Source: Tateyamaria sp. Alg231-49 (lineage in GTDB: Bacteria > Pseudomonadota > Alphaproteobacteria > Rhodobacterales > Rhodobacteraceae). From it: a stretch of DNA of 64,000 nt. The notes beneath the pieces are model-generated. The model did no database searches, was not told where the DNA came from, and worked only from the letters and a program-made list of their open reading frames with translations. Each line of letters begins with the position of its first letter. The first letter of the stretch is position 1. This document shows, in pieces, positions 1 through 64,000 of this stretch. The DNA is taken from the NCBI RefSeq assembly GCF_900143535.1, contig NZ_FRFA01000008.1:124001-188000 (forward strand). The letters run 5' to 3'. A program made the translations under genes and the position numbers.

Positions 1-676
1 CCGTTTCAAAGATTTCATGGATAGTTTCAGACGCATGGTGGATTGCTACAGCACACGTGTCTATCAAGGTTGGAAAACTATCTTCTGCGTCCCTTTGAAA
101 GCTGACCATTTTGAAGTCGTCATCGCCATCAAAATGAAAATGGCGATTTCTAAGCGTTTGAAGATTGTTGTGACCGCTATTGCAAAGCTGCGCATACACC
201 GTTCGATACTCTTTCTCCCATCCTAACGCCTTGTGTTTTTGGAACATGTTCTTGCTGACGGCACCTTGGTTTTTCAATTGATCAACCTCAGTTTGCTTAG
301 CCATCCGAACTCCATCAAAATCTTCAATTTCACTAAGACCTTTTACAAAGGGGTTTCCTTCACTGCTCTGATTAAAGAGCTTTAACCAATATTGATGATG
401 CTCAAGTTCTATAGCTCTGATGTGCTGACGGTCCTTTTTTAAGAGCGCGAGATCGACCCAAGCCTCGTACATAGTACGAAGCAATGGATATGCCATTTGT
501 CCTCTGCCAGCTTTTACCAGCATCAAGACTGTATCGCCGACTTCCAAAACTGTCAGGTAAAGCGCAACCGTAGTTGTTTGGTACATGTCTCTTGAATTCA
601 GTTTTAAGTGCTGAGTTTCTGGAAGGCATTTTTCGTGGATTAAGGCCACCAATTCATCAGCCGTTTCAAGTTTCAT
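1..676 (-). CDS. DUF5677-like protein, C-terminus outside window
   Basis: An open frame starts at an ATG at 676 behind an AGAGGG box and runs off the left edge without a stop; 225 codons are visible. The protein is mostly helical. The stretch LLRTMYEAWVDLALL at residues 65-79 and CNSGHNN at 165-171 are in the style of DUF5677 proteins, which are frequent in mobile elements and defence islands; this is a recognition by eye. The gene is clearly AT-richer than the genes to its right and is not overlapped with them, so it looks like separately acquired cargo at the end of the element. Function unknown. An anti-phage role would be inference only. Confidence 0.7.
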   Translation of the reverse strand, partial: MKLETADELVALIHEKCLPETQHLKLNSRDMYQTTTVALYLTVLEVGDTVLMLVKAGRGQMAYPLLRTMYEAWVDLALLKKDRQHIRAIELEHHQYWLKLFNQSSEGNPFVKGLSEIEDFDGVRMAKQTEVDQLKNQGAVSKNMFQKHKALGWEKEYRTVYAQLCNSGHNNLQTLRNRHFHFDGDDDFKMVSFQRDAEDSFPTLIDTCAVAIHHASETIHEIFET

Positions 677-743
677 CCTAAACCCTCTCGCATAAGGTTA
701 AGTGCTACAGGCAATGCCAATCCGGTTTCGTCGCAGCATCTGT

Positions 744-893
744 TTATTTTTTTTGCTGTCGTGATGCACGCTTTCGGTATGCATCGCCGCAGTATTTAGG
801 CGTCGTGTTGTATACATTGATCTTTTCGCCGCACATCTGACAACGCAACGGCACAGCAACTAGCCGAGTAATTGACGCCAACGACCGTATCAC
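744..893 (-). CDS. 49-residue zinc-finger-like protein
   Basis: This small frame starts with GTG at 893, which overlaps the TGA of the Mom-like gene (sequence GTGA), so translation is probably coupled. The protein has C18-x2-C21-x13-C35-x3-Y39 followed by RKRASRQ. The Mom-like neighbour has the same spacing at its N-terminus (C15-x2-C18-x13-C32-x3-C36, then RQRAKR). Here the fourth metal ligand is replaced by tyrosine. The two therefore share a small metal-binding module, and this one may be a stand-alone version. The function is not known; helping the modification enzyme bind DNA or protein is a guess. The start codon is uncertain because GTG is the only good coupled choice. Confidence 0.55.
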   Translation of the reverse strand: MIRSLASITRLVAVPLRCQMCGEKINVYNTTPKYCGDAYRKRASRQQKK

Positions 894-1669
894 AGGCCCA
901 ACAGCTTCGCCCGGCTCCGTCTATACGTCTTCGATCCGGCCAGTTTGACGAAACGACGCTTGCGCGGACGATCAATCAAACGCAGTCGATCGCCATACTT
1001 TGCGCGCAGCTGCTCATATCGATCTGGCTGGCCGCGAAACTCGCCCAAAATGGAGAACGAATGCCGGGTCTGCCTGCGTATTCGATATTCGCGTCTTCGC
1101 GCTGACCAACCCAACGGAATAAAAGACGCAGCGTGATAGATGCCGCCCCGGTGGCCTTGCCGGGGATCTGCAAACGTCACGCATGTGAAATCGCCAACGA
1201 TCGAACGCATCAGTTTCAGCGATCTTGAGATCAAACGCGTCGCGTCGTTTGGTCGATTGCTTCGAAGGACGAGGCGGTTCAATTCCCAGACTTCGCCAGC
1301 GTGATCTGGGCCGAGTACTGCGTCACGGGCTGATTGCGTTGCAGGGCGCCCGTAGGTGACAACGCCTTCGAGTGTCTCACCCACAAAAAGGCCGAATATG
1401 AAACTGACGGGTGGCCAACGACGCGCATAATGGATGCGCGTGATCAGATGGTCGGCGGCTGATCTGTCGATCTGCCTGATTGTCGTCCCACCCGTCGGCG
1501 CGGGGCAATTATCTGTGACGTTCTGTCGTTTGTTCGATCGAACGCGCTTTGCACGTTGCCTACATGTCGCGCCACAGAACGTAGCGTCGACGCGTTTTCG
1601 AATGAAGGTGTTACCGCACAGGGCGCACTGCGTTTTGACAGGCTGTTTGGGGCGGTAAGTTCGGACCAT
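890..1669 (-). CDS. Mom-like DNA modification protein with N-terminal zinc finger
   Basis: The 259-residue protein resembles the phage Mu Mom family, GNAT-fold enzymes that modify adenine in DNA and protect it from restriction. Visible family-like blocks are IHYARRWPP (79-87), FGLFVGETLEGVVTYGRPA (about 92-110), VWELNRLVL (128-135) and FADPRQGHRGGIYHAASF (about 166-183). In front of this sits a four-cysteine treble-clef-like finger (C15, C18, C32, C36) followed by a basic stretch, and the C-terminus is also very basic. The gene is near the distal end of the overlapping leftward phage-type operon, 40 bp after the preceding stop, and its TGA overlaps the start of the 49-residue zinc-finger gene. 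The family call is by motif recognition; the chemistry of the modification is not shown by the sequence. Confidence 0.72.
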   Translation of the reverse strand: MVRTYRPKQPVKTQCALCGNTFIRKRVDATFCGATCRQRAKRVRSNKRQNVTDNCPAPTGGTTIRQIDRSAADHLITRIHYARRWPPVSFIFGLFVGETLEGVVTYGRPATQSARDAVLGPDHAGEVWELNRLVLRSNRPNDATRLISRSLKLMRSIVGDFTCVTFADPRQGHRGGIYHAASFIPLGWSARRREYRIRRQTRHSFSILGEFRGQPDRYEQLRAKYGDRLRLIDRPRKRRFVKLAGSKTYRRSRAKLLGL

Positions 1670-1709
1670 TCGTCACGAATAATTGCCCCGCTCGGCGGCG
1701 TCAACGGCG

Positions 1710-2060
1710 TCACGCAACGCCTATGAACTCAGGTCGAACACGCGAAATTTTGACCGCCCTGCGCAGATGTCGCGGCGCGGTCACGCCAGGCAATTTTGCC
1801 TTGACCAAAGCGGCGTTCATCAAATCAGACGTACGGACGTCGCTGTGTGCGATTTTCGCAGGACACGAACAACGCCAGAATTCCAAATCGGCGCTGTCGA
1901 AACGATGAACGATAATGCCAAAAAGCCACGTTTTGCCGCTCTGATCGACGTCGAACTGCATAGCGCCAAATGCAGATTTGTTAGATCCACAGATCTTTAT
2001 TTCTTCGCCCGTCAGTTCGGAAACTTGGTCGGCAAAATCTATTTCGTTCGCGAACCGCAT
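1710..2060 (-). CDS. Unknown 116-residue element protein
   Basis: The start was set at the ATG at 2060, two bases after the TGA of the upstream gene (TGATATG), rather than at a longer frame that would read through that gene. The protein has a beta-rich first half (residues 15-65, with two cysteines in the stretch FWRCSCP) and a helical, arginine-rich C-terminus. I do not recognise a family. Position inside the chain of coupled small genes suggests a phage or satellite accessory protein co-expressed with the Mom-like enzyme. Confidence 0.65.
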   Translation of the reverse strand: MRFANEIDFADQVSELTGEEIKICGSNKSAFGAMQFDVDQSGKTWLFGIIVHRFDSADLEFWRCSCPAKIAHSDVRTSDLMNAALVKAKLPGVTAPRHLRRAVKISRVRPEFIGVA

Positions 2061-2061
2061 A

Positions 2062-2466
2062 TCACGCTGCCTTGTCAGACAGCCTTCGCACGTCGGCCAA
2101 CACAGCGTCCGCGTTGTCGTCCAAAAGAAGTTGAAGCCAAAAATGGGTTGAATGGAAGACGCCAGCACGCGCCTGATTTCTGATTGACGCACCTACAAGA
2201 ACGAAAAATCGATCGGTGGGCGTGTCTGTCGTGGCAATGCGCGCAGACATGCAGCCAATCAGATCCTCTAAAACGAAGTCGGGGAGGCTCCGAATGTCTG
2301 ATCTGCGAAAACGGATGTCGTCGAGGATGCTGTCGACCGTTTCATAATCTTGGTAGGCAGCTTTTCCACGCGATCTGGCATCGCCTACGCCATCGTTTTC
2401 AGCCATGCGTCTGTCGCGTTCGGCGCGCAGGGTCGACAACCACGTCTTTTCCGTAACCCCCGTCAT
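2062..2466 (-). CDS. Unknown 134-residue element protein
   Basis: The ATG at 2466 overlaps the upstream stop (TGATG), which fixes the start; a TTG one codon earlier is less likely. The product is acidic and helical with a highly charged N-terminal 50 residues and no membrane segment. I recognise no family. It belongs to the same overlapping operon as its neighbours. Confidence 0.65.
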   Translation of the reverse strand: MTGVTEKTWLSTLRAERDRRMAENDGVGDARSRGKAAYQDYETVDSILDDIRFRRSDIRSLPDFVLEDLIGCMSARIATTDTPTDRFFVLVGASIRNQARAGVFHSTHFWLQLLLDDNADAVLADVRRLSDKAA

Positions 2467-2660
2467 CAATTTAAAGGAACATCGGAAAGAGCGACTTCGC
2501 CAATCGCTTCGGCAACATCAATGTAGCGGTCCGCACGGTCCAGCCACGTCTCTGCATCTTCCTCTGTCAACGCCGCCGACGCCCGTTTCAGCGACGCCAG
2601 CGCGCATTCGAGTTGATCGCAAGCAAGATTCAACTTTTCGATGCGTTTTGAATTCTTCAT
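2466..2660 (-). CDS. Unknown 64-residue helical protein
   Basis: The start is the ATG at 2660, which overlaps the stop of the preceding gene as ATGA; a longer frame to 2792 would run inside that gene and was not used. The protein is a probable two- or three-helix bundle with two cysteines (residues 14 and 19) and an acidic C-terminus. Small coupled proteins of this kind are usual in phage early operons. No function can be assigned. Confidence 0.6.
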   Translation of the reverse strand: MKNSKRIEKLNLACDQLECALASLKRASAALTEEDAETWLDRADRYIDVAEAIGEVALSDVPLN

Positions 2661-2947
2661 CTGACCACCGTCAGCAGTTCCGATAGAGCAAAATCGAGCA
2701 TCTGCACGCCTTTGATCTGGACAAATACAAAGTTGATTTCCGTCCCGGTCTTGGCGCGAATGGATACACTTTCCACTTCGCCCAGATACCAAGCATCGTG
2801 GAAGGTCGCGTGGGTGATCACATCGCCAACGATCAGCGCATCAGCGCGCACCACCACCTCGGTCACGGTCGATGTCGGCGGGTCTCTGTCAGGCGATCCC
2901 ATTGTTTTTCTCCATCTGGTGATCAAATTGCGAAGGAAACCCAGCAT
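2657..2947 (-). CDS. Unknown 96-residue element protein
   Basis: The ATG at 2947 overlaps the upstream stop (TGATG). After a short basic helix (residues 1-15) the protein is predicted by eye to be a small beta-barrel-like domain (about 28-96) with alternating hydrophobic residues. No family is recognised. It is part of the overlapping leftward operon. Confidence 0.62.
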   Translation of the reverse strand: MLGFLRNLITRWRKTMGSPDRDPPTSTVTEVVVRADALIVGDVITHATFHDAWYLGEVESVSIRAKTGTEINFVFVQIKGVQMLDFALSELLTVVR

Positions 2948-3126
2948 CAATCATCCCGCGCCTCGCGTCGTTCAATTTCTAGCTGCAACTTCCGCGCAAC
3001 TGACCAAAAACGAGCATCCGCGGCTTCCGATTTTCGGCGCTTCAATTCCTCAAGGCTAACACTGGTTTCGAAGGTCGCAGCCATACGCGATTGCGCGTCC
3101 CTGACGTGAATTGCATCATCCGTCAT
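2947..3126 (-). CDS. Unknown 59-residue coiled-coil-like protein
   Basis: A short frame from the ATG at 3126 (overlapping the previous stop as ATGA) to the TGA at 2947. The sequence is strongly charged with a heptad-like helical region over residues 22-58 (SLEELKRRKSEAADARFW and following). It fills the gap between two well-supported genes with overlaps at both ends, which is the main support for it. Function unknown. Confidence 0.6.
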   Translation of the reverse strand: MTDDAIHVRDAQSRMAATFETSVSLEELKRRKSEAADARFWSVARKLQLEIERREARDD

Positions 3127-3761
3127 TGCATCACCTCAAGGGATGCGTTGTCAGCCGCTTGCTGCTTGTAAGCAGCGCCAATGCTCATCGCTGGCCAGTC
3201 AACAGGCGGAACTCCAATCATCTCCACACCGCACAGAACGTCAGGCAGCGGCAAGGTGTCAAAGATCAACTTCATCTGGTCATCAGGCACTCGCCCAGCC
3301 ACAGCCGCCACAGCCTTTGCACCGTCTGCAACAGCATCCCAGATTTCGCCCGCATCAACCTGCGCAATGAACCGTCGATAGTTGTCTGGCAACGCGCCGA
3401 TCTTGCCGCGCACGCCGTGGTGCGACAGCCACTTGGCCAGACACATTGCGGTTGCCACCCGGCGCGCTTCGTCCTGATCGGTTTGGGCTTTGGTCAGGAC
3501 ACGGAACATCGCCGTTTTGTCTTCCTCGGACACACACGTGCCTTCCGTTGAGCCACCGTTTGCAGCCTGTTCGATCATGACAACCATCAGGATGCTGGCG
3601 TCCAAGGAATGGAAAAACACCTCGCCTTCGTTAGCACCCGCGCAAACGGCGAATTGCAGGTGTTCCGTCTCGCCCTGTTCACCACCAAGGGCGGCGTGCA
3701 GAGCCAGCGACGAGATGATGTGCAGGCACTCATGAATTTGCAGGTCTTGAATATCGCTCAT
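3123..3761 (-). CDS. Unknown 212-residue element protein
   Basis: The frame starts at 3761, overlapping the upstream stop as ATGA, and ends overlapping the next start in the same way. The N-terminal half has histidines and a run of small hydrophobic residues (SSLALHAALGG near 17-27), the middle is helical and charged, and the C-terminal third contains DAVADGAKAVAAVAGRVPDDQ. I do not recognise the family. The absence of a signal peptide or long hydrophobic segment suggests a cytosolic protein. Confidence 0.7.
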   Translation of the reverse strand: MSDIQDLQIHECLHIISSLALHAALGGEQGETEHLQFAVCAGANEGEVFFHSLDASILMVVMIEQAANGGSTEGTCVSEEDKTAMFRVLTKAQTDQDEARRVATAMCLAKWLSHHGVRGKIGALPDNYRRFIAQVDAGEIWDAVADGAKAVAAVAGRVPDDQMKLIFDTLPLPDVLCGVEMIGVPPVDWPAMSIGAAYKQQAADNASLEVMQ

Positions 3762-4453
3762 TTCTTCTTCCTTTTCGTCTTGAACGAAGCCCTCTCGGCT
3801 GCGTGGGCGGCGTCAATCTCACGCTGCTTTTTGGCCTGCTTCGCATCGTGTTCAGCTTGAAGCCGTGCGGCGTTTTCGGCTGCGGTTTCACCTGCCGGGG
3901 CTGGGTTCATAATCCCAGCCAGCGTGGCCTTCGCTTTGCGTGCGGCAGACGCGGCGACCGCTTGCGGCACGATGTCTTCCAACGGCCAGCCGCGATCAGG
4001 AACCAGCGATTGGTTCGACGCGTCACGCAACGCCTTCGCCAGCTTGCGGAAGCGGCTCACGCCCAGCTTTTGTTCAAGGTGATAAACGCCCAGCACCACC
4101 GCGCATGGCAGCGTGTCCGATTTGGTGTATTCAGCAAAAAGCTGCATATCTTTACCGCTCAAGTCGCCAGCCTTCTGAATTTCTCGGTCGGTGCCCTTTT
4201 GCATGACCTTCACGATTTCATGCTGGTCGGCCAACTTGGCAAGAGGGCCAACCGCAACCAAAGACGCGATCTGCTTCGCGTAGTCGTCCACGTGGTCGCC
4301 AAACACGATGGCAGCTTCACCACCCTTTGCATCCATCGCAAACAGAACACGCGCATCCGAATAGCGCGCCGGGTCGGTCCGACAGATGGCGATAGCACCT
4401 GCCTTGATGTGCCGAAGTTCTTCCCAACTGATTTGGGGCGCTGTCATGTTCAT
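3758..4453 (-). CDS. Unknown 231-residue protein with lysine-rich tail
   Basis: The start at 4453 overlaps the upstream stop (ATGA). Residues 1-170 look like a compact alpha/beta domain. The last 50 residues are a long charged helix, ending in a block of lysines and arginines (KTKRKKK) that could bind nucleic acid. No family is recognised. It is one of the larger genes of the coupled operon and is probably an element-specific function. Confidence 0.7.
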   Translation of the reverse strand: MNMTAPQISWEELRHIKAGAIAICRTDPARYSDARVLFAMDAKGGEAAIVFGDHVDDYAKQIASLVAVGPLAKLADQHEIVKVMQKGTDREIQKAGDLSGKDMQLFAEYTKSDTLPCAVVLGVYHLEQKLGVSRFRKLAKALRDASNQSLVPDRGWPLEDIVPQAVAASAARKAKATLAGIMNPAPAGETAAENAARLQAEHDAKQAKKQREIDAAHAAERASFKTKRKKK

Positions 4454-4713
4454 TGGAACACCGCCTTCACCATCGCAGGCAGATCGCCCTTCAAATGCTT
4501 GGAGCGGCGCAGAACCACGTTTTCGGCGTGGGTTCGAAGGGCGGCAAGGTTGCTGTCGGCCACCGCCATCGCAGCGCCTTTTACCAAATTGTTTCCGTCC
4601 AACGTATCAATGCGCTCGGCCACCGCCCCGATCTGTTTGTCCGTGCTGGCCCGCTCTTCCTTCAAAATCTGGCCAAGGGCGTCGAGGATGCTTTTTGTTT
4701 CTGCGTCCATCAT
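4450..4713 (-). CDS. Unknown 87-residue coiled-coil-like protein
   Basis: The ATG at 4713 overlaps the TGA of the upstream gene, so it was preferred over a start five codons earlier. The protein is almost entirely helical, with a heptad-like N-terminal part (residues 1-45) and a basic segment LRRSKHLKGD near the end. The function is unknown. It sits between two larger unknown proteins with coupling at both ends. Confidence 0.63.
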   Translation of the reverse strand: MMDAETKSILDALGQILKEERASTDKQIGAVAERIDTLDGNNLVKGAAMAVADSNLAALRTHAENVVLRRSKHLKGDLPAMVKAVFQ

Positions 4714-5462
4714 GCTGCGGCACTCCAAATGTCTGCGATGTGATCAACAGCCGCGCGGCGCTTGGCCTCTTTGTTGGATGACTTCAAACGCGCACCCGCT
4801 TCGCGCTCCTCGTTGAAATACCGCTTTGCTTCGGCGGTGACGTCCCGCGCCCAGATGGTCGCTGGGGTTTCACCAAGTCCGCCAGCGGCCCACTGTTTTG
4901 CGCTGATGCGCTCTGGCAAGGCAAAGTCGTCTGGCAACTCGTATTGCGCCAGATCGTGGGCGGTCACGTGGTCCAACGTAAGGCAACGCAGGGTAAGGCG
5001 GCGCAATGCTGTGTCGTGCTTCACCGCGCGAGATTTTAAAACGCTGTGATCGGCAAACAGGGCGGCGCTGGCATCACGCAACGCTTTTGCGCAGTCGCCC
5101 AACTGGTCTAGGTCCAGATCGGCGTCAATCAGGTGCAGCGTTTCGAAGCTGGCCACCGTGGTCAGGGCCAAGTCAATCAGCGATCCGGTTTGGTCCGTCT
5201 CGGCACCAGAAAGCAGGTCAGCAGCGCCTTTGAACTGTTCCGCCTGTGCTTCGATCTGCTTGGCAATGTCGGCCAGCATGTCGGCGTCACAGTGCGCTTC
5301 CTCGACCAGCGCCACGGCATCGTCAGCGCCGGGCAGATCTTTCTCAAGTGCCTTGCAACGATTGATGGCTTCCGCAGCGATCTGCGAACCGATCTTTTTC
5401 GATGTGGTGAGGTTTGATTTGCCTGCTTTAATGCTTGCAGGCGGAAGCTTTCGTTTCAGCAT
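4710..5462 (-). CDS. Unknown 250-residue element protein
   Basis: First gene of the second overlapping block: 140 bp without a gene separate it from the block upstream. On its coding strand that gap holds TTAACA, 16 bases, then TGTAAT, a possible promoter. The protein has a basic N-terminus (MLKRKLPPASIKAGKSNLTTSKK), long helices through residues 30-140 and a charged C-terminal helical region. No family is recognised. A role as scaffold or DNA-associated protein cannot be distinguished from sequence. Confidence 0.7.
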   Translation of the reverse strand: MLKRKLPPASIKAGKSNLTTSKKIGSQIAAEAINRCKALEKDLPGADDAVALVEEAHCDADMLADIAKQIEAQAEQFKGAADLLSGAETDQTGSLIDLALTTVASFETLHLIDADLDLDQLGDCAKALRDASAALFADHSVLKSRAVKHDTALRRLTLRCLTLDHVTAHDLAQYELPDDFALPERISAKQWAAGGLGETPATIWARDVTAEAKRYFNEEREAGARLKSSNKEAKRRAAVDHIADIWSAAA

Positions 5463-5602
5463 CTATTTTCCTTCGGTCAGCCACTCTGGCGCTGCGATGG
5501 AAGGAAAGTATCAGATCACCGTCAGATTTGAAGTCTTTTCTGTTTAATTACAATACGTTGTGCAAGGTTGTTAAGTGCTATAATGAACGAAATATAGCGG
5601 TT

Positions 5603-5890
5603 TCAGGCCCGTTCGCGCTCGGCCAACACGGTCAGATCAGCAACAGACAGGCCACGCGACATGTATTGCGACAAAACATTCGACGCGTCCCAGATGTCTG
5701 CAGGGACGTTGCCAGCCAACAAGAACACCTCGCCCCACGCGTCTTCGCCCAGCCTTTCGCGAACAACACCAGAAATGTGCGCAGCCAACAACGCCCGGCA
5801 AGCTGGTTTGTCGTCCAACAGATCGAAGCGCGGCGTGCCGCCGAGCAGTGCGTGGATGTCATCGTCAGTGAGGCGCGTCATTTTTGTCAT
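5603..5890 (-). CDS. Unknown 95-residue element protein
   Basis: The ATG at 5890 overlaps the stop of the small-terminase-like gene (ATGA), so the two are probably translated together. The protein is small, helical and acidic, with LTDDDIHALLGGTPRFDLLDDKPA at the start, and has no recognisable domain. It closes the first block of the operon. Confidence 0.65.
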   Translation of the reverse strand: MTKMTRLTDDDIHALLGGTPRFDLLDDKPACRALLAAHISGVVRERLGEDAWGEVFLLAGNVPADIWDASNVLSQYMSRGLSVADLTVLAERERA

Positions 5891-6402
5891 TGGATCAACC
5901 CCGCCAATGGCCCATTCGCATTCGGCAGTTGCTGTTCAGGTGCGTCTGCGTCGATCGTAACAGCGCGACCCAATCGATCACGATACGATTGCGCCACGTT
6001 TGCAGCCGTTCGCAAATCTTCTCGGTGGATTAGGTTAAGAGAAAGCCTGCGCGCCAATCTGGCAACCGCCGCCTCATGGTACTCTAGTGCGAGATACAGA
6101 GGATTGCGCTTATGACCACCACGCGATGTGCTGACCAACGGACCAGTGCGCATCAACGCTCGCTGCAATTTTTGAGATTGCGTGAAATGGACAGCATAGG
6201 TCGCCGCTTCTTGAACATCTGTCCTCGACCACTGATCTGGCGCGCGGCTGCTGATTACCGCCTCAAACGCGCCGTCCGCCCGATCCTGATCTGTTGGATC
6301 AGGGAACCTTTCAACTTCATTCGGCCATCGCAGAGTCGGAAGCCGGGTCAGTCGCTCAGCGTGAATTTCGCCGCTCACAGTCGTCGCTTTAGGTCGTTTC
6401 AT
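5887..6402 (-). CDS. Small-terminase-like protein (P27/HK97 gp1 style)
   Basis: The start at 6402 has a strong GGAGGA box, so it was chosen over an ATG nine codons upstream without one. The 171-residue protein has the layout of P27-type small terminase subunits: a helical region with WSRTDVQEAATYA (58-70), then RNPLYLALEYHEAAVARLARRLSL (99-122), matching the usual family pattern of an R/K-NP segment followed by a long helix. Small terminases recognise phage DNA and direct packaging. No large terminase or capsid gene is visible nearby, which is typical of phage satellites that redirect a helper's packaging machinery. The family call is tentative because it rests on pattern alone. Confidence 0.5.
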   Translation of the reverse strand: MKRPKATTVSGEIHAERLTRLPTLRWPNEVERFPDPTDQDRADGAFEAVISSRAPDQWSRTDVQEAATYAVHFTQSQKLQRALMRTGPLVSTSRGGHKRNPLYLALEYHEAAVARLARRLSLNLIHREDLRTAANVAQSYRDRLGRAVTIDADAPEQQLPNANGPLAGLIQ

Positions 6403-6434
6403 TAGTCCTCCGGTGTTTTTTGCGATCATGGGTG

Positions 6435-6671
6435 TTATGCGCCGGGTCGGTCAAAAAGAAAAAAATCTGCACTTGCATTGAAAGAGATGTCCCCCTGCAC
6501 GGTCGCGCTTCCCCATCTGTTTCTTTCAGCCGCCGCCCCCTCCCTGTATATCGCCGCCCCGTGTGGCCACGTCAAACGTCCGCACGCGTGGCGCGCGCAA
6601 CGGTGTGTTGACGTAGGTTGGGTGCCTATCAATGCTAGAGGCTCTGAGAGGCGCGCATATGCGGTCATCAT
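6435..6671 (-). CDS. Doubtful 78-residue frame with duplicated start region
   Basis: The frame begins at 6671, overlapping the stop of the 85-residue gene as ATGA. Its start region copies that of a leader-like frame at 7014: both begin M(M)TAYAR behind an AAAGG box. Beyond about residue 10 the composition is rich in Arg, His and Ala and not convincing as a folded protein. The end lies just before the small-terminase-like gene. It may be translated mainly for coupling, or may be a decayed duplicate. Confidence 0.33.
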   Translation of the reverse strand: MMTAYARLSEPLALIGTQPTSTHRCARHACGRLTWPHGAAIYREGAAAERNRWGSATVQGDISFNASADFFLFDRPGA

Positions 6672-6925
6672 GTCGGCCTTTCGATTGTCTTGTTGTCATC
6701 GACGATCGCGCGCAAAGAAGACACCATTGCCCCAGTTATGTCAGCCAATACGTTCAGCTTCGAACTCACATCGAACCCGGCGGCGTCCAAATCTTCGAAG
6801 ATGTTTCCTTTCGCGTCTTCAAGCGCAGCGATCGCGTCTATCAGTTGACGCATGCGGCGCTCTGAGACGTGGCCGCTGCGGTATGCGTCACGCAACGATT
6901 GCAGATACCGTTGGTTAGTCATCAT
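6668..6925 (-). CDS. Unknown 85-residue element protein
   Basis: The ATG at 6925 has a good GAAAGGACGAC ribosome site and overlaps the stop of the 30-codon leader frame. The product starts MMTNQRYLQSLRDAYRSGHVSERRMRQLIDAIAALEDA, a helical, basic then acidic pattern that suggests a small DNA- or protein-binding helical bundle. No family is recognised. It is the first convincing gene of the block downstream of the rep gene. Confidence 0.6.
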   Translation of the reverse strand: MMTNQRYLQSLRDAYRSGHVSERRMRQLIDAIAALEDAKGNIFEDLDAAGFDVSSKLNVLADITGAMVSSLRAIVDDNKTIERPT

Positions 6926-7014
6926 GTCGTCCTTTCGATTAGGGTTGTCACCGTTTGTCGCCACGCGCGCGTGAGGTTGTCACCGTTTGTCGGCACGCGC
7001 GCATACGCGGTCAT
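6922..7014 (-). CDS. 30-residue leader-type peptide
   Basis: A short frame with its own AAAGGACGAC ribosome site starts at the ATG at 7014 and stops inside the start of the 85-residue gene (ATGA overlap). The peptide starts MTAYARVPTNGDNL. It reads through a tandem 28-bp repeat, so its sequence is partly repetitive. The arrangement suggests translational coupling or regulation of the following gene and not a functional protein. Confidence 0.4.
   Translation of the reverse strand: MTAYARVPTNGDNLTRAWRQTVTTLIERTT
6943..7002. repeat. Tandem 28-bp direct repeat, 32-bp period
   Basis: Two near-identical copies start at 6943 and 6975. Each reads GGTTGTCACCGTTTGTCG, then C or G, then CACGCGCGC. They lie upstream of the 85-residue gene and could be binding sites for an element-encoded regulator or replication protein, or simply a duplication. 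Confidence 0.75.
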
Positions 7015-7043
7015 CTTGTCGTCCTTTCGATTTGGTTTGTTTT

Positions 7044-7159
7044 GCGACACTGCGCCACTTTGTGCGACACTTGAAAAACAAGGTGGCGCAGAGGTGTGTG
7101 CTGCACCTTCAACATGTCGCGAGACACAATGTTGATGGTGTGGGTGTCGCGTGCGACAC
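7044..7159. repeat. GCGACAC boxes in the gap beside rep
   Basis: The roughly 200-bp gap between the rep stop and the next genes holds repeated GCGACAC motifs. Direct copies lie at 7044 and 7064 (20 bp apart), a TGTCGCGAGACA palindrome at 7115-7126, and a perfect 16-bp inverted repeat GTGTCGC-gt-GCGACAC at 7144-7159. This could be a replication origin with iterons for the RepA-like protein or an operator; the sequence alone does not decide. Confidence 0.6.
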
Positions 7160-7215
7160 CACCACCTCTATAGGGGGTGTGGGGGTGGCGCGCGCATAAA
7201 AACAAAGGGAGTGTG

Positions 7216-8628
7216 TTAATCATTCGGATGCACTGGTCCCACAGCATATGTCGGTCGATCTTTCCGTTGGTTTTCGTCTCGGATCTGCGCCACTTGTAAC
7301 CACCTTTGCGACACCCATTGATCTAAGATCGATTTGACTTTGGCTTTTGCAGCTTTTCGTTCCCGGCGTTGGCTTTCTGGTGGCATGTCGATGTTGCAGA
7401 TCCTTGCTACGACATACCCAAACCAGTCGGTTGCTTGCGAACTGGCGCGTGCTGCCCCTTCTTGCATTGCATTCAATTCGCGAACGGTGTCGACGGCCAT
7501 TTGCAATGTGATGCCTTCGAAGGCGTCGGGCCATTCCCATTTTGACAATGCGCCGACGCTTTGGCCGTTTGGCAGAATGACGCCTGATTTTCTGAACCAT
7601 TGGTTCCGTTCGCTGCTGGGCGGGGCAAGGTTGCTCTCGACATCGCCCACACGAAAGAAGAAGCGCGGATCATCTTCGCCTGCGTCTGTGGCTTGCCCTT
7701 CTGTCATTCCAACAAGGATGCGATTGAAGCGTGACGTTCCTCGGAGTGAGCTTCCGCCTCTTGCGTCATCGATCGTCGGTATCATGCCCGCTGTGACTTT
7801 TCGGGTGTGGTGTACGATGTGAACAGCAATGTTGCTTTCAGACGCCATTCGCCTGATGCGTTGCCCCAGCAATCGAAAGGCGTCGTTGCTTTCATCGGCG
7901 TGACTGAGGTCTTGCAGTGGATCGAAGACCACCACGTCGATATTTAGGCTTTCGATTTGTTCGATGATATTTTCGAACACGACTTCATTGATCATGATGT
8001 CGCGATCTTTTTGCCCTACCAGAAAGAGGTCGGGCCATTTGACGCCAGATTGCAAAAACAGTCTATTTTCGAACTGTGATTGATCGATTTCGTTTCTGAT
8101 ACAATTTGCAGCGTAACGACCGTGCAGAACGTTTTGATCGTCTTCTGCGTTGAGATACAGAACCCGGCGAGGTTCGACATTTACCCCAAACACTTTTCCG
8201 CCGCTTGCCATGTCTTGCGCTTCTGCGAGTGCCAGCATTGATTTGCCGACTTTTGGTGCGGCGATTGTCAGGCTTGTGTATCCGCGCGCATAGAAGTCGC
8301 GGTAGAGAAAGTCGGTCGCCGGGATTTCTTCGAAGTTGAATTCCCCAACGGGTTGGAACACTGGCAGCGTTGGCATGCCCTTAGCTTCGATGTTGATCGA
8401 CAGGTCGCCTTTCGTCACGCGCCAATGCCCGTTGAACCTTTCGACACTCGCGCCCAGATCGGCCAATTCGGCGGTGATCTTTTTTTGTGATCCTTTCGCG
8501 CCTTTGATGATTTTCGACGCCTGCCGTTTCAGGGTTCCAATTAATTCCTGTTCGCCCGGTTCTTGTATGTAATCGAAGGGAACCATACCGAGGTTTGGGA
8601 CGCCTTCTGGCATTCTTCTTTGGCTCAT
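7216..8628 (-). CDS. RepA-like AAA ATPase (replicative helicase)
   Basis: A 470-residue protein of the RepA/DnaB-like ATPase group that unwinds or loads at replication origins of plasmids and phage-like elements. The core shows AAPKVGKS (Walker A, 123-130), LYLNAEDD (157-164), DVVVFDPL (Walker B, 231-238) and VHIVHHTRK with a following RGTSRF motif. The C-terminal 100 residues look like a helical winged-helix-type region. The start at 8628 overlaps the upstream stop (ATGA) and was chosen over a start 69 codons earlier that would overlap that gene. The GCGACAC boxes lie just beyond its 3' end. Confidence 0.82.
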   Translation of the reverse strand: MSQRRMPEGVPNLGMVPFDYIQEPGEQELIGTLKRQASKIIKGAKGSQKKITAELADLGASVERFNGHWRVTKGDLSINIEAKGMPTLPVFQPVGEFNFEEIPATDFLYRDFYARGYTSLTIAAPKVGKSMLALAEAQDMASGGKVFGVNVEPRRVLYLNAEDDQNVLHGRYAANCIRNEIDQSQFENRLFLQSGVKWPDLFLVGQKDRDIMINEVVFENIIEQIESLNIDVVVFDPLQDLSHADESNDAFRLLGQRIRRMASESNIAVHIVHHTRKVTAGMIPTIDDARGGSSLRGTSRFNRILVGMTEGQATDAGEDDPRFFFRVGDVESNLAPPSSERNQWFRKSGVILPNGQSVGALSKWEWPDAFEGITLQMAVDTVRELNAMQEGAARASSQATDWFGYVVARICNIDMPPESQRRERKAAKAKVKSILDQWVSQRWLQVAQIRDENQRKDRPTYAVGPVHPND

Positions 8629-9230
8629 TGCTTGCCCTTCCTGTATTCGGCGAGGTCGATGATCGTCGCGGAGCGGGGTGACGTTCTTGCCACTCCGCTT
8701 CGCTTCGGCCCAGTTTTTCGTTTGTGTTTTTTCGTCTGTCGCGCCCAGTTCGACAGTTGGTATGTGCCGTGTTTTTGCGTCGCCAGATCCAGCGGTTCGA
8801 TCAGCAGCAAGCAAGTGTGCGGTGGCCACCACCACGACAGGTGGTCAAGGCGTCGCCACGTCGCAAATTCGTTGTGTCCGTCAATTGGCAATGCGCCTGT
8901 GTTGTATGGCTGCAAGACGACACCAGCGGTGCGTCTGTTCTTTGCAAAGAACGCCGGGTGATCCCACGCGTCGGCCACACCCGGCACGCTATTCACGAAT
9001 TGTGTGAGGATGCGGCAGTCGTGTTGAAAGAATTCGACATGCGAGGAATGTTGCGCCCAATTTCGTCTGGTCGGTTTCGCGCCATTCAGCATGGCAAGAC
9101 AGAATGTTTGCTGGACGATTTCTTCTTGGTCGTTGCGCCAATTCAGATCCTTCGATCGCCATTCGTCGCGCAGATCGATAGCTTGCTTGAGCAGGGCTTC
9201 GGTTGTCAGTTCGATGTGATCTGTGCGCAC
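8625..9230 (-). CDS. Unknown 201-residue element protein upstream of rep
   Basis: The protein starts MRTDHIELTTEALLKQAIDLRDEW and contains an aromatic-rich middle (AWDHPAFFAKNR, near 88-99; RRLDHLSWWWPPHTCLLLIEP, about 125-145) and a lysine/arginine-rich tail. I do not recognise it. Its stop overlaps the rep start, so it is probably made in equal amounts with the ATPase and may be a replication accessory or primase-like factor; that is inference from position. Confidence 0.65.
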   Translation of the reverse strand: MRTDHIELTTEALLKQAIDLRDEWRSKDLNWRNDQEEIVQQTFCLAMLNGAKPTRRNWAQHSSHVEFFQHDCRILTQFVNSVPGVADAWDHPAFFAKNRRTAGVVLQPYNTGALPIDGHNEFATWRRLDHLSWWWPPHTCLLLIEPLDLATQKHGTYQLSNWARQTKKHKRKTGPKRSGVARTSPRSATIIDLAEYRKGKQ

Positions 9231-9314
9231 GCTGCGTGTCCTTGTCGTGACCGTCGCGGCGCTATATAAACCTGATCATCTGCTGATCTTGTCTGCACCC
9301 AGCGACTAGATTTT

Positions 9315-9346
9315 GAAACCGCTGCGCCGCTATGCGCGGCGGTTTC
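9315..9346. terminator. Strong hairpin downstream of alpA-like gene
   Basis: GAAACCGC-t-GCGC pairs with GCGC-g-GCGGTTTC around a short loop, followed on the plus strand by TTCTTCTTTTT. The T-rich side favours termination of rightward transcription, but the stem lies just after the stop of the leftward AlpA-like gene and could limit read-through into rep as well. Confidence 0.55.
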
Positions 9347-9353
9347 TTCTTTT

Positions 9354-9563
9354 TCAGGCGGATTGTTTTTCTTCGATCATCGACTGTTCCCACGCTTCCA
9401 GTTCTGCGACAGACCAGCGGGTCGTGTTTTCGAACATCTTGACGGGTTTAGGGAGCAATCCTGATCTGACTTTCCGCCAGATTGTGACGCGTGAAATGCT
9501 GTATCGCTGGCCGACTTCTTTGTCGGTGAGCCAGACTTTTTGAGGCGTATTCGGTTCTGCCAT
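9354..9563 (-). CDS. AlpA-like helix-turn-helix regulator
   Basis: A 69-residue protein with the AlpA/excisionase-type winged helix: WLTDKEVGQRYSISRVTIWRKVRSGLLPKPVKM at about 11-43. AlpA-type proteins activate or excise P4-like elements and phage satellites. The start at 9563 has GGAGAAAG in front; ATGs 8 and 20 codons upstream are possible. It lies between the integrase and the rep genes, the usual place for this regulator in satellites. Confidence 0.82.
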   Translation of the reverse strand: MAEPNTPQKVWLTDKEVGQRYSISRVTIWRKVRSGLLPKPVKMFENTTRWSVAELEAWEQSMIEEKQSA

Positions 9564-9648
9564 CGTGCTTTCTCCAGTTTTCTTCATGACGCCGAAAGAA
9601 ACGGACCGCGCCTGATTGGTCAACTAGAAAAAGCGTTATAAAACAATG

Positions 9649-9698
9649 ATGTACAACGTTATATTGATGTCAATTAAGAGGAACTTAAGATTGTACAA
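9649..9698. promoter_or_regulatory. AT-rich control region between alpA and int
   Basis: The 150-bp gap is far more AT-rich than its surroundings. It has two TGTACAA boxes 42 bp apart (9649-9656 and 9691-9698, the second a perfect TTGTACAA palindrome) and between them TTGATGTCAA (9664-9673), whose minus-strand reading gives TTGACA. This looks like the alpA promoter with operator boxes; spacing to a -10 is not convincing. Confidence 0.4.
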
Positions 9699-9719
9699 AT
9701 TTTTGAGCGTTGAAATCGT

Positions 9720-10898
9720 TCAACTTTCGTTCGCGAGGAAGTCAGAATATTTTTGCATCATGTCACGGCGTCTTTCGAGCATGTCGGAGCGCATGTACGC
9801 ACGTTCAACCGCAGACCCGACGTTGTGCGCCAAGGCGATTTCCGCCATGTCGCGATCTTGCCCGGTTTCTGCCGCCCAATCTCTGAACGCAGACCGCAGA
9901 CCGTGAGGCACGATCGGGCGACCTGAACGCGCATCGACGATCCCCGTTGCCTTCATTGGTTTTGCACAGGCGACGTCTGACAGCATATTGCCCGTCACGG
10001 TAAAGATCAGATCGCCAAGACGCGGCATGTTCTCCAATACGGCCATTGCTTCGTCCGACAGCGGCACCCGATGTTCCTTGCGCGTCTTGATGCGCGCTGC
10101 CGGGATCGTCCAGATACGGTTGTCGAAATCAATTTCATCCCAGCGCGCCCCGCGCACCTCTGCCGATCGTGCGGCGGTCAGTGTCATGAATTCGATCGCG
10201 CGTGCGCTGACAGTATCCTTCGCGCGGATCTGCGCCACGAAGGCGGGCAACAGAGCGACCGGAACGGCGGCGTGGTGACGCACAGACGACACCTTCGAAG
10301 GTTTGGGCAGTGTAGCGTCGAGATTGCCTTTCCACCGGGCTGGGTTGTCGCCTGACCGATGCCCATGAACGGTTGCCCACGCAAGCACTGCTTCGATGCG
10401 TCCGCGCAAGCGCGACGCTGTTTCCGTCTTCGTCGTCCAAATCGCGCTGAGAACGCGCAGGACGTCCTGCACATCGATGTCCGCTACCGGGCGATCGCCG
10501 ATCACAGGTGTTGCGTAGTTGTCGAGCGTTGCACGCCACTGCGCGCGGTGCTTGTCGTTGTGGAATTCAGCCAGCTTCACTTTCAAGAAACCTTCTGCCG
10601 CTTCTTCGAAGGTCATAGCGATCTGTGGCGCGCGTGGATCGCGGCCATGCCAGACTTCTTCGCGGTAGTGGCGCGCGCGTTCGCGCGCTTGCGACAATGA
10701 GACGGTTGGGAATGATCCGAGGCCGAGCGATGTGCGTTGACCATTGATGACGATGCGCAGCAACCACGATCGCCCGCCCGTGGGTGTCATTTGCAGATAA
10801 AGCCCATCGACGCCGCCTACTGGCACAACGATCTTTTTGTCGGGTGTTTTGAGGTGCCTGATGTCGGCTGAATTCAGTTCTTTCGCGCGTTTGGGCAT
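9720..10898 (-). CDS. int: P4-type tyrosine recombinase (integrase)
   Basis: A 392-residue site-specific integrase with the DUF4102-type N-terminal arm-binding domain (GGVDGLYLQMTPTGGRSW near 28-45), a central SAM-like domain and the C-terminal catalytic domain. Visible catalytic residues are R244 (TAARSAEVRG), H332 and R335 (PHGLRSAFRD), H358 (LAHNVG) and Y368 (ERAYMR). The gene reads leftwards, away from the right boundary of the element at about 11044. This family usually integrates at the 3' ends of tRNA genes, which fits the tRNA-Ser-like repeat there. Confidence 0.92.
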   Translation of the reverse strand: MPKRAKELNSADIRHLKTPDKKIVVPVGGVDGLYLQMTPTGGRSWLLRIVINGQRTSLGLGSFPTVSLSQARERARHYREEVWHGRDPRAPQIAMTFEEAAEGFLKVKLAEFHNDKHRAQWRATLDNYATPVIGDRPVADIDVQDVLRVLSAIWTTKTETASRLRGRIEAVLAWATVHGHRSGDNPARWKGNLDATLPKPSKVSSVRHHAAVPVALLPAFVAQIRAKDTVSARAIEFMTLTAARSAEVRGARWDEIDFDNRIWTIPAARIKTRKEHRVPLSDEAMAVLENMPRLGDLIFTVTGNMLSDVACAKPMKATGIVDARSGRPIVPHGLRSAFRDWAAETGQDRDMAEIALAHNVGSAVERAYMRSDMLERRRDMMQKYSDFLANES

Positions 10899-10902
10899 AT
10901 TG

Positions 10903-10926
10903 TCTACCTACCATTCTACCTGCCAA
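10903..10926. repeat. Two 12-bp repeats upstream of int
   Basis: TCTACCTACCAT and TCTACCTGCCAA are adjacent, just upstream of the P4-type integrase start. They could be arm-type binding sites of that integrase. The rest of the 300-bp gap up to the next gene holds the attachment-like core and the 12-bp arrays listed separately. Confidence 0.4.
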
Positions 10927-11043
10927 CGCAGTTAATGCAGCATGATACACGGAACAACCGCTTGTAACGCATCCGCCATGTTTTATTGGACAACACGCAT
11001 GTTTGACACGCCACGACACAAGGTAAAACACCGGGCTGTGCGT

Positions 11044-11057
11044 CTGTCTCTCCGCCA
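11044..11057 (+). other. Attachment-site core, tRNA-Ser 3'-end-like (att copy 1)
   Basis: CTGTCTCTCCGCCA occurs here and again at 20426-20439. It matches the form of a tRNA-Ser 3' end: acceptor strand TCTCTCC, discriminator G, then CCA. No tRNA body precedes either copy, so both are 3'-end duplicates left by integration. This copy separates the left element from the second one. Confidence 0.72.
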
Positions 11058-11145
11058 TTTTTCTCAAGATCGCTATCTCATAACCGCCTGATAGTGGGAT
11101 AGAATTCGGCGTTTTCGCGCTGAAGGCGGTGTTTGGTCCGCTTGA

Positions 11146-11181
11146 TTTGCTGCACATTTTGCTACACAATTTGCTGCACAA
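11146..11181. repeat. Three 12-bp arm-type repeats at left end of second element
   Basis: TTTGCTGCACAT, TTTGCTACACAA and TTTGCTGCACAA follow each other with an exact 12-bp period just before the second integrase gene. Two further copies occur at the other end of the element (20330-20353). This is the expected layout of integrase arm-binding sites left in attL and attR. Confidence 0.75.
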
Positions 11182-11199
11182 ACGGGGGATTTCTCCGCC

Positions 11200-12468
11200 A
11201 TGAGCATCGCGAAACGAGGCCGTCTCTACCACCTCCGCCGCCGCGTCCCGCGCCGGTATCGGAGGATCGAGCCGCGTGAAACCGTCTGGATCAGCCTTCA
11301 CACCGACTCGGAGACCGTCGCCCGCAGCAAGGCGGATCAAGCGTGGAGCCAGATGGTCGAGGCCTGGGAGGCCCGGCTGGCCGGGAACAGTGAAGATGCA
11401 GAGGCCCGCTACGAAGCCGCGCGCGACCTCGCCCGGGCGCGCGGTTTTCGGTATCTGGATGCGGGGGCGGTGGCCAAGTTGCCGGTTGAGGAAGTCGTCG
11501 AGCGCGTCGAGGCAATCCCAGCCCCGGCGAAGCAACCCGATGCCATCGAGGCCGTGGCCCTTCTCGGCACCGTCCCGGAACCCCGGATGTCGGTCACCAA
11601 GGCACTGGAGCTCTACTGGGGCCTCGCCAAGGAAAAGACTCTCGGCAAGAGCGAGGACCAGCTGCGCCGTTGGGAAGCGCCGCGCAAGAAGGCGGTGAAG
11701 AACTTCGTCGCGGTCGTCGGCGACAAGCAGATCGCCAACATCACACGCGACGACATGCTGGACTTCCGCCAGCACTGGCTCGACCGGATCGAGGCGGGCG
11801 AAGTCACGGCGAACTCGGCCAACAAGGATCTGATCCACCTTGGCGACGTTCTGAAGACTGTGAACACAATGAAGCGGTTGGGTCTGACGCTTCCGCTCGG
11901 CGAGCTGTCCTTTAAGGAGGGAGAGAAGCTGACGCGCCCACCATTCAGAGAGGATTGGATCAGGACACGGCTCCTCGCGACGGGAGCGCTGGACGGGTTG
12001 AACGGTCAGGCCCGCGCTCTGCTGCTCGGGATGATCAACACGGGCTACCGGCCCTCCGAAGGCGCAGCGCTCACGGCGGACACGATCCGGCTAGACTGCG
12101 ACGTTCCCCATATCTCCATCGAACCGGAGGGACGGCAGTTGAAGAGCCACTACGCCCGCCGGGTGATCCCGCTGACCGGTGTCTCGCTGGAAGCCCTCAA
12201 GCAGTACCCCGAGGGCTTTCCCCGCTACCGGAACCGCGCCACCCTGAGTGCGGTTGTGAACAAGTTCCTCCGCGCCAACGGCCTGCTCGAGACCCCGCGC
12301 CACTCGATGTACTCCCTGCGACATGCCTTTGAAGACCGCATGCTTGCCGCCGGGATCGACGACCGCATCCGCCGCGACCTCTTCGGTCATCGGCTCGACC
12401 GGGAACGGTACGGCAAGGGCGCGTCGCTGGAACACGTCGCAGAACTCGTCGCCCGTCTCGCCTTTTGA
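11200..12468 (+). CDS. DUF6538-type tyrosine recombinase (integrase)
   Basis: A 422-residue integrase with an N-terminal RGRLYHLRRRVPRRYR segment (6-21, DUF6538 style), a central core-binding domain (about 130-225) and a catalytic domain with R284 (TGYRPSEGAA), R374 (SLRHAF), H397 (FGHRLD) and Y404 (RERYGKG). Its gene starts 140 bp right of the tRNA-Ser-like repeat and directly after three 12-bp repeats. It probably drives movement of the 11044-20439 element. Base composition is clearly more GC-rich than in the left element, so the two elements have separate origins. Confidence 0.92.
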   Translation: MSIAKRGRLYHLRRRVPRRYRRIEPRETVWISLHTDSETVARSKADQAWSQMVEAWEARLAGNSEDAEARYEAARDLARARGFRYLDAGAVAKLPVEEVVERVEAIPAPAKQPDAIEAVALLGTVPEPRMSVTKALELYWGLAKEKTLGKSEDQLRRWEAPRKKAVKNFVAVVGDKQIANITRDDMLDFRQHWLDRIEAGEVTANSANKDLIHLGDVLKTVNTMKRLGLTLPLGELSFKEGEKLTRPPFREDWIRTRLLATGALDGLNGQARALLLGMINTGYRPSEGAALTADTIRLDCDVPHISIEPEGRQLKSHYARRVIPLTGVSLEALKQYPEGFPRYRNRATLSAVVNKFLRANGLLETPRHSMYSLRHAFEDRMLAAGIDDRIRRDLFGHRLDRERYGKGASLEHVAELVARLAF

Positions 12469-12683
12469 GCCAGCAAGGTACGCGCCCGGCGCTGAGCTTC
12501 CGAGAGCCGCCTCTCCTTCTGCACGGCCGCGGCCAGTTCCGCCTCCAGCCGCTCGAACACTGGCGCGAAGGCCGGGTCATCCGCAACCAGTGCGGCGACC
12601 TTCATCAGCGCCGCCTCGATCCGCGCGGCATCGACCGGTTGGGCCGGGCGGTTGCGTTGTGGTGAAGGGCGAGGCCGTGTCAT
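12387..12683 (-). CDS. Unknown 98-residue protein overlapping integrase end
   Basis: The frame reads MTRPRPSPQRNRPAQPVDAA and continues as a convincing helical protein (AALMKVAALVADDPAFAPVFERLEAELAAAVQKERRL). Its last 25 or so residues lie antisense to the integrase 3' end and turn to Arg/Ser-rich, non-native-looking sequence. I take the gene as real in its first 75 codons and probably truncated or extended by fusion with the integrase end. A start four codons upstream (12695) is possible. Function unknown. Confidence 0.45.
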   Translation of the reverse strand: MTRPRPSPQRNRPAQPVDAARIEAALMKVAALVADDPAFAPVFERLEAELAAAVQKERRLSEAQRRARTLLAQKARRATSSATCSSDAPLPYRSRSSR

Positions 12684-13208
12684 GCCGAGCAGCATGGGGC
12701 CGTGCCTTCGGCTTGTGCAGGGCAAGCAAACGCGCTGCGCAAATCGGCCTGTCACAGCGTTCAAATCGGACGGGATGCTCGCACGACCTCGGGCCGATCT
12801 TGGTCGTCGATGCCGCAAGTTTGACGGTCTTGGCCGGATCACGACTCATGCGTCGGAGATCAGTATTTGGGATGGGTCTTGAGGCGTTCTGGAAGTGCCT
12901 TGACCGGTTGCTTGGGAAGGCCTCGAAAGGACAACAGGAGGGATGGCAAGATAAAGCGAGCTCCTCGCTGGCCGGGCCCCTGGCCCTAAGTTGTTGTCTG
13001 CACATTGATTTTTGGGCTCTGTCGCGGTCGGTGCGCGGATAGTGTGCGGCACAGCCCGACACTTTCCCCAGTGAATTCAATGCTCTTTCCTGCCACGCCG
13101 CGCCGCAATCGGGACGCACCCTACGCCACGGCCTGTCGTTGCACGCCAGGCTACGATGACCCTCGGACAGCCCTTGATCCGTCCCCAAGCACCCTTAATC
13201 GTCTCTTC
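12684..13208. other. Gap upstream of relaxase, possible oriT
   Basis: About 525 bp without a convincing gene; long open frames here have poor composition. Because the relaxase gene follows, a transfer origin is expected in this stretch, but I could not identify a defined nick site or a clear inverted repeat. Confidence 0.3.
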
Positions 13209-15293
13209 ATGACCCGCGACGAGACCGAGTTCCGCATCCGCCCCGGCAAGCCCCGGGACCACCAGCCGCGCCCCCCGCGCGTGCGCCGCAAGCCGCAGGG
13301 ATTCCTTGCCCAAGTGCACCAGGCCGTGCGCCGCGAGGGTGGCGATCCGAACAAGTTGGCCGGGAAGGGAAAGGCAAGCGGACGGTACAACGCGCGCGGC
13401 CGGGGTGCGAAGGTGGCCGCCGAACTGAAAGGCCGGAACCCGTGGTCGCGCGGTCCGGACGGGACCCGGACGCGTGCCCGGCGCGTGACGGTGAAGGCGC
13501 GGATCGTGAAGCTGAACCCGCAGCGGAGCGCGGCCCGGGGACGGTCCTTCGTCAGCACCAAGGCGGTCGACGCGCATCTGCGCTACCTCGAACGCGATGG
13601 CGTCACGCGCGAAGGTGAACGGGGCCAGGTCTATTCCGCGAGGGAGGATGCGGCCGATGGCCGAGACTTCCTCGACCGTGGCCGTGACGATCGGCACCAG
13701 TTCCGCTTCATCGTCTCCGCCGAGGAGGGTGTCGATCTCTCCGACCTGCGTCAGACCACCCGCGATCTGATGGCGCAAATGGAGGCCGATTTGCAGACGC
13801 GGCTCGATTGGATAGCGGTCGATCACTACAACACCGGGCACCCGCACACGCATATTTTGGTCCGCGGCGTGACCGACCAGGGGAAGATCCTGAACATCGC
13901 GGGCGACTACATCGCGCATGGCATCCGCGAACGGGCGAGCGAGATCGTGACGCTTGAACTGGGCCGCCAGACCGAGCTGGAGGTCACCGACCAGCTGCGG
14001 CGCGAGGTCGAAGCCGACCGCCTCACCCGTCTCGACCGGATGCTGATTGCCGAGCAGGAAGCCGCCAACGAGTTCGCGGACTTACGACCCGATCACGACA
14101 CGCTGGAGACCATGAAACGCAACCGCGCGCTGCTGATCGCCCGTGCTCGGCGGCTCGAGAAGATGGGCCTAGCCACGGAAGTACGACCGGGCGAATGGCA
14201 TATCTCCGACCGTGCCGAAGGCACGTTGCGTGCCCTGGGTGAGCGCGAGGACATCATCAAGTCAATGCACCGGGCGCTCGAGGGCAACGACCTCAAAGAC
14301 GCGCGCGGCATCGCCCAACTGGCCGTCCATCGCGACACGCTGCGCGAACGGATCACCGGTCAGGTGCTGGCGCGCGACCTTGCGGGCGACGGCAATGGCG
14401 ACCGGGTGCAGCTTGTGATCGACGGCACGGACGGGCGTGTGCACCAGATCGAGCTGCGTGCGGACCGCTGCGACGGCATCGGCCGCGGGATGATCGTGGC
14501 CGCCGCGCCGCCGCCGACCGAACCCCGCGCCGCCGACCGGAACATCCTCGCCGCAACCGGAAGTGACGGCACCTATCACCCCTCCCGGCACATCGAGATC
14601 GCCCGGGCAGAGAAGATCACGCCTGATCCGGAGCGCTTCGTCGCCGCGCATGTGCGCCGCCTCGAGGCCCTGCGCCGCGCCGGGATCGTGGAACGCTGGA
14701 GCGAAGATCACTGGAAGGTCCCGCAGGACCTCCCCGCGCGCGGGCTGGCCCATGACCGGAAAGGACACGGCCCCGGCGCGCGGATGGAGATGCTCTCCCC
14801 CATCGGGCTGGACAGGCAGGTCACCCATGATGGCGCGACCTGGCTCGACAAGGAGTTGATGCGACAGGGCAGTACCGATCTGCGAGAGACAGGCTTCGGG
14901 CTGGAGATGAAACGCGCCATGGGACGCCGCAAGCAGGTCCTCGTCCAACGCGGCGATGTGCAAGACCTCGGCCAGGGCCGCATCCGCGCCCCGCGCGACC
15001 TCGTCCAGAGACTGGAAGCCCGCGAGATCGCCCGCGTCGGCCGCGCCATGGCAGCGGACCGCGGCCGCGACTGGACCCCCATCAAACCCGGCAGCCGCTT
15101 CGGCGGAGAACTCGTCGGCAGCACCCAACTCCCCAGCGGCCGCTTCGCCATGATCGACAACGGCCTAGGCTTCAGCCTCGTCCCATGGAACGACGCTCTG
15201 GAACGACGGATCGGCCAGCAGATCGGGGGCATCGGGTTACCCGGCGGAGGCGTAGACTGGGCGCTTGGCAGGAAGCGGGGCTTGGGGCTGTAA
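13209..15293 (+). CDS. DUF3363 relaxase (VirD2-like mobilization nuclease)
   Basis: A 694-residue relaxase. The N-terminal third is very basic (RPPRVRRKPQGF and following). Then comes the nuclease core with FRFIVSAEEGVDLSDL (166-180) and the metal-binding HxHxH as HPHTH at 211-215, followed by the long DUF3363 region to the end. Such proteins nick oriT and pilot DNA in conjugation. The ATG at 13209 begins the recognisable sequence; upstream in-frame codons look non-coding. No coupling protein or type IV secretion genes are present, so the element would depend on a helper for transfer (an integrative mobilizable element). Confidence 0.88.
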   Translation: MTRDETEFRIRPGKPRDHQPRPPRVRRKPQGFLAQVHQAVRREGGDPNKLAGKGKASGRYNARGRGAKVAAELKGRNPWSRGPDGTRTRARRVTVKARIVKLNPQRSAARGRSFVSTKAVDAHLRYLERDGVTREGERGQVYSAREDAADGRDFLDRGRDDRHQFRFIVSAEEGVDLSDLRQTTRDLMAQMEADLQTRLDWIAVDHYNTGHPHTHILVRGVTDQGKILNIAGDYIAHGIRERASEIVTLELGRQTELEVTDQLRREVEADRLTRLDRMLIAEQEAANEFADLRPDHDTLETMKRNRALLIARARRLEKMGLATEVRPGEWHISDRAEGTLRALGEREDIIKSMHRALEGNDLKDARGIAQLAVHRDTLRERITGQVLARDLAGDGNGDRVQLVIDGTDGRVHQIELRADRCDGIGRGMIVAAAPPPTEPRAADRNILAATGSDGTYHPSRHIEIARAEKITPDPERFVAAHVRRLEALRRAGIVERWSEDHWKVPQDLPARGLAHDRKGHGPGARMEMLSPIGLDRQVTHDGATWLDKELMRQGSTDLRETGFGLEMKRAMGRRKQVLVQRGDVQDLGQGRIRAPRDLVQRLEAREIARVGRAMAADRGRDWTPIKPGSRFGGELVGSTQLPSGRFAMIDNGLGFSLVPWNDALERRIGQQIGGIGLPGGGVDWALGRKRGLGL

Positions 15294-15452
15294 CCGATCC
15301 ACAATTGGGCGCTCTTGTCCCGTTGGCCTGATCCTATTTGATTTCGTACTAGCCCCAAATAAGGCCACTGAGTAAGATTGTGTTGGACCATGCACTTTCC
15401 GGTTGGTTTTCAAAACCAATTGCACCTGTGCCCATTTATCAGGAGAACACCC

Positions 15453-16214
15453 TTGCAAGCCGTAATGCGTTCCCTTGTTTTGATCATTCTGTTCAGCACC
15501 ACCGCCTCTAGCCTGAAAGCGGAAACACGCATGTTCGACATCACCGTTACCTACCGGGAACGTATTGCTCTCCCACCAGACGCCGAACTTGACGTCCAGT
15601 TGTTTGCCATATCCCGGGAGGGTAGCGCCAACAAACGTATCGCATCGCAACGGTTTGTCATGGACAAGGTGCCGATGAAAGTCGGGTTGAACTATGATCC
15701 ACAGTTGATTGAGGATGCGAAGACCTACAAGGTCACGGCAACGATCTGGTCAAGCAACCAGCGGCTCTTTCACTCCGACCCGCCGCTGGCCGTGTTCGGA
15801 GATACGGACCCGGATGCGGTGAATATCGTGCTAATGATGATCGCGGAAAACCCGGCAGCCGAAGCGGTTCCGCGAACGGTCACGGGCGTCGAATGGGCCG
15901 TAACTGAGGTTTTCGGCACGCCCTGGCCCAATGACGATCCGGCGACGCTAGTGATTGACGCTGAGGCGAACGTATCGGCCTTTGGCGGATGCAACCGCTT
16001 TCGTGGGCAAGCCATGCTGTCTGATGGCGCCATTACCTTTCCGGCGAATTTCGCCGGGACAATGATGGCCTGTCCGGACTCCTTTGAACAACAGGAGCGA
16101 CGCTTTCTGGACGCACTAGCCCAAGTCGTCGGCTATGTTCGGTACGGGGCCGGGCTGGTCATGGCAGATGCGCAGGGCAACGCGGTTTTGCATTTCGTGG
16201 AACGGCCGGAATAA
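15453..16214 (+). CDS. Exported YbaY-like plus META-domain protein
   Basis: The best start is a TTG at 15453, seven bases after AGGAG; an ATG four codons later has no such box. A signal peptide (MRSLVLIILFSTTASSLKA region) is followed by a YbaY-type beta domain (about residues 25-125: VTYRERIALPPDAELDVQLF) and then a META/HslJ-like domain (VEWAVTEVFG, GGCNRFRGQAMLSDGAITF) with the family's typical GGCNRF turn. META-domain proteins are periplasmic and linked to stress tolerance. There is no lipobox cysteine at the signal end, so it is probably periplasmic. It is transcribed towards the cargo operon, so it is not part of it. Confidence 0.7.
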   Translation: MQAVMRSLVLIILFSTTASSLKAETRMFDITVTYRERIALPPDAELDVQLFAISREGSANKRIASQRFVMDKVPMKVGLNYDPQLIEDAKTYKVTATIWSSNQRLFHSDPPLAVFGDTDPDAVNIVLMMIAENPAAEAVPRTVTGVEWAVTEVFGTPWPNDDPATLVIDAEANVSAFGGCNRFRGQAMLSDGAITFPANFAGTMMACPDSFEQQERRFLDALAQVVGYVRYGAGLVMADAQGNAVLHFVERPE

Positions 16215-16253
16215 CCGCCATCCCGCCCCGTGCTGCGTCCTTGCCCTGCGGCA

Positions 16254-16832
16254 TCAGCGCTGCCGGTTTGCGCAGCCCATCTGATAGCCAACGTTACAAT
16301 GGGCTTTCAGGCGTTCCGTGTCTTCCGAAGACCAGCCCTCGGGCGCGGTGACCTGCACCCACGGCGCGATATAGTCCTGCGAGTAGTACGCATGTCCGTA
16401 TCCCGGGGGCGTGCCGAAAGACAGCGCCAGGTCGAGCGCCAGCTGGAATTGCGTCACCACAGGCATAAAGATCAAATGCTTTGAGGTGTCCGCGGCGGGT
16501 GGATCGTTCAGCAGGGCGATCTGACGCTCGGAGATCCCAGCGGTCTTGGATTTGACGATCCCCAACCAAGCCTGCGCGACCGGATCGAGTTCGTCTTTGG
16601 TCAGAGGGATCAGTCTATGGGCGAGCTCGGCAGTCGAGATGCCGGGATCGACAAGCTCTGTCGGGGGTGCGAAGTCAGCCGATTCTGGCTCGGCTTCCTG
16701 AGGGAACGCCGGGCCGGAGAGAAGGACAACCCCGATAAGGATGAAGGCGAGAAATCCCGCCAGAGCCACAATGACGTGTGCCGCGGCTTGCCGCGGCACG
16801 CAAGCGTAGATCATCGGCCGGTCGTTCATCAT
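16254..16832 (-). CDS. Small membrane-anchored protein of unknown function
   Basis: A 192-residue protein with one hydrophobic segment (about residues 18-42, HVIVALAGFLAFILIGVVLL), then an exported-type domain with ELAHRLIPLTKDELDPVAQAWLGIVKSK. This last segment resembles the periplasmic linker seen in front of some alphaproteobacterial mechanosensitive channels, but no channel domain follows. The start overlaps the hydrolase stop (ATGA), so it is the third gene of the porin-hydrolase operon. Confidence 0.6.
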   Translation of the reverse strand: MMNDRPMIYACVPRQAAAHVIVALAGFLAFILIGVVLLSGPAFPQEAEPESADFAPPTELVDPGISTAELAHRLIPLTKDELDPVAQAWLGIVKSKTAGISERQIALLNDPPAADTSKHLIFMPVVTQFQLALDLALSFGTPPGYGHAYYSQDYIAPWVQVTAPEGWSSEDTERLKAHCNVGYQMGCANRQR

Positions 16833-18172
16833 TCTCGCGACATCAGGAACTCAGCTACTGCCTGATAGGCTGGCAGCGATGTTGGGTCGATAAACCCGTT
16901 CTGGGCCTGCGGGAAAGAGGCCAGTCGCACCAGCACCATCTCGGCGGTTGGATCAACATAGATCGTCTGGCCGTGCACTCCGCGCGCTGCAAAGGCGCCA
17001 TGGTCGTTGTGGAACACCCACCACTGGCTGGTGTAGCTCCCGGCCCCGAAGGTCGGGAACCCATCGCCGAACTTGGACCGGTCGCCACCTGCGCGGATCT
17101 TGTCCACGACTTCGGCCGGGAACAGCCTCTGGCCATTGATCTCGCCTTCGTTCAGCATCAGCTGACCCAGCCGTCCCAGATCGCGCAGACCGGCGGTGAT
17201 GCCGCCCCCCGCGAAGGGCACGCCCTTGCCGTCGACCGTCTGGTAGGCGTCTTGCTCCACCCCCATCCGGCGCCAGAGCCGCTCGGAGGCAAGCTCGGTC
17301 ACCGACTTGCCCGACACGCGGCTGATGATCCAGCCCAGCATGTCAGAGTTGATGGTCTTGTAGTGGAACTCGTCGCCGTGGTTGCCCTCCGGCGGCACCT
17401 GCTGCAGGTATTCCCAATAGCCGTTCGGCCCCTCGTAACCCTCAGGCTTGGGTAGTGGGCTTGCCGCCGCAGAATAGAGCCAGATATCGGCATTGGGATC
17501 GGAGTAATCCTCGGAGTATTGCACGCCCGTGGTCATATCCATGACCTGCCGGACGGTGGCCGTCGCAAAAGCGCTGTCGCCGATTTCGGGAATGACGTCG
17601 CGCACCAGAGCCGTATCGTCGAGCGCGCCTTCGACAACCATGATCTCGGCCAGAAGACCGGTGAAGGATTTGGTCATCGACATGATCGCGTGTTTGCCGT
17701 CTTCTTCGAGGCACCCGAAGTAGCGCTCATACACCACCTCGCCCTTGTGCAGGATCAACATGCCATCGGTGTAGTTGGCATAGAGCGACTCCTCCCAGGT
17801 CATCTCTACATCGCTGTTGTCCGGCGTGAAGGTCACTGCATCGATTTGCGCCCGAAGCTCGGCAAAGTCAGGCGGTGACGGGTAGGTCAGCGGCACCGGT
17901 GCGCCGATACCACGGCTGATTTCTTCGGTGGGCAGGAACTCCCGCAGGTGACAGACCGACCAGCGCAGCCGCGGGAAACTGAAGTAGACGCTGTCGGGTT
18001 GCGTAATCATCTTGTCCTCAGGGGGCGGGAAGCCCTGCATCCAACCCATGACCCTGGGGTCAGAGTCCTGCGCTGAAAGCGGTGCGGATTGCGCATTTGC
18101 GGCTGTTGATGTGCCGATTGCCATCGCGACCCCCGTGGCCAATGCAATGAGATTAAAAGTTGAAGACGACAT
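16829..18172 (-). CDS. Beta-lactamase-fold serine hydrolase (NylB/EstB-like)
   Basis: A 447-residue exported hydrolase of the class C beta-lactamase/6-aminohexanoate-dimer hydrolase group. After a signal peptide (residues 1-27) the core carries the nucleophile motif SMTK (165-168), a Tyr motif in TTGVQYSEDYSDPN, and VHGQTIYVDP where beta-lactamases have KTG. The start at 18172 has a perfect AGGAGG eight bases upstream and lies inside the end of the porin gene (20-bp overlap). These enzymes hydrolyse amides or esters; together with the porin the context suggests uptake and cleavage of an oligomer. The substrate is unknown. Confidence 0.82.
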   Translation of the reverse strand: MSSSTFNLIALATGVAMAIGTSTAANAQSAPLSAQDSDPRVMGWMQGFPPPEDKMITQPDSVYFSFPRLRWSVCHLREFLPTEEISRGIGAPVPLTYPSPPDFAELRAQIDAVTFTPDNSDVEMTWEESLYANYTDGMLILHKGEVVYERYFGCLEEDGKHAIMSMTKSFTGLLAEIMVVEGALDDTALVRDVIPEIGDSAFATATVRQVMDMTTGVQYSEDYSDPNADIWLYSAAASPLPKPEGYEGPNGYWEYLQQVPPEGNHGDEFHYKTINSDMLGWIISRVSGKSVTELASERLWRRMGVEQDAYQTVDGKGVPFAGGGITAGLRDLGRLGQLMLNEGEINGQRLFPAEVVDKIRAGGDRSKFGDGFPTFGAGSYTSQWWVFHNDHGAFAARGVHGQTIYVDPTAEMVLVRLASFPQAQNGFIDPTSLPAYQAVAEFLMSRE

Positions 18173-19661
18173 TGACGAATCCTCCTGTCCAAGGGTCTGC
18201 TTTCCTACCAATGATATTGTCGTTTCCGGCCCCCGGGAAAGAGATCGAGAAACCAGCTGTCAGGAACGTATTTCGGTTGATGATGCGGCTGTATTCGAGA
18301 AAGAGGTCGTCGGCGAGATGTGCGTCGTCAACGCCGGTGATCACGTTGCCATCAATGTTAACACGGGTCGTCTGTCCAAACTGGACGGGGCTGTTCAATT
18401 CGTTGGCGCGGATATGCGCATAGCGCAGCGTCCAGGTATCCTGCTGCGTCGGCTTCACTTGTACGGCCAGCGTCAAAGCGTTCACGTTCGAATTGATGTA
18501 AGTCGAGGCGGATTTCGAGCCCGTCGCCCAAGCGCTCGGGCTGCCCTGGTAGTAAAGCGGATCGAACCGTTCGAGTGCGCTCGTGTCCGGATCGTCACCG
18601 GAAAAAGTCTGATATCCCAAGGTTACGTTGGGCGTCCACGGCGCATTCGCGAAGGTGTAACTGGCCGTCACCCGACCGGCCCAGGCCTCTAGGTCGATCC
18701 GGTCGTTCCTTTGAAGGGCGACCTCACCGGTGAAGGCCCAGTTTTCCAGAGCGCCCTCGAACGGGTTTGTCTTGCCGTAGATCCCAAGGGTCTGGGTTCC
18801 CTCCCGCGCGCCCGGAGTCACCGTCGGGGCGCCGACACCGCCCGGGGCGGCCTGTGGATAGGGCGAGTCGGAATTGAGCACATCGACATACGTTATCCCG
18901 AGATAGCCGCCTCTGGGATCGTCGTAGCGCAGATCGAGCCCCGCCAGTTCGTTGTTGCCGTCCGTCGAAGGCAGTTCGTTCGGATCGAGGTAGAATGCCG
19001 TCCCGGTGATGTTGCCGTAGGAGAGCCGCCCGATCGCGGCGCGCTCCCATGCCTTGCGAGGGCCGAATTTCAGAGCACCGCGCTCGAACCCGCTGGTCGC
19101 CCCATTCGCGATCAGCATACCTGTGCCCAGCGTCAGTTCACGAGGTCCCAGCGACAGGTCATAGGACAAACCGGTGCCCAGATCGCCGCGGATGGCGAGA
19201 TACGCCTCTTCTAACGTCGTGGCGCCATTGTCGCCCGTATCGAAGGCGTCGGTTCCCCATGTATAAGATGAAACTGCGGAGAGCTTTCCATAGAATACCG
19301 CGCCGGTGTCGAGTTGGTATTCGAAGCTGAGACCAGGCTTGATATAGCCTTCGAGCCAGCTGGTGTCGGGGTCGAACCCGCTCCCAGGGGCGGTCGTCGC
19401 AGCGAGGTCCCAGAACAGATTACTTTCGCTAACAGCGTTCAAGCCGAACTGGAGATGACCACGCACCGTTAACCCGTCCGCGTCATGAAACAGCATGGGA
19501 TCGCGCTCTTGCGCATCGGTTGCGACTGAGCTTGCAGACAGGACAACAACTGCGCCTAAAAAACTTTTGTGTGCTTGGATCCACGTAGTGATGAGGTGGC
19601 GGCACCGAGGGATGAAGGCAGTTCGCGGACCTGCATTCAACTCGCTATGGCATGGTCTCAT
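18153..19661 (-). CDS. Outer-membrane alginate-export-like porin
   Basis: About 500 residues with an exported N-terminus (hydrophobic FLGAVVVLSASSVATDAQ near 34-51), many alternating beta strands, and an outer-membrane C-terminus ending VVFNF. The pattern (RGHLQFGLNAVSESNLFWDL at the start of the barrel, FGPRKAWERAAIGRLSYG) is in the style of AlgE-like alginate export/DUF1302 barrels. The true start is unclear: the frame opens at 19661, but the first 30 residues do not look like a normal signal peptide. It is the first gene of the three-gene cargo operon. Confidence 0.7.
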   Translation of the reverse strand: MRPCHSELNAGPRTAFIPRCRHLITTWIQAHKSFLGAVVVLSASSVATDAQERDPMLFHDADGLTVRGHLQFGLNAVSESNLFWDLAATTAPGSGFDPDTSWLEGYIKPGLSFEYQLDTGAVFYGKLSAVSSYTWGTDAFDTGDNGATTLEEAYLAIRGDLGTGLSYDLSLGPRELTLGTGMLIANGATSGFERGALKFGPRKAWERAAIGRLSYGNITGTAFYLDPNELPSTDGNNELAGLDLRYDDPRGGYLGITYVDVLNSDSPYPQAAPGGVGAPTVTPGAREGTQTLGIYGKTNPFEGALENWAFTGEVALQRNDRIDLEAWAGRVTASYTFANAPWTPNVTLGYQTFSGDDPDTSALERFDPLYYQGSPSAWATGSKSASTYINSNVNALTLAVQVKPTQQDTWTLRYAHIRANELNSPVQFGQTTRVNIDGNVITGVDDAHLADDLFLEYSRIINRNTFLTAGFSISFPGAGNDNIIGRKADPWTGGFVNVVFNF

Positions 19662-19769
19662 GTGGTGTCGGCCCCCCCACTTGAACTACTGTCGGAAATT
19701 AGCCTGCGGTGGTTGTCATTCAATGCGATTTGTACCCAAAATGGGCGCGACTTTGGGAAGGCGACGCAC

Positions 19770-20252
19770 ATGCAAACTAAGAACTCGGACTGGGGCGGTT
19801 TTATCAACACGAACTTCCGGTCGATCTGGCCCGTTCATCTCGCCGGTTTCACCCGCCTGCTCGTGCAACTGCGCGCCCGGTTCGATGGCGATCTCGATCT
19901 GATGCTCGTGCTGGCCGTGATCGGGGACCGGACGCGGCCGGAGGAATGGACGCCCGAGCTTCTCACGTATCGACAGATGACCCACGGCGGCGGTGACGAA
20001 CATCGTCAATATCCGATCAATATCCAGTCGGTTTCCGAGTATTCCGGAATCCCGCGCGAGACAGTGCGCCGAAAGGTTGCCGTATTGCAGAGCAAGGGTT
20101 GGGTGACCCGGGGCACGGACGGGTGCCTTGCCATATCCCGAACGGCTGCCGAGGACCTTGAAGACGCGAGCAACGATTCAGTCGCGTATCTCGAAGCGTT
20201 GCTGAAAGTGTTCGACGCGACAAGGGATCGGAGCACCAAGACTACGACCTGA
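19770..20252 (+). CDS. Winged-helix transcriptional regulator, divergent to cargo operon
   Basis: The ATG at 19770 has GGAAGGCG upstream and starts a 160-residue protein; the longer frame upstream would be antisense to the porin start. The N-terminal half is helical (SIWPVHLAGFTRLLVQLRARFDGDLDLMLVLAVIGD). Residues about 95-130 form a winged helix-turn-helix (NIQSVSEYSGIPRETVRRKVAVLQSKGWVTRG). It is divergent from the porin-hydrolase operon and near the right end of the element, so it probably regulates the cargo. Confidence 0.7.
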   Translation: MQTKNSDWGGFINTNFRSIWPVHLAGFTRLLVQLRARFDGDLDLMLVLAVIGDRTRPEEWTPELLTYRQMTHGGGDEHRQYPINIQSVSEYSGIPRETVRRKVAVLQSKGWVTRGTDGCLAISRTAAEDLEDASNDSVAYLEALLKVFDATRDRSTKTTT

Positions 20253-20329
20253 AACCCTGAGCGCCTAGGTGTTTGCCAACTTCACCAAGTATTCTTGCCT
20301 AGGGGCCAATCAGTATCTTTGTTACGCGA

Positions 20330-20353
20330 TCTGCTGCACACTTTGCTGCACAA
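20330..20353. repeat. 12-bp arm-type repeats at right end of second element
   Basis: TCTGCTGCACAC and TTTGCTGCACAA lie next to each other, followed by a degenerate third unit (TCCGCAACACGC). They match the three repeats at 11146-11181 in sequence, orientation and period. Confidence 0.72.
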
Positions 20354-20425
20354 TCCGCAACACGCGGAAGCCCTGATCCAAACAAAATCAACAGCTTAAG
20401 GCATTGATAGAAAACAGCTTTCGGA

Positions 20426-20439
20426 CTGTCTCTCCGCCA
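20426..20439 (+). other. Attachment-site core, tRNA-Ser 3'-end-like (att copy 2)
   Basis: An exact second copy of CTGTCTCTCCGCCA, 9.4 kb from the first, with different flanking bases on both sides. It marks the right end of the second element. Confidence 0.72.
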
Positions 20440-20660
20440 CACAATCTCACAAATATTTGTTTATGTTTCCTTTTTTAAAAGGAAGAGGTCTTACCGGCCC
20501 ATCTACCCACCACTCAGGAAAGCGCGAGGATTCGCCTTTCTGATCCGCCGGTCAATGGGGTGACCTACCCCGTCCAGTTTGGTCGGCGCGAAGAGGCACA
20601 AGCCTCCGAACACGTTGTTGCCGTTAATGTTGTATTTGCCAACGCCATCTCATCTGGACT

Positions 20661-21584
20661 CTAACCAGAAATGATACATTGCGTTGGCCCGGATTTGCCA
20701 AAGTGGTCGCGGCAGGCTTGCGCGAAATCCTGAACAATCCGTCTGGGACGCGTGCTGTCGTAGCCAAGGGCAAGCGTCAGTGGAGGCAGGGTATCTGAGA
20801 TCGGCCGCGCGACGACGGACGCGCCGCCGTATGTTTCATTGGTCAGAGGGAGCATATTGAGGATCGCGCATCCCCTTTCAGCGGCGACAAGACTGCGCAC
20901 CATTTCAGTTGAGTTCGCATAGGCCACAACGGGCGCCTGCCGCGTGCCGGATTGAAATAGCCCTTCGTAATAGGAGGCCGCCACTGGCCGGTTCAGAACA
21001 ACCAAGGGTTCTTTTGCAATCTGAGCCATAGTGACCACGTCAAACCGCGCCAACGGGTGGGCCTTGGGCAACAAGCAGTACGGCGGCGCCGTGATCAACG
21101 TGTCAAATTCGATCGACGGGCGAACACCCTCCGCAACAAACAGGATGGCGTCGTATGTTCCGTTAAGCAGCCCGTCTTGGGCGTCATCGTTGTTACATTC
21201 TTCCAGCTCAAGTGTGGCATCTGCGGTGTTGGACAAGAACGCATCAAACACTTGCGGCAAGAACGCGGGAGCGATGGGGGCATAGTACCCGATCTTGAGG
21301 GTCCCGCTTTGCGATTGCTTCAGCGCTGTGCCTTCAAGCAGAAGCGATTGGTAGTCTTCCAACAAATGTTCGCATTTTCGCGCCACATCCCGCCCTGCCG
21401 CATTCGCTTTTATCCCCCGCGCGCGCTGGCGGATCACAAGGGTCAGATCAAACTCCGCTTCGACCTGATCAATCGCACTGGATACCGCCGAGGCTGCGAT
21501 ATTCAGCTCTGCCGCTGCTTTTGCGATACTGCCATGACGCAGGGCAGTCGTGAAGTATTCCATCGCTTTAAGGGTCAGTGCCAT
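20661..21584 (-). CDS. LysR-family transcriptional regulator
   Basis: A 307-residue LysR regulator. The helix-turn-helix lies at about 2-60 (MALTLKAMEYFTTALRHGS, IAKAAAELNIAASAVSSAIDQVE) and is followed by a substrate-binding domain (GTLKIGYYAPIAPAFLPQVFDAF from about 92). The start at 21584 is at the usual family position; the frame extends upstream over the divergent gene and was trimmed. It is divergent from the fatty-acid-hydroxylase gene across 100 bp and probably controls it. Confidence 0.9.
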   Translation of the reverse strand: MALTLKAMEYFTTALRHGSIAKAAAELNIAASAVSSAIDQVEAEFDLTLVIRQRARGIKANAAGRDVARKCEHLLEDYQSLLLEGTALKQSQSGTLKIGYYAPIAPAFLPQVFDAFLSNTADATLELEECNNDDAQDGLLNGTYDAILFVAEGVRPSIEFDTLITAPPYCLLPKAHPLARFDVVTMAQIAKEPLVVLNRPVAASYYEGLFQSGTRQAPVVAYANSTEMVRSLVAAERGCAILNMLPLTNETYGGASVVARPISDTLPPLTLALGYDSTRPRRIVQDFAQACRDHFGKSGPTQCIISG

Positions 21585-21686
21585 CCGGTATCTCTGAATT
21601 TGTGATGATGTTGGTCTTTTAATACTATTTTTCCGTCTAAATAAATCATGCCAAACTAAGCGCGCAATTTGTCGAGGAGACGATTG
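21585..21686. promoter_or_regulatory. Divergent promoter region, LysR / fatty-acid hydroxylase
   Basis: A 102-bp AT-rich region between two divergent starts, the expected binding place for the LysR protein. I did not find one unambiguous operator. Confidence 0.45.
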
Positions 21687-22673
21687 ATGTCTGACGCTCA
21701 ACTGAAAGGCTGGAACCACACGCCGAACGTGCCGCTGCAAGTGTCGCCATTCTTCAGCTGGCCGCCGCGCCCTATGGCCATGATCAAGTGGTTCTGGAAC
21801 TCGTGGTTCTTCATCACAGAACGATTGATCGTGGTCGCGATCGCCTGCATCTCGTTCTACTGGTTTCAACCACCGTTAGAGGAAACACGCACACTGGCCT
21901 TCGGGTGGATTGCACAGATGTTCATCCGCAACGTCGCATTGATGACGCTGGTTGCGGGCGGGCTGCATCTTTACTTCTACACCTTCACCAAGCAGGGGCA
22001 GGACCTAAAATACGACCCGCGCCCACTGATGAAAAACGGGCGGCAGTTCACGCTGGGCGGTCAAATCCGTGACAACATGTTCTGGACCATCGCAAGCGGC
22101 GTCACGGTTTGGACCTGTTACGAGGTGCTGATGTTCTGGTCGATGGCCAATGGCTATGCGCCGATGCTGACATGGGCCGCGCATCCGATCTGGTTCATCG
22201 CGCTCTTTCTGCTGATCCCCGTTTGGGAAAGCTTCTATTTCTACTGGATTCACCGGTTCCTGCACATTCCGTTCTTTTATAAACATGTCCACGCGCTGCA
22301 TCACCGTAACATCAACGTGGGTCCGTGGTCGGGCATGGCGATGCATCCGGTTGAGCATTTGATCTTCCTTGGGTCCGTGCTGATCCACTTTGTCGTAGCA
22401 GCCCACCCCGTGCATATTCTGTTCCATCTGCAGTACTATGCGCTGACAGCAGCGACGACCCACACTGGGTTCGAAGGGATGGTGGTCAAAGACAAGAACC
22501 GCCTGAAGTTGGGGACATTCCACCACCAGATGCACCACCGCTATTTCGAATGTAACTACGGATCGCTTGAACTGCCGTGGGACAAGTGGTTTGGCTCGTT
22601 CCATGACGGAACTGTGGAATCCGACGCGAAGATCCGCGAACGTCGCAAGAAATTTACGAACGGGGCCAAGTGA
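21687..22673 (+). CDS. Fatty-acid hydroxylase / sterol-desaturase-family membrane enzyme
   Basis: A 328-residue integral membrane di-iron enzyme. Hydrophobic segments are at about 35-65, 72-95, 125-150 and 170-190. The histidine clusters are HRFLH, HALHH and HHQMHH, as in the fatty-acid hydroxylase superfamily, which hydroxylates or desaturates lipids and carotenoids. The ATG at 21687 has GGAGA upstream; a start six codons earlier lacks it. The gene is followed closely by a decayed hydroxymethyltransferase-like gene. The substrate is unknown. Confidence 0.85.
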   Translation: MSDAQLKGWNHTPNVPLQVSPFFSWPPRPMAMIKWFWNSWFFITERLIVVAIACISFYWFQPPLEETRTLAFGWIAQMFIRNVALMTLVAGGLHLYFYTFTKQGQDLKYDPRPLMKNGRQFTLGGQIRDNMFWTIASGVTVWTCYEVLMFWSMANGYAPMLTWAAHPIWFIALFLLIPVWESFYFYWIHRFLHIPFFYKHVHALHHRNINVGPWSGMAMHPVEHLIFLGSVLIHFVVAAHPVHILFHLQYYALTAATTHTGFEGMVVKDKNRLKLGTFHHQMHHRYFECNYGSLELPWDKWFGSFHDGTVESDAKIRERRKKFTNGAK

Positions 22674-22674
22674 C

Positions 22675-22945
22675 ATGGGAGGGATGACAGTCAAGGATCT
22701 GATGGGCGCACAAGGGAAACGTACAATCGCCTGCGTCCAGGTTGCCCGCGAAAAAGAGGCGATTGCCGCGTCCAAGCCTGGCTGGACATGATCGGCACGG
22801 CCTGAGTACCAGAGCGTTCACATTTCGCCAAAGCCGCCCCTGACACGCATTTCCAGTTTGGCCTGCCTTGGGCAAACACACAGACGCGACCGAGGCATTG
22901 CACGATGTAATGGGTGCGATGATGGCGGGCGCAGCCGGTCTGTTG
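22675..22945 (+). pseudogene. Decayed ketopantoate-hydroxymethyltransferase-like gene
   Basis: The gene starts two bases after the hydroxylase stop with MGGMTVKDLMGAQGKRTIACVQVAREKEAIAASKPG. A frame change then gives DMIGTA, followed by TGA where the family would have a codon, then VPERSHFAKAAPDTHFQFGLPW. A further frame change gives HTDATEALHDVMGAMMAGAAG. The text then stops at an insertion-sequence remnant. It resembles the N-terminal third of a PanB-like (beta/alpha)8 enzyme; the exact family is by eye. At least two frameshifts, one nonsense codon and the insertion show that it is dead. Confidence 0.7.
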
Positions 22946-23063
22946 TGGCGACCCGCACAGTACCTCAACCTGCTGTAACTTAGTGATAATCTCTTCTGGC
23001 TTGTGTCGTTTGATTCCCATGTTTGATCCTCCGAATCCTAACTATGGGGGCGGACCATTTCAG
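22946..23063 (-). mobile_element. IS3-family remnant: OrfA start and one terminal repeat
   Basis: On the minus strand an ATG at 23020 behind CGGAGGATC starts MGIKRHKPEEIITKLQQVEVL, the N-terminus of an IS3-group OrfA (transposase helix-turn-helix subunit). It is cut off after about 22 codons at the junction with the decayed gene. Upstream, TGAAATGGTCCGCCCCC at about 23047-23063 looks like the IS terminal repeat. No other part of the IS remains. Confidence 0.65.
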
Positions 23064-23134
23064 TGGGAGAAGATCAGGTCGCTGCACGTTGCCTGAGCGA
23101 CCGCCTTACGAACGAAGCCGCCTTTCGCTCGTTC

Positions 23135-23818
23135 TCAGCAAGGACTGGCTTTCAGTTGATTTTGTTCCTTGAGAACCTCGGCAACATTCGCCTCAAGAAT
23201 GGCGTAACTTATGTTCCCGAATAATATCTGCCGACCATTGTTGATCACGTAAGTTGGGCTGCCTTTTACCCCTGTCGATTGGGCGAGCTCATAATCACTG
23301 ATCAGCTGTGCCATAGCTTCACCCGTTTCGATCCTTTTGCAGACATCAGAAAACTCTAGTCCGATGCCTTCGCTAACGTCTTTTTGAACGGACCAGTCAG
23401 AGATGTCTTGTGCGTCCTCAAAGAATGCAGAACGAAGTGCTCTTGCGGCTCTCACAGACAGACGCGATTGATAATCTGGTGCGCATTCATCTTGAGCCAC
23501 CAGTTCCACAGCTTTCAGAAAAAGATGCGGGCTGGCCGAGGAGAGAGGTCGGGTTTCGGACCAGACTTTCTGATGTACCTTTATGGCGTCAAAGCCACGC
23601 GCCACGTCCTGCACGTGGTGGGCATACCCGTCAAAGCCACCTTTGTTTCCCCACAGTTTGGAAATCTTTGCTTTGGTATCTGGAAATACCGAAGTGTAGT
23701 GCACTTCGATATCTACTTGGTCGCCAAACCGCTCAGCGAGCCGATAGAGAGGCGACTGTCCGATAAAGGCCCAGATGCATAGGATGTCGGAGAAGTGAAC
23801 CAATTTCAGCGGGCTCAT
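23135..23818 (-). CDS. DsbA/FrnE-fold protein with incomplete active site
   Basis: A 227-residue thioredoxin-fold protein of the DsbA/2-hydroxychromene-carboxylate-isomerase group. The first strand and active-site loop read FSDILCIWAFIGQ (8-20): where FrnE-type oxidoreductases have CPWC, only the first cysteine remains. The cis-proline loop is GVKGSPTYVINNGRQ (about 182-196). There is no signal peptide, so it is cytosolic. Loss of the second cysteine argues against disulfide exchange by the usual mechanism and for an isomerase, glutathione-transferase-like or monothiol role. It lies downstream of the rhodanese gene. Confidence 0.75.
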   Translation of the reverse strand: MSPLKLVHFSDILCIWAFIGQSPLYRLAERFGDQVDIEVHYTSVFPDTKAKISKLWGNKGGFDGYAHHVQDVARGFDAIKVHQKVWSETRPLSSASPHLFLKAVELVAQDECAPDYQSRLSVRAARALRSAFFEDAQDISDWSVQKDVSEGIGLEFSDVCKRIETGEAMAQLISDYELAQSTGVKGSPTYVINNGRQILFGNISYAILEANVAEVLKEQNQLKASPC

Positions 23819-23853
23819 AGAATTTGGTCCTTAGTTGCGGAAATGATGATGGC

Positions 23854-23876
23854 GGGCCGGCCTTGTTGACCGGCCC
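23854..23876. terminator. GC-rich hairpin between rhodanese and DsbA-fold genes
   Basis: GGGCCGG and CCGGCCC pair around a nine-base loop. No T-tract follows on either strand, so this is more likely a pause or mRNA-stabilising element than a full terminator. Confidence 0.4.
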
Positions 23877-23940
23877 TGCCCTTGCGATCGAACTCTCGGC
23901 GATCGATTGCTTGCCCTATTCGATATCAACCTCGAGCGTG

Positions 23941-24318
23941 TCAGACTTGCTCCATCGGACCACCTGCGTCCTTCCAAGCTGAGATACCGCCAACATTCGA
24001 CACATTTTTAAACCCCATTTCCACAAGGGTTTTACCGCTAAGCGCGGCCTGGCCACCGGCGCCGCAGACCAAAACGATGTCCGCATCTTTTTTTAGGGCC
24101 GGATTGTGGAGTTGGTGAGTGTCATCCGCCTTAAACTCGAGCATGCCACGTGCAACCAAAACAGCACCTGCAATGGTGCCAGTCTTCGCGACATCGGCGC
24201 TATCTCGGACATCAACAAAAACAGATTGTCCATCTGTGTGCTTCTTGATGCCATCTTCCGTTGAAATTCTGGGCACAGCGGCATTTGCTTCTTCTAGATA
24301 GTCGTTGGCTAATTTCAT
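23941..24318 (-). CDS. Rhodanese-like sulfurtransferase
   Basis: A 125-residue single-domain rhodanese. The catalytic loop is VCGAGGQAALSGKTL (from about residue 84), with the persulfide-forming cysteine at its start; DVRDSADV (36-43) is the substrate-side CH2A-like motif. There is no signal peptide. It lies 300 bp downstream of the two outer-membrane genes and the sulfatase, and may handle reduced sulfur in that module; this is inference from context. Confidence 0.85.
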   Translation of the reverse strand: MKLANDYLEEANAAVPRISTEDGIKKHTDGQSVFVDVRDSADVAKTGTIAGAVLVARGMLEFKADDTHQLHNPALKKDADIVLVCGAGGQAALSGKTLVEMGFKNVSNVGGISAWKDAGGPMEQV

Positions 24319-24635
24319 CTTCGTTTCTCCTGCGAAAGCCCGTCACACCGAGTTTCTAACTCGCTTGCGGAAATAGCAAGCACGCGATTTATCTGGTTCA
24401 ATTCTATGCAAATATGGAGCCCGTTTTTGGCTCGGAGCAGCCGTTCGCTGCTCTTGTGCTGCTGGCGGCTTTCGCCACTCGAACCGTAGAGCCAGAGCGG
24501 CCATCAAGACAATCTAGATGACTCTTGTTGCAGCTTGGGCGGCAACTGTGTCTCCAAACACAGGATACATTGTGTTGTCGGAAAAGACCGCAATTGCGCT
24601 ATCCTCTCTGCGACATGCTCTTGAGGTGTCCAGCG
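24319..24635. other. Gap between rhodanese and outer-membrane gene
   Basis: About 317 bp with short frames of poor composition only. The leader of the rhodanese gene shows AGGAGAAACGA just upstream of its ATG. Nothing else is recognised. Confidence 0.35.
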
Positions 24636-25445
24636 TTACTGGAATACGTATTTCACCCCAATGTAGGGTCCGTGTTGTTCAACATCATATCCAAAAGGGC
24701 CGCTTGCCAGTGTCGTGCTGTAATCGATGCTGAAGTATCTGTATCCAAACAGGATCGAGGTGTTGTCCCAAGGCTGATAATCAAATCCGACGTTTAGACC
24801 GACTTGTAAATCATTACCGCCAGCGCCAAATCCACCAAACTCGACTGAGGCCACTGTCGCCCATTCTTCATTCAATTCCCATTTGCCGCGCGCGCCAATG
24901 ACTGGTTCCCACCAACTATCATCTCCACCCAGAGTGGTTGTCGGACCAGGCGTTGCTATGTCCACTTCCTGTCGCAGTGAATTGTAGCGGGCGCCCGCCT
25001 GAACATCGACCGTGTATCGTTTCCCGCTGGCTCCATATGTTCCGTTCGCAACCCGATATGCTGCAAGTAGACCCAGCCACTTCTGGCGTACATTTACATC
25101 AACTGATCCGGCACCTGGACCTGGCAAGGACCCACCGGCGCTGATGGAATAGTAATTGGCATCAAAGATAAGCCCCCAGTTCCCCTTCCAGGCCTTAAAA
25201 CGTCCAGACGCTGCAAAATCAAGGTTCTCCAGAACCTCTCCAAGGTCCAAATCGACGGGGGCTGACACGCCGGAAACTGTTGTCGTACCGCGAGTTCGAA
25301 GTGGTGTGAAAGCGTAGAATGCACCTGTGTAACGCCATTCCGCATCACTTTGGTCCGGCCGTGTCATCGGATCCGCAGAAGACATGCCCGTCGAAAGGCA
25401 CGTTGACGAAAATACAATGGCGGCTACCGCGGGAAGATTCTTCAT
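24636..25445 (-). CDS. Outer-membrane beta-barrel protein
   Basis: A 269-residue exported protein. The start at 25445 has AAGGAAACTCC upstream and gives a proper signal peptide (MKNLPAVAAIVFSSTCLSTGMSSA). The mature part alternates strands and turns (WRYTGAFYAFTPLRTRGTTTV, YNSLRQEVDIATPG, FGYRYFSIDYSTTL) and ends GVKYVFQ, typical of an eight- to ten-strand barrel. It is downstream of a second barrel protein and the sulfatase. Substrate and role are unknown; passage of sulfated compounds is a guess. Confidence 0.75.
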   Translation of the reverse strand: MKNLPAVAAIVFSSTCLSTGMSSADPMTRPDQSDAEWRYTGAFYAFTPLRTRGTTTVSGVSAPVDLDLGEVLENLDFAASGRFKAWKGNWGLIFDANYYSISAGGSLPGPGAGSVDVNVRQKWLGLLAAYRVANGTYGASGKRYTVDVQAGARYNSLRQEVDIATPGPTTTLGGDDSWWEPVIGARGKWELNEEWATVASVEFGGFGAGGNDLQVGLNVGFDYQPWDNTSILFGYRYFSIDYSTTLASGPFGYDVEQHGPYIGVKYVFQ

Positions 25446-25579
25446 TTTGGAGTTTCCTTCAGATTGGTAGAGTAGCTGCGCGAACAAAGACAAAGTTCGC
25501 TGAAAGACTGGGCAGAATTTGTGATCTTCGGCTCTACGGCCGACATGTCTGTTTTCTCTGCCGCCAGACATGACATTCC

Positions 25580-26344
25580 TTAATAATTGAACCGCAAACC
25601 AAACCCGATCCCTTGGTCGTAGGTGCGATCACTTCCGATCCCGAGTAAGAGGTCTGCGTAGACAGCGATGCCCTCATTCACATTGTAACCGACTTGCAAT
25701 TCGGCGGACGCGGGCCAGCTGTCGTTCTCCCAATCAAAGGGAACTTTCAGGTCACCCTTTACCCACCAACTCTCGGCAAACGGTTGAATCGCGATGAGCC
25801 TGAGCGCTGTTTGACTGACATCTGTGGGACCATTGTAGCTCTCAAAGTGCTGAATTAGCGGCAGCAAGGTTAACCCGGTCGTTTTGTTGGAGAAGGCGGC
25901 CCCCACCAACGGAGCAAGTTGATCTGACTCCGTGCCGATACCTTTCGATGTGTCGCCCAGATCGATGATCCATTCCAGGCCCACAGCCGTTTTGACAGCC
26001 CACGTTTCGTTGAGATCGCGTGCCGATGGGAAGTAGATCAGCTTGGCATTGACCTTTTCCAATCCTTTTTCGCGCGCGCCAGTCACATCAGTTGAGTTGT
26101 AGTGGAGTTCGTATTTGAGCTTTAGATTGGGCCGCAGCATGTAAGAGCCATCAATGAAAGCGTCCTGTTTATCCGCGTCTCCAAGATCAAAATACTGATA
26201 CCGCAAATCGGTACTATTAACGGCCGCGAGAGGGTTTGATGCGTTTTCTTCCGAGTAAGCAGTCGTCGATGCAAAGCAAACGCAGCAGAAAGCGCCAAGG
26301 CCGCATAATTCTCTTGCTCCGGAAAAACTGGGATTCAGGTTCAC
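25580..26344 (-). CDS. Outer-membrane transporter-like barrel protein
   Basis: The start is taken as a GTG at 26344 with AGAAGG eight bases upstream, which gives a plausible signal peptide (residues 1-30, ending FASTTAYS). The 254-residue protein has strand patterns such as LRYQYFDLGDADKQDAFIDGSY and LKLKYELHYNS and ends GIGFGLRFNY, the usual aromatic C-terminus of outer-membrane barrels. It resembles small transporter-like barrels linked to catabolic clusters. It is 65 bp from the sulfatase end across a hairpin. Confidence 0.68.
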   Translation of the reverse strand: MNLNPSFSGARELCGLGAFCCVCFASTTAYSEENASNPLAAVNSTDLRYQYFDLGDADKQDAFIDGSYMLRPNLKLKYELHYNSTDVTGAREKGLEKVNAKLIYFPSARDLNETWAVKTAVGLEWIIDLGDTSKGIGTESDQLAPLVGAAFSNKTTGLTLLPLIQHFESYNGPTDVSQTALRLIAIQPFAESWWVKGDLKVPFDWENDSWPASAELQVGYNVNEGIAVYADLLLGIGSDRTYDQGIGFGLRFNY

Positions 26345-26416
26345 GTTCTCGGCCTTCTGGCTATGAGTTGACTTGATTGGGAAGGGCAACGCCCACAGTC
26401 ACTGTCATTCTGGTAG

Positions 26417-26444
26417 GTCCCGCCCCGAATGATCGGGGCGGGAC
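26417..26444. terminator. Intercistronic hairpin after sulfatase
   Basis: A perfect 12-bp stem (GTCCCGCCCCGA / TCGGGGCGGGAC) with an ATGA loop, directly after the sulfatase stop. No T-tract follows on the minus strand, so it probably stabilises the sulfatase message and lowers downstream expression. Confidence 0.6.
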
Positions 26445-26453
26445 TTGTGAGGA

Positions 26454-28097
26454 TTACTGCCAGCTTGCGAAGACTTCGCGTGCCAGTTCGCTTTCAGGAC
26501 GCAGGTTTTCGATGCCTTCGTAAGGTACGCCCTTGCCCAAAGGCAGGTGTGGATACTTGCCGATGGTTTTCGCGTGCCGTTTGATCATGTCCTGGAAGGA
26601 TGCGCCCGCCCAGAGTGCTATTCCGATCTGCGAGCTTTCCTCGCGGGGGTCACGCAACACGTTGAAGGTTTCCGCTGCAGCGCCCGGCAGTCCCGGAGGT
26701 GGCAGGTGCATTTTGAACTCCTGCTTTACGACAGAGCGCAAAACCGGGCCTTCATACACATAGACATAATCACGGCGCGAGTTGCCTTCGCCTTCCAGCA
26801 ACAGCGCTGTCTGGTCGACGCCATCGATAACCCGGTCACGCGGGATGAAATCGGTGGCGTTGCCGAGGCGTGCGAATGTCGTAAACAAATCGGACACGTG
26901 CACGATGTCGCCTGCAGCGCTTCCTGCTTCGATGACACCGGGCCAGCGGACGAATGCGTCAGTTCTTACGCCACCTTCAAGGTGTTGTGTTTTGCCGCCA
27001 CGGTAGATCAACTCCATGAACCCCGATTGGGCCGGAGAGTAGTAGTTGAAGATACCGTTGTCCGCCATCAGCATGACGATGGTGTTGTCCTCGATGCCCA
27101 GCTTTTCGACCTCGTCGAACAAGTCACCCAGCCAGACGTCGAGAAGCTCCAGCTTTTCAGCCATGTAGCCACCGTTGCGCGATGTTTGCTGTTCTTGATC
27201 GTACACAAAGTTCAACGGGTAAAGCGGCCAGTACTGCAGGAAGAAAGGTTCTTCTTCTCCGGCCAGTTTGTTCAACTGTTCAATCGCCTGACTCTGGTAC
27301 CGCTCATTCATGTCGCGGTATTTGGCTTGTGTCCAAACTTCGCCCGGCTCCATATCCACTTCACGGGCCAAACCGCCCGCTTCAGCTTCCAGACCTGTGA
27401 CGAGACCGTAGGGTTTGAAACGTTGGTCAATCGCGAATGGGTTGGTCTGCCCAGAGGGGTCGAGGCCGACCATATTGTTGGCTTCCATCGCCTCGCGGGT
27501 CATCAAAGACAGTTGGACCTGCTGATGCGTCGGGAAAGCCGCCCAGTCAAAACCTTGGTTGTGGGGATAGGATTGCTCGATATCACCCTGATGCCATTTC
27601 CCCACGTGCGCCGTGTTGTAACCTGCCTGCTTGAGAACCTCGGCAATTGTCACCTCTTCGGCAGACAAACCCTCGCCAACCAACGCAACCTTTACTTCTT
27701 CCACTCCCGCACGCACGGGGTGGCGCCCTGTCAACATGGCGGTCCGGGTGGGTGTGCAGGATGGCTCGGTGTACATCCGCATCAGTGACATACCTTCAGC
27801 GGCAAGATCATTGATGTTGGGCGTGTCAATCCCGGTGACATAGTTCATCGACCGATTGCCGAGCATCCCAAAGCTCACATCGTCAATCAGAACATAGAGG
27901 ATGTTTGGCGCACCGCCCTTTTCTTCTCGGATTTCGGCGAGACGGGCGTCAATCTCAACGTCTTGTGCGTCCCATTGTTCGCCAAACTGAGCGCGAAGAA
28001 AATTGAACTCTCCGTCGTGTATGATCGGGGCGTCCTGTGCAAGCGCCGACCCGACGCTCAATAGAAGAGCCGGCAGCGTATACTTGAGTGGTTTCAT
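26454..28097 (-). CDS. Exported arylsulfatase-family sulfatase
   Basis: A 547-residue sulfatase with signal peptide MKPLKYTLPALLLSVGSALAQ. The N-terminal metal site is YVLIDDVSFG (68-77, D72 and D73). The formylglycine motif C114-T-P-T-R118 lies in EPSCTPTRTAMLTGRHP, and HVGKWHQGD and ADNGIFN are further family blocks. It cleaves sulfate esters; the natural substrate cannot be read. Cys-type sulfatases need a formylglycine-generating enzyme, which is not in this window. It appears to be the first gene of a module with two outer-membrane barrels and, more distantly, the rhodanese gene. Confidence 0.9.
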   Translation of the reverse strand: MKPLKYTLPALLLSVGSALAQDAPIIHDGEFNFLRAQFGEQWDAQDVEIDARLAEIREEKGGAPNILYVLIDDVSFGMLGNRSMNYVTGIDTPNINDLAAEGMSLMRMYTEPSCTPTRTAMLTGRHPVRAGVEEVKVALVGEGLSAEEVTIAEVLKQAGYNTAHVGKWHQGDIEQSYPHNQGFDWAAFPTHQQVQLSLMTREAMEANNMVGLDPSGQTNPFAIDQRFKPYGLVTGLEAEAGGLAREVDMEPGEVWTQAKYRDMNERYQSQAIEQLNKLAGEEEPFFLQYWPLYPLNFVYDQEQQTSRNGGYMAEKLELLDVWLGDLFDEVEKLGIEDNTIVMLMADNGIFNYYSPAQSGFMELIYRGGKTQHLEGGVRTDAFVRWPGVIEAGSAAGDIVHVSDLFTTFARLGNATDFIPRDRVIDGVDQTALLLEGEGNSRRDYVYVYEGPVLRSVVKQEFKMHLPPPGLPGAAAETFNVLRDPREESSQIGIALWAGASFQDMIKRHAKTIGKYPHLPLGKGVPYEGIENLRPESELAREVFASWQ

Positions 28098-28117
28098 TGG
28101 TGGTCTCTCTCTTTGCT

Positions 28118-28405
28118 TCAGTTACTATTTTCGGCGCGCTCTAAGGCGGATTTGATCTCTTGTTTTAGATCGGTGAGGCTTTCGACTATTTCCGCCATGT
28201 CCCTCGAACCTTCTGACGCTGACGCAATGCGAGTAAGCTCAACGAAATCTGAGCAAATCTCGTCAAATTCACTATCTGAGTGGCGCAAAGCTCGCATTGG
28301 AGCTTGCTGACCAGGGAACGCGGCTGTCAGAATCGTGACTTCATTTGATCGTTCCAATTGGGGGCCTCTTGCTTCCAAGCACTCATCCGTATGGTGGCCT
28401 GACAT
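28118..28405 (-). CDS. Small acidic helical protein
   Basis: A 95-residue frame upstream of the sulfatase, 20 bp from its start. The second half (SDSEFDEICSDFVELTRIASASEGSRDMAEIVESLTDLKQEIKSALERAEN) has a believable acidic helical composition, while the first 30 residues are less convincing. The N-terminus lies opposite the leader of the regulator gene. Function unknown; it could be a small partner in the sulfatase operon. Confidence 0.45.
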   Translation of the reverse strand: MSGHHTDECLEARGPQLERSNEVTILTAAFPGQQAPMRALRHSDSEFDEICSDFVELTRIASASEGSRDMAEIVESLTDLKQEIKSALERAENSN

Positions 28406-28494
28406 GTGAGGAATTGAAACGTTTGACGGCGTATGCTACGGTAGCACAGTCATTATTACATAATAATAACAGCAACTTATTCGAGGTCGAGACA

Positions 28495-29811
28495 TTGGAG
28501 GCTGATAGTGGAATTCATGGCCTTGCCGAGCAAGACATTCGTACAGCGCTGGCTCGAATAAGCTCTTGGGACGGGTTGGCCCGCTCAGAACGCCTCCGTA
28601 GCTTTCTGGAATATCTTGTCGAAGAAACGCTTGCTGGGCGCGGCTCCGACATCAAAGCAAAGACCATTGGAATGGATGCCTACGGCTACACTGTCGACGA
28701 GCTGGAGAGCCGGGAAGGCATTGTACGTGTTGATGCTGGACGCCTGCGCCGCAAGCTTGAAGACTACTATGGCGACGTTGGGAAAGAAGACGCGGTCCGG
28801 CTTTCCCTTCCTAAAGGTGGATACACGCCAACGTTTGAACGGATCGCCCAAACTGTCGCCAGAACACCTGATGAAGTCGGGCAACCAAGACGTTCAAATT
28901 TCAAGCTGTGGTTCGCGGGAGCAGTAGTTGTCGCTGCCATCATTGTTGGGTCTGGAATTCTTCTGGTGCAAAACAATAGCCAGAGTGTTGGAACCCGTCT
29001 GGACGAACGTACAGCAATATTTGACGTTGCACCCACTCGTTTGCGTTCGATCAACCTTGCGGAAATCGGGCGTGATCTCATTTTCCCCGCATTGGGGCCT
29101 GGCCAGCTCGAAACAGCAGCGGTTACCTTTGCAGAAGCAATAAAAACCGATGACACGTTTTTTGGGGGTTACGCGGGAACAGCACAGGTACAGGCAACAG
29201 TATCATTGCTCGAACCCAACCAAGAACTCGCGTTTCAGGCGCTTGAGCGTGCAGACACAAACGCTGCGAAAGCCTTAGAACTCGCTCCCGAAGACGCTTG
29301 GAGCCAGTCGGCCATGGCTTGGGTCGATTTTGCGAAAGGGAATGTGGAAGACGCGACACGGAAATCAGCACTCGCCGTTCGGTTGAAGCCTGATGATCCC
29401 CATATTGCAGAGTTTGATTCTTTGATTTCGCTCTATGCAGGGGATTTTGAGCGCGTAATCGAAGTAAGTGAACGGATCGAACCGTCAACAACCGGGGAAA
29501 CGGGTTTTGTTTTTCGAAATGCGATTGGGTCCGCCCGCTATCACCTTGGCGACTACTCCGGCACAATCGCTGCATTTGAGCAAGCAATCGCATCTGGCGC
29601 TCCAATCGGCCCCCCAACTTTGGCATATTTGATGGCAGCAAACGAAAAACTGGGGCGGCATGATCGCGCGCAGAAACTTGCTGCTCAGTACACTGATGCA
29701 TGGCCAAATGCGCGAATTGACTTGGTTTTGCGCCGGTTGTTTGTGGACACCACGCATGCCGAGGACTTAGTAAGCGCAATGCTCAGGGCAGGTTGGACTC
29801 CGAATATCTAG
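28495..29811 (+). CDS. Membrane-anchored winged-helix regulator with TPR-like C-terminus
   Basis: No in-frame ATG exists before the conserved N-terminus. A TTG at 28495, with GAGG eight bases before it, is the best start and gives 438 residues. The N-terminal domain (FLEYLVEETLAGRGSDIKAKTIGMDAYG, then EGIVRVDAGRLRRKLEDYY) is the DNA-binding type seen in adenylate-cyclase-like TPR regulators. One membrane segment follows (FAGAVVVAAIIVGSGILLV) and then TPR-like helical repeats. A CadC-like design, sensing outside or at the membrane and binding DNA inside, is implied. It is divergent from the sulfatase module and probably regulates it. Confidence 0.75.
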   Translation: MEADSGIHGLAEQDIRTALARISSWDGLARSERLRSFLEYLVEETLAGRGSDIKAKTIGMDAYGYTVDELESREGIVRVDAGRLRRKLEDYYGDVGKEDAVRLSLPKGGYTPTFERIAQTVARTPDEVGQPRRSNFKLWFAGAVVVAAIIVGSGILLVQNNSQSVGTRLDERTAIFDVAPTRLRSINLAEIGRDLIFPALGPGQLETAAVTFAEAIKTDDTFFGGYAGTAQVQATVSLLEPNQELAFQALERADTNAAKALELAPEDAWSQSAMAWVDFAKGNVEDATRKSALAVRLKPDDPHIAEFDSLISLYAGDFERVIEVSERIEPSTTGETGFVFRNAIGSARYHLGDYSGTIAAFEQAIASGAPIGPPTLAYLMAANEKLGRHDRAQKLAAQYTDAWPNARIDLVLRRLFVDTTHAEDLVSAMLRAGWTPNI

Positions 29812-29942
29812 GTCATGCCGAACCTGAACACTTTTTGCGCCAATCGGGATCCGCTGAACTTACAGCTTTGCGGGTACTTTGGAACAGATATTCAAATCAA
29901 AATGCCTAGACGACAGTTTTTACAGTGTCAGAGCAAATCCCG

Positions 29943-30965
29943 TCAAAACTGGTCAGAGTAGCCAAACAGCGCCGGCTGCCCACCAGTGTGCCAAAACAAA
30001 ACACGCCGTCCACAGAGCGCATCGGCCTCCGCCAGCTTGATCAATCCCGCCATCACCTTGCCAGTATATACGGGATCCAAAAACAGGCCTTCTGTGCGCG
30101 CCGTCCGTTCAATAGCCGCGCGCGTGTCGACCGTCATCTGCCCATATCCGGGCCCAAGTGCGGCATCCGTGACGGACACGTCTTGGGGCGCTACAACCTG
30201 ACCATCTAGGCCCAAAAGGGCTGCTGTATCTGCAATGCGTTGAGTGACACGCAAGGTCTGCAGTGTCGCATTGCGACGGACGCAGACACCGCGAACAGGA
30301 GTTGTATCTCCAGCCAAGCGAAGACCCAGCAACAGGCCAGCATGGGTCAGCGCACTTCCCGACGCGACAACGATTTCATCTACGCCGCCAATCGCCTCTA
30401 TTTGTGGCAAGACTTCCAATGCTGCTCGAACATATCCAAGGGCCCCGAGCGGTTCGCTGTCCGCACCTAGCGGAATGACATAAGGTCTTTGCCCTGCGTC
30501 GCGCAAGCTATCGGCGATACGCCGGATTGCGGCGTCAGCCCCGGTTTCGTCTTCGCCGTCGGGGTACGAATGGAGCGTCGCGCCAAGCAACCTGTCCAGC
30601 AATACGTTTCCGTTCGTGCGATGCAGGTCGGAGATTTCAGGGACACGTTCTTCCAGCTGTATGTGGCAACGTATCCCAAGTTTGCATCCCATCGCAGCTG
30701 CGGTGCGCACGAAATTGGACTGCACAGCTCCGGTAATGAGAAGGACATCAGACTGGACGTCTTGAGCAGCGCCCAAATAGTACTCCAATTGACGCACCTT
30801 GTTGCCGCCAAAGCCTATGCCTGTGCAATCATCACGCTTGACGAAAAGTGACAGACCTAACTCTTGCCCGAGGTTTGGCATGGCCTCGACCCGGGTGGGC
30901 AGATGCCCGATTGCAGCCCGTGAAAATCGTTCAAGAGCCGTCAAATATTGGCCGCGATCTTTCAT
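29943..30965 (-). CDS. D-cysteine desulfhydrase / cysteate-lyase family PLP enzyme
   Basis: A 340-residue fold-type II PLP enzyme. The lysine for the Schiff base is in GFGGNKVRQLEYY; LFVKRDDCTGIGFGG, ITGAVQSNFVRTAAAMG and LFWHTGGQPALFGY are family blocks. Relatives are D-cysteine desulfhydrase, ACC deaminase and, in roseobacters, the cysteate sulfo-lyase CuyA; sequence alone does not choose between them. The start at 30965 begins the conserved part; an earlier ATG 15 codons upstream is possible. It stands alone between two unrelated genes. Confidence 0.82.
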   Translation of the reverse strand: MKDRGQYLTALERFSRAAIGHLPTRVEAMPNLGQELGLSLFVKRDDCTGIGFGGNKVRQLEYYLGAAQDVQSDVLLITGAVQSNFVRTAAAMGCKLGIRCHIQLEERVPEISDLHRTNGNVLLDRLLGATLHSYPDGEDETGADAAIRRIADSLRDAGQRPYVIPLGADSEPLGALGYVRAALEVLPQIEAIGGVDEIVVASGSALTHAGLLLGLRLAGDTTPVRGVCVRRNATLQTLRVTQRIADTAALLGLDGQVVAPQDVSVTDAALGPGYGQMTVDTRAAIERTARTEGLFLDPVYTGKVMAGLIKLAEADALCGRRVLFWHTGGQPALFGYSDQF

Positions 30966-31347
30966 TTCTAACTTGTGCTCAAAGGGCGATCTTGTCGGGC
31001 AACCTATCATAGAGTCCCAACAAGGACAGTAGTCGCTTGGGCAGGCTCATCTTTGGCAACTGCTTTTGCAAAGCGGTACGGGAAATAATTGCAGGGTTCG
31101 CTTTTTTGGCCTCAAAGCGATCGTTCACTGCGCGCTGCCCCAATGATAGTCTTGCGACCAAACCTGCCGGACACCACACGCAGCCAGCCGACGGTTAACA
31201 GCGAAAAGTTGACAGTCATCCAGCTTGGGGTTTTCAAGTTCGACATTGGTTCAGTTGTCGTGAACCGCCCAGCCGCCGCAGTCCGGAAATTGACGCCATG
31301 GACGGCGACAGAGAGTCCGAAGCCAATTCCGGCTCGCGGTCAAAGCA
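30966..31347. other. Gap, no gene seen
   Basis: About 380 bp between the PLP enzyme start and the VOC gene end. Open frames here are Arg/Pro-rich and unconvincing. No hairpin or repeat stood out. Confidence 0.35.
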
Positions 31348-31845
31348 CTAGGTGTACGCCCCTGAAGAATAGGTCAACTCATAGGAGTGGCTGTATAGCT
31401 CGAACACTATTCCAAAAGGATCCTCAACATACACCATGCGATATGGTTTTTCGTTTGGGTAGTAGTATCGGATCGGCATTCTCTGCTTTCCGCCAGCGCT
31501 TACAATTTTCTCGACGAGCCCCTCGACATCTGGGTCTTGAATACAGAAGTGGAACGTCCCGTTTCGGCGGAAATCAATGTTGTCCTCTGGCGCGTAATTC
31601 CCATCGAATTCAAAGATTTCAATGCCAACTCTGTCAGCCGTTGCAAGGTGAGCGATGCGAATTTTCTTCCAGTCGGGGCCAAAAACATCCGAACACATCA
31701 TGCCGATGTCACTATCATCCTCAACAACATCAGTGGGCGGCATAATGACATAAAAACCAAGCACCTCAGAGTAGAATTTCACGGCTGCATCGACGTCTGG
31801 CACGGAAAGACCGATATGCGAAAACGTTCTGGGGTATTGTTGCAT
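31348..31845 (-). CDS. VOC-family (glyoxalase-fold) protein
   Basis: A 165-residue protein with two glyoxalase-type modules: FSHIGLSVPDVDAAVKFYSEVLGF at 8-31 and NGTFHFCIQDPDVEGLVEKI at about 92-111, then VYVEDPFGIVFELYS. Possible metal ligands are H10, H96 and E159. The family includes dioxygenases, lyases and isomerases. The start at 31845 begins the conserved fold; the 16 codons upstream look non-native. No neighbour suggests a pathway. Confidence 0.8.
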   Translation of the reverse strand: MQQYPRTFSHIGLSVPDVDAAVKFYSEVLGFYVIMPPTDVVEDDSDIGMMCSDVFGPDWKKIRIAHLATADRVGIEIFEFDGNYAPEDNIDFRRNGTFHFCIQDPDVEGLVEKIVSAGGKQRMPIRYYYPNEKPYRMVYVEDPFGIVFELYSHSYELTYSSGAYT

Positions 31846-32202
31846 GGAGGCTCCATTTGGTGGTGGTTCAGCGATGCTACTCTGAGCCTTCAAGGCACGT
31901 CAAATTCTCCCCGAAGAAATGGCCGTGGATTGATCCGTGGCGAACATCCGGTTCTCTTCGACCTTTCTGAATGCTGGATGAGCAGTGGTGGCGAATTTTG
32001 CTCTTGCAGCGAAATTCCGGAAACTTGGCAAAGCGCCAGTTCGTACCAACCGCAGCGAATGACGGTCACGAGCCCATCTTCCCGATGCTGCGACTGTCGC
32101 GAACTGACAGTTTGTTGTTAGAGCGGACCTGAGCGGCGATTTCACCTAAGTTCAGAAAACAATGCTGTGCCTTAGGAACTGGAGACAACCTTTGGGATGT
32201 CG
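31846..32202. other. Gap, no gene seen
   Basis: About 357 bp. A minus-strand frame at 31900-32145 has Arg/Ala/Thr-rich composition and no ribosome site and was not accepted. Nothing else is recognised. Confidence 0.35.
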
Positions 32203-32358
32203 CTAGGCCGCCCGGCGATGTATTTCTCTCAATAACTCTTCTGACGTTTTGTAGGTCGGCGCTAGCGATCCATCAGAAACTGATGTTCCAACCGGAAACG
32301 CCGCTTGGAGCTCGTAGATTTCAAGTATTTGTTTGGAGGTTTTGTATTCTGGTTTCAT
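32203..32358 (-). CDS. Small 51-residue conserved-looking protein
   Basis: The ATG at 32358 has an excellent GAGGAG box upstream. The protein contains an internal near-repeat: YKTSKQILEIYELQAA near the start and YKTSEELLREIHRRAA at the end, separated by FPVGTSVSDGSLAPT. The two KTSxxxL segments look like related helices. No family is recognised. Confidence 0.6.
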   Translation of the reverse strand: MKPEYKTSKQILEIYELQAAFPVGTSVSDGSLAPTYKTSEELLREIHRRAA

Positions 32359-32835
32359 ATCAGGGCTCCTCAGCTTGATTGGCAGTCGAGGCGCGGGCAG
32401 CAAACGTCTGGGGGAGTTGCTATCGCCGCGCCTCGTGACCAGACGGACCCCCCACCCAAAAAAGAAACCATTAAACCAGTCCGTCCGATCACTTCAGATA
32501 TGAGGGCGATTTGCCTGGTAAACTTTTGAAGGTCAGCCAAGTTCTTTGGACATCCCGCCAACTATTGTTGCGCAGCATGCAATTGCCCATTCAGCATCCC
32601 GCAGTCGGCACGACCGTTGTCCGCATAAGTGTCATTGGCGCGCCCTGCGCCAAGGTCGGCTCAGAACCGTTTGTGACAGTTGATCCAAACCAAGCTCTGT
32701 CATACGGTGTTGTCCATGTCAGAGTTTCCGCATCATGTCGTCTTAGAACGTCACGGCGCCCATCGTCGAAAGCGTTTTGCCGGATAGCCAGCGTCGCAAC
32801 CACGCCACCCTGCACACGACGTTTGGAGACTTTAG
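32359..32835. other. Gap before the 2OG oxygenase
   Basis: About 477 bp. A plus-strand frame (from 32511) and a minus-strand frame (from 32815) exist over the same bases but neither has convincing composition or a ribosome site. A decayed gene cannot be excluded. Confidence 0.3.
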
Positions 32836-33801
32836 ATGACTGAATTCACAGAAGTACCGGTGCTTGATCTTGCGCCATTGATCAATGGCGAGGACACCCG
32901 CCAACTGGCCGCAAATTTCGCTGACGCCTATGGAAACATCGGTTTTGCTTATATCGTTAACCATGGCGTACCCCCGACGTTGCGCAAAGCCGTGTTTGCT
33001 TACTCAAAGCGGTTTCACGACTTGCCGGACGCGGCAAAACAGGCAATCGCGCTCAATGAGACCCATCGCGGCTATATTGCCATCAACACCTCAACAGACG
33101 TGAATTCCGATCTGGCCGAGGTGACAAAACCCAACCAATCCGCGTCGTTTATGATGATGCGAGAAGACACAAAGACCGATCCCGATTTGTATTTGTCCGG
33201 TCCAAACCAATGGCCAGATTTGAATGGGTTTCGGGACGCGTGTGAGGCGTATGTGCAAGCAATGACCGAGTTGGGTCGCAAACTGATGGGATTGGCGCTG
33301 GATGCGATCGGCACGACTGACACGTCCATTCTCAACGCGTTCGAAACACCAACGCTTTGGTTGCGCCTGCTTCACTATCCCCCGCTTCCGCCACAAGCGC
33401 CGCAAGATCTCTATGGATCCGCTCCGCACAAGGACTTTGGGTGTTTGACGTTGCTGGCACAGGATGATGTCGGCGGTCTGCAGGTTCAGACGCCAGAGGG
33501 TCAGTGGGTGGATGCACCGCCGCAAGACGACGCTTTCATCGTGAACGTCGGCGACATGTTGCACCGCATGTCGAACGGAAAACTGTTGTCTACACCGCAC
33601 AGGGTAATCAATGCTTCGGGGCGGGAGCGGTACTCGGTTCCATTCTTCTTTGACCCCAATGTGTTGGCGACCATCGAACCTCTCGCGGGAACGGGTTCAG
33701 CAAAGTTTGAACCCTTGATTTTCGGCGACTTTTTAAAGGGCGAATTGGAAGCCAGCTATGACGCACATCAGGCTGACCCATCAGATCAAAAATCAAAATA
33801 G
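32836..33801 (+). CDS. 2-oxoglutarate/Fe(II) oxygenase, isopenicillin-N-synthase family
   Basis: A 321-residue enzyme with the N-terminal DIOX_N segment (VPVLDLAPLINGEDTRQLAANFADAYGNIGFAYIVNHG, 7-44) and the catalytic jelly roll. Iron ligands are H198 and D200 (APHKDFG) and H255 (TPHRVIN); R265 in RYSVPFFF binds 2-oxoglutarate. Bacterial members oxidise small molecules and amino acid derivatives; the substrate is unknown. The gene stands alone. Confidence 0.9.
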   Translation: MTEFTEVPVLDLAPLINGEDTRQLAANFADAYGNIGFAYIVNHGVPPTLRKAVFAYSKRFHDLPDAAKQAIALNETHRGYIAINTSTDVNSDLAEVTKPNQSASFMMMREDTKTDPDLYLSGPNQWPDLNGFRDACEAYVQAMTELGRKLMGLALDAIGTTDTSILNAFETPTLWLRLLHYPPLPPQAPQDLYGSAPHKDFGCLTLLAQDDVGGLQVQTPEGQWVDAPPQDDAFIVNVGDMLHRMSNGKLLSTPHRVINASGRERYSVPFFFDPNVLATIEPLAGTGSAKFEPLIFGDFLKGELEASYDAHQADPSDQKSK

Positions 33802-34019
33802 GGACAGTCCGCCCGTTTCCTGACGTTGTGATCAATGGATTGTCGGCTTTGACGATGCAGTAAAGCGGCTCCGCATCGTCGGCTGCGGGTGAGAGGCCAG
33901 AAAGGTACAATTCTGGCCCACGGATGGGCGTTTGGAGTATGTTCATTAGGGGGCGTCCTGTCCTATGGTCCCGCAGCTTTGATGCTCGTGTTTGACGAGT
34001 GAACAGATAGGGCCAGACT

Positions 34020-34457
34020 ATGACGACGACACTGCAAATTCTGTTTGGCAGCGCCCTGTTGACGTTTTGTGCCCTTGTTCATGTGGGCATCGTGGCAGGC
34101 GCAATTCCGATTCTCAAAAAGGTTGGGCTGCGTGTCGTGCACAATGAGAATTCGTTCGGACGCGCGATCGTTCTGGGCACCAGCGTATTAATCATTCTTC
34201 TGGCGCATACGGTGCAGGTCTGGACATGGGCGATTGCGTTGATGGTCAGCGCGGCGATCACTGACTTCGCCACCAGCTTTTACTTTTCCATGGTGACTTA
34301 CACGACGCTGGGCTACGGCGATCTTGTGCTGGGCGAAAGCTTGCGCATCTTTGGCACATTCGCTGCAGTCACCGGCATGCTGACTTTTGGCATAAGCACC
34401 GCGTTCCTGATCAGCATGCTCAGCGCCCTCTATCCAGAGATATACAACCGCCGCTAA
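34020..34457 (+). CDS. Small potassium-channel-like membrane protein
   Basis: A 145-residue membrane protein with hydrophobic segments at about 5-28, 48-68, 72-92 and 108-137. It carries the selectivity-filter sequence TTLGYGD (about 95-101) between the last two, as in two-transmembrane ion-channel domains. There is no cytosolic ligand-binding domain. It probably forms a tetrameric pore; ion preference is inferred from the filter. It is followed 118 bp later by the DyP operon but has its own promoter space. Confidence 0.8.
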   Translation: MTTTLQILFGSALLTFCALVHVGIVAGAIPILKKVGLRVVHNENSFGRAIVLGTSVLIILLAHTVQVWTWAIALMVSAAITDFATSFYFSMVTYTTLGYGDLVLGESLRIFGTFAAVTGMLTFGISTAFLISMLSALYPEIYNRR

Positions 34458-34575
34458 ACGCGCGGAAATTCAGATTGGGACGTTGCCCCCAATCCGGATG
34501 CAAAAACCGTTAACACATTCAACCATCCGTGGTACTTCCAAGTCATTGATTTAGAATTTTGCGCTGAGGTCACGG

Positions 34576-35226
34576 ATGACAAATATTGCAGGCAAGGCCT
34601 ACGCCATGAATGTGGTGACCCCAAGCAACCCGCGGGTCACATGGATCAACCGGCTTTTGTTCATGGCCGCACGGGGGATGCCGGAACGGCTCATGGGTCT
34701 GCTGGGCCTGTCTTTGATCCACTTTGCCCGCTGGGTGATCATCAAACCCCAAGACTGGCCTGATCTGGGTCAGGGCCGCCAAAAGATCGACAATGACTAC
34801 ATGCTGTTTTGCTCCAACTTCAACGGCACGTGGGATCAATACATTGACGCCTTTTCAGACGGCATTCCCAACGGCCTGAACCTGTTTTGGTTTTCAGCCA
34901 CCAAATACCCACTGTCGATCCCGGTGACCCCATTCAAGACTTACATCACCCACAATCAGATCCACACTGATTACTATTACAATGCCACACCGGGGGCAGC
35001 ACAGCGCGATATTAAAACATCACTGGCCATGTACGACGCTCTGCTAGACCTTGAAAAGGCTCACAAAAGCCAAACCCCCGAAGAGTTCGCCAAAACCTAC
35101 AAGGCCGCTGTGGCCCGTGTACAGGCTGGGTTTGGTGACACGGGGTTCGGCCCGGTTGCCAGCCTCAGCACAGAAAGCGCCGACCTCAATCGCGGCGACT
35201 ACATCGCCAGCGCAAGTGAGGGTTGA
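34576..35226 (+). CDS. Unknown protein, first gene of DyP operon
   Basis: A 216-residue protein with a hydrophobic stretch at about 40-56 (LMGLLGLSLIHFARWVI), then a conserved-looking core KIDNDYMLFCSNFNGTWDQYIDAFSDGIPNGLNLFW and NQIHTDYYYNATPGAAQRDIKTSLAMYDALLDL. The core has a beta-alpha-beta rhythm that could be a ferredoxin-like half-domain. I know no named family for it. It ends only two bases before the next gene and is co-transcribed with a DyP peroxidase. Confidence 0.7.
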   Translation: MTNIAGKAYAMNVVTPSNPRVTWINRLLFMAARGMPERLMGLLGLSLIHFARWVIIKPQDWPDLGQGRQKIDNDYMLFCSNFNGTWDQYIDAFSDGIPNGLNLFWFSATKYPLSIPVTPFKTYITHNQIHTDYYYNATPGAAQRDIKTSLAMYDALLDLEKAHKSQTPEEFAKTYKAAVARVQAGFGDTGFGPVASLSTESADLNRGDYIASASEG

Positions 35227-35228
35227 TC

Positions 35229-36230
35229 ATGCCTGATCTCGACAGCGGACATATCTTTCTGACAACCTTTGCCCCCATTCGCGACACCGCCGCAAATCCG
35301 GACAAACACACTTCTTTCACGCAGGATGTGCGGATCGCACTGGCCAGCATGCCCACGGCACTTCAATCCCCGGCAACCGAGAAAATTGGGGTGAACAGTC
35401 CGTTCGCACGTAACACCCGCACCCATCTTGCGCGGATGTTTGTGCTGAACGACGTGGTCTACAATGGACGGTTGGGTAAAAACGCGCTGGCGGCCTCTAT
35501 ATCAGGTGACGATCCAGCCACGATCCAAAAGGTCGACCGGCTCAACACCTCTTACCTTGTGTTCTGCGCTGACATTGACGCGGTCGAAGTTGACGGTGCT
35601 CCCCTGCCCCGCGACCTCGGCCCCGAAGACCAAAAACGTGTTCGTGCCTCTTATGCGGCCAAGCTTTGGGAGACGATGGAGGACGAATTGCGCGCCGTCT
35701 ATTCAAACTGCGTCGGCTTTGACAGCGTAGACAGTGCCGAGGACTTCGCAACCTATCTGGACCGCTGCCACGTGGAAACGACCATGCCGTTCCACGACTA
35801 CTACCTCAAAATGCCCACGTTCAATCGGCTGCCCCTCAAGCTTTTGTTGGCCGCTGTTGGGGTGCCCCTTTTCTATGCACTTCTCGGTCTGATTTTGCGG
35901 ATATTTGGGGTGATGGAGATGCCTGTCTTTGGCACCAACACGCTGCTCGCTCTGATCTTTGGCGGGATTGCCACCATAGTCATCGGGTTCGCGGCCGTAC
36001 TTTATGCCATCCACAACGGAGAAAAGCCGCTGCCCCCGGGGGAATATGATGATCTGCCCTCTGTGCTGAAATCTCTCTATTTGCAACGTGCATTTTCGGA
36101 CTTTTATGTGGAATCCCAAGGGGTAGACGATGCCGATCTACACGCACGCTTTGGCGCCTTTCTCAAGCAACACAAACCCAGCGACCGCTCCTGTCCGACA
36201 CAGGCCCCCGGCGTGATAGGTGCTCCATGA
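35229..36230 (+). CDS. Unknown two-domain protein with membrane hairpin, DyP operon
   Basis: The start is the ATG at 35229 behind GAGGG (a TTG two codons earlier is possible); 333 residues. Two soluble alpha/beta segments at about 8-85 and 105-185 (YLVFCADIDAVEVDG, then AKLWETMEDELRAVYSNCVGF) look like successive ferredoxin-like folds. Two close membrane helices follow (about 199-220 and 229-255) and a short cytosolic tail. The stop overlaps the DyP start (ATGA). It may anchor the peroxidase or supply a substrate at the membrane; that is inference. No family name is known to me. Confidence 0.72.
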   Translation: MPDLDSGHIFLTTFAPIRDTAANPDKHTSFTQDVRIALASMPTALQSPATEKIGVNSPFARNTRTHLARMFVLNDVVYNGRLGKNALAASISGDDPATIQKVDRLNTSYLVFCADIDAVEVDGAPLPRDLGPEDQKRVRASYAAKLWETMEDELRAVYSNCVGFDSVDSAEDFATYLDRCHVETTMPFHDYYLKMPTFNRLPLKLLLAAVGVPLFYALLGLILRIFGVMEMPVFGTNTLLALIFGGIATIVIGFAAVLYAIHNGEKPLPPGEYDDLPSVLKSLYLQRAFSDFYVESQGVDDADLHARFGAFLKQHKPSDRSCPTQAPGVIGAP

Positions 36231-37894
36231 CCAAAGCCCTGAACTTGCACGACATACAAGGCAACGTGGTGCGCGCCTACGGGCGGTTTTCCTTTCCCTT
36301 TGCGCGCTATTTCTTCTTTCATATCGCTGACCGAAAAGCCGGGCGAAAATTCGTGGATGATGTGCGTGGCCAAGTGACCACAGCCGCACGCTGGCCCGAT
36401 CAGACAAAAAAGCCGGACTGCACTGTGAACATCGGCCTCACGTTCTTTGGACTTTGGCAGTTGGGCGTACCTGCGCGCACGCTCAAAGGCATGCCAGACG
36501 AATTCGTAGACGGCATGAAGGCGCGCGCCTTTGTCCTTGGGGATCGCGACACAACCAAAGTGGCCGAGAATGACCCCGAATGGGATGCCCATTGGGATTT
36601 AATCTGGCAGCGCAACCGCATGCCAGGCACGTCTGGTCGCGATGACGTGCACATCTGGGTGTCACTCAATGCGCAACTCAAGACACCCGGCACTGCTGAG
36701 CCTGTGGACGCGCTGGAGGATCAGACGCAGTGGTTGCGCGACTTGTGTGACGCCACGGATGGCGGCGTACGTTTGTTGAGTGGGCATGGCAAGGACGGCA
36801 AGGCGGACTATCAGTCCGCCAACGCAGTCTTTGATAAGTACGGTGAAACAGAACTGCCCACCCCAAAAGAGCATTTCGGCTTTGCTGACGGCATTGGAGA
36901 CCCGGTCTTTGACGGGCAATATGATCCAGAGAAAACCAAGACGGCAGTAATCGGACGGGGCAAGCAGGTGGATGGCAAGTGGGTGCCAATCCAGACCGGT
37001 GAATTCATCCTTGGTCATCCAGACGAAAGCCAGGAACTCCCGCCCGCCGCCATGCCGCCTGAATTTTCGCAAAACGGCACCTTCATGGCCTTCCGCAAAC
37101 TGCATGAATATGTGGGTCGGTTCGATGAGGTTCTGGCAGAAGAAGCCAAATCATTTGCCGCGGTTATGGACGTCTCTGCCGAAGAGGCGGCACAAACGCT
37201 GCGGGCAAAAATGTGCGGACGCTGGTCAGATGGGGTGCCACTGGCCACCGTGCCAACTTACGCAAAATGGCAAGCCTTCCGGTCAGAACATGGGTTTGAC
37301 GACCCGGACCCTGTCAAAGCTCTGGAAAATCAGGCCAAATACCTGCGGTCTCCGGCTGCATCTGACTTTCATTACGCCGACGACATGCCCGGTTTCAACG
37401 TGCCCGGTGGGGCGCATATCCGCCGGATGAACACGCGCGACTACCTTGATCCTTTGAACAAACCCGGCGTTGATGATACAGGCTGTCCCTTCTCAAACGA
37501 AAACGCCACCCACGCGCTCAACAAGCGCCGTCGTGTGTTGCGGCGGGGGTTGCCATACGGGGCGTCGGACCCGAGCAAAAACACGGACGACACCGAACAG
37601 GGCGTGGCCATGATGATCATCGGAACCAGCTTGTTTCGTCAGTTTGAATTCGTGCAGCAACAGTGGGTTCAGTACGGGCTCGACTTCCATCAAGGCAACA
37701 ACACCTGCCCGATGCTGGGAGAACACCGCACGCACACACGGTTTACGATTCCGTCAGACCCGAAGTCAGGCAAGCCGCCCTACATCATGAGCAAGCTCAA
37801 GACCTTTGTGGAATGTCGTGGAGGGGAATACTTCTTTATCCCATCGATGACATGCCTGCGCCTGATCGCGATGGGGATCGTTGACCCGACCTGA
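36227..37894 (+). CDS. DyP-type peroxidase
   Basis: A 555-residue dye-decolorizing peroxidase. The distal-side motif is FGFADGIGDP (217-226, D221), the likely proximal haem ligand is H397 in GGAHIRRMNTRD, and FMAFRKLHEYVGRF lies in the first domain core. Length and layout fit the larger C/D-type subfamily. It has no signal peptide. It is the last gene of a three-gene coupled operon with two unknown proteins, which suggests that they work on the same, possibly lipid-linked, peroxide substrate. Confidence 0.9.
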   Translation: MTKALNLHDIQGNVVRAYGRFSFPFARYFFFHIADRKAGRKFVDDVRGQVTTAARWPDQTKKPDCTVNIGLTFFGLWQLGVPARTLKGMPDEFVDGMKARAFVLGDRDTTKVAENDPEWDAHWDLIWQRNRMPGTSGRDDVHIWVSLNAQLKTPGTAEPVDALEDQTQWLRDLCDATDGGVRLLSGHGKDGKADYQSANAVFDKYGETELPTPKEHFGFADGIGDPVFDGQYDPEKTKTAVIGRGKQVDGKWVPIQTGEFILGHPDESQELPPAAMPPEFSQNGTFMAFRKLHEYVGRFDEVLAEEAKSFAAVMDVSAEEAAQTLRAKMCGRWSDGVPLATVPTYAKWQAFRSEHGFDDPDPVKALENQAKYLRSPAASDFHYADDMPGFNVPGGAHIRRMNTRDYLDPLNKPGVDDTGCPFSNENATHALNKRRRVLRRGLPYGASDPSKNTDDTEQGVAMMIIGTSLFRQFEFVQQQWVQYGLDFHQGNNTCPMLGEHRTHTRFTIPSDPKSGKPPYIMSKLKTFVECRGGEYFFIPSMTCLRLIAMGIVDPT

Positions 37895-37926
37895 GCACAT
37901 GCACACGCACACGGAAATCCCGCGCG

Positions 37927-39015
37927 TTAGCGGCTCATGCGATAGACTGTCCCGTTGCCCACAGAAACAAACAGGATGCTGCCATCGGCATCCTCGACGA
38001 TATCGCGCACGCGCAAGGTCTCGTCACTTTCGAGCTGTTCGACTTCGCGCACGCGTTTGCCGGATACATCCAGCCTCGAGATATAGCTGAACTTGAGTGA
38101 ACCGACGAACATGTCGCCCTTCCATTCAGGGAACATACTACCCTGATAGACTATCAATCCCGAAGGAGCGATGGACGGGTCCCAGTAGTGCGCCGGCTGC
38201 TCCATGCCCGGTGCCGACGTGCCCTGCCCGATCTTGGCACCCGAATAATGCACCCCATAGGAAATCACAGGCCACCCAAAGTTCGCGCCCTTTTGTATCC
38301 GGTTCACTTCGTCCCCACCTTGTGCGCCGTGTTCCGCTGTCCAAAGCGTGCCGCGCGCATCCAGACCTGCGCCCTGAGGATTGCGGTGTCCGTAAGACCA
38401 GATTTCAGGCCTTGCCCCCTCCACATCCACAAAGGGGTTGTCGCCCGGCACCGTCCCATCCCGGTTCACTCGAACGATAGAACCGTTGTGCACGGAACGA
38501 TCCTGCGCAGATGGGCGATCCCCCCGGTCTCCAATGGTGACAAAGAGCGTGCCATCGCGCGCTTCGACCACGCGGCTGCCAAAGTGCCTCCCCCCGGAGC
38601 TGCCAGGGGCGCTTTCAAACAGGTCGCGCAAGTTGACGAGACGACGGCCATCCGCGCTCAACTCTGCCGCAGCTAGGGCTGTGCCCGCCCCGCTGCCCTG
38701 CCGCTTGGAATAGGTCAGAAACAAGGTGCGGGTACGGGCAAAATCGCGCGCCAGTGTGATGTCGAGAAGACCACCCTGCCCCCGTGCCACGACACGCGGC
38801 GTACCCGCCACCTTGTTTTTCCGCCCGTCCCGGATCAGTTGCAGCGCACCATCGCGCTCAGTAACCAGCAGACCACCATCCGGCATTGGCGCCACAGCCC
38901 AAGGTTCATCAAGCCCGGTTGCAACGGCTGTCACAGCGACAGCCCCCCGCTCAGCATCAAGCGCAAGTGCGGGCGCGGCCAAAAGGGTCAGGGCAAGGGC
39001 AAGGGCGTTTTTCAT
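37927..39015 (-). CDS. Exported soluble sugar dehydrogenase (PQQ-type beta-propeller)
   Basis: A 362-residue protein with a signal peptide (MKNALALALTLLAAPALA) and the six-bladed propeller typical of soluble aldose/glucose dehydrogenases of the YliI/GDH-B group: LDEPWAVAPMPDGGLLVTERDG (35-56), GDRGDRPSAQDRSVHNGSIVRVNRDG and EIWSYGHRNPQGAGLDARGTLWTAEHG. PQQ-binding histidine and arginine residues are in these blocks. It oxidises sugars in the periplasm if PQQ is available. It converges with the DyP gene. Confidence 0.88.
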   Translation of the reverse strand: MKNALALALTLLAAPALALDAERGAVAVTAVATGLDEPWAVAPMPDGGLLVTERDGALQLIRDGRKNKVAGTPRVVARGQGGLLDITLARDFARTRTLFLTYSKRQGSGAGTALAAAELSADGRRLVNLRDLFESAPGSSGGRHFGSRVVEARDGTLFVTIGDRGDRPSAQDRSVHNGSIVRVNRDGTVPGDNPFVDVEGARPEIWSYGHRNPQGAGLDARGTLWTAEHGAQGGDEVNRIQKGANFGWPVISYGVHYSGAKIGQGTSAPGMEQPAHYWDPSIAPSGLIVYQGSMFPEWKGDMFVGSLKFSYISRLDVSGKRVREVEQLESDETLRVRDIVEDADGSILFVSVGNGTVYRMSR

Positions 39016-39191
39016 ATCAGATTCCCGTCTGTCAAACGATGGATAGGGCTTCTTTGCAGTCCATATGTGCCGTTTTTGGCGGAATTACAGGAAAATTGCC
39101 CGCTGCATCGTAAAGTAATCCACTTTTCTTTTTCAAAAGCCGCACGTAACGTCCTTCACCAGAACAACAGTTCCAATAAGGGAGAAACAAA

Positions 39192-40391
39192 ATGAAAAAA
39201 TTCATGATGGCCACAGCGGCCACGGCACTGATGGCAGGTTCTGCCTTTGCCGACGGTCACCAAGCGGATGTCAAAATCGGCATCATTCTGGGTTTCACCG
39301 GCCCCATTGAATCGCTGACGCCTTCCATGGCCGATGGCGCTGAGCTGGCGATGAAGGAAGTTACGGATTCCGGTTTGCTGCTCGACAGTGCAACCGTCAC
39401 GCCTGTACGCGCAGATTCGACATGCATTGACGCAGGCGCGGCATCGGCTGCCGCCGAACGTCTTGTGACAGCCGACAAGGTAGATGGCATCATGGGCGCT
39501 GATTGCTCCGGCGTCACAGGCGCGATCCTGAACAACGTGGCCGTGGCCAACGGTGTTGTGATGGTCTCGCCTTCCGCCACAAGCCCCGGCCTGTCGCACA
39601 ACGACAACGAAGACAACGGCCTGTTCTTCCGTACGTCACCTTCTGACGCGCGCCAAGGCGTTGTGATCACCGAACTGCTTATGGATCAGGGCATCAAAGA
39701 AGTCGCCGTGACCTACACCAACAACGACTATGGCAAGGGTCTGGCTGACAGCTTCCAGGCCGCGTTTGAGGCCGCAGGCGGTACTGTGACGATCAACGCA
39801 GCACACGAAGATGGGAAAGCCGACTATTCCGCGGAAGTTGGCGCGCTGGCATCAGCAGGCGGTGAACGTCTTGTCGTCGCAGGCTACGTTGACCAAGGCG
39901 GGTCGGGCATCGTGCGCGCAGCACTTGATTCCGGTGCCTTTGACACATTCCACTTCCCAGACGGTATGGTCTCTGCGGCACTGCTGGAAAACTTTGGCAC
40001 TGAAATCAACGGCTCCTCGGGTGCACACCCCAGCCCGTCTGAAGAGCTTTCTACAGCATTTGCCGATCACGTTGGCGGTGCCTTTGACAGTTCTTCGCCC
40101 TTCACACCAGAAAGCTATGATGCAGCAGCGCTGATCATGTTGGCGATGCAGGCGGCTGGCTCCAAAGACAGCAATGACTACAAAGAGCACGTTATGAACG
40201 TCGCCAATGCGCCGGGTGAAGAGATTGGCGTGGGCGAGTTGGCCAAAGCGCTGCAAATCCTCAAGGATGGCGGCGACATCGACTATGTTGGTGCCACAGG
40301 CGTCGAACTGGTCGGACCGGGTGAGGCCGCGGGCAACTACCGCGAAATCAACTATGACGGCGGTGTGGACAACACGGTCGGCTTCCGCTGA
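39192..40391 (+). CDS. livK: ABC transporter substrate-binding protein (Leu/Ile/Val type)
   Basis: A 399-residue periplasmic binding protein: signal peptide MKKFMMATAATALMAGSAFA, then the type I fold with VKIGIILGFTGPIESLTPSMADGAELAMKEV and a serine-rich pocket segment VVMVSPSATSPGLS. A strong AGGGAG box precedes the start. It is the first gene of the liv-type operon and is followed by a hairpin likely to reduce read-through. The ligand may be a branched-chain amino acid or another amide or amino compound; family members vary. Confidence 0.9.
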   Translation: MKKFMMATAATALMAGSAFADGHQADVKIGIILGFTGPIESLTPSMADGAELAMKEVTDSGLLLDSATVTPVRADSTCIDAGAASAAAERLVTADKVDGIMGADCSGVTGAILNNVAVANGVVMVSPSATSPGLSHNDNEDNGLFFRTSPSDARQGVVITELLMDQGIKEVAVTYTNNDYGKGLADSFQAAFEAAGGTVTINAAHEDGKADYSAEVGALASAGGERLVVAGYVDQGGSGIVRAALDSGAFDTFHFPDGMVSAALLENFGTEINGSSGAHPSPSEELSTAFADHVGGAFDSSSPFTPESYDAAALIMLAMQAAGSKDSNDYKEHVMNVANAPGEEIGVGELAKALQILKDGGDIDYVGATGVELVGPGEAAGNYREINYDGGVDNTVGFR

Positions 40392-40414
40392 TCCGTTCTG
40401 CATGTACAAACAAG

Positions 40415-40442
40415 ACAGCCCGAGGCGCAATCCTCGGGCTGT
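40415..40442 (+). terminator. Attenuating hairpin between livK and livG
   Basis: ACAGCCCGAGG and CCTCGGGCTGT form an 11-bp stem with a six-base loop, followed by only TTTC. A partial terminator here would give more binding protein than ABC subunits, a common arrangement. Confidence 0.72.
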
Positions 40443-40486
40443 TTCAGCATCTTAAAGGCCGCTCTTAACGTGATACGGGGACTGAT

Positions 40487-41269
40487 ATGATCGTCGTTGA
40501 CGACCTGCACAAACACTTCGGCGGATTTCACGCCGTGGACGGTGCGTCGCTGAAAATCGAACCGGGATCAATCACCGGATTGATTGGCCCAAACGGTGCA
40601 GGAAAAACAACTCTTTTCAATGTGATCGCGGGCGTTCTTCCACCAACGTCAGGTCGCGTGACCATGGACGGTGAGGACATCACCGGCCTGCCGCCGCATA
40701 CCCTGTTTCACAAGGGCCTGCTGCGCACCTTCCAGATCGCGCAAGAGTTTTCGTCCATGACCTGCCGTGAAAACCTGATGATGGTGCCCGCTGCACAATC
40801 GGGTGAGACACTGTGGAACACGTGGTTCGGGCGCAAGCGCATCGCAAACGAGGAACGCGCACTGGCCGCCAAGGCCGACGAAGTGCTGGAGTTTCTGACA
40901 GTCGAACATTTGGCCGATCACAAAGCCGGACAAGTTTCGGGCGGGCAGAAAAAGCTGCTGGAGCTGGGGCGCACCATGATGGTGGACGCCAAGATCGTGT
41001 TTCTGGACGAGGTCGGCGCGGGCGTAAACCGCACCCTGCTCAACACCATTGGCGATGCGATCCTGCGGCTGAACCAAGAGCGAAATTATACTTTTGTCGT
41101 GATTGAACACGATATGGATTTCATCGGCAAGATTTGTGACCCCGTCATATGTATGGCTGAGGGCCGTGTGCTGGCCGAAGGAACGCTGGCCGAGATCAAG
41201 GCCAATGAGCAGGTGATCGAGGCCTATCTTGGCACCGGTCTCAAGAACAAAGACAAGGTGGGCGCATGA
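40487..41269 (+). CDS. livG: ABC transporter ATP-binding protein LivG type
   Basis: A 260-residue ATPase. Walker A is GPNGAGKTT (about 35-43), the signature is VSGGQKKLLELGR, and Walker B is KIVFLDEVGAGVN. Proline after the DE pair is replaced by valine, and the usual LSGGQ has V in place of L; both are tolerated variants in this family. It powers uptake together with LivF, LivH and LivM encoded just downstream. Confidence 0.92.
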   Translation: MIVVDDLHKHFGGFHAVDGASLKIEPGSITGLIGPNGAGKTTLFNVIAGVLPPTSGRVTMDGEDITGLPPHTLFHKGLLRTFQIAQEFSSMTCRENLMMVPAAQSGETLWNTWFGRKRIANEERALAAKADEVLEFLTVEHLADHKAGQVSGGQKKLLELGRTMMVDAKIVFLDEVGAGVNRTLLNTIGDAILRLNQERNYTFVVIEHDMDFIGKICDPVICMAEGRVLAEGTLAEIKANEQVIEAYLGTGLKNKDKVGA

Positions 41270-41362
41270 TCTTGTTTCGAATTGGCAAAGCCAATCCGAC
41301 GCGTGGGGGCCAACCCCCACACCCCCGTGGTATTTCTGGTCAAGAGAAACAGGGAGGGCGCA

Positions 41363-42076
41363 ATGTCTGAGCCCTTTTTGATCGGTGACACGATGACCGG
41401 CGGCTATGGTGCGGGGCCGGACATTCTACATGACTGCACGGTGGCTGTGGAACCCGGCGAAATTGCGGTGATTGTCGGCCCCAACGGGGCGGGTAAATCG
41501 ACGGCGATGAAGGCAGTGTTTGGGATGCTGGACGTACGCCAAGGCTCGGTGCGCCTTGATGGCGAGGACATCACGGACCTGTCCCCGCAAGATCGTGTGG
41601 CCAAGGGCATGGGCTTTGTGCCTCAGACCTCCAACATCTTCACCTCGATGACAGTCGAGGAGAACCTTGAGATGGGTGCCTTTATCCGGCTCGATGATTT
41701 TTCCGGCACCATGGCGCAGGTCTATGATCTGTTCCCGATCCTGAAAGAGAAACGCTATCAGGCGGCGGGTGAATTGTCGGGCGGTCAGCGACAGCAGGTG
41801 GCCGTGGGCCGTGCACTGATGACCCAGCCCAAGGTGCTGATGTTGGATGAGCCGACGGCGGGTGTGTCGCCCATCGTCATGGACGAATTGTTTGACCGTA
41901 TCATTGAAGTGGCGCGCACCGGCATTCCGATCCTGATGGTAGAACAGAACGCCCGCCAAGCGCTTGAGATTGCAGACAAAGGCTATGTTTTGGTGCAGGG
42001 GCGCAATGCGTATACGGGGACGGGCAAGGAATTGCTGGCAGATCCTGAAGTGCGCAAGAGTTTCTTGGGGGGATGA
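41363..42076 (+). CDS. livF: ABC transporter ATP-binding protein LivF type
   Basis: The ATG at 41363 is preceded by AGGGAGGG, so the longer frame from 41282 was not used. The 237-residue ATPase has Walker A GPNGAGKST, signature LSGGQRQQVAVGRAL and Walker B VLMLDEPTAGVSP. The stop overlaps the next gene (ATGA). Confidence 0.92.
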   Translation: MSEPFLIGDTMTGGYGAGPDILHDCTVAVEPGEIAVIVGPNGAGKSTAMKAVFGMLDVRQGSVRLDGEDITDLSPQDRVAKGMGFVPQTSNIFTSMTVEENLEMGAFIRLDDFSGTMAQVYDLFPILKEKRYQAAGELSGGQRQQVAVGRALMTQPKVLMLDEPTAGVSPIVMDELFDRIIEVARTGIPILMVEQNARQALEIADKGYVLVQGRNAYTGTGKELLADPEVRKSFLGG

Positions 42077-42354
42077 GGATGATTTATACGCTAGTTGCTG
42101 CCGTCGTTGCCATTTTGCTGGTACTTTCAGGAGTGTTAAGGATCGTCATGGGCTTTGTTGTTGATGCGCAATTTGGTCAAAACCCCAAGTCAATCGCGCG
42201 ATCCTTGGGAAACTACAAAAACACGGGTGAAGTCATTGACCGAGGCTTAACACACTTTGCGCTTGGCGTGACGCTTGGCGGCCTCACATATATGAGCAAG
42301 TCACTGGCATTGATCACGCAAGCCTCAACTGACACCTTCGAAGAGGGCTATTAA
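42073..42354 (+). CDS. Small membrane protein embedded in liv operon
   Basis: A 93-residue protein between livF and livH, overlapping both (ATGA at its start, TAATG at its end; an ATG two codons in is also possible). It has one clear membrane helix at residues 4-28 (IYTLVAAVVAILLVLSGVLRIVMGF) and a weaker second one at about 62-75. A gene at this place is unusual for liv operons. Tight coupling implies equal production with the permeases, so it may be a small accessory subunit. No family is recognised. Confidence 0.72.
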   Translation: MRMIYTLVAAVVAILLVLSGVLRIVMGFVVDAQFGQNPKSIARSLGNYKNTGEVIDRGLTHFALGVTLGGLTYMSKSLALITQASTDTFEEGY

Positions 42355-43364
42355 TGGACCTCCTCAACGCCTTTGTCGCCCTCTCCAACTTCGTTCTGAT
42401 CCCGGCCATCGCCTATGGCTCGCAACTCGCCCTTGGCGCGCTGGGGGTCACCCTAATCTACGGCATCTTGCGCTTTTCCAACTTCGCCCATGGCGACACG
42501 ATGGCGTTCGGCACGATGGCCACGATCCTCATCACATGGGGGTTTCAGGCCATAGGCATTAGCGCTGGCCCCCTGCCGACCGCCCTGCTCGCCCTGCCCT
42601 TTGGCATTGCGATCTGTGCGGGCCTTTTGCTGTTAACCGACCGAACAGTGTACAAATTCTACCGCCAGCAAAAGGCCAAGCCGGTGATCTTCGTAATCGT
42701 CTCTCTTGGCGTCATGTTCATCATGAACGGGCTTGTCCGTTTTATCATCGGGCCCAATGACCAGCGCTTTGCGGATGGCGAACGCTTCATCATCTCGGTG
42801 CGCACGTTCAAGGAGATGACGGGCCTGCAAGAGGGGCTCGCCATCAAGACCACCCAAGGGATTACAGTGGTCACGGCCGTCATCGTAGTCGCAGCTCTGT
42901 TTTACTTCCTCAACCGCACGCGCACTGGCAAATCCATGCGGGCCTATTCGGACAACGAGGACCTTGCGCTGCTCTCCGGCATCAACCCCGAACGCGTCGT
43001 GATGGTCACATGGTTGATCGTGGCCGCATTGGCGACCATTGCGGGTGTGCTCTACGGACTGGACAAATCCTTCAAACCCTTCGTCTATTTTCAACTCCTC
43101 CTGCCCATCTTTGCCGCTGCTATCGTCGGCGGCCTCGGCTCTCCCATCGGGGCCATTGCCGGGGGATTCACCATCGCATTCAGCGAAGTCATGATCACCT
43201 ACGCGTGGAAAAAGGTCGCCAATTACGCCCTCCCCGAGGCCATAGCGCCAGACGGCCTCGCGCAGCTTCTCTCAACCGACTACAAATTCGCGGTTAGCTT
43301 CGTAATCTTGCTGATCGTGCTTCTGTTCAAGCCGACCGGCCTTTTCGCGGGGAAATCCGTATGA
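42354..43364 (+). CDS. livH: ABC transporter permease LivH type
   Basis: A 336-residue permease with about eight hydrophobic segments. GVTLIYGILRFSNFAHGD (about 31-48) is the strongly conserved LivH block, and AAIVGGLGSPIGAIAGG near 260 is the usual cytosolic coupling region. It starts with TAATG overlap on the small membrane gene and ends with ATGA overlap on livM. Confidence 0.92.
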   Translation: MDLLNAFVALSNFVLIPAIAYGSQLALGALGVTLIYGILRFSNFAHGDTMAFGTMATILITWGFQAIGISAGPLPTALLALPFGIAICAGLLLLTDRTVYKFYRQQKAKPVIFVIVSLGVMFIMNGLVRFIIGPNDQRFADGERFIISVRTFKEMTGLQEGLAIKTTQGITVVTAVIVVAALFYFLNRTRTGKSMRAYSDNEDLALLSGINPERVVMVTWLIVAALATIAGVLYGLDKSFKPFVYFQLLLPIFAAAIVGGLGSPIGAIAGGFTIAFSEVMITYAWKKVANYALPEAIAPDGLAQLLSTDYKFAVSFVILLIVLLFKPTGLFAGKSV

Positions 43365-44665
43365 GCGATCTCACACGCAATACCCTCTATTTTGCATTCG
43401 TCGCCCTTCTCATCATCGGGACCGGCTTTGTTCAAAGCTGGAACTCTGCCCTGTTTGTGCTGAATTTTGGGCTGATCAGCGCGATCATGGCGCTAGGGGT
43501 GAACCTGCAATGGGGCTTTGCGGGGCTGTTCAATGTCGGGATCATGGGTTTCGTTGCACTGGGCGGCCTTGCCACTGTGCTTGTGTCGATGCCCCCTGTG
43601 GGCGAGGCATGGGCCGCTGGCGGTATCCGCGTGATCCTGTCCCTTGTCCTTGGAGCCGCCACGATCGTCGGCGCAATCCTTGCCTATGGCGCTTTGCCCA
43701 AGGGGCGGATGCGCGCAATTGGTATGATTGCCATCCTTGTTGTCGGTTTCTTCGTATACCGCGCGGTCTTTGATGGCGGCGTGCAGGCGGTAGAAGCGGT
43801 CAATCCCGCCAACGCAGGCTACCTTGGCGGCCTGAATCTCCCCATCCTCATCGCATGGCCTGTGGGCGGACTTTTGGCGGCGGGCGCGGCGTGGGTCATC
43901 GGTAAAACAGCGCTTGGTTTGCGCTCGGATTACCTCGCTATCGCGACGCTCGGCATCGCCGAGATCATTATCGCCGTGATGAAGAACGAAGACTGGCTGG
44001 CGCGCGGTGTCAAAAATGTGGTCGGCCTGCCCCGACCCGCACCTTACGAAATTGATCTTCAAAATGACCCCTCTTTCGTCGAACGCGCTGCGGGACTGGG
44101 TCTCGACCCCGTCACGGCTTCCACCCTCTGGGTTAAACTGATCTATGCTGGCTTGTTCTCTGTCGTCCTGATCGCCCTCTTTATTCTGGCTCAACGCGCA
44201 CTCCACTCTCCGTGGGGCCGCATGATGCGCGCCATCCGTGACAATGAGGTCGCGGCCGAAGCCATGGGCAAGGACGTCACCGCGCGCCACTTGCAGGTCT
44301 TCGTGCTTGGGTCTGCCATCTGCGGCATTGCGGGCGCGATGATGACAACGCTGGACGGCCAACTTACCCCCGGCAGCTATCAACCGCTGCGCTTTACCTT
44401 TCTTGTGTGGGTCATGGTGATCGTGGGTGGGTCTGGCAGCAACCTCGGCTCGGTGCTGGGTGGGTTCCTGATCTGGTGGCTCTGGGTGATGGTCGAACCA
44501 ATTGGGCTTGGGCTGATGCAACTGATAACTTCAGGCATGGCCGAAGGTTATTGGTTGCGCGACCACCTGCTGGATTCAGCGGCGCACATGCGGTTGCTGA
44601 CCATGGGATTTGTACTGATCCTCGTGCTGCGGTTTAGCCCACGGGGGCTGATCCCAGAGAGGTAG
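43361..44665 (+). CDS. livM: ABC transporter permease LivM type
   Basis: A 434-residue permease. Conserved LivM features are GFAGLFNVGIMGFVALGGLATVLV (about 52-75), GLRSDYLAIATLGIAEII (around 186-203) and MRAIRDNEVAAEAMG near 287. A longer central loop than usual (about residues 110-150) contributes to its size. Last gene of the operon. Confidence 0.92.
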   Translation: MSDLTRNTLYFAFVALLIIGTGFVQSWNSALFVLNFGLISAIMALGVNLQWGFAGLFNVGIMGFVALGGLATVLVSMPPVGEAWAAGGIRVILSLVLGAATIVGAILAYGALPKGRMRAIGMIAILVVGFFVYRAVFDGGVQAVEAVNPANAGYLGGLNLPILIAWPVGGLLAAGAAWVIGKTALGLRSDYLAIATLGIAEIIIAVMKNEDWLARGVKNVVGLPRPAPYEIDLQNDPSFVERAAGLGLDPVTASTLWVKLIYAGLFSVVLIALFILAQRALHSPWGRMMRAIRDNEVAAEAMGKDVTARHLQVFVLGSAICGIAGAMMTTLDGQLTPGSYQPLRFTFLVWVMVIVGGSGSNLGSVLGGFLIWWLWVMVEPIGLGLMQLITSGMAEGYWLRDHLLDSAAHMRLLTMGFVLILVLRFSPRGLIPER

Positions 44666-44787
44666 AAGAAAGTCCGCTCAGGGGCATACCCGTCGTTTAG
44701 AATACCTCTTTCGTCACGTTGCGTTTGTGTATTTGAATGTCGCCCCTGATGCTTCCAGGTTACTCATGCAGAACGAAGGAGACTGAT

Positions 44788-44853
44788 ATGAACCTATTGG
44801 CTCTTTGCGCCGTATACAGTGCCTTTGGCATGCTCCACCAAGGCTTGTCATAA
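44788..44853 (+). CDS. 21-residue leader peptide with strong ribosome site
   Basis: GAAGGAGACTGAT precedes an ATG at 44788. The 21-residue frame begins MNLLALCAVYSAFGMLHQ and ends in TAATG, overlapping the start of the phospholipase-A2-like gene. The excellent ribosome site and exact overlap suggest a translated leader that couples or controls the next gene. The peptide is hydrophobic and may also insert in the membrane. Confidence 0.5.
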   Translation: MNLLALCAVYSAFGMLHQGLS

Positions 44854-45416
44854 TGGCTCGCCTTGACCTGATCACCCTCGCAATTCTGATTGGCACGGGT
44901 GCGGCGAAGGCTGAAGACTGGTCCGACCAGATCTCCCGCGCTGTCGAAATGCCCGCGCATCGTTGGTTGGCTGAGCAACGCGCGGAGAGCGATGGTCCGA
45001 CCCCGTTCACGACAGATGGATGCTCCGGGGGAATGTCCAGCCTCTGGACTTTCATGGCCGAACGTTACCCTGCATTTTCCGAAGCGCATGGTGGCGTACC
45101 ACCTTGGGAAACCTGCTGTGTGACCCATGACCGGGCCTATCACGATGCTGGACCTGACCCGACACCTGGCGCCAGCTATGACGCGCGCCTTGCCGCGGAC
45201 GAGGCTCTGCGTCAATGCGTACAAGGAACTGAAAGCGTTCGCGACAAGGTTCTGATCGAGGAGTACGGCTTGGATTCAGCGCAAGTGCGTGCTGCTTACG
45301 GTGCGATCTCCGAGTCTATGTTCCAAGCCGTGCGGCTGGGTGGCGGCCCGTGTACCGGTCTGCCTTGGCGATGGGGCTATGGGTACCCGCATTGCTGGAC
45401 GCGCGTTGAAGACTAA
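44853..45416 (+). CDS. Exported phospholipase-A2-like protein
   Basis: The ATG at 44853 overlaps the leader stop. The 187-residue protein has a signal peptide (MARLDLITLAILIGTGAAKA) and then TDGCSGGMSSLW (54-65) and ETCCVTHDRAYHDAG (86-100). The latter matches the catalytic CCxxHD arrangement of phospholipase A2 (H92, D93), and further cysteines could form disulfides. The fold assignment is from this motif; overall similarity is unknown to me. It would act in the periplasm or outside the cell on phospholipids. Confidence 0.6.
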   Translation: MARLDLITLAILIGTGAAKAEDWSDQISRAVEMPAHRWLAEQRAESDGPTPFTTDGCSGGMSSLWTFMAERYPAFSEAHGGVPPWETCCVTHDRAYHDAGPDPTPGASYDARLAADEALRQCVQGTESVRDKVLIEEYGLDSAQVRAAYGAISESMFQAVRLGGGPCTGLPWRWGYGYPHCWTRVED

Positions 45417-45886
45417 GGCGGCGCAAGCTTTCCCAAGCACCGGCGGATGGCGATGAGCAACGCCTGAGAAACGCACGGGCAAGGTGACAAAGGCGCAGAA
45501 AAATCTGCTGTCCAAAAGCCGCACGAAATCAAATGCCCTGTAGATTCAGCGTATGAGAAGATTGGGCACAGATGTTCCGTTTATGTAAGAACCTTCCGTT
45601 CTCCCACCTGAGCGGAATGGGAGACATCATGGAAGGGAATGTTTATCGGCAGCGGTTGAGCGCTTTTGTTGGTCGTTGGATAGTTCGACTAACGCCGCTC
45701 TACTGTTTGGCGCGTACTCGACCCTGACTTTGCCTATGCACTTGCCTTTTGGGCTGTAAATGCAGGTCGTATCACGGAATGCGAACGCAGGACGTACTGG
45801 GCACTTTGGGATATGAACGGCAGCTCGCTTTTCTCTGCATGAACGTCCTCAAGGGGCTCAAGGCCGATATTCAAACCTTTCCTGTT
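45417..45886. other. Gap with a possible frameshifted small gene
   Basis: About 470 bp without a clear gene. From an ATG at 45629 with a GGGAGACATC ribosome site a 32-codon frame runs to 45727. In another frame the following bases read RVLDPDFAYALAFWAVNAGR and on to ALWDMNGSSLFSA at about 45840, which has protein-like composition. A single-base frameshift would join them into a 75-residue product, so this may be a recently broken gene. Confidence 0.3.
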
Positions 45887-47431
45887 TCACCGCCCCTTGA
45901 ACAACCCGCCCAAAATTCCGCGCACCATGCGGCGACCCGTGGTGCCCGTCAGTTCCTTGACCACCATCTTTGTCATCTGCTCTCCAAATGTCGGATTGAC
46001 CCGCGCAGGGCGCGAGGTTGACCGCGTGACGCCCTTGCCAGAATACCTGCGTGCAGCGTTGAATTCGCGCAGCATGGGAGTGTCAGCCTCTTCGGCCTCT
46101 TCCTCAGATTTTGCGGCCTCAGCCGCAGCTTTTTCAGCGCGTTCCTTGAGGATTTCGAAGGCTGAAGTACGATCCAGCGTTTCATCATACTTTCCGGCCA
46201 TATCGCTGGCCACCATGACCTCTGCCCGCTCGGCCACGCTGAGAGGCCCAAGTTGCGAAGATGGCGGGCGGATCAACGTTCGCTCGACGACCCCCGGAAT
46301 ACCCTTTTTCATCAGCATCGACGTCACCGCCTCGCCCACTCCAACCTCGCGGATCGCCTCTTCGGTGGAAAAGCGCGGGTTCTCGCGATAGGTTTCCGCC
46401 GCCAGTTTCAACTGTTTGCGGTCCTTAGCTGTAAAGGCGCGCAGGGCATGCTGGATACGGTTGCCAAGCTGCCCAAGGATATCCTCGGGCACGTCCGACG
46501 GGTTTTGCGTGATGAAATACACCCCCACCCCCTTGGAGCGGATCAGGCGGGCCACCTGCTCCACCTTGTCCACGAGCGCTTTGGGGGCATCATCGAACAG
46601 CAGATGCGCCTCATCAAAGAAGAAAACCAGCTTGGGTTTATCGGGGTCTCCGACTTCGGGCAGCTCTTCGAAGAGTTCGGACAGCAGCCACAACAGGAAC
46701 GTCGCGTAGAGGCCCGGCGCCTGCATCAGCTTGTCCGAGGCGAGGATGTTGATGCGCCCCTTTCCGTTCGCATCGGTGCGCATCAGATCCGCCAGTTCCA
46801 GTGCCGGTTCGCCAAACAGACCTGCCCCGCCCTGATTTTCCAGAACCAAGAGGCGCCGTTGGATCGCACCGATGGACGCACTGGACACATTGCCATAGCG
46901 CAAAGACAACGTTTTGCTGTTTTCACCGATCCAAACCAGCAATGCCTGCAAATCCTTAAGATCAAGCAGCGGCATCCCTTCTTCGTCCGAGAGGCGGAAG
47001 GCGATGTTCAGGATGCCCTCTTGCGCCTCGGTCAATTCAAGCAGCCGCGCCAGCAGAAGCGGCCCCATCTCGGACACGGTCGTGCGCACGGGGTGGCCCT
47101 GATCGCCGAACAAATCCCAGAACGTCACTGGGCACGCGTGATAGGTAAAGTCCTTGAACCCTATCTTTTCGGCACGGCTCATGAACGGTTCGTGCAACTT
47201 GTGATCCGCAGTGCCGGATTTGGCGAGGCCTGATAGATCGCCTTTGACGTCCGACAGGAACACCGGGACGCCTGCATTTGAGAAACCTTCGGCCAGGATC
47301 TGCAAGGTAACTGTTTTGCCGGTGCCCGTCGCTCCTGCCACCAGCCCATGTCGATTGGCATACCCAAGGGACAGTCCTTGTGGTTCGGCATAGTCGGCAC
47401 CGCCCCCGCCGATAAAAATGTCTTTGCTCAT
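45887..47431 (-). CDS. DUF853/HerA-like ATPase
   Basis: A 514-residue FtsK/HerA-superfamily ATPase of the YjgR/DUF853 type. Walker A is [10 protein letters not shown] (about 33-42), Walker B is [15 protein letters not shown] with a following [14 protein letters not shown] sensor, and a charged coiled segment (about 440-470, rich in Ala, Glu and Lys) precedes a basic tail. These conserved proteins are thought to act on DNA or membranes as hexameric motors; their role is poorly known. The start at 47431 fits the family N-terminus ([14 protein letters not shown]); an ATG seven codons earlier has AGAGG close to it. Confidence 0.85.
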
Positions 47432-47499
47432 CCTCGTTAACCTTTTGTCCATGGGCCTCTTCGGAGGGACCATACAAAGTTAATACTTGGGTGCCATAG

Positions 47500-47583
47500 T
47501 GTTTTTGTTCCCGCCTAATGTCCTCCTGGTGCGGAACACTTCCTCCCTGTCAGACTGGCCGCGCCTTGTGCGCGGCCTTTTTT
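47500..47583 (+). ncRNA. Candidate small RNA with anti-Shine-Dalgarno loops
   Basis: The stretch can fold into a stem TGTTCC-c-CGC / GCGGAACA whose loop exposes CCTCCT (47522-47527). A second exposed TTCCTCCC (47540-47547) follows, then a perfect terminator. This is the layout of alphaproteobacterial small RNAs with CCUCCU-type loops (such as the CcsR group of Rhodobacter), which bind ribosome sites or proteins. No protein gene on the plus strand ends here to explain the terminator. The 5' end and promoter are not defined. Confidence 0.5.
47557..47583 (+). terminator. Rho-independent terminator
   Basis: GGCCGCGC / GCGCGGCC with a CTTGT loop and six T residues. It ends the first candidate small RNA. 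Confidence 0.85.
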
Positions 47584-47627
47584 GGGTCGCCGCACGCACT
47601 AGACACAAAAACGATTCATAAAGGCTG

Positions 47628-47656
47628 TTGACCAGCGCGTGACGCTTTCGTAACGT
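47628..47656 (+). promoter_or_regulatory. Sigma-70-like promoter for second candidate small RNA
   Basis: TTGACC and TAACGT are separated by exactly 17 bases. Transcription would start near 47663 and meet a strong terminator 70 bases later. Confidence 0.5.
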
Positions 47657-47662
47657 TCGCGC

Positions 47663-47733
47663 AATAAGTCGGCCAGTCCGACGGGGAGTTACAAAAAACG
47701 ATCGGAAAAGGAGGCTTTACGGCCTCCTTTTTT
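47663..47733 (+). ncRNA. Second candidate small RNA or attenuated leader
   Basis: From the predicted start the RNA has a GTCGG-ccagt-CCGAC hairpin, a single-stranded purine-rich part, and a terminator at 47706-47733 (AAAAGGAGGC / GCCTCCTTTT then T residues). It ends 118 bases before the invasion-associated-locus gene, so it could be an independent RNA of about 70 nucleotides or the attenuated leader of that gene. Confidence 0.42.
47706..47733 (+). terminator. Rho-independent terminator
   Basis: AAAAGGAGGC pairs with GCCTCCTTTT around TTTACG, followed by two further T residues. Being A-rich on one side and T-rich on the other, it may work in both directions. Confidence 0.8.
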
Positions 47734-47850
47734 GTGTTTGGGCGCAGGGGCCCGGCCGGTTGAACTGGCTGTGATGAAAACTTTGCGCTTTGCCCCTGAC
47801 AGCGCCCTTCGGGCGTGTTAGCACCCCCATTGATACGCAACTGAACCGGA

Positions 47851-48465
47851 ATGAACATGCGCACCTTTTTGATTGCATTGACCACGGGCCTTGTCCTGCC
47901 CGCCGCCCTGTTGGCGCAAACCACGGACACCGAAACAACCCAAGCAGAAACGCCATCCCAAAGCATCGAAGACCAGCTGAGCCTTGGCGAAGATGCGAGC
48001 CAACCACAGGTGGGCGAGACCTATACGGCAGAAAAAAACGGTGATTGGGACCTGCGCTGCATTAAGACAGAAGAAGGTACTGAAGAGCCCTGCCAGATGT
48101 ATCAGCTGATGTCGGACAGCGAAGGCACGCCCGTCGCCGAAGTTTCGATCTTCCGTTTGCCCGAAGGTGGACGCGCAGTAGCAGGCGCGACAATCGTCGT
48201 GCCGCTCGAGACGTCACTTCCCCAACAGCTGACAATGCAGGTCGACGATGGCGCTGCGCGTCGCTATCCCTATTCGTTTTGTAATTCGATTGGGTGCTAT
48301 TCGCGCGTCGGCCTTGTGGCCGAGGAAATCGCCGCCTTTCGCGCTGGTGGCAAGGCCACTGTAACAATCGTTCCAGCCTTGGCGCCTGACCAGAAAGTCG
48401 CGGTGACGATGTCGCTCAGCGGCTTTACCGCAAGTTTCGATAAGACCACCGTTCTAGAAAACTAA
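47851..48465 (+). CDS. Invasion-associated locus B family protein
   Basis: A 204-residue exported protein: signal peptide MNMRTFLIALTTGLVLPAALLA, an acidic linker (23-60), then the IalB-type beta domain with DWDLRCIKTEEGTEEPCQMYQ (about 65-85) and YPYSFCNSIGCYSRVGL, holding the four conserved cysteines. These periplasmic proteins are common in alphaproteobacteria, also in free-living ones, and their role is unclear. A second start two codons later is possible. A strong terminator follows. Confidence 0.85.
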   Translation: MNMRTFLIALTTGLVLPAALLAQTTDTETTQAETPSQSIEDQLSLGEDASQPQVGETYTAEKNGDWDLRCIKTEEGTEEPCQMYQLMSDSEGTPVAEVSIFRLPEGGRAVAGATIVVPLETSLPQQLTMQVDDGAARRYPYSFCNSIGCYSRVGLVAEEIAAFRAGGKATVTIVPALAPDQKVAVTMSLSGFTASFDKTTVLEN

Positions 48466-48492
48466 GCGGGCCCCAAAGGCCTGCAAGACCGA

Positions 48493-48524
48493 AAGACCGC
48501 GCAGTTTCAGCGCGGTCTTTTTTT
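48493..48524 (+). terminator. Rho-independent terminator after IalB-like gene
   Basis: AAGACCGCGC / GCGCGGTCTT with a seven-base loop and a long T run. It separates this gene from the convergent ketosynthase gene. Confidence 0.88.
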
Positions 48525-48561
48525 GTTTCACAACTGGAGACTAGGTTTTGGTTGAGATGCC

Positions 48562-49770
48562 TTAGACCCGCGCCAGTGCGAGAACTGCGTTCATGCCCCC
48601 AAAGGCAAAGGCGTTGGACAAAACCACATCGACTTTGGCCTCGCGCGCATCGTTCGGCACAACGTCCAAAGCGCATTCCGGATCCGGTTCTTCGTATCCG
48701 ATGGTCGGGGCGATGATGCCATCACGCAGCGCCATGATGCAGGCCAACAATTCAACAGCACCCGTACCGCCGATCAGATGCCCATGCATGGACTTGGTGG
48801 AGGAAATCATCAGCTTGTCGGCGTGGGGCCCAAAAACATCTGCAACAGCGGCACATTCCGTCTTGTCATTCGCCGCAGTGCCAGTGCCGTGCGCGTTGAT
48901 GTAGCCGACCTGATCCCGGTTCACTTTTGCATCTGCCAAAGCGCCCGCCATGGCCCGCGCCGCGCCATTCTTGGAGGGCATCACAATGTCACTTGCATCC
49001 GAGGACATGGCAAAGCCAACCACTTCGCAGAGTATGTCAGCGCCGCGTTTGCGCGCGTGCTCGTATTCTTCGAACACAAATATACCGGCCCCCTCGCCCT
49101 GCACCATGCCGTTGCGGTTCGCCGAAAACGGACGGCACGCGTCCTTAGACATCACGCGCAAACCTTCCCACGCCTTTACTCCACCAAAGCACAGCATGCT
49201 TTCAGACCCGCCGGTGATCATCGCCGGGGCCATGCCGGTCCGCACCATTTGAAAGGCTTGCGCCATGGCATGGTTGGACGAAGCACAGGCCGTAGAGACA
49301 GTAAAGGACGGTCCCTTGAGGTTGTGTTCCATGCTCACGTGGCTGGCAGCCGCGTTGTTCATCAGCTTGGGCACAACAAAGGGATGAACCCGGTTCTTGC
49401 CCTCTTCATAGACCGAGCGATAGTTCGCGTCCCACGTGCTGACACCCCCCCCGGCAGTGCCCAGAACGACGCCCGACTTGGCAGCTTCGTCGCCCGAGAA
49501 TGTTAGCCCGGATTGCTCAATCGCTTCTTTTGCGGCTGCGAGGGTGAACTGGGTGAAGCGGTCATAAAGGCTCATCTGCTGACGGTTATAACGTCCTTCA
49601 GCCTCAAAGCCGCGCACCTGCCCACCGATCTGGATCGACAGACGTTCGACATCCTGAAAATCGAGCGCGCCAATTCCGCAGCGCCCTTCGCGCATCGCCT
49701 CAAGCGTGTTGGGCACATCATGACCAAGCGCATTCACGCTGCCCGCCCCGGTGATAACGACGCGGTACAT
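48562..49770 (-). CDS. Beta-ketoacyl-ACP synthase (FabF-like)
   Basis: A 402-residue condensing enzyme. Active-site residues are C162 (VSTACASSNHA), H294 (NAHGTGTAANDKTE), K326 and H331 (STKSMHGHLIGG). It extends acyl chains on an acyl carrier protein. The start overlaps the stop of a dedicated ACP gene (TGATG), and LpxD lies just upstream, so the enzyme probably makes a special acyl chain, for example for lipid A, and is not the main FabF. The acyl chain length is unknown. Confidence 0.88.
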   Translation of the reverse strand: MYRVVITGAGSVNALGHDVPNTLEAMREGRCGIGALDFQDVERLSIQIGGQVRGFEAEGRYNRQQMSLYDRFTQFTLAAAKEAIEQSGLTFSGDEAAKSGVVLGTAGGGVSTWDANYRSVYEEGKNRVHPFVVPKLMNNAAASHVSMEHNLKGPSFTVSTACASSNHAMAQAFQMVRTGMAPAMITGGSESMLCFGGVKAWEGLRVMSKDACRPFSANRNGMVQGEGAGIFVFEEYEHARKRGADILCEVVGFAMSSDASDIVMPSKNGAARAMAGALADAKVNRDQVGYINAHGTGTAANDKTECAAVADVFGPHADKLMISSTKSMHGHLIGGTGAVELLACIMALRDGIIAPTIGYEEPDPECALDVVPNDAREAKVDVVLSNAFAFGGMNAVLALARV

Positions 49771-50030
49771 CAGCCTTTTTGGTCCGAAATCAGCTTTTCA
49801 ATGCCTTTGATGATGGACTGCACGTTGGTGATGTCAAAATCGGATTCAGATGGATCGTTGGCATTGAAAGGCACCGATAAGTCGAACTCTTCCTCGATTG
49901 CGAAAATGCTTTCCACAAGGCCAAGAGAGTCGATGCCCAGGTCTTCAAGCGTACTGTCCAGTGCGACGTCGCCCGGTTCCAGAACAGCCTGTTCAGCGAT
50001 GATTTCAATAACCTTGTCCTGAACACTCAT
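49770..50030 (-). CDS. Dedicated acyl carrier protein
   Basis: An 86-residue acidic carrier protein with the phosphopantetheine serine at S35 in DLGIDSLGLVE. After the normal fold it has an acidic insertion (FNANDPSESDFDIT, 55-68), as in AcpXL-like carriers and unlike the housekeeping AcpP. It is transcribed with the ketosynthase and close to lpxD, pointing to lipid A acyl supply. Confidence 0.87.
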   Translation of the reverse strand: MSVQDKVIEIIAEQAVLEPGDVALDSTLEDLGIDSLGLVESIFAIEEEFDLSVPFNANDPSESDFDITNVQSIIKGIEKLISDQKG

Positions 50031-50062
50031 GGCCCGTCCTCTTCGCGATTTACGCCGTTGAT

Positions 50063-51154
50063 TTAGTCACTGGAACCTGACTTGAAAACCGCTTTCTTGA
50101 GGGCGGCAATGTCAGCGACATAGCGCGGCAGGCGGCGCAACGCCTTATAGCTGTTGATCTGGGTTTTCATCTCGGTCGCCGGATACCCCAGCATGACCTT
50201 GCCCGCAGAAACGGAAGAGAGGATAACGCTGGCCCCGCCAACCACGACGCGGTCCCCGATGGACAGATTGTCCGCAATACCCGACTGCCCGCCAAGCACG
50301 ACGAAATTGCCGATAGTGGCCGATCCGGCCACGCCGGCTTGTGCGCAGACCAGCACGTCATTGCCTAGCACTGCGTTGTGCCCGATCTGGACAAGGCTGT
50401 CGATCTTGGTGCGGTCCCCGATGCGCGTAGCCCGGATAGTGCCGTTATCGATGGTGGTGTTCGCGCCCACTTCAACATCGTCACCGATCAGAACACCGCC
50501 AAGGCTTGCGATGCGCGCCCACGCTTGGCCCTGCGCTTCCCCCTGTTCTCCAAGGCTTTCTCGTGCGGTCTCAACACCGCTTTTTTCCGGCGTGACAAAA
50601 GAAAACCCATCGCCACCGATGCGCACGCCGGGGTGCGCAACAAATCGGGCGCCAATGTCCACCCGCGCGCCGATGCTTACATGTTCGCGCAGGAACGCGC
50701 GCTCACCAAGAGACGCTTTCCAGCCGATAAAGCAGAGTGGCCCGATCACAGACCCCGCGCCAATCGTGGCGTCTGCTCCGATGACAGCCCCCGCACCGAT
50801 GGACACATCCGCACCAATCCGGGCTGTTGGATCAATGATCGCGCTGGGATGGATGCCTGCATCAAACCCCTGCCCCAGGTCCATCATCGTGGTAAGGTGA
50901 GACATCGCATAGCGTGGACGTTGCGGCAGGATTGCAGCCTTCAGGCCCAGGGCCTGCCAGTCGGCCTCTGCCCAGAGCATCGCAGCCTGCGCCGACCCGT
51001 TCGCCAAGCTTTCAGCGTATTTTGCCGTGCTTGCCATAGCAAGATCGTCTGGACCTGCCGAGCCGGGCTCTGCCAGTGCAGAAATCACAATGGATGTGTC
51101 GCCAACAGCCTCCGCTCCGATCGCGTCGGCAATCTCTGCAACGGTGTAGCGCAT
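50063..51154 (-). CDS. lpxD: UDP-3-O-acylglucosamine N-acyltransferase LpxD
   Basis: A 363-residue LpxD: an N-terminal uridine-binding domain (1-100), then the left-handed beta helix of hexapeptide repeats (GADVSIGAGAVIGADATIGAGSVIG region), with a catalytic-type histidine in IGHNAVLGNDVLV, and a C-terminal helix. It adds the N-linked acyl chain in lipid A synthesis using acyl-ACP. The start at 51154 has GGGGGACC upstream. Downstream carrier protein and ketosynthase genes suggest a special acyl-ACP donor. The other lpx genes are not in the window. Confidence 0.92.
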   Translation of the reverse strand: MRYTVAEIADAIGAEAVGDTSIVISALAEPGSAGPDDLAMASTAKYAESLANGSAQAAMLWAEADWQALGLKAAILPQRPRYAMSHLTTMMDLGQGFDAGIHPSAIIDPTARIGADVSIGAGAVIGADATIGAGSVIGPLCFIGWKASLGERAFLREHVSIGARVDIGARFVAHPGVRIGGDGFSFVTPEKSGVETARESLGEQGEAQGQAWARIASLGGVLIGDDVEVGANTTIDNGTIRATRIGDRTKIDSLVQIGHNAVLGNDVLVCAQAGVAGSATIGNFVVLGGQSGIADNLSIGDRVVVGGASVILSSVSAGKVMLGYPATEMKTQINSYKALRRLPRYVADIAALKKAVFKSGSSD

Positions 51155-51191
51155 TAGGGTCCCCCGGCCGCAAAAGCTGTCGGGGGAAGAC

Positions 51192-52802
51192 TTATCCCTG
51201 AACGGCGCGCAGGGCCACCCCTGCCTTGGACAGAGCGCGCCAGATTTGCGCATCCCGGCCATAGACGTCGCGGCGGTACTGTGTGCGCCTCTTAGGCGTG
51301 GTAAATGCAGTGCGGTAGATGATGTGCACGGGCACGGGGTTTTTCAGATCAACGCGGGTTTCACGACCTGTGGCAAGGACAGACTGGAAATAGGATTCCG
51401 GGTTCGATTCCTGCTTGGCCAAGAGCGCATAGGCAAAGTCGAACGGATCGGCCAAACGTACACAGCCGTGGCTGTAGGCGCGCGCTTCACGGGCAAAGAG
51501 GTTCTTGGCCGGCGTGTCATGCAGGTAGATGTTGTATGGGTTGGGGAACATGAACTTGACCAGACCCAGCGCATTGCCTTTGCTGGGAGGCTGACGCATC
51601 GCGTAGGGAAACGTCCGAGCCGTATACTGGGAAAAGTCTGCTGATCTGCGGTTCACTGCGCGCCCGCGGCTGTCCGTGATCTCGATATGACGCACGGCAT
51701 TGGGATCACGTTGAAGTGCGGGCAGATACTCGCCCACTACAATCGAGCGAGGCACATACCAGCTTGGGTTTACGACCATGAATTCCATGACATCGGAAAA
51801 CTCAACTGTGGGCCGGTCTTGCTTGTTCGCGCCCACGACTGAACGGGTAGAGAATGTCACCTTGCCATTGTCGACAATCTTGGCTGTGAAGTCGGGAATG
51901 TTGACGAGGACATGGCGTTTGCCGCGTTCCTGATTGACCCAACGCTCGCGCTCCATTGCAACGATGATGGATTGTAGGCGTTCCTGCACACCGGTGTTCA
52001 ACTCTTTCATTGTGCCAGCGCCAACGACACCGTCAGCCGCCAACCCATGGGCCAGTTGGAACTGCTGAACAGCCGCCTGCACAGACGTATCGTAGGCCTG
52101 CGTGTTGGTCCGTTTAAGGAACCCCATTGCGATCAGGCGATTGCGCAATGCCACAACTGATGCTCCGGACTGGCCGGGTTTCAGCGTTTTGGCTGGCACT
52201 TTCGCGCCCCACCCACCCTGAGCCAGCAAACGCTCCATGCGCAGCTTTTCCTTCATCAGGGCGTTGTATTCGGTCGTTTTCGGGGCCAACGCCTTGAAAA
52301 AACCATTGGGCGAGGATTTGGAAAAGTTCACGAGGTAGGACGTACGATCACGATATGGCACGGCACGCACGATGGATTTGTTCACGCGGGACGGAACCAG
52401 AACCCCTGTCTGCAAATCGCGGGCGTACTGCAGAAAGGTGCGGCTTAACTCAACCTCGACCAAGCCGCGGTCACGCTCGGTCTTAACAGCCTTCATCTTG
52501 GCTTGAAGCCCACCCGCATCATAACGCGCGGTTGGCAAACCGTGATTGCCTGCTTTTGAGAGCGCGGCAAACAGAGCTGTGCGGCGCTGGCGCTCGCGCC
52601 CCGACCGGCCAGTCCAAAGGCTTTCATACCCGTTTGCCTTGTAAAACGCGGAGATGTCGGCATCCCGTGCCGCCGCCTCGGCCACCGCCTGTTTAAACGC
52701 GGTGACCTGCGCAGTGGCATTCTGGGGAAAAGACGAAAACATCGTGCCCAAGGCCAATGCCAGCACAATCATCCAATGACGGGAAACAACGAAAAACATC
52801 AC
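51192..52802 (-). CDS. L,D-transpeptidase (YcbB/LdtD-like)
   Basis: A 536-residue exported enzyme. After the signal peptide (residues 1-31) come a scaffold domain, a peptidoglycan-binding segment (LKPGQSGASVVALRNRLIAMGFL, about 207-229) and the YkuD catalytic domain with the signature SHGCVRL near residue 430, whose cysteine is the nucleophile. It makes 3-3 cross-links in peptidoglycan. It is followed downstream by lpxD and lies divergently from another envelope gene, the DUF882 peptidase. Confidence 0.9.
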   Translation of the reverse strand: MMFFVVSRHWMIVLALALGTMFSSFPQNATAQVTAFKQAVAEAAARDADISAFYKANGYESLWTGRSGRERQRRTALFAALSKAGNHGLPTARYDAGGLQAKMKAVKTERDRGLVEVELSRTFLQYARDLQTGVLVPSRVNKSIVRAVPYRDRTSYLVNFSKSSPNGFFKALAPKTTEYNALMKEKLRMERLLAQGGWGAKVPAKTLKPGQSGASVVALRNRLIAMGFLKRTNTQAYDTSVQAAVQQFQLAHGLAADGVVGAGTMKELNTGVQERLQSIIVAMERERWVNQERGKRHVLVNIPDFTAKIVDNGKVTFSTRSVVGANKQDRPTVEFSDVMEFMVVNPSWYVPRSIVVGEYLPALQRDPNAVRHIEITDSRGRAVNRRSADFSQYTARTFPYAMRQPPSKGNALGLVKFMFPNPYNIYLHDTPAKNLFAREARAYSHGCVRLADPFDFAYALLAKQESNPESYFQSVLATGRETRVDLKNPVPVHIIYRTAFTTPKRRTQYRRDVYGRDAQIWRALSKAGVALRAVQG

Positions 52803-53115
52803 ACACCTCTAAGAAATAACAATTTCCAGTTGCGAAACAGTATCCCCAATCTGCCCGGAAGGTGTCCATTCACATTGATGTTGATGCGCCATTCCGGCCA
52901 CGCCTGATGCGTCGATGCATCGATCAGAGCCCTGCCGAACAAAATGCACATAAATCGCGCAGAATCCCGCCAATATGCCTTGCGAACAAACTTTCGACAG
53001 ATTCAGAGCTTGGTAAACGAATCAAGCTATGCAATAAACAGGGCGCATCTGGGGATAGATGACACAACGTCCGTGTAACATCATGGGCGGCAGGCGTACG
53101 GGACGGCGCAGTAAA

Positions 53116-53685
53116 ATGGCAAAATCTGACTCTACGGGCATATCCCGCCGGGCACTCCTTGGTGCATTTGCGGCGACCACCATCACAGCAGCACCCACTT
53201 TCTCCAAGGCCGCAGGCTTTTTGCGCGGATCGGGCGACATCCGGCGTCTGCGTATGTATTCGGGCCGCACCGGTGAACGGATCGACATGATCTACTGGAT
53301 CGAGGGCGATTACATCAAAGACGCGGTGAAGGAAGTGAACCACTTCATGCGTGACTGGCGTACGGGCCAAACCATTTCGATGGACTTGCGCAATGTCGAC
53401 ATCATGGCCGCTGCACACAACCTGCTCGACGTCAACGAACCTTATATGCTGCTGTCAGGCTACCGTAGCCCACAGACCAACGCGATGTTGCGTTCGCGCA
53501 GTCGGGGCGTGGCCAAAAACTCCCTACACATGAAAGGCCAGGCCGCAGACCTGCGCCTGTCCACGCGCTCGGTCAGCCAAATGGCGCGCGCGGCTGCCGC
53601 CTGCCGCGGCGGCGGCGTCGGGAAATACTCCGGCTCGAACTTCGTGCATATGGATTGCGGCGTGGTCCGCACTTGGGGCGGCTGA
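53116..53685 (+). CDS. Tat-exported DUF882 peptidase (YcbK/M15-like)
   Basis: A 189-residue protein whose N-terminus has a twin-arginine signal (SRRALLGAFAATT, from residue 10). The catalytic domain shows LSGYRSPQTNAML, NSLHMKGQAADLRL (HxxxxxxD) and NFVHMDCG, the zinc ligands of M15-type murein peptidases. The family trims peptidoglycan in the periplasm. The ATG at 53116 is closest to the signal; an earlier ATG at 53083 is possible. Confidence 0.85.
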   Translation: MAKSDSTGISRRALLGAFAATTITAAPTFSKAAGFLRGSGDIRRLRMYSGRTGERIDMIYWIEGDYIKDAVKEVNHFMRDWRTGQTISMDLRNVDIMAAAHNLLDVNEPYMLLSGYRSPQTNAMLRSRSRGVAKNSLHMKGQAADLRLSTRSVSQMARAAAACRGGGVGKYSGSNFVHMDCGVVRTWGG

Positions 53686-53749
53686 ACTCCTTAACGGACG
53701 TCTTTTAGCAATTGCGGTACAAGTGGCCGCTGGCTATACGACCTTTAAT

Positions 53750-53826
<77 letters not shown>

Positions 53827-54157
53827 TTAAATCCAACACTTAGCAGATGTCGCAGTGGTTCCGATTGGGCGATGATTCAATTTTGGTTCACTCTGATTTA
53901 CACAGGCGGTGATTGATCAACCATCTGTGGCTTCATTCTCTGTCAGTCGGTGCGAAGAAGACATAAACCTCACGTCCAAGCAGCAGTACTGTTTATGGAA
54001 CAGACCCATGCTGAAAACCCGCTTCTTGCTGTTGCAAAGACTGCTCGCGCGGATTTTGGGGCATTCGCTTTTGAGTCTTAGTGTCGAGACGACCAGCTTC
54101 AACAAAATCAAAAGTCCGACTTTCTCGCGAAAGACCGAACCGAAGTCGCCAACCTGT
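53827..54157. other. Gap after tRNA-Arg, no gene seen
   Basis: About 330 bp. A few short frames have weak composition. No integrase gene, direct repeat of the tRNA end or hairpin-plus-T terminator was found, so the tRNA does not appear to carry an element here. Confidence 0.35.
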
Positions 54158-55303
54158 TTAGATCAGCGACTTCAGCAGTGCAGTCGTATTTTCCGTGTTC
54201 ATCTCAACCGGATTTCCGCCTGTGCTCGGATCAGACAGAGCGCCCGCCACAATGCGTTCGATATCCGGATTAGTGACGCCAAGGTCTGTGAGATTTTTTG
54301 GCACGCCAAGCCGAGTGTTCAGCGCATCAACATAAGCGCAGAACCCGTCAAAACCGCCAGCGATCCCCAAGTAGTTTGCAGCATCCGTCAGAACACCCGT
54401 GATGGCCGGTTTGTTGAACTGCAAAACGGCAGGCATACAGACTGCATTCGTTGTGCCGTGATGGGTGTGATAGATCGCACCAATTGGGTGAGATAACGCA
54501 TGAATCGCGCCCAGACCCTTTTGAAAGGCAGTGGCCCCCATTGCGGCGGCTGACATCATGTGCGCACGTGCCTCAAGGTCACTCCCATCGTCATAGGCAC
54601 GCGGCAGGTATTCTTTCACAAGCCGCATGCCTTCCAATGCCATGCCTTGCGACATCGGATGATAGTGCGGCGAACAGAATGCCTCGACACAATGCGCAAA
54701 GGCGTCCAGTCCGGTCCCTGCTGTGATGAACTTCGGCATACCAACGGTCAGTTCCGGGTCACAAATTACCACTGCCGGCAGGAACTTGGGGTGAAAGATG
54801 ATCTTTTTTTCTTCTGTTTCCGAGTTGGTGATGACAGACGCGCGGCCTACTTCGGACCCTGTTCCAGCTGTTGTTGGCACCGCCACAATGGGCGCGATGG
54901 CACTCGCATCAGCGCGGGTCCAATAATCGCCAACATCTTCAAAATCCCACAACGGTCGTGTCTGTCCGGCCAGAAACGCAACTAGCTTTCCAAGGTCCAA
55001 CCCAGAACCACCGCCAAAGGCGACCACCCCGTCGTGTCCGCCATCTTTGAACGCCTGAACGCCAGCAGCGGCGTTCTTTTCGTTTGGGTTCGGATCAACG
55101 TCGGCAAATATTGCACGGCCCAACCCGGCGGCTTCGAGCAGGTCCAACGTTTTTGCGGTAATCTCCATTTCAGCCAAGCCGCGATCGGTGATCAACAAAG
55201 GGTTTTTGATTCCGGCGGCCGCGCAAGCATCACCGATTTCCGAGATGCGCCCTGCCCCAAAACGGACAGCAGTTGGGTAAGACCAATTTGCAGTAAGAGA
55301 CAT
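54158..55303 (-). CDS. Iron-containing alcohol dehydrogenase
   Basis: A 381-residue group III (Fe-type) alcohol dehydrogenase. The NAD-binding turn is FGGGSGLDLGK (about 96-106), VPTTAGTGSEVG follows, and metal-type residues lie in GTGLDAFAHCVEAF and AIHALSHPIGAIYHTHHG. It is the last gene of the leftward operon and would oxidise a hydroxyl group to an aldehyde, followed by the adjacent aldehyde dehydrogenase. The substrate is suggested by context only. Confidence 0.9.
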   Translation of the reverse strand: MSLTANWSYPTAVRFGAGRISEIGDACAAAGIKNPLLITDRGLAEMEITAKTLDLLEAAGLGRAIFADVDPNPNEKNAAAGVQAFKDGGHDGVVAFGGGSGLDLGKLVAFLAGQTRPLWDFEDVGDYWTRADASAIAPIVAVPTTAGTGSEVGRASVITNSETEEKKIIFHPKFLPAVVICDPELTVGMPKFITAGTGLDAFAHCVEAFCSPHYHPMSQGMALEGMRLVKEYLPRAYDDGSDLEARAHMMSAAAMGATAFQKGLGAIHALSHPIGAIYHTHHGTTNAVCMPAVLQFNKPAITGVLTDAANYLGIAGGFDGFCAYVDALNTRLGVPKNLTDLGVTNPDIERIVAGALSDPSTGGNPVEMNTENTTALLKSLI

Positions 55304-55307
55304 GGGT

Positions 55308-56675
55308 TTACCCCTTTTTGAGATGATAGGATTTTGGACGCGTCAGGTTGTGATAGCCGATGACAGACAGCCCCCCGCCACGCCCGGTGTCCTTGCACCC
55401 AGTCCAGCAAAGCGCAGGATCAAGATAATCGGCACGGTTCATAAAGACAGTTCCCGTTTGAATCTGATCTGCGATGTTTTCGGCCCGCGCGACGTCTTTT
55501 GTCCACACTGATGCGGTCAAGCCGAACTGGCTGTCATTCATCAGCTCAATCGCCTGTGCGTCATCCTTCACAGGCATGATACCGACAACAGGCCCAAAGC
55601 TTTCGTCGCGCATCACGCGCATATCGTGGCTCACGTTCGTGAGAATTTGCGGCGTTAGGTACGCGCCGCCGTCGTCCTGAGCAAAAGTTTCGATGTGGGC
55701 GGTTGCACCGGCTGCTATGGCCTCAGCAATTTGTGCGCGCACCTCATCGGCAAAGCGTTTATGTGCCATCGGTCCAATCGTGGTCTCAGCATTCAGAGGA
55801 TCACCGAGTGTGTAGCCGTTGACGATTTTGATCGCCTTTTCAACGAATGCATCAAAGTGGCGTTCGGCCACATAAATGCGCTCGATCCCGCAACAGCATT
55901 GACCAGAGTTGAACATCGCACCGTCGATCAAAGTTTCGGCCGCAGCATCGACGTCTGCGTCATCGCTAACATAGCCCGGATCTTTCCCGCCCAGTTCAAG
56001 CCCGAGCCCCGTGAACGTGCCTGCAGCTGCGCGTTCGATCGCCTGACCGCCTCCAACCGAACCTGTGAAATTCACAAAACCAAACGATTTGGCGGCGATA
56101 AGGCCAGCGGTCGTTTCATGATCGAGGAATACATTCTGAAACACGTCTTTGGGTACGCCTGCGGCATGAAACGCCTCGGCCAAGTGTTCACCAACGAGCG
56201 GCGTTTGGCTCGCATGTTTCAGCATGACTGTGTTGCCCGCAATCAGGGCGGGCGCAACTGTATTGATCGCAGTCATATACGGGTAGTTCCAAGGTGCGAC
56301 GACCAGAACAACGCCATGTGGCACACGTTTGATCACACGGCGGAACGCATCGCTGTCTTCTATTGTGATGTCTGCCAAAGCCTCGGTTGCGATGTCGGCC
56401 ATATAGCTGGCACGCTCCTCAAAGCCACCGAACTCGCCGCCGTAACGCACTGGTCGCCCCATCTGGCGCGCCAGATCCGGGACGATGCGGTCATTCATAT
56501 CGCCGATAATCGCGACCGCAGCACGCACCAGCGCAATGCGGTCGTCTAGCGGCCGCGCTGCCCAGTCGGATTGTGCGGCGCGGGCGCGTTCGGTTGCAGC
56601 TTGGGCCGCCTCATAAGACAGTGTTTCGCGTTCGGCAAAAACGCTGCCGTCGATGGGTGAAATACAGCGGATCAT
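55308..56675 (-). CDS. NAD(P)-dependent aldehyde dehydrogenase
   Basis: A 455-residue aldehyde dehydrogenase with the catalytic glutamate in LELGGKDPGYV and the cysteine in FNSGQCCCGIERI (three successive cysteines). VVAPWNYPYM is the cofactor-site block. The start at 56675 has AAGGG seven bases upstream and lies one base after the stop of the ligase gene. It probably oxidises the aldehyde made by the neighbouring alcohol dehydrogenase. Confidence 0.9.
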   Translation of the reverse strand: MIRCISPIDGSVFAERETLSYEAAQAATERARAAQSDWAARPLDDRIALVRAAVAIIGDMNDRIVPDLARQMGRPVRYGGEFGGFEERASYMADIATEALADITIEDSDAFRRVIKRVPHGVVLVVAPWNYPYMTAINTVAPALIAGNTVMLKHASQTPLVGEHLAEAFHAAGVPKDVFQNVFLDHETTAGLIAAKSFGFVNFTGSVGGGQAIERAAAGTFTGLGLELGGKDPGYVSDDADVDAAAETLIDGAMFNSGQCCCGIERIYVAERHFDAFVEKAIKIVNGYTLGDPLNAETTIGPMAHKRFADEVRAQIAEAIAAGATAHIETFAQDDGGAYLTPQILTNVSHDMRVMRDESFGPVVGIMPVKDDAQAIELMNDSQFGLTASVWTKDVARAENIADQIQTGTVFMNRADYLDPALCWTGCKDTGRGGGLSVIGYHNLTRPKSYHLKKG

Positions 56676-56676
56676 G

Positions 56677-58041
56677 TCAGGCCCTTTCAAAACCACGCGC
56701 GATTTCCCAATCGGTCACGACGCGGTCATACTCTTCTTGTTCCCATTCAGCGCAACGGGTGTAGTGGTCAATCACAGCGTCCCCCATCGCTTCGCGCAAG
56801 AATTTGGAATTGCGCAACGTTTCCGTCGCCGCGCGCAATGTCTGTGGGATGTCAGCAGCTTTGGAATCTTCGTAAACATCGCCTTTGGTTGGTGATGCCA
56901 GTGACATTTTGTCTTCGATCCCCTTGATGCCAGCTGCCAGCATGGCGGCTTGCGCCAGGTACGGGTTCAAATCCGACCCGCCAATGCGACATTCAACGCG
57001 CACGCCTTTGGTCCCGTCCCCACACAGACGGAAACCGGCTGTGCGGTTGTCTACGGACCAAACCGTTTTTGTCGGGGCAAAGGTACCTTTGGCGAAGCGC
57101 TTGTAGCTGTTGATATAGGGAGCCAGAAAAAACGTGTAATCTGGCGCATAGGCAATCAACCCGGCCATGTAATGTTGCATCAGCTTTGACATGCCAAGGT
57201 CAGCGTTCTCGTCATAAAACATCGGCTTTCCATCTTGCCACAAAGACTGATGCACGTGGCTGGAACTGCCGACTTTGTCATGGTGCCATTTGGGTAGGAA
57301 AGTCGCGGCATGGCCCTGCTGCCACGCGATTTCCTTGATGCCGTTTTTGGCGATCGTGTGGTGGTCTGCGCAATCAAGTGCTGCGCTGTAGCGGATGTTT
57401 AACTCTTCCTGACCGGTCTCTGCTTCGCCTTTTGAGTTCTCAATCGGCAGACCCGCATTGAAAAGGTGATTGCGGATAGGACGCATCACACCTTCTTCTT
57501 TGGTGGTCTGCAAAATCGCATAGTCTTCGTTGTATCCGCTGATCGGGACTAGATCCCGAAAGCCGCCTTTTCGGATATCGTCAAAGGAGTGTTCGAACAG
57601 GAAAAACTCAAGCTCGGTCGCCATCATCGCATCAAACCCAAGCTCTTTCAGGCGGGCTATTTGCGCTTTGAGCACTTGGCGAGGAGAGTGCGGGACAGGT
57701 TTATGTGTGTGATGATCCAGAATATCGCACAGAACCATTGCTGTGCCTTCCAGCCAAGGCAACACCCGGATCGTATTCAGGTCTGGCGCCATGATGTAAT
57801 CGCCATAGCCTTTTTCCCAGCTGCTTGCGGCATATCCATCCGGGGTAGCCATCTCTAAATCCGTTGCAAGCAGATAGTTGCAGCAATGGGTTTCCTTAAA
57901 CGAAGTTTCGACGAAGTTCACCGCGTGAAACCGCTTGCCCATAAGGCGACCCTGCATATCGGGGAAACAGACCAGAACGGTATCAATTGTGCCGTCGCCG
58001 GCGCGGGACCTCAGGTCGTCAAAACTCAGTTTGCCTTGCAT
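56677..58041 (-). CDS. Glutamine-synthetase-like gamma-glutamyl ligase (PuuA-like)
   Basis: A 454-residue member of the glutamine synthetase superfamily: N-terminal beta-grasp part (FPDMQGRLMGKRFHAVNF, 26-43), ATELEFFLFE metal site, GSSSHVHQSLW, and NRTAGFRLCGDGTKGVRVECRIGGSDLNPYLA. Members such as PuuA join glutamate to polyamines or amino alcohols. With alcohol and aldehyde dehydrogenases and an amidohydrolase-type gene in one operon, it most likely gamma-glutamylates an amine that is then oxidised. It is not the housekeeping GlnA type. Confidence 0.87.
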   Translation of the reverse strand: MQGKLSFDDLRSRAGDGTIDTVLVCFPDMQGRLMGKRFHAVNFVETSFKETHCCNYLLATDLEMATPDGYAASSWEKGYGDYIMAPDLNTIRVLPWLEGTAMVLCDILDHHTHKPVPHSPRQVLKAQIARLKELGFDAMMATELEFFLFEHSFDDIRKGGFRDLVPISGYNEDYAILQTTKEEGVMRPIRNHLFNAGLPIENSKGEAETGQEELNIRYSAALDCADHHTIAKNGIKEIAWQQGHAATFLPKWHHDKVGSSSHVHQSLWQDGKPMFYDENADLGMSKLMQHYMAGLIAYAPDYTFFLAPYINSYKRFAKGTFAPTKTVWSVDNRTAGFRLCGDGTKGVRVECRIGGSDLNPYLAQAAMLAAGIKGIEDKMSLASPTKGDVYEDSKAADIPQTLRAATETLRNSKFLREAMGDAVIDHYTRCAEWEQEEYDRVVTDWEIARGFERA

Positions 58042-58096
58042 GGTACTCTCTCACTTCAGAACGCGGGGACGACGCGTCGCCGTCCCCACTTGTTGT

Positions 58097-59131
58097 TTAA
58101 CCGTAGCGATACGGGCGGCCAGCTTTGACCATGTCTGCGTTGTACTTCTTGAAGATTTCAACGACTTTGCGCTTGGTGTCGCTTTCGGATGCGATTTCTT
58201 CCCAGAAGACTTGCGCCGCGTCTTCGACTTGCGCCCATTCCTCATCAGGGATCGTGGTCAGCTCCATTTTCGGGCCATTCACACGCAGGTCGGCTTCACC
58301 ACCCCAATACCAGTGCTGGCGATAGTAGTGCGATTGCTCGCAGCACACCTGGAACAGAGTTTTCAGATCTTCTGGCAGTTCGTTCCAGCGGTCCATATTG
58401 GCAAAGAAGTGACCGATCCAAGCGCCCGAAATGTTGTTGGTCAGGAAGTAGTTCGTCACGTCTGCCCAGCCCACAGTGTAGTCTTCTGTGATGCCCGACC
58501 ATGCGATGCCGTCAAGCTCGCCGGTTTGTACCGCAACTTCGATATCTTCCCATGGCAAGTTCACAGGAACCACACCAAATTGGCTAAGGAAGCGACCAGC
58601 CGTCGGGAACGTAAAGATCCGCTTGCCCTTCAAGTCCTCAAGGCTGCGGATTGGATCCTTGGTCGCAAAGTGGCAAGGGTCCCAAGCGCCAGCGCTGACG
58701 TGTTTTACACCAACAGCGGCGTATTCTTCGGCCCAGATTTCATTCAGGCCATAACGGTTGAACAACACCGGTACGTCGAGAGAATAGCGCGACCCGAACG
58801 GAAAATACCCGCCGAAAACGGTCACTTCAGTCGGCGACGCCATTGAGTCGTCATCGGATTGCACCGCATCAATCGTTCCGCGCTGCATCGCTTGGAACAA
58901 TTCTCCTGTGGGCACCAGTTGATCCGCATAGAACAGTTCAATCTGCATGCGGTCGCCTGCAATCTCGTTGAACATCTTGATCGCAGGGTCAATGACTTCG
59001 GCGGCCAAAGCGGCGCCAGCGTATGTCTGCATCCGCCACTTGATCGTGCTTTGTGCCAGCGCCGGGGCGCCCAATGCAGCTGCCGGGGCCGCGACTGCAG
59101 CACCTTTAATAAACTTACGTCTCGTAGTCAT
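58097..59131 (-). CDS. dctP: TRAP transporter substrate-binding protein (DctP)
   Basis: A 344-residue periplasmic solute receptor. The N-terminus MTTRRKFIKGAAVAAPAAALGAPALA is a twin-arginine-style signal. The receptor fold starts IKWRMQTYAGAALAAEVIDPAIKMFNEIAGDRMQIELFYADQLVP. Its ligand is unknown; many TRAP receptors bind carboxylates, but others bind ectoine or taurine-like zwitterions. It is the third of three TRAP genes in the order Q, M, P. Confidence 0.9.
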   Translation of the reverse strand: MTTRRKFIKGAAVAAPAAALGAPALAQSTIKWRMQTYAGAALAAEVIDPAIKMFNEIAGDRMQIELFYADQLVPTGELFQAMQRGTIDAVQSDDDSMASPTEVTVFGGYFPFGSRYSLDVPVLFNRYGLNEIWAEEYAAVGVKHVSAGAWDPCHFATKDPIRSLEDLKGKRIFTFPTAGRFLSQFGVVPVNLPWEDIEVAVQTGELDGIAWSGITEDYTVGWADVTNYFLTNNISGAWIGHFFANMDRWNELPEDLKTLFQVCCEQSHYYRQHWYWGGEADLRVNGPKMELTTIPDEEWAQVEDAAQVFWEEIASESDTKRKVVEIFKKYNADMVKAGRPYRYG

Positions 59132-59178
59132 TTAAGTTCTCCTTGTTGATTTAGTGCCGGTTGGCCCGGCTTATGAGT

Positions 59179-60504
59179 TCATTTGCCGTAAACATAGTCG
59201 GGCAACCAAGTCGCCAAACCGGGGAAGACCATCACGAGCGTCAGGGCAAAAACCATGACCAGTACGAATGGAGTGATGGAACTGTAGATATCGCGCAGCG
59301 AAATTTCGGGCGGAGCCATGGCCCGCATCAGGAACAAATTATAACCGAATGGCGGCGTCATGTAGGCAATCTGGGTCGTGATCGTGTAAAGGATTCCGTA
59401 CCAGATCAGATCGAAGCCAAGTGCACCCACCAACGGCACATAGAGAGGCGCGACAATCACCAGCATAGCTGTATCATCCAAAAATGTCCCCATCAGGATA
59501 AAGCTAAGCTGCATCAAGATCAGGATCATCCACGGGCTGAGATTCAGCTTTTCTGTGAACAGGCCTTCGATTGCCTTAACCGCGCCAAGCCCGTCAAAAA
59601 CGGCCCCGAACGCCAAGGCGGCAAGGATAATCCACATGAACATGCACGTGATGCCCAGCGTATTGCGGACAGAGTTTTCGAACACTTCGCGGGTCATGCG
59701 CCCTTTGACGACAGCCGCGAGAAACGCAGTGATTGCGCCTATGGCAGAACTTTCGACCAACGAAGTCCATCCATTCACAAATGGCACCATCATGGTTGCA
59801 AAGATCACCAGCGGCAAAAGCCCGGCACGCAAAAGCCGCAGCTTTTCAGCGCGTGGCATATCGCGATCTGCATCGTCCAGCACCGGGCCAAGTGCGGGGT
59901 TCAAGCGGCAGCGCACAGCAATGTAGACGATGAACATCGTGGCCATCATCAGACCCGGTACAATCCCAGCCAACCAAAGTTGGCCAACAGGCTGACGCGC
60001 GATCATCGCATAGAGCACCAGCACGACAGAAGGTGGAACAAGAATACCTAGCGACGAACCGGCCTGAATGACCCCAGTCACCATGCGTTTGTCATATCCA
60101 CGCTTCAAAAGTTCAGGCAGCGCGATCGTTGCGCCGATGGCCATGCCGGCAACGCTCAAACCATTCATCGCAGAAATCAGAACCATGAGCCCGATTGTCC
60201 CAATCGCCAAGCCGCCTCGCAGGCCTCCCATCCACACATGGAACATGCGGTAAAGATCATCGGCGATCTTCGATTCCGACAACACGTAGCCCATGAAAAT
60301 GAACATCGGCAGCGTCAGCAGCGGGAACCATTTCATCAACTTCATGGCCGCAGCAAACCCAAGGTCAAACCCGCCTTTGTCACCCCACAGGAACAAAGCT
60401 GCCACAACTGCAATGAACCCAATCGCGCCGAATACTCTCTGACCAGTCAGCAGCATCAACATCATGGTCGAAAACATCAAAGTAGCGATAACTTCGTAAG
60501 ACAT
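59179..60504 (-). CDS. dctM: TRAP transporter large permease (DctM)
   Basis: A 441-residue membrane protein with about 12 hydrophobic segments. GMAIGATIALPELLKRGYDKRMVTGVIQAGSSLGILVPPSVVLVLYAMI is the conserved core, and the Na+-coupled DctM family pattern continues to the end. The start at 60504 overlaps the dctQ stop (TGATG); a longer frame upstream would run inside dctQ. Confidence 0.92.
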   Translation of the reverse strand: MSYEVIATLMFSTMMLMLLTGQRVFGAIGFIAVVAALFLWGDKGGFDLGFAAAMKLMKWFPLLTLPMFIFMGYVLSESKIADDLYRMFHVWMGGLRGGLAIGTIGLMVLISAMNGLSVAGMAIGATIALPELLKRGYDKRMVTGVIQAGSSLGILVPPSVVLVLYAMIARQPVGQLWLAGIVPGLMMATMFIVYIAVRCRLNPALGPVLDDADRDMPRAEKLRLLRAGLLPLVIFATMMVPFVNGWTSLVESSAIGAITAFLAAVVKGRMTREVFENSVRNTLGITCMFMWIILAALAFGAVFDGLGAVKAIEGLFTEKLNLSPWMILILMQLSFILMGTFLDDTAMLVIVAPLYVPLVGALGFDLIWYGILYTITTQIAYMTPPFGYNLFLMRAMAPPEISLRDIYSSITPFVLVMVFALTLVMVFPGLATWLPDYVYGK

Positions 60505-61073
60505 CAGACTTCGCCCCCTTTGAGACGAATGATGTCTTTGAACAGCTCTGAAACGCACTGCAGGATCATCAAAAAGAAACCGAGGATCATGACTGCTTTG
60601 ACGGGCCACAGATATGGGCGCCACGCAGAAGAAGATCGTTCCAACCGGCCAACCTCTTCGCTCCCGGTGATGAGCCCGGCAAAGAACGAGAAAGGTTCCG
60701 TTTTCCAGTACCCTAGCGAATAAGCCGTCGAGCTGACCGACCCATAAAACAGGACGCACAAATAGAAGATCAGCAGTAAGATCGTGACGGTATCAAACCA
60801 GGCTTTCCGTCGCACACTCCAGTTGCCGTAAAGCAGATCCATCCGCACGTTCGAGCCAAGTTGAATGGAGTACGGTCCGCCGAGAATATAGTATCCGACC
60901 ATCACAAATTGCGCCATTTCAAGCGTCCAAAGCGTTGGCAAAAAGAATGTCTTGCTGATGGAAGACCAAAGCAGAATGCCCATAAGCACAAAGATGCCGT
61001 ACATCATCACGCGGCCAAGCCGAAAGTTTACAGCATCGACGCTGCGAATATATCCGCGCATCACGCCTTGCAT
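60504..61073 (-). CDS. dctQ: TRAP transporter small permease (DctQ)
   Basis: A 189-residue membrane protein with four hydrophobic segments; the start at 61073 has AGGAG seven bases upstream and lies inside the end of the amidohydrolase gene (13-bp overlap). VRMDLLYGNW and EMAQFVMVGYYILGGPYSIQLGSNVRMD are typical of DctQ. Confidence 0.9.
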   Translation of the reverse strand: MQGVMRGYIRSVDAVNFRLGRVMMYGIFVLMGILLWSSISKTFFLPTLWTLEMAQFVMVGYYILGGPYSIQLGSNVRMDLLYGNWSVRRKAWFDTVTILLLIFYLCVLFYGSVSSTAYSLGYWKTEPFSFFAGLITGSEEVGRLERSSSAWRPYLWPVKAVMILGFFLMILQCVSELFKDIIRLKGGEV

Positions 61074-61813
61074 GCGGCAACTCCTATTTGGCTCAGAGCT
61101 TTTGTAAGCCACGCGGCAAGCACCATGCCCATTGATGATTGGTCATCTTCTGTTTGGATAAGGTTGTTGCGGATTTCGATCATGACATTCAGATGCCCAT
61201 TGGCAACTCCGTGCACCTTTAGCGTATGTGTGACGCCATCGTCTGGCCCATAAGGAGCGTTACGCTGCACGTTGTAGCGATCCGCCTGCGCAAGAATTGC
61301 ATCTGCAAGCCGCGGATCAGCGTCGTGCAATATCCCGATTTCGACCTCACGGGCAGAGCCGTTGTAGACGGGCGTAAAGCTGTGGATCGTTACGATGACA
61401 GGTTGCGCCTTTGACGATATCTGTGCTGCAAGTGTCCGTCGGAACGGATCGTAATAGGTCTCAGTCCGGGACTTTCGATCAGCGGGTGTCAGCCCCTCAT
61501 TCCCAGGAATTATGTAAGCCTCATTTTCCGCCGGCATCGCATCTTTTGCCTCTGGTGGACGGTTACAGTCGTAGACAAGGCGCGACACGTTTGAGCTTAC
61601 CAGCGTTGCATCCAACTCTTTCGACAACGTGCGCGCCACGCCAAGTGCCCCTGGGTCCCAAGCAATGTGACTGTACCTCGCCTCCTCGTTCAGTCCCAAA
61701 TCGTCCAGCTCTGTCGGGATGTGGTTGCTGGCATGTTCACAAACCAACAGGACAGGTGACGCGCCGGATGCGCGCGAAACAGTCACAACATCTGTGTCGT
61801 CTTGATTGTCCAT
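61061..61813 (-). CDS. N-formylglutamate amidohydrolase family protein
   Basis: A 250-residue zinc hydrolase fold of the N-formylglutamate amidohydrolase family: VLLVCEHASNHIPTELDDLGL (22-42), HIAWDPGALGVA (48-59), VYDCNRPPEAKDAMP and VIVTIHSFTPVYNG. Family members cleave N-acyl or gamma-linked glutamyl groups. As the first gene of an operon with a gamma-glutamyl ligase, it could release glutamate from the oxidised product; this is inference, and a histidine-pathway role is unlikely here because no hut genes are adjacent. Confidence 0.8.
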   Translation of the reverse strand: MDNQDDTDVVTVSRASGASPVLLVCEHASNHIPTELDDLGLNEEARYSHIAWDPGALGVARTLSKELDATLVSSNVSRLVYDCNRPPEAKDAMPAENEAYIIPGNEGLTPADRKSRTETYYDPFRRTLAAQISSKAQPVIVTIHSFTPVYNGSAREVEIGILHDADPRLADAILAQADRYNVQRNAPYGPDDGVTHTLKVHGVANGHLNVMIEIRNNLIQTEDDQSSMGMVLAAWLTKALSQIGVAACKA

Positions 61814-61865
61814 GGCACCCCTTCAGACACAAACTGCTTGCCAAAACCGGCAACTGTCAACAGAA

Positions 61866-61885
61866 TTGTGAAAATTTTATCACAA
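61866..61885. promoter_or_regulatory. Palindromic operator between operon and RpiR gene
   Basis: TTGTGA-aaatttta-TCACAA is an inverted repeat with an AT core in the 114-bp divergent intergenic region. It is the natural candidate binding site of the RpiR-type regulator and can act on both divergent genes. Confidence 0.7.
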
Positions 61886-61927
61886 GCCGCAGATGGCTGA
61901 TAATTTTTTGAACATTTGAGGTGAGGC

Positions 61928-62800
61928 ATGGCAAGTACGGAACGAACGATCTCAGACCTCATTCAAGACATGCTGGACGATCTGACGCGCGCAGAACGTC
62001 AATTGGCCCTATCGGTCTTGGAAGGCTACCCGGCATCTGGCCTCGGGCCGCTAAGCGCCTTGGCCAAGGATGCGGGTGTATCGGTGCCGACTGTCGCACG
62101 CATGGTGCAAAAACTTGGATATAAAGGGTATCCCGAGTTTCAAGCAGGCCTGCGTGAAGAGCTTAAAGCGACAGTTAAAACCCCGATCGCCAAGCATGAC
62201 AGCTGGGCCGAAGCTGCCCCCTCAGGACATATCCTGAACCGGTTCACAGAAGCCGTACTCGAAAACATCCGCCACACTTTGGGTCAAATTGACCCCGATA
62301 CGTTTGATCGTGCTTGCGATTTGATGGCTGACAAAGAACGGCACATTTATATTGTGGGCGGCCGGATCACGCACACTCTTGCGGAATACTTCTTCCTGCA
62401 CATGCAAGTCGTCAGACCAAATCTGACACATGTGCCATCGACATCAAACACATGGCCTCACTATTTGCTGAACGCCAAAGAAGGCGACGTTTTTGTGATT
62501 TTCGATGTACGTCGCTATGAAAACAACACGCTGAAACTCGCCGAAATCGCCAAGTCTCGGGGCGCAAAGTTGATTTTGATCACGGATCAGTGGCGTTCGC
62601 CGATCCATCAGATGTCAGATATTTGCTTTAGCAACCGGATTGGGGCGCCCTCGGCTTGGGACTCCATGGCAACGATCATGTTATTGCTGGAAACGATAAT
62701 CTCCGCAGTTCAGACGTTGAATTGGAGCGAAACCAAAGAGCGGATTGAGGGTCTGGAAGACATGTTCGACCAAACAAAACTCTTTCGGAAGTTCACATAA
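61928..62800 (+). CDS. MurR/RpiR-family transcriptional regulator
   Basis: A 290-residue regulator with an N-terminal HTH_6 domain (LSALAKDAGVSVPTVARMVQKLGYKGYPEF, about 41-70) and a C-terminal SIS domain (HIYIVGGRITHTLAEYFFLHMQ near 138-159) that normally senses a small, often phosphorylated, ligand. It is divergent from the seven-gene catabolic operon and preceded by GAGGTGAGGC. It is the obvious controller of that operon, with the operator between. Confidence 0.9.
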   Translation: MASTERTISDLIQDMLDDLTRAERQLALSVLEGYPASGLGPLSALAKDAGVSVPTVARMVQKLGYKGYPEFQAGLREELKATVKTPIAKHDSWAEAAPSGHILNRFTEAVLENIRHTLGQIDPDTFDRACDLMADKERHIYIVGGRITHTLAEYFFLHMQVVRPNLTHVPSTSNTWPHYLLNAKEGDVFVIFDVRRYENNTLKLAEIAKSRGAKLILITDQWRSPIHQMSDICFSNRIGAPSAWDSMATIMLLLETIISAVQTLNWSETKERIEGLEDMFDQTKLFRKFT

Positions 62801-62978
62801 GGACGTTTCTCGAACGCGCACACCCTGTTGAGCCTGTCTGATCGAAGTCGTCTGAGGTCACCCCACACATACCAAAATCATCGCGGATAATCGGGCCTGC
62901 TTCCAGATCGCAAAACGCGTGGACATAAGTTGCACAATCTGAAACCTACCCTTCAGAAAACGTACCTTTGGGATCGAG

Positions 62979-63890
62979 ATGACAAACGAAAACTCTCTAA
63001 CAGCATTCCTTGCGCTTGCCCGAACAGGCAGTTTCAAAGAAGCAGCACGTGCAATCGGTGTCTCCAACGCGTCGCTGTCACGATACATCGCGCAGTTGGA
63101 AGCCGAGGTTGAGCTCACATTGTTCAACCGCACACGAAACAACAGCAAACTCACACGCGAGGGAGAGAAATTCCTGCCGGTCGCACAAAGCCTCAAGGCT
63201 GATCTGGACAGTTACGCAAGGCGCGTCTCTGAAATGCGCGCCACTGGGCGTCGCGTTTTGCGGATAGGATGTGGTCCGCTGACAAGTCGAACGTTGATCA
63301 TACCCGTGATTTTGCAAATGCGTGAGGAGATGCCAGATATGCGTTTTGAGGTGCTGGTCAGCGCTTATCAACGTCCCCTGGATCTTCTTCAAAGCGATCA
63401 ATTTGATATATTTGTCGGCGATCTCACGTATACGCCCATGGCTGACAATGTTGAGATCGTTTTGATGGACAAACAACCTATCATCTTCCTCGCGCATGCA
63501 TCACACGAAATCCATAACAAGGGACCGCAATCCTTGGCCGGCTTGCTTGAGTACCCGCTCGCGTCCCCACATCTTCACAAACATTGGAAGGCAACACTCA
63601 TCACAGCCCTTGGCGGGACTGACCTTGCGGCGGAAAAAGTAAACGCACTGCCGCACATCGAGTGCGATGACTATGGCTTTCTGACAGGGCTTCTGGACGG
63701 GTCAGACTTCATCGTGGGCGGGATGCCAGAGACCTTTACCGAGATCCTTGCATCCAAGACCGCTCGTGAAATTGCGGTCACCCCTGTCATTCAGTGGAAC
63801 ATTTGCGCGGTCCGCAAAAAGCAAGAAAGCACCCCGGCGCTTGATCAATTCTGGTCCAAGTTAATTGGAATGAACGCTGGAAGCGCGTAA
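62979..63890 (+). CDS. LysR-family transcriptional regulator
   Basis: A 303-residue LysR protein: helix-turn-helix in residues 1-60 (FLALARTGSFKEAARAIGVSNASLSRYIAQLE), then the effector domain from about 88 (RRVLRIGCGPLTSRTLIIPVILQMREEMPDMRFEVLVS). It is convergent with the aminotransferase-like gene at the right edge and same-strand with the RpiR gene. The target is not clear. Confidence 0.9.
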   Translation: MTNENSLTAFLALARTGSFKEAARAIGVSNASLSRYIAQLEAEVELTLFNRTRNNSKLTREGEKFLPVAQSLKADLDSYARRVSEMRATGRRVLRIGCGPLTSRTLIIPVILQMREEMPDMRFEVLVSAYQRPLDLLQSDQFDIFVGDLTYTPMADNVEIVLMDKQPIIFLAHASHEIHNKGPQSLAGLLEYPLASPHLHKHWKATLITALGGTDLAAEKVNALPHIECDDYGFLTGLLDGSDFIVGGMPETFTEILASKTAREIAVTPVIQWNICAVRKKQESTPALDQFWSKLIGMNAGSA

Positions 63891-63930
63891 CCGCCAAGGT
63901 CACGAATTCTAAATGCCCTGATGCGCGCCG

Positions 63931-64000
63931 TCAGGCAAACAGATCGTGTGCCAGTTCCAACGCGTCCACCAGTGCATCCACCTCAGCCGTTGTGTTGTAC
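63931..64000 (-). CDS. C-terminus of an aminotransferase-like PLP enzyme
   Basis: Only the last 22 codons are in the window, reading YNTTAEVDALVDALELAHDLFA then TGA. The pattern YNT-x-E-x-D-x-L-x-x-AL is the usual end of class V aminotransferases and cysteine desulfurases. The main part lies to the right. Confidence 0.55.
   Translation of the reverse strand, partial: YNTTAEVDALVDALELAHDLFA

Follow-up and report, generated by a model that had tools for sequence, protein, structure and literature searches.

A probable PICI-like phage satellite of 17.4 kb at the 3' end of a tRNA-Ser gene in Tateyamaria sp. Alg231-49

At the left end of the analysed DNA (the window, 64,000 nucleotides of contig NZ_FRFA01000008.1 of Tateyamaria sp. 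Alg231-49), a run of leftward-reading genes starting with an integrase raised the question whether the locus is a phage satellite or an ordinary prophage. The first-pass annotation, which had proposed a satellite of an undescribed family, put its right end at 11043 and its left end outside the window. We identified an island (island A) of 17,383 bp (contig 117675-135057, window -6325 to 11057) which is bounded by two copies of the 14-bp att core CTGTCTCTCCGCCA and whose borders agree with both placements. The right copy (11044..11057, plus strand) begins one base after the proposed right end. The left copy consists of the last 14 bases of tRNA-Ser(CGA) and lies 6.3 kb left of the window (-6339 to -6326), its position being read in the contig of the same genome (117661-117674). 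The core occurs exactly three times in the 4.5-Mb genome, always in forward orientation, compared to about 0.05 copies expected from base composition. The third copy (20426-20439) is the far boundary of a tandem neighbour, element B (11058..20439), which carries an integrase (11200-12468, plus strand) and a relaxase/DUF3363 gene (13005-15293, plus strand).

The flank on the tRNA side aligned in all 20 genomes of the genus, this genome included. The right flank aligned in this genome and elsewhere yielded no more than two short matches without linkage, and therefore a joined empty site was found in none of the 20. At the tRNA-Ser site of two congeners (G397 and G406), islands of 15.4 and 16.0 kb, respectively, with portal and protease-capsid genes are present, supporting that this site is a hotspot common to several islands.

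The order integrase, AlpA, RepA, small terminase and Mom, read leftwards between 11043 and 1, was recovered completely on the minus strand in Pfam and PHROG scans. The tyrosine integrase (9720..10898, 392 aa; Pfam Phage_integrase, 2.8e-18) is followed by an AlpA-like excisionase/regulator of 89 aa (9354..9623; HTH_17, 1.8e-6; Phage_AlpA, 1.4e-4; PHROG excisionase/regulator, 2e-10). Between alpA and repA lies a gene for a 201-aa protein (8625..9230, minus strand) without a significant Pfam or PHROG family, for which single-sequence fold prediction gave no usable fold (pLDDT 34). The RepA-like AAA_25 ATPase/helicase of about 470 aa (7216..8628, minus strand; AAA_25, 1.5e-31) also resembles RepA/RepC-type plasmid helicases; its likely start at 8628 was chosen by a Shine-Dalgarno sequence judged by eye, the longest ORF reaching 8835. 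Downstream of repA, a candidate replication-origin region (6651..7032, plus strand) contains two 28-nt tandem repeats (6943-6970 and 6975-7002), and a repeat of 31-36 nt occurs in it three times; as the copies of the latter include a ribosome-binding-site-like leader, they may serve another purpose. A 98-aa protein encoded there (6668..6964, minus strand) gave nothing above cut-off in the scans.

The small terminase subunit (TerS) of P27/HK97 type is encoded at 5887..6402 (minus strand), and the length of 171 residues given previously is obtained from the likely start at 6402, again chosen by a Shine-Dalgarno sequence judged by eye. It matched Pfam Terminase_4 with an E-value of 2.6e-5 (25.0 bits, just over the cut-off of 24.7) and two PHROG families of terminase small subunits (6.2e-5 and 0.0015). 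The first fold match of its predicted structure in the PDB was HK97 TerS (8pop; probability 0.99, TMq 0.38, E 0.046), with no PDB fold match at E<=0.001, and all six BFVD matches at E<=1e-3 were terminase small subunits. The model supports with moderate confidence that the 171-aa protein is an HK97-type small terminase, as the first-pass annotation had supposed. Searches with the sequence returned no match in the PDB, no relative in phages and, by short peptide patterns of this single protein, none in viral contigs. Matches were found in two of 394 family genomes, one of them this genome and the other weak (30%, 9e-9), and this genome was the only one with a match among 385 class genomes. TerS thus proved too divergent in sequence to trace sister elements.

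Left of terS, and overlapping it by 4 bases, is a gene for a hypothetical 95-aa protein (5603..5890, minus strand), followed by nine small, mostly overlapping ORFs of 250, 92, 231, 212, 59, 97, 108, 135 and 160 aa (1710..5462, minus strand). No family reached the cut-off for the eight of these ORFs compared to PHROGs or the five compared to Pfam, sets that both exclude the 59-aa ORF; the 135-aa ORF gave a sub-threshold match to Phage_tail_APC (E 0.074, 13.3 of 26.6 bits). The 201-, 212-, 231- and 250-aa ORFs had no PADLOC match, which has no bearing on phage interference. The 231-aa gene searched in viral contigs and plasmids, the 250-aa gene in phages and the DNA of 1710-6430 in phages were likewise without match. 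Seven gene junctions within 2062-9230 overlap by 4 bases, and the chosen minus-strand ORFs span 91% of 890-10898. The Mom-like DNA-modification protein of 259 aa (890..1669, minus strand; Pfam Mom, 5.4e-29; PHROG Mom-like, 5.3e-33) has a zinc-ribbon-like segment at its N-terminus and is 41% identical over half its length to a protein of Roseobacter phage CRP-902. A Mom gene common to the element and the related island L106 was rejected, as the match covers the 26-residue zinc-ribbon only. The window edge truncates the gene of a DUF5677 protein (1..676, minus strand; complete ORF at L004:5963-6676), and the part of island A left of the window encodes a Crp-like regulator, a DUF3604 protein, a hypothetical 348-aa protein and an HNH endonuclease, whose gene adjoins tRNA-Ser. 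DUF3604 and Crp, in the left third of the element, have no obvious satellite role.

Among the ORFs scanned between the att sites, no capsid, portal, tail or large terminase gene was recognised by Pfam or PHROG; an intact prophage would carry these within its att sites. A full set of capsid, portal and large terminase genes between the left window edge and the second att site had been named beforehand as refuting a satellite, and neither a structural gene nor a large terminase was recognised in this interval. A resident helper of HK97 type was not found in this genome in a search with three families, as the TerL family PF03354 and the portal family PF04860 had no match, nor had the GTA marker PF13547.

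According to PMC6092414, Gram-negative PICIs consist of an integrase, an AlpA-type regulator, a replication gene, an optional terS and a specific att site. The element shares all of these, with integrase and AlpA-type regulator (AlpA/MerR type in PICIs) together at one end and the 14-bp core at the tRNA-Ser 3' end as the unique att site; in addition, no structural genes were recognised among its scanned ORFs, as expected for PICIs, in which terS is optional, and its accessory genes lie at the end far from int (PMC6092414). PICIs carry a primase and a replication initiator with an origin behind them; in the element RepA was found, the repeats downstream of repA are a candidate origin, and no primase family matched in the Pfam and PHROG scans. 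Phage-dependent induction, packaging in phage-like particles with high-frequency transfer, and phage interference genes are further PICI traits, which for the element are predictions by analogy. The element also differs from known PICIs in its host, a member of the Tateyamaria group within the Alphaproteobacteria. We consider island A to be probably a 17.4-kb PICI-like phage satellite which encodes TerS and no capsid and is inserted at the 3' end of tRNA-Ser(CGA). The term PICI-like is supported by the anatomy of the element, and we infer its induction, excision, replication, packaging and transfer from known PICIs.

Integrase relatives (E<=1e-80) were found in 85 of 394 family genomes, this genome included. 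Forty regions from the better integrase places, several of them cut by contig ends, were analysed, and 25 contained att-bounded islands of 4.9-16.8 kb ending at a tRNA, with a 14-21-bp repeat common to the stretch upstream of int and the tRNA 3' end (a count without shuffled control). With six islands found via RepA, this gave 31 att-bounded relatives. An alpA match was present in 29 of them, RepA in seven (a count biased by the six islands found via RepA) and a capsid-portal-TerL set in two. The other 29 gave no structural match in phmmer searches with few queries, which is not proof of absence. Att-bounded islands starting with int-alpA, mostly without structural match to these queries, occur in other Rhodobacteraceae and support the satellite reading. 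In a scan of 117 pooled plus-strand representatives, covering the best 25 of 132 PHROG and 52 Pfam families, one island protein matched the head-decoration family HDPD (2.3e-30), and therefore a head gene overlooked by the queries may be present in one or more of the islands other than L105 and L106. By eye this protein is perhaps L141:9499-10305, which had no match when searched against the PDB. No family was found for a 939-aa protein of L032. Among 80 viral loci with integrase relatives, seven had other TerL, portal or capsid matches and 47 had no structural match, some of the latter on contigs of 42-63 kb that are possibly whole prophages.

In the integrase tree, the element falls in a group of 20 rows together with 16 capsid-encoding elements (support 93/83, below 95, the row of the element lying in no starred set); this element and L148, a short contig, are two of the four rows labelled 'none' in this group. 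The tree omitted L032, L022 and integrases below 330 aa and took only L146-L191 from the 80 viral loci, and its label 'cf1' covers 23 rows, including five elements of other gene order, none of which is in the 20-row group. The affinity of the integrase thus appears to be with capsid-encoding satellite-like elements.

Some of the relatives would fit an ordinary-prophage remnant which lost its late genes and kept TerS as a leftover. RepA relatives (about 40-48% identity) include phages and the prophage-like loci L011, L013, L024 and L043, where they have TerL or portal in their vicinity. In L024, int and repA are accompanied by a TerS-like ORF called P27-type by eye, some integrase relatives lie in phage-like contigs, and the 135-aa ORF has its sub-threshold tail-chaperone match. 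Such a remnant is nevertheless unlikely, as the att sites are intact, the ORFs overlap tightly and no structural fragment scored above threshold. In addition, the integrases of L024 and L043 form a long separate branch together with those of islands L027 and L033, whereas that of the element lies elsewhere, and since 29 of the 31 att-bounded relatives have no match to the few structural queries, repeated independent decay is improbable.

The similarity of RepA to plasmid helicases and the relaxase of the tandem neighbour B could also point to an integrative plasmid-like or mobilizable island moving by conjugation, in which TerS would be incidental. The relaxase that defines integrative mobilizable elements, or any conjugation gene, was however not recognised in island A itself, and TerS and Mom are phage-type genes, making this explanation very unlikely. 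Compatible with a satellite, and possible though doubtful, is an origin in two events, in which a core of about 11 kb (int to Mom) and a left cargo (HNH, DUF3604, Crp) were joined, the core by itself being the working satellite. The DUF3604-Crp pair is flanked by 40-bp imperfect direct repeats, DUF3604 has six matches in this genome, and the strand of the genes changes at the left; against this, there is no att core between the halves, and a related HNH in the att-bounded island L131 (3e-62) indicates that at least HNH is an island gene.

The satellite reading of the first-pass annotation therefore stands as PICI-like by anatomy, extended by an integrase near capsid-encoding elements and a tRNA hotspot, and 'undescribed' is limited to a keyword search of the open-access literature, narrower than a full literature check, in which no published description of the lineage was found. 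Capsid-forming PICIs (cfPICIs) encode their own capsid genes. They are named as a satellite family in PMC11389934, which also names tycheposons and VEIMEs. The elements with the nearest integrases encode TerL, HNH, capsid and mostly portal, a likeness to cfPICIs in gene content and not by comparison with cfPICI models, whereas the element itself has TerS and lacks capsid, portal and TerL. Tycheposons and VEIMEs, integrative elements of marine environments, use tRNA genes as insertion sites or are carried in virions, and the location of the element at a tRNA resembles them by description, not by sequence. With PICMIs the element shares int and alpA together, and in several relatives, among them L029, L030, L031 and L034, int is accompanied by one more ORF, by alpA and by either a primase or RepA; the element differs in having no primase match and exceeding the six-gene prototype, primase being mandatory in the PICMI model (PMC10803314).

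In a PICI-like cycle, a helper phage would switch on the AlpA gene, AlpA and the integrase would then excise the island, using the 14-bp att core, and RepA would replicate it, with the repeats behind repA as a possible origin. The P27-type TerS would then mark the DNA of the element, so that the large terminase of the helper fills helper-made capsids with satellite DNA. By modifying this DNA, the Mom-like enzyme may protect it from restriction in a new host. A far-fetched variant is a satellite of satellites, in which the element hijacks the capsids of another satellite and a phage is needed only for the tail. This idea arises because the element belongs to the integrase lineage of capsid-encoding satellite-like islands, which provide TerL, capsid and portal but showed no small terminase among the ORFs scanned in L105, L147, L153 and L022. 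The element would supply the missing TerS, and in congeners its tRNA-Ser site is occupied by islands that encode capsids. No tail gene was seen in the gene lists of L105, L106, L147 and L153.

If island A is a PICI-like satellite, satellite-like islands linked by one integrase would be common in this bacterial family (integrase relatives in 85 of 394 genomes), with versions that encode a capsid, TerS alone or defence cargo and use the same tRNA sites. They would offer a natural system to ask how satellites switch between an own and a stolen capsid, and, if its Mom-like gene is active, a satellite could use base modification to shield its DNA. Alongside phages and gene transfer agents, such islands could also serve to transfer genes.

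The left end of a possible phage satellite had been placed outside the window by the first-pass annotation. The window corresponds to C14:124001-188000. By extending the sequence leftwards on contig C14 of the same 4.5-Mb genome, the left att site was found as the 3' end of a tRNA-Ser(CGA) gene (contig 117585-117674) which is preceded by chromosomal genes. Further copies of the terminal 14 bases of this tRNA, CTGTCTCTCCGCCA, lie at window 11044-11057 and at 20426-20439, and a search of the whole 4.5-Mb genome revealed no copy beyond these three. Because copies of the att core sit at the tRNA 3' end and at window 11044-11057, the island (element A) measures 17,383 bp. Its G+C content is 53% versus 58% in the 20-kb left flank. 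The tandem neighbour, element B (9.4 kb, window 11058-20439), encodes a DUF6538-containing integrase and a DUF3363-containing relaxase.

Starting at the tRNA, element A consists of an HNH endonuclease gene (Pfam HNH, 1.4e-9; PADLOC type IV restriction match, 2e-6), a 348-aa gene without assigned family, a DUF3604 gene (1.7e-229) in the left part, genes for a Crp-like regulator, a DUF5677 protein and Mom (window 890-1669; 5.4e-29), a run of overlapping hypothetical ORFs, the small terminase gene (terS), an ORF without family, repA, a 201-aa ORF without family, alpA and the integrase gene. Seven gene junctions show 4-base overlaps. Pfam and PHROG searches detected no structural genes above threshold among the scanned ORFs of element A; a 135-aa ORF gave a sub-threshold tail-chaperone match (E 0.074). 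The DUF3604/Crp-like pair is bracketed by 40-bp imperfect direct repeats at 2462-2501 and 5851-5890 of L004, the stretch left of the window, and this repeat has no copy within the window. The N-terminus of Mom contains a zinc-ribbon-like segment that weakly resembles tiny proteins of sister islands (pairwise BLAST E 0.01 to L029:11415-11705 and 2e-5 to L106, oriented 11567-11860).

The 171-residue protein proposed earlier to be a small terminase probably is one, as borne out by Terminase_4, PHROG and a moderate fold match. It scored barely over the cut-off of Pfam Terminase_4 (25.0 bits, cut-off 24.7; 2.6e-5) and matched two small-terminase PHROGs. An AlphaFold2 model built from an alignment of 3 rows was of moderate quality (mean pLDDT 65; 73-92 across residues 31-130 in blocks of ten). 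Among PDB folds, the HK97 small terminase ranked first, with chains of 8pop (probability 0.99, E 0.046, TMq 0.38) and 6z6e (probability 0.72-0.84), with no PDB match at E 0.001 or better; all six BFVD matches at E<=1e-3 were small terminases.

At E<=1e-80, 85 of 394 Rhodobacteraceae genomes, own genome counted, contain relatives of the integrase. Among 40 regions retrieved, 25 carry upstream of int a 14-21-bp repeat that is matched by the 3' terminus of a tRNA oriented towards int (16 tRNA-Ser; the rest including Arg, Ala, Gly, Glu and Met), bounding islands of 4.9-16.8 kb. A RepA alignment scan gave 13 loci among genome contigs and 22 among viral contigs, several of the latter with a TerL near the RepA-bearing ORF. 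Two of the loci, L024 and L043, look like prophages, having portal and TerL matches, and L027, L029-L031, L033 and L034 are 6.9-11.9-kb islands with a tRNA at one end and a short att repeat at the other. L033 shares its tRNA-Ser(CGA) core with element A and lies next to ORFs assigned by eye as rplU, rpmA, obgE and proBA. In the 31 islands found by integrase (25) or RepA (six), alpA was matched in 29, a Toprim-type primase in 12, RepA of the element A kind in seven, an element-A-like HNH in one (L131), a profile-detected TerS in one (L032) and a capsid-portal-TerL set in two (L105, L106). The pooled cargo includes restriction-modification, methyltransferases, helicases and one head-decoration match (Pfam HDPD), which by eye may belong to L141:9499-10305 in a tRNA-Gly island.

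The TerS-bearing L032 island (Tateyamaria sp. 4-55, G397; 4054-19025), likewise a RepA relative, spans 15 kb at tRNA-Lys; its TerS is of Terminase_2 and no TerL was recognised in it. It also has Abi-alpha, an NYN-domain protein and a family-less 939-aa protein. In the 6.2-kb L111 island (tRNA-Arg), a TerS-like ORF (7643-8167) beside the tRNA end had a small terminase as top PDB match (E 0.0023). L025 of Gemmobacter nectariphilus carries AlpA, RepA and TerS (Terminase_2, 2.1e-24) in series, followed by apparent type I restriction genes (by eye); no integrase was recognised in L025. In L113, around 11758-13194, the upstream repeat recurs as a 15-bp copy at 11822, the start of a 478-aa ORF, possibly another tandem arrangement.

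Other kin encode capsids. L105 proteins exceeded the Pfam cut-offs for TerL_ATPase, TerL_nuclease, Phage_capsid, Prim-Pol and AAA_25, and a portal match (1.1e-7) was under cut-off. Scanning viral contigs with the integrase alignment gave 161 relatives, of which 80 were retained. By phmmer, 17/80 had L105-style TerL and capsid (14 of the 17 with portal), on contigs of 9.3-12.3 kb in 14/17 and of 53 kb for L151; nine had capsid with a different portal type, seven other structural matches and 47 no structural match. The combination int, TerL, HNH and capsid (L105, L106, L146-L158 except L148, L161, L162, L169, L174, L215), mostly with alpA and portal and often on contigs of ~10 kb, is common among these viral integrase relatives. 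In a 94-row integrase tree, element A falls in a 20-row group with 16 L105-type rows (support 93/83), closest by path to L151, L147, L148, L149 and L158; none of the starred sets includes its row. L024, L043, L027 and L033 share a long branch apart from it.

Downstream of tRNA-Ser(CGA) in 19 other congeners, a second core copy was present in four, and 15 had the tRNA copy alone, two of these stretches being <1.4 kb and three <10 kb. L241 (G406; 16.0 kb, integrase at the distal end) and L238 (G397; 15.4 kb) encode a portal and a protease-capsid fusion, both Pfam-supported, with no TerL recognised by eye, and are candidates for a capsid-forming satellite in the same genus as element A. L230 (12.5 kb) has a B-like integrase. 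Element B recurs at tRNA-Ser in two congeners, alone in L242 (8.4 kb, integrase and relaxase by themselves) and in tandem behind the capsid-encoding island in L238.

Among the matches listed, which covered few subscription papers, no paper describing satellites in Rhodobacteraceae or Mom in satellites was recognised, and an article on Rhodobacteraceae prophages (PMC8224337) contains no words starting 'satellite' or 'alpA'. The own genome had zero matches to PF03354, PF04860 and the GTA marker PF13547 (positive controls 3/14, 4/14 and 1/14), and therefore a helper would be external. The usual partner of a P27-type TerS is an HK97-type TerL. From the anatomy of element A and known PICI biology (PMC6092414, PMC10803314), AlpA would trigger excision of element A, which would replicate by itself, and TerS would direct the packaging of its DNA.
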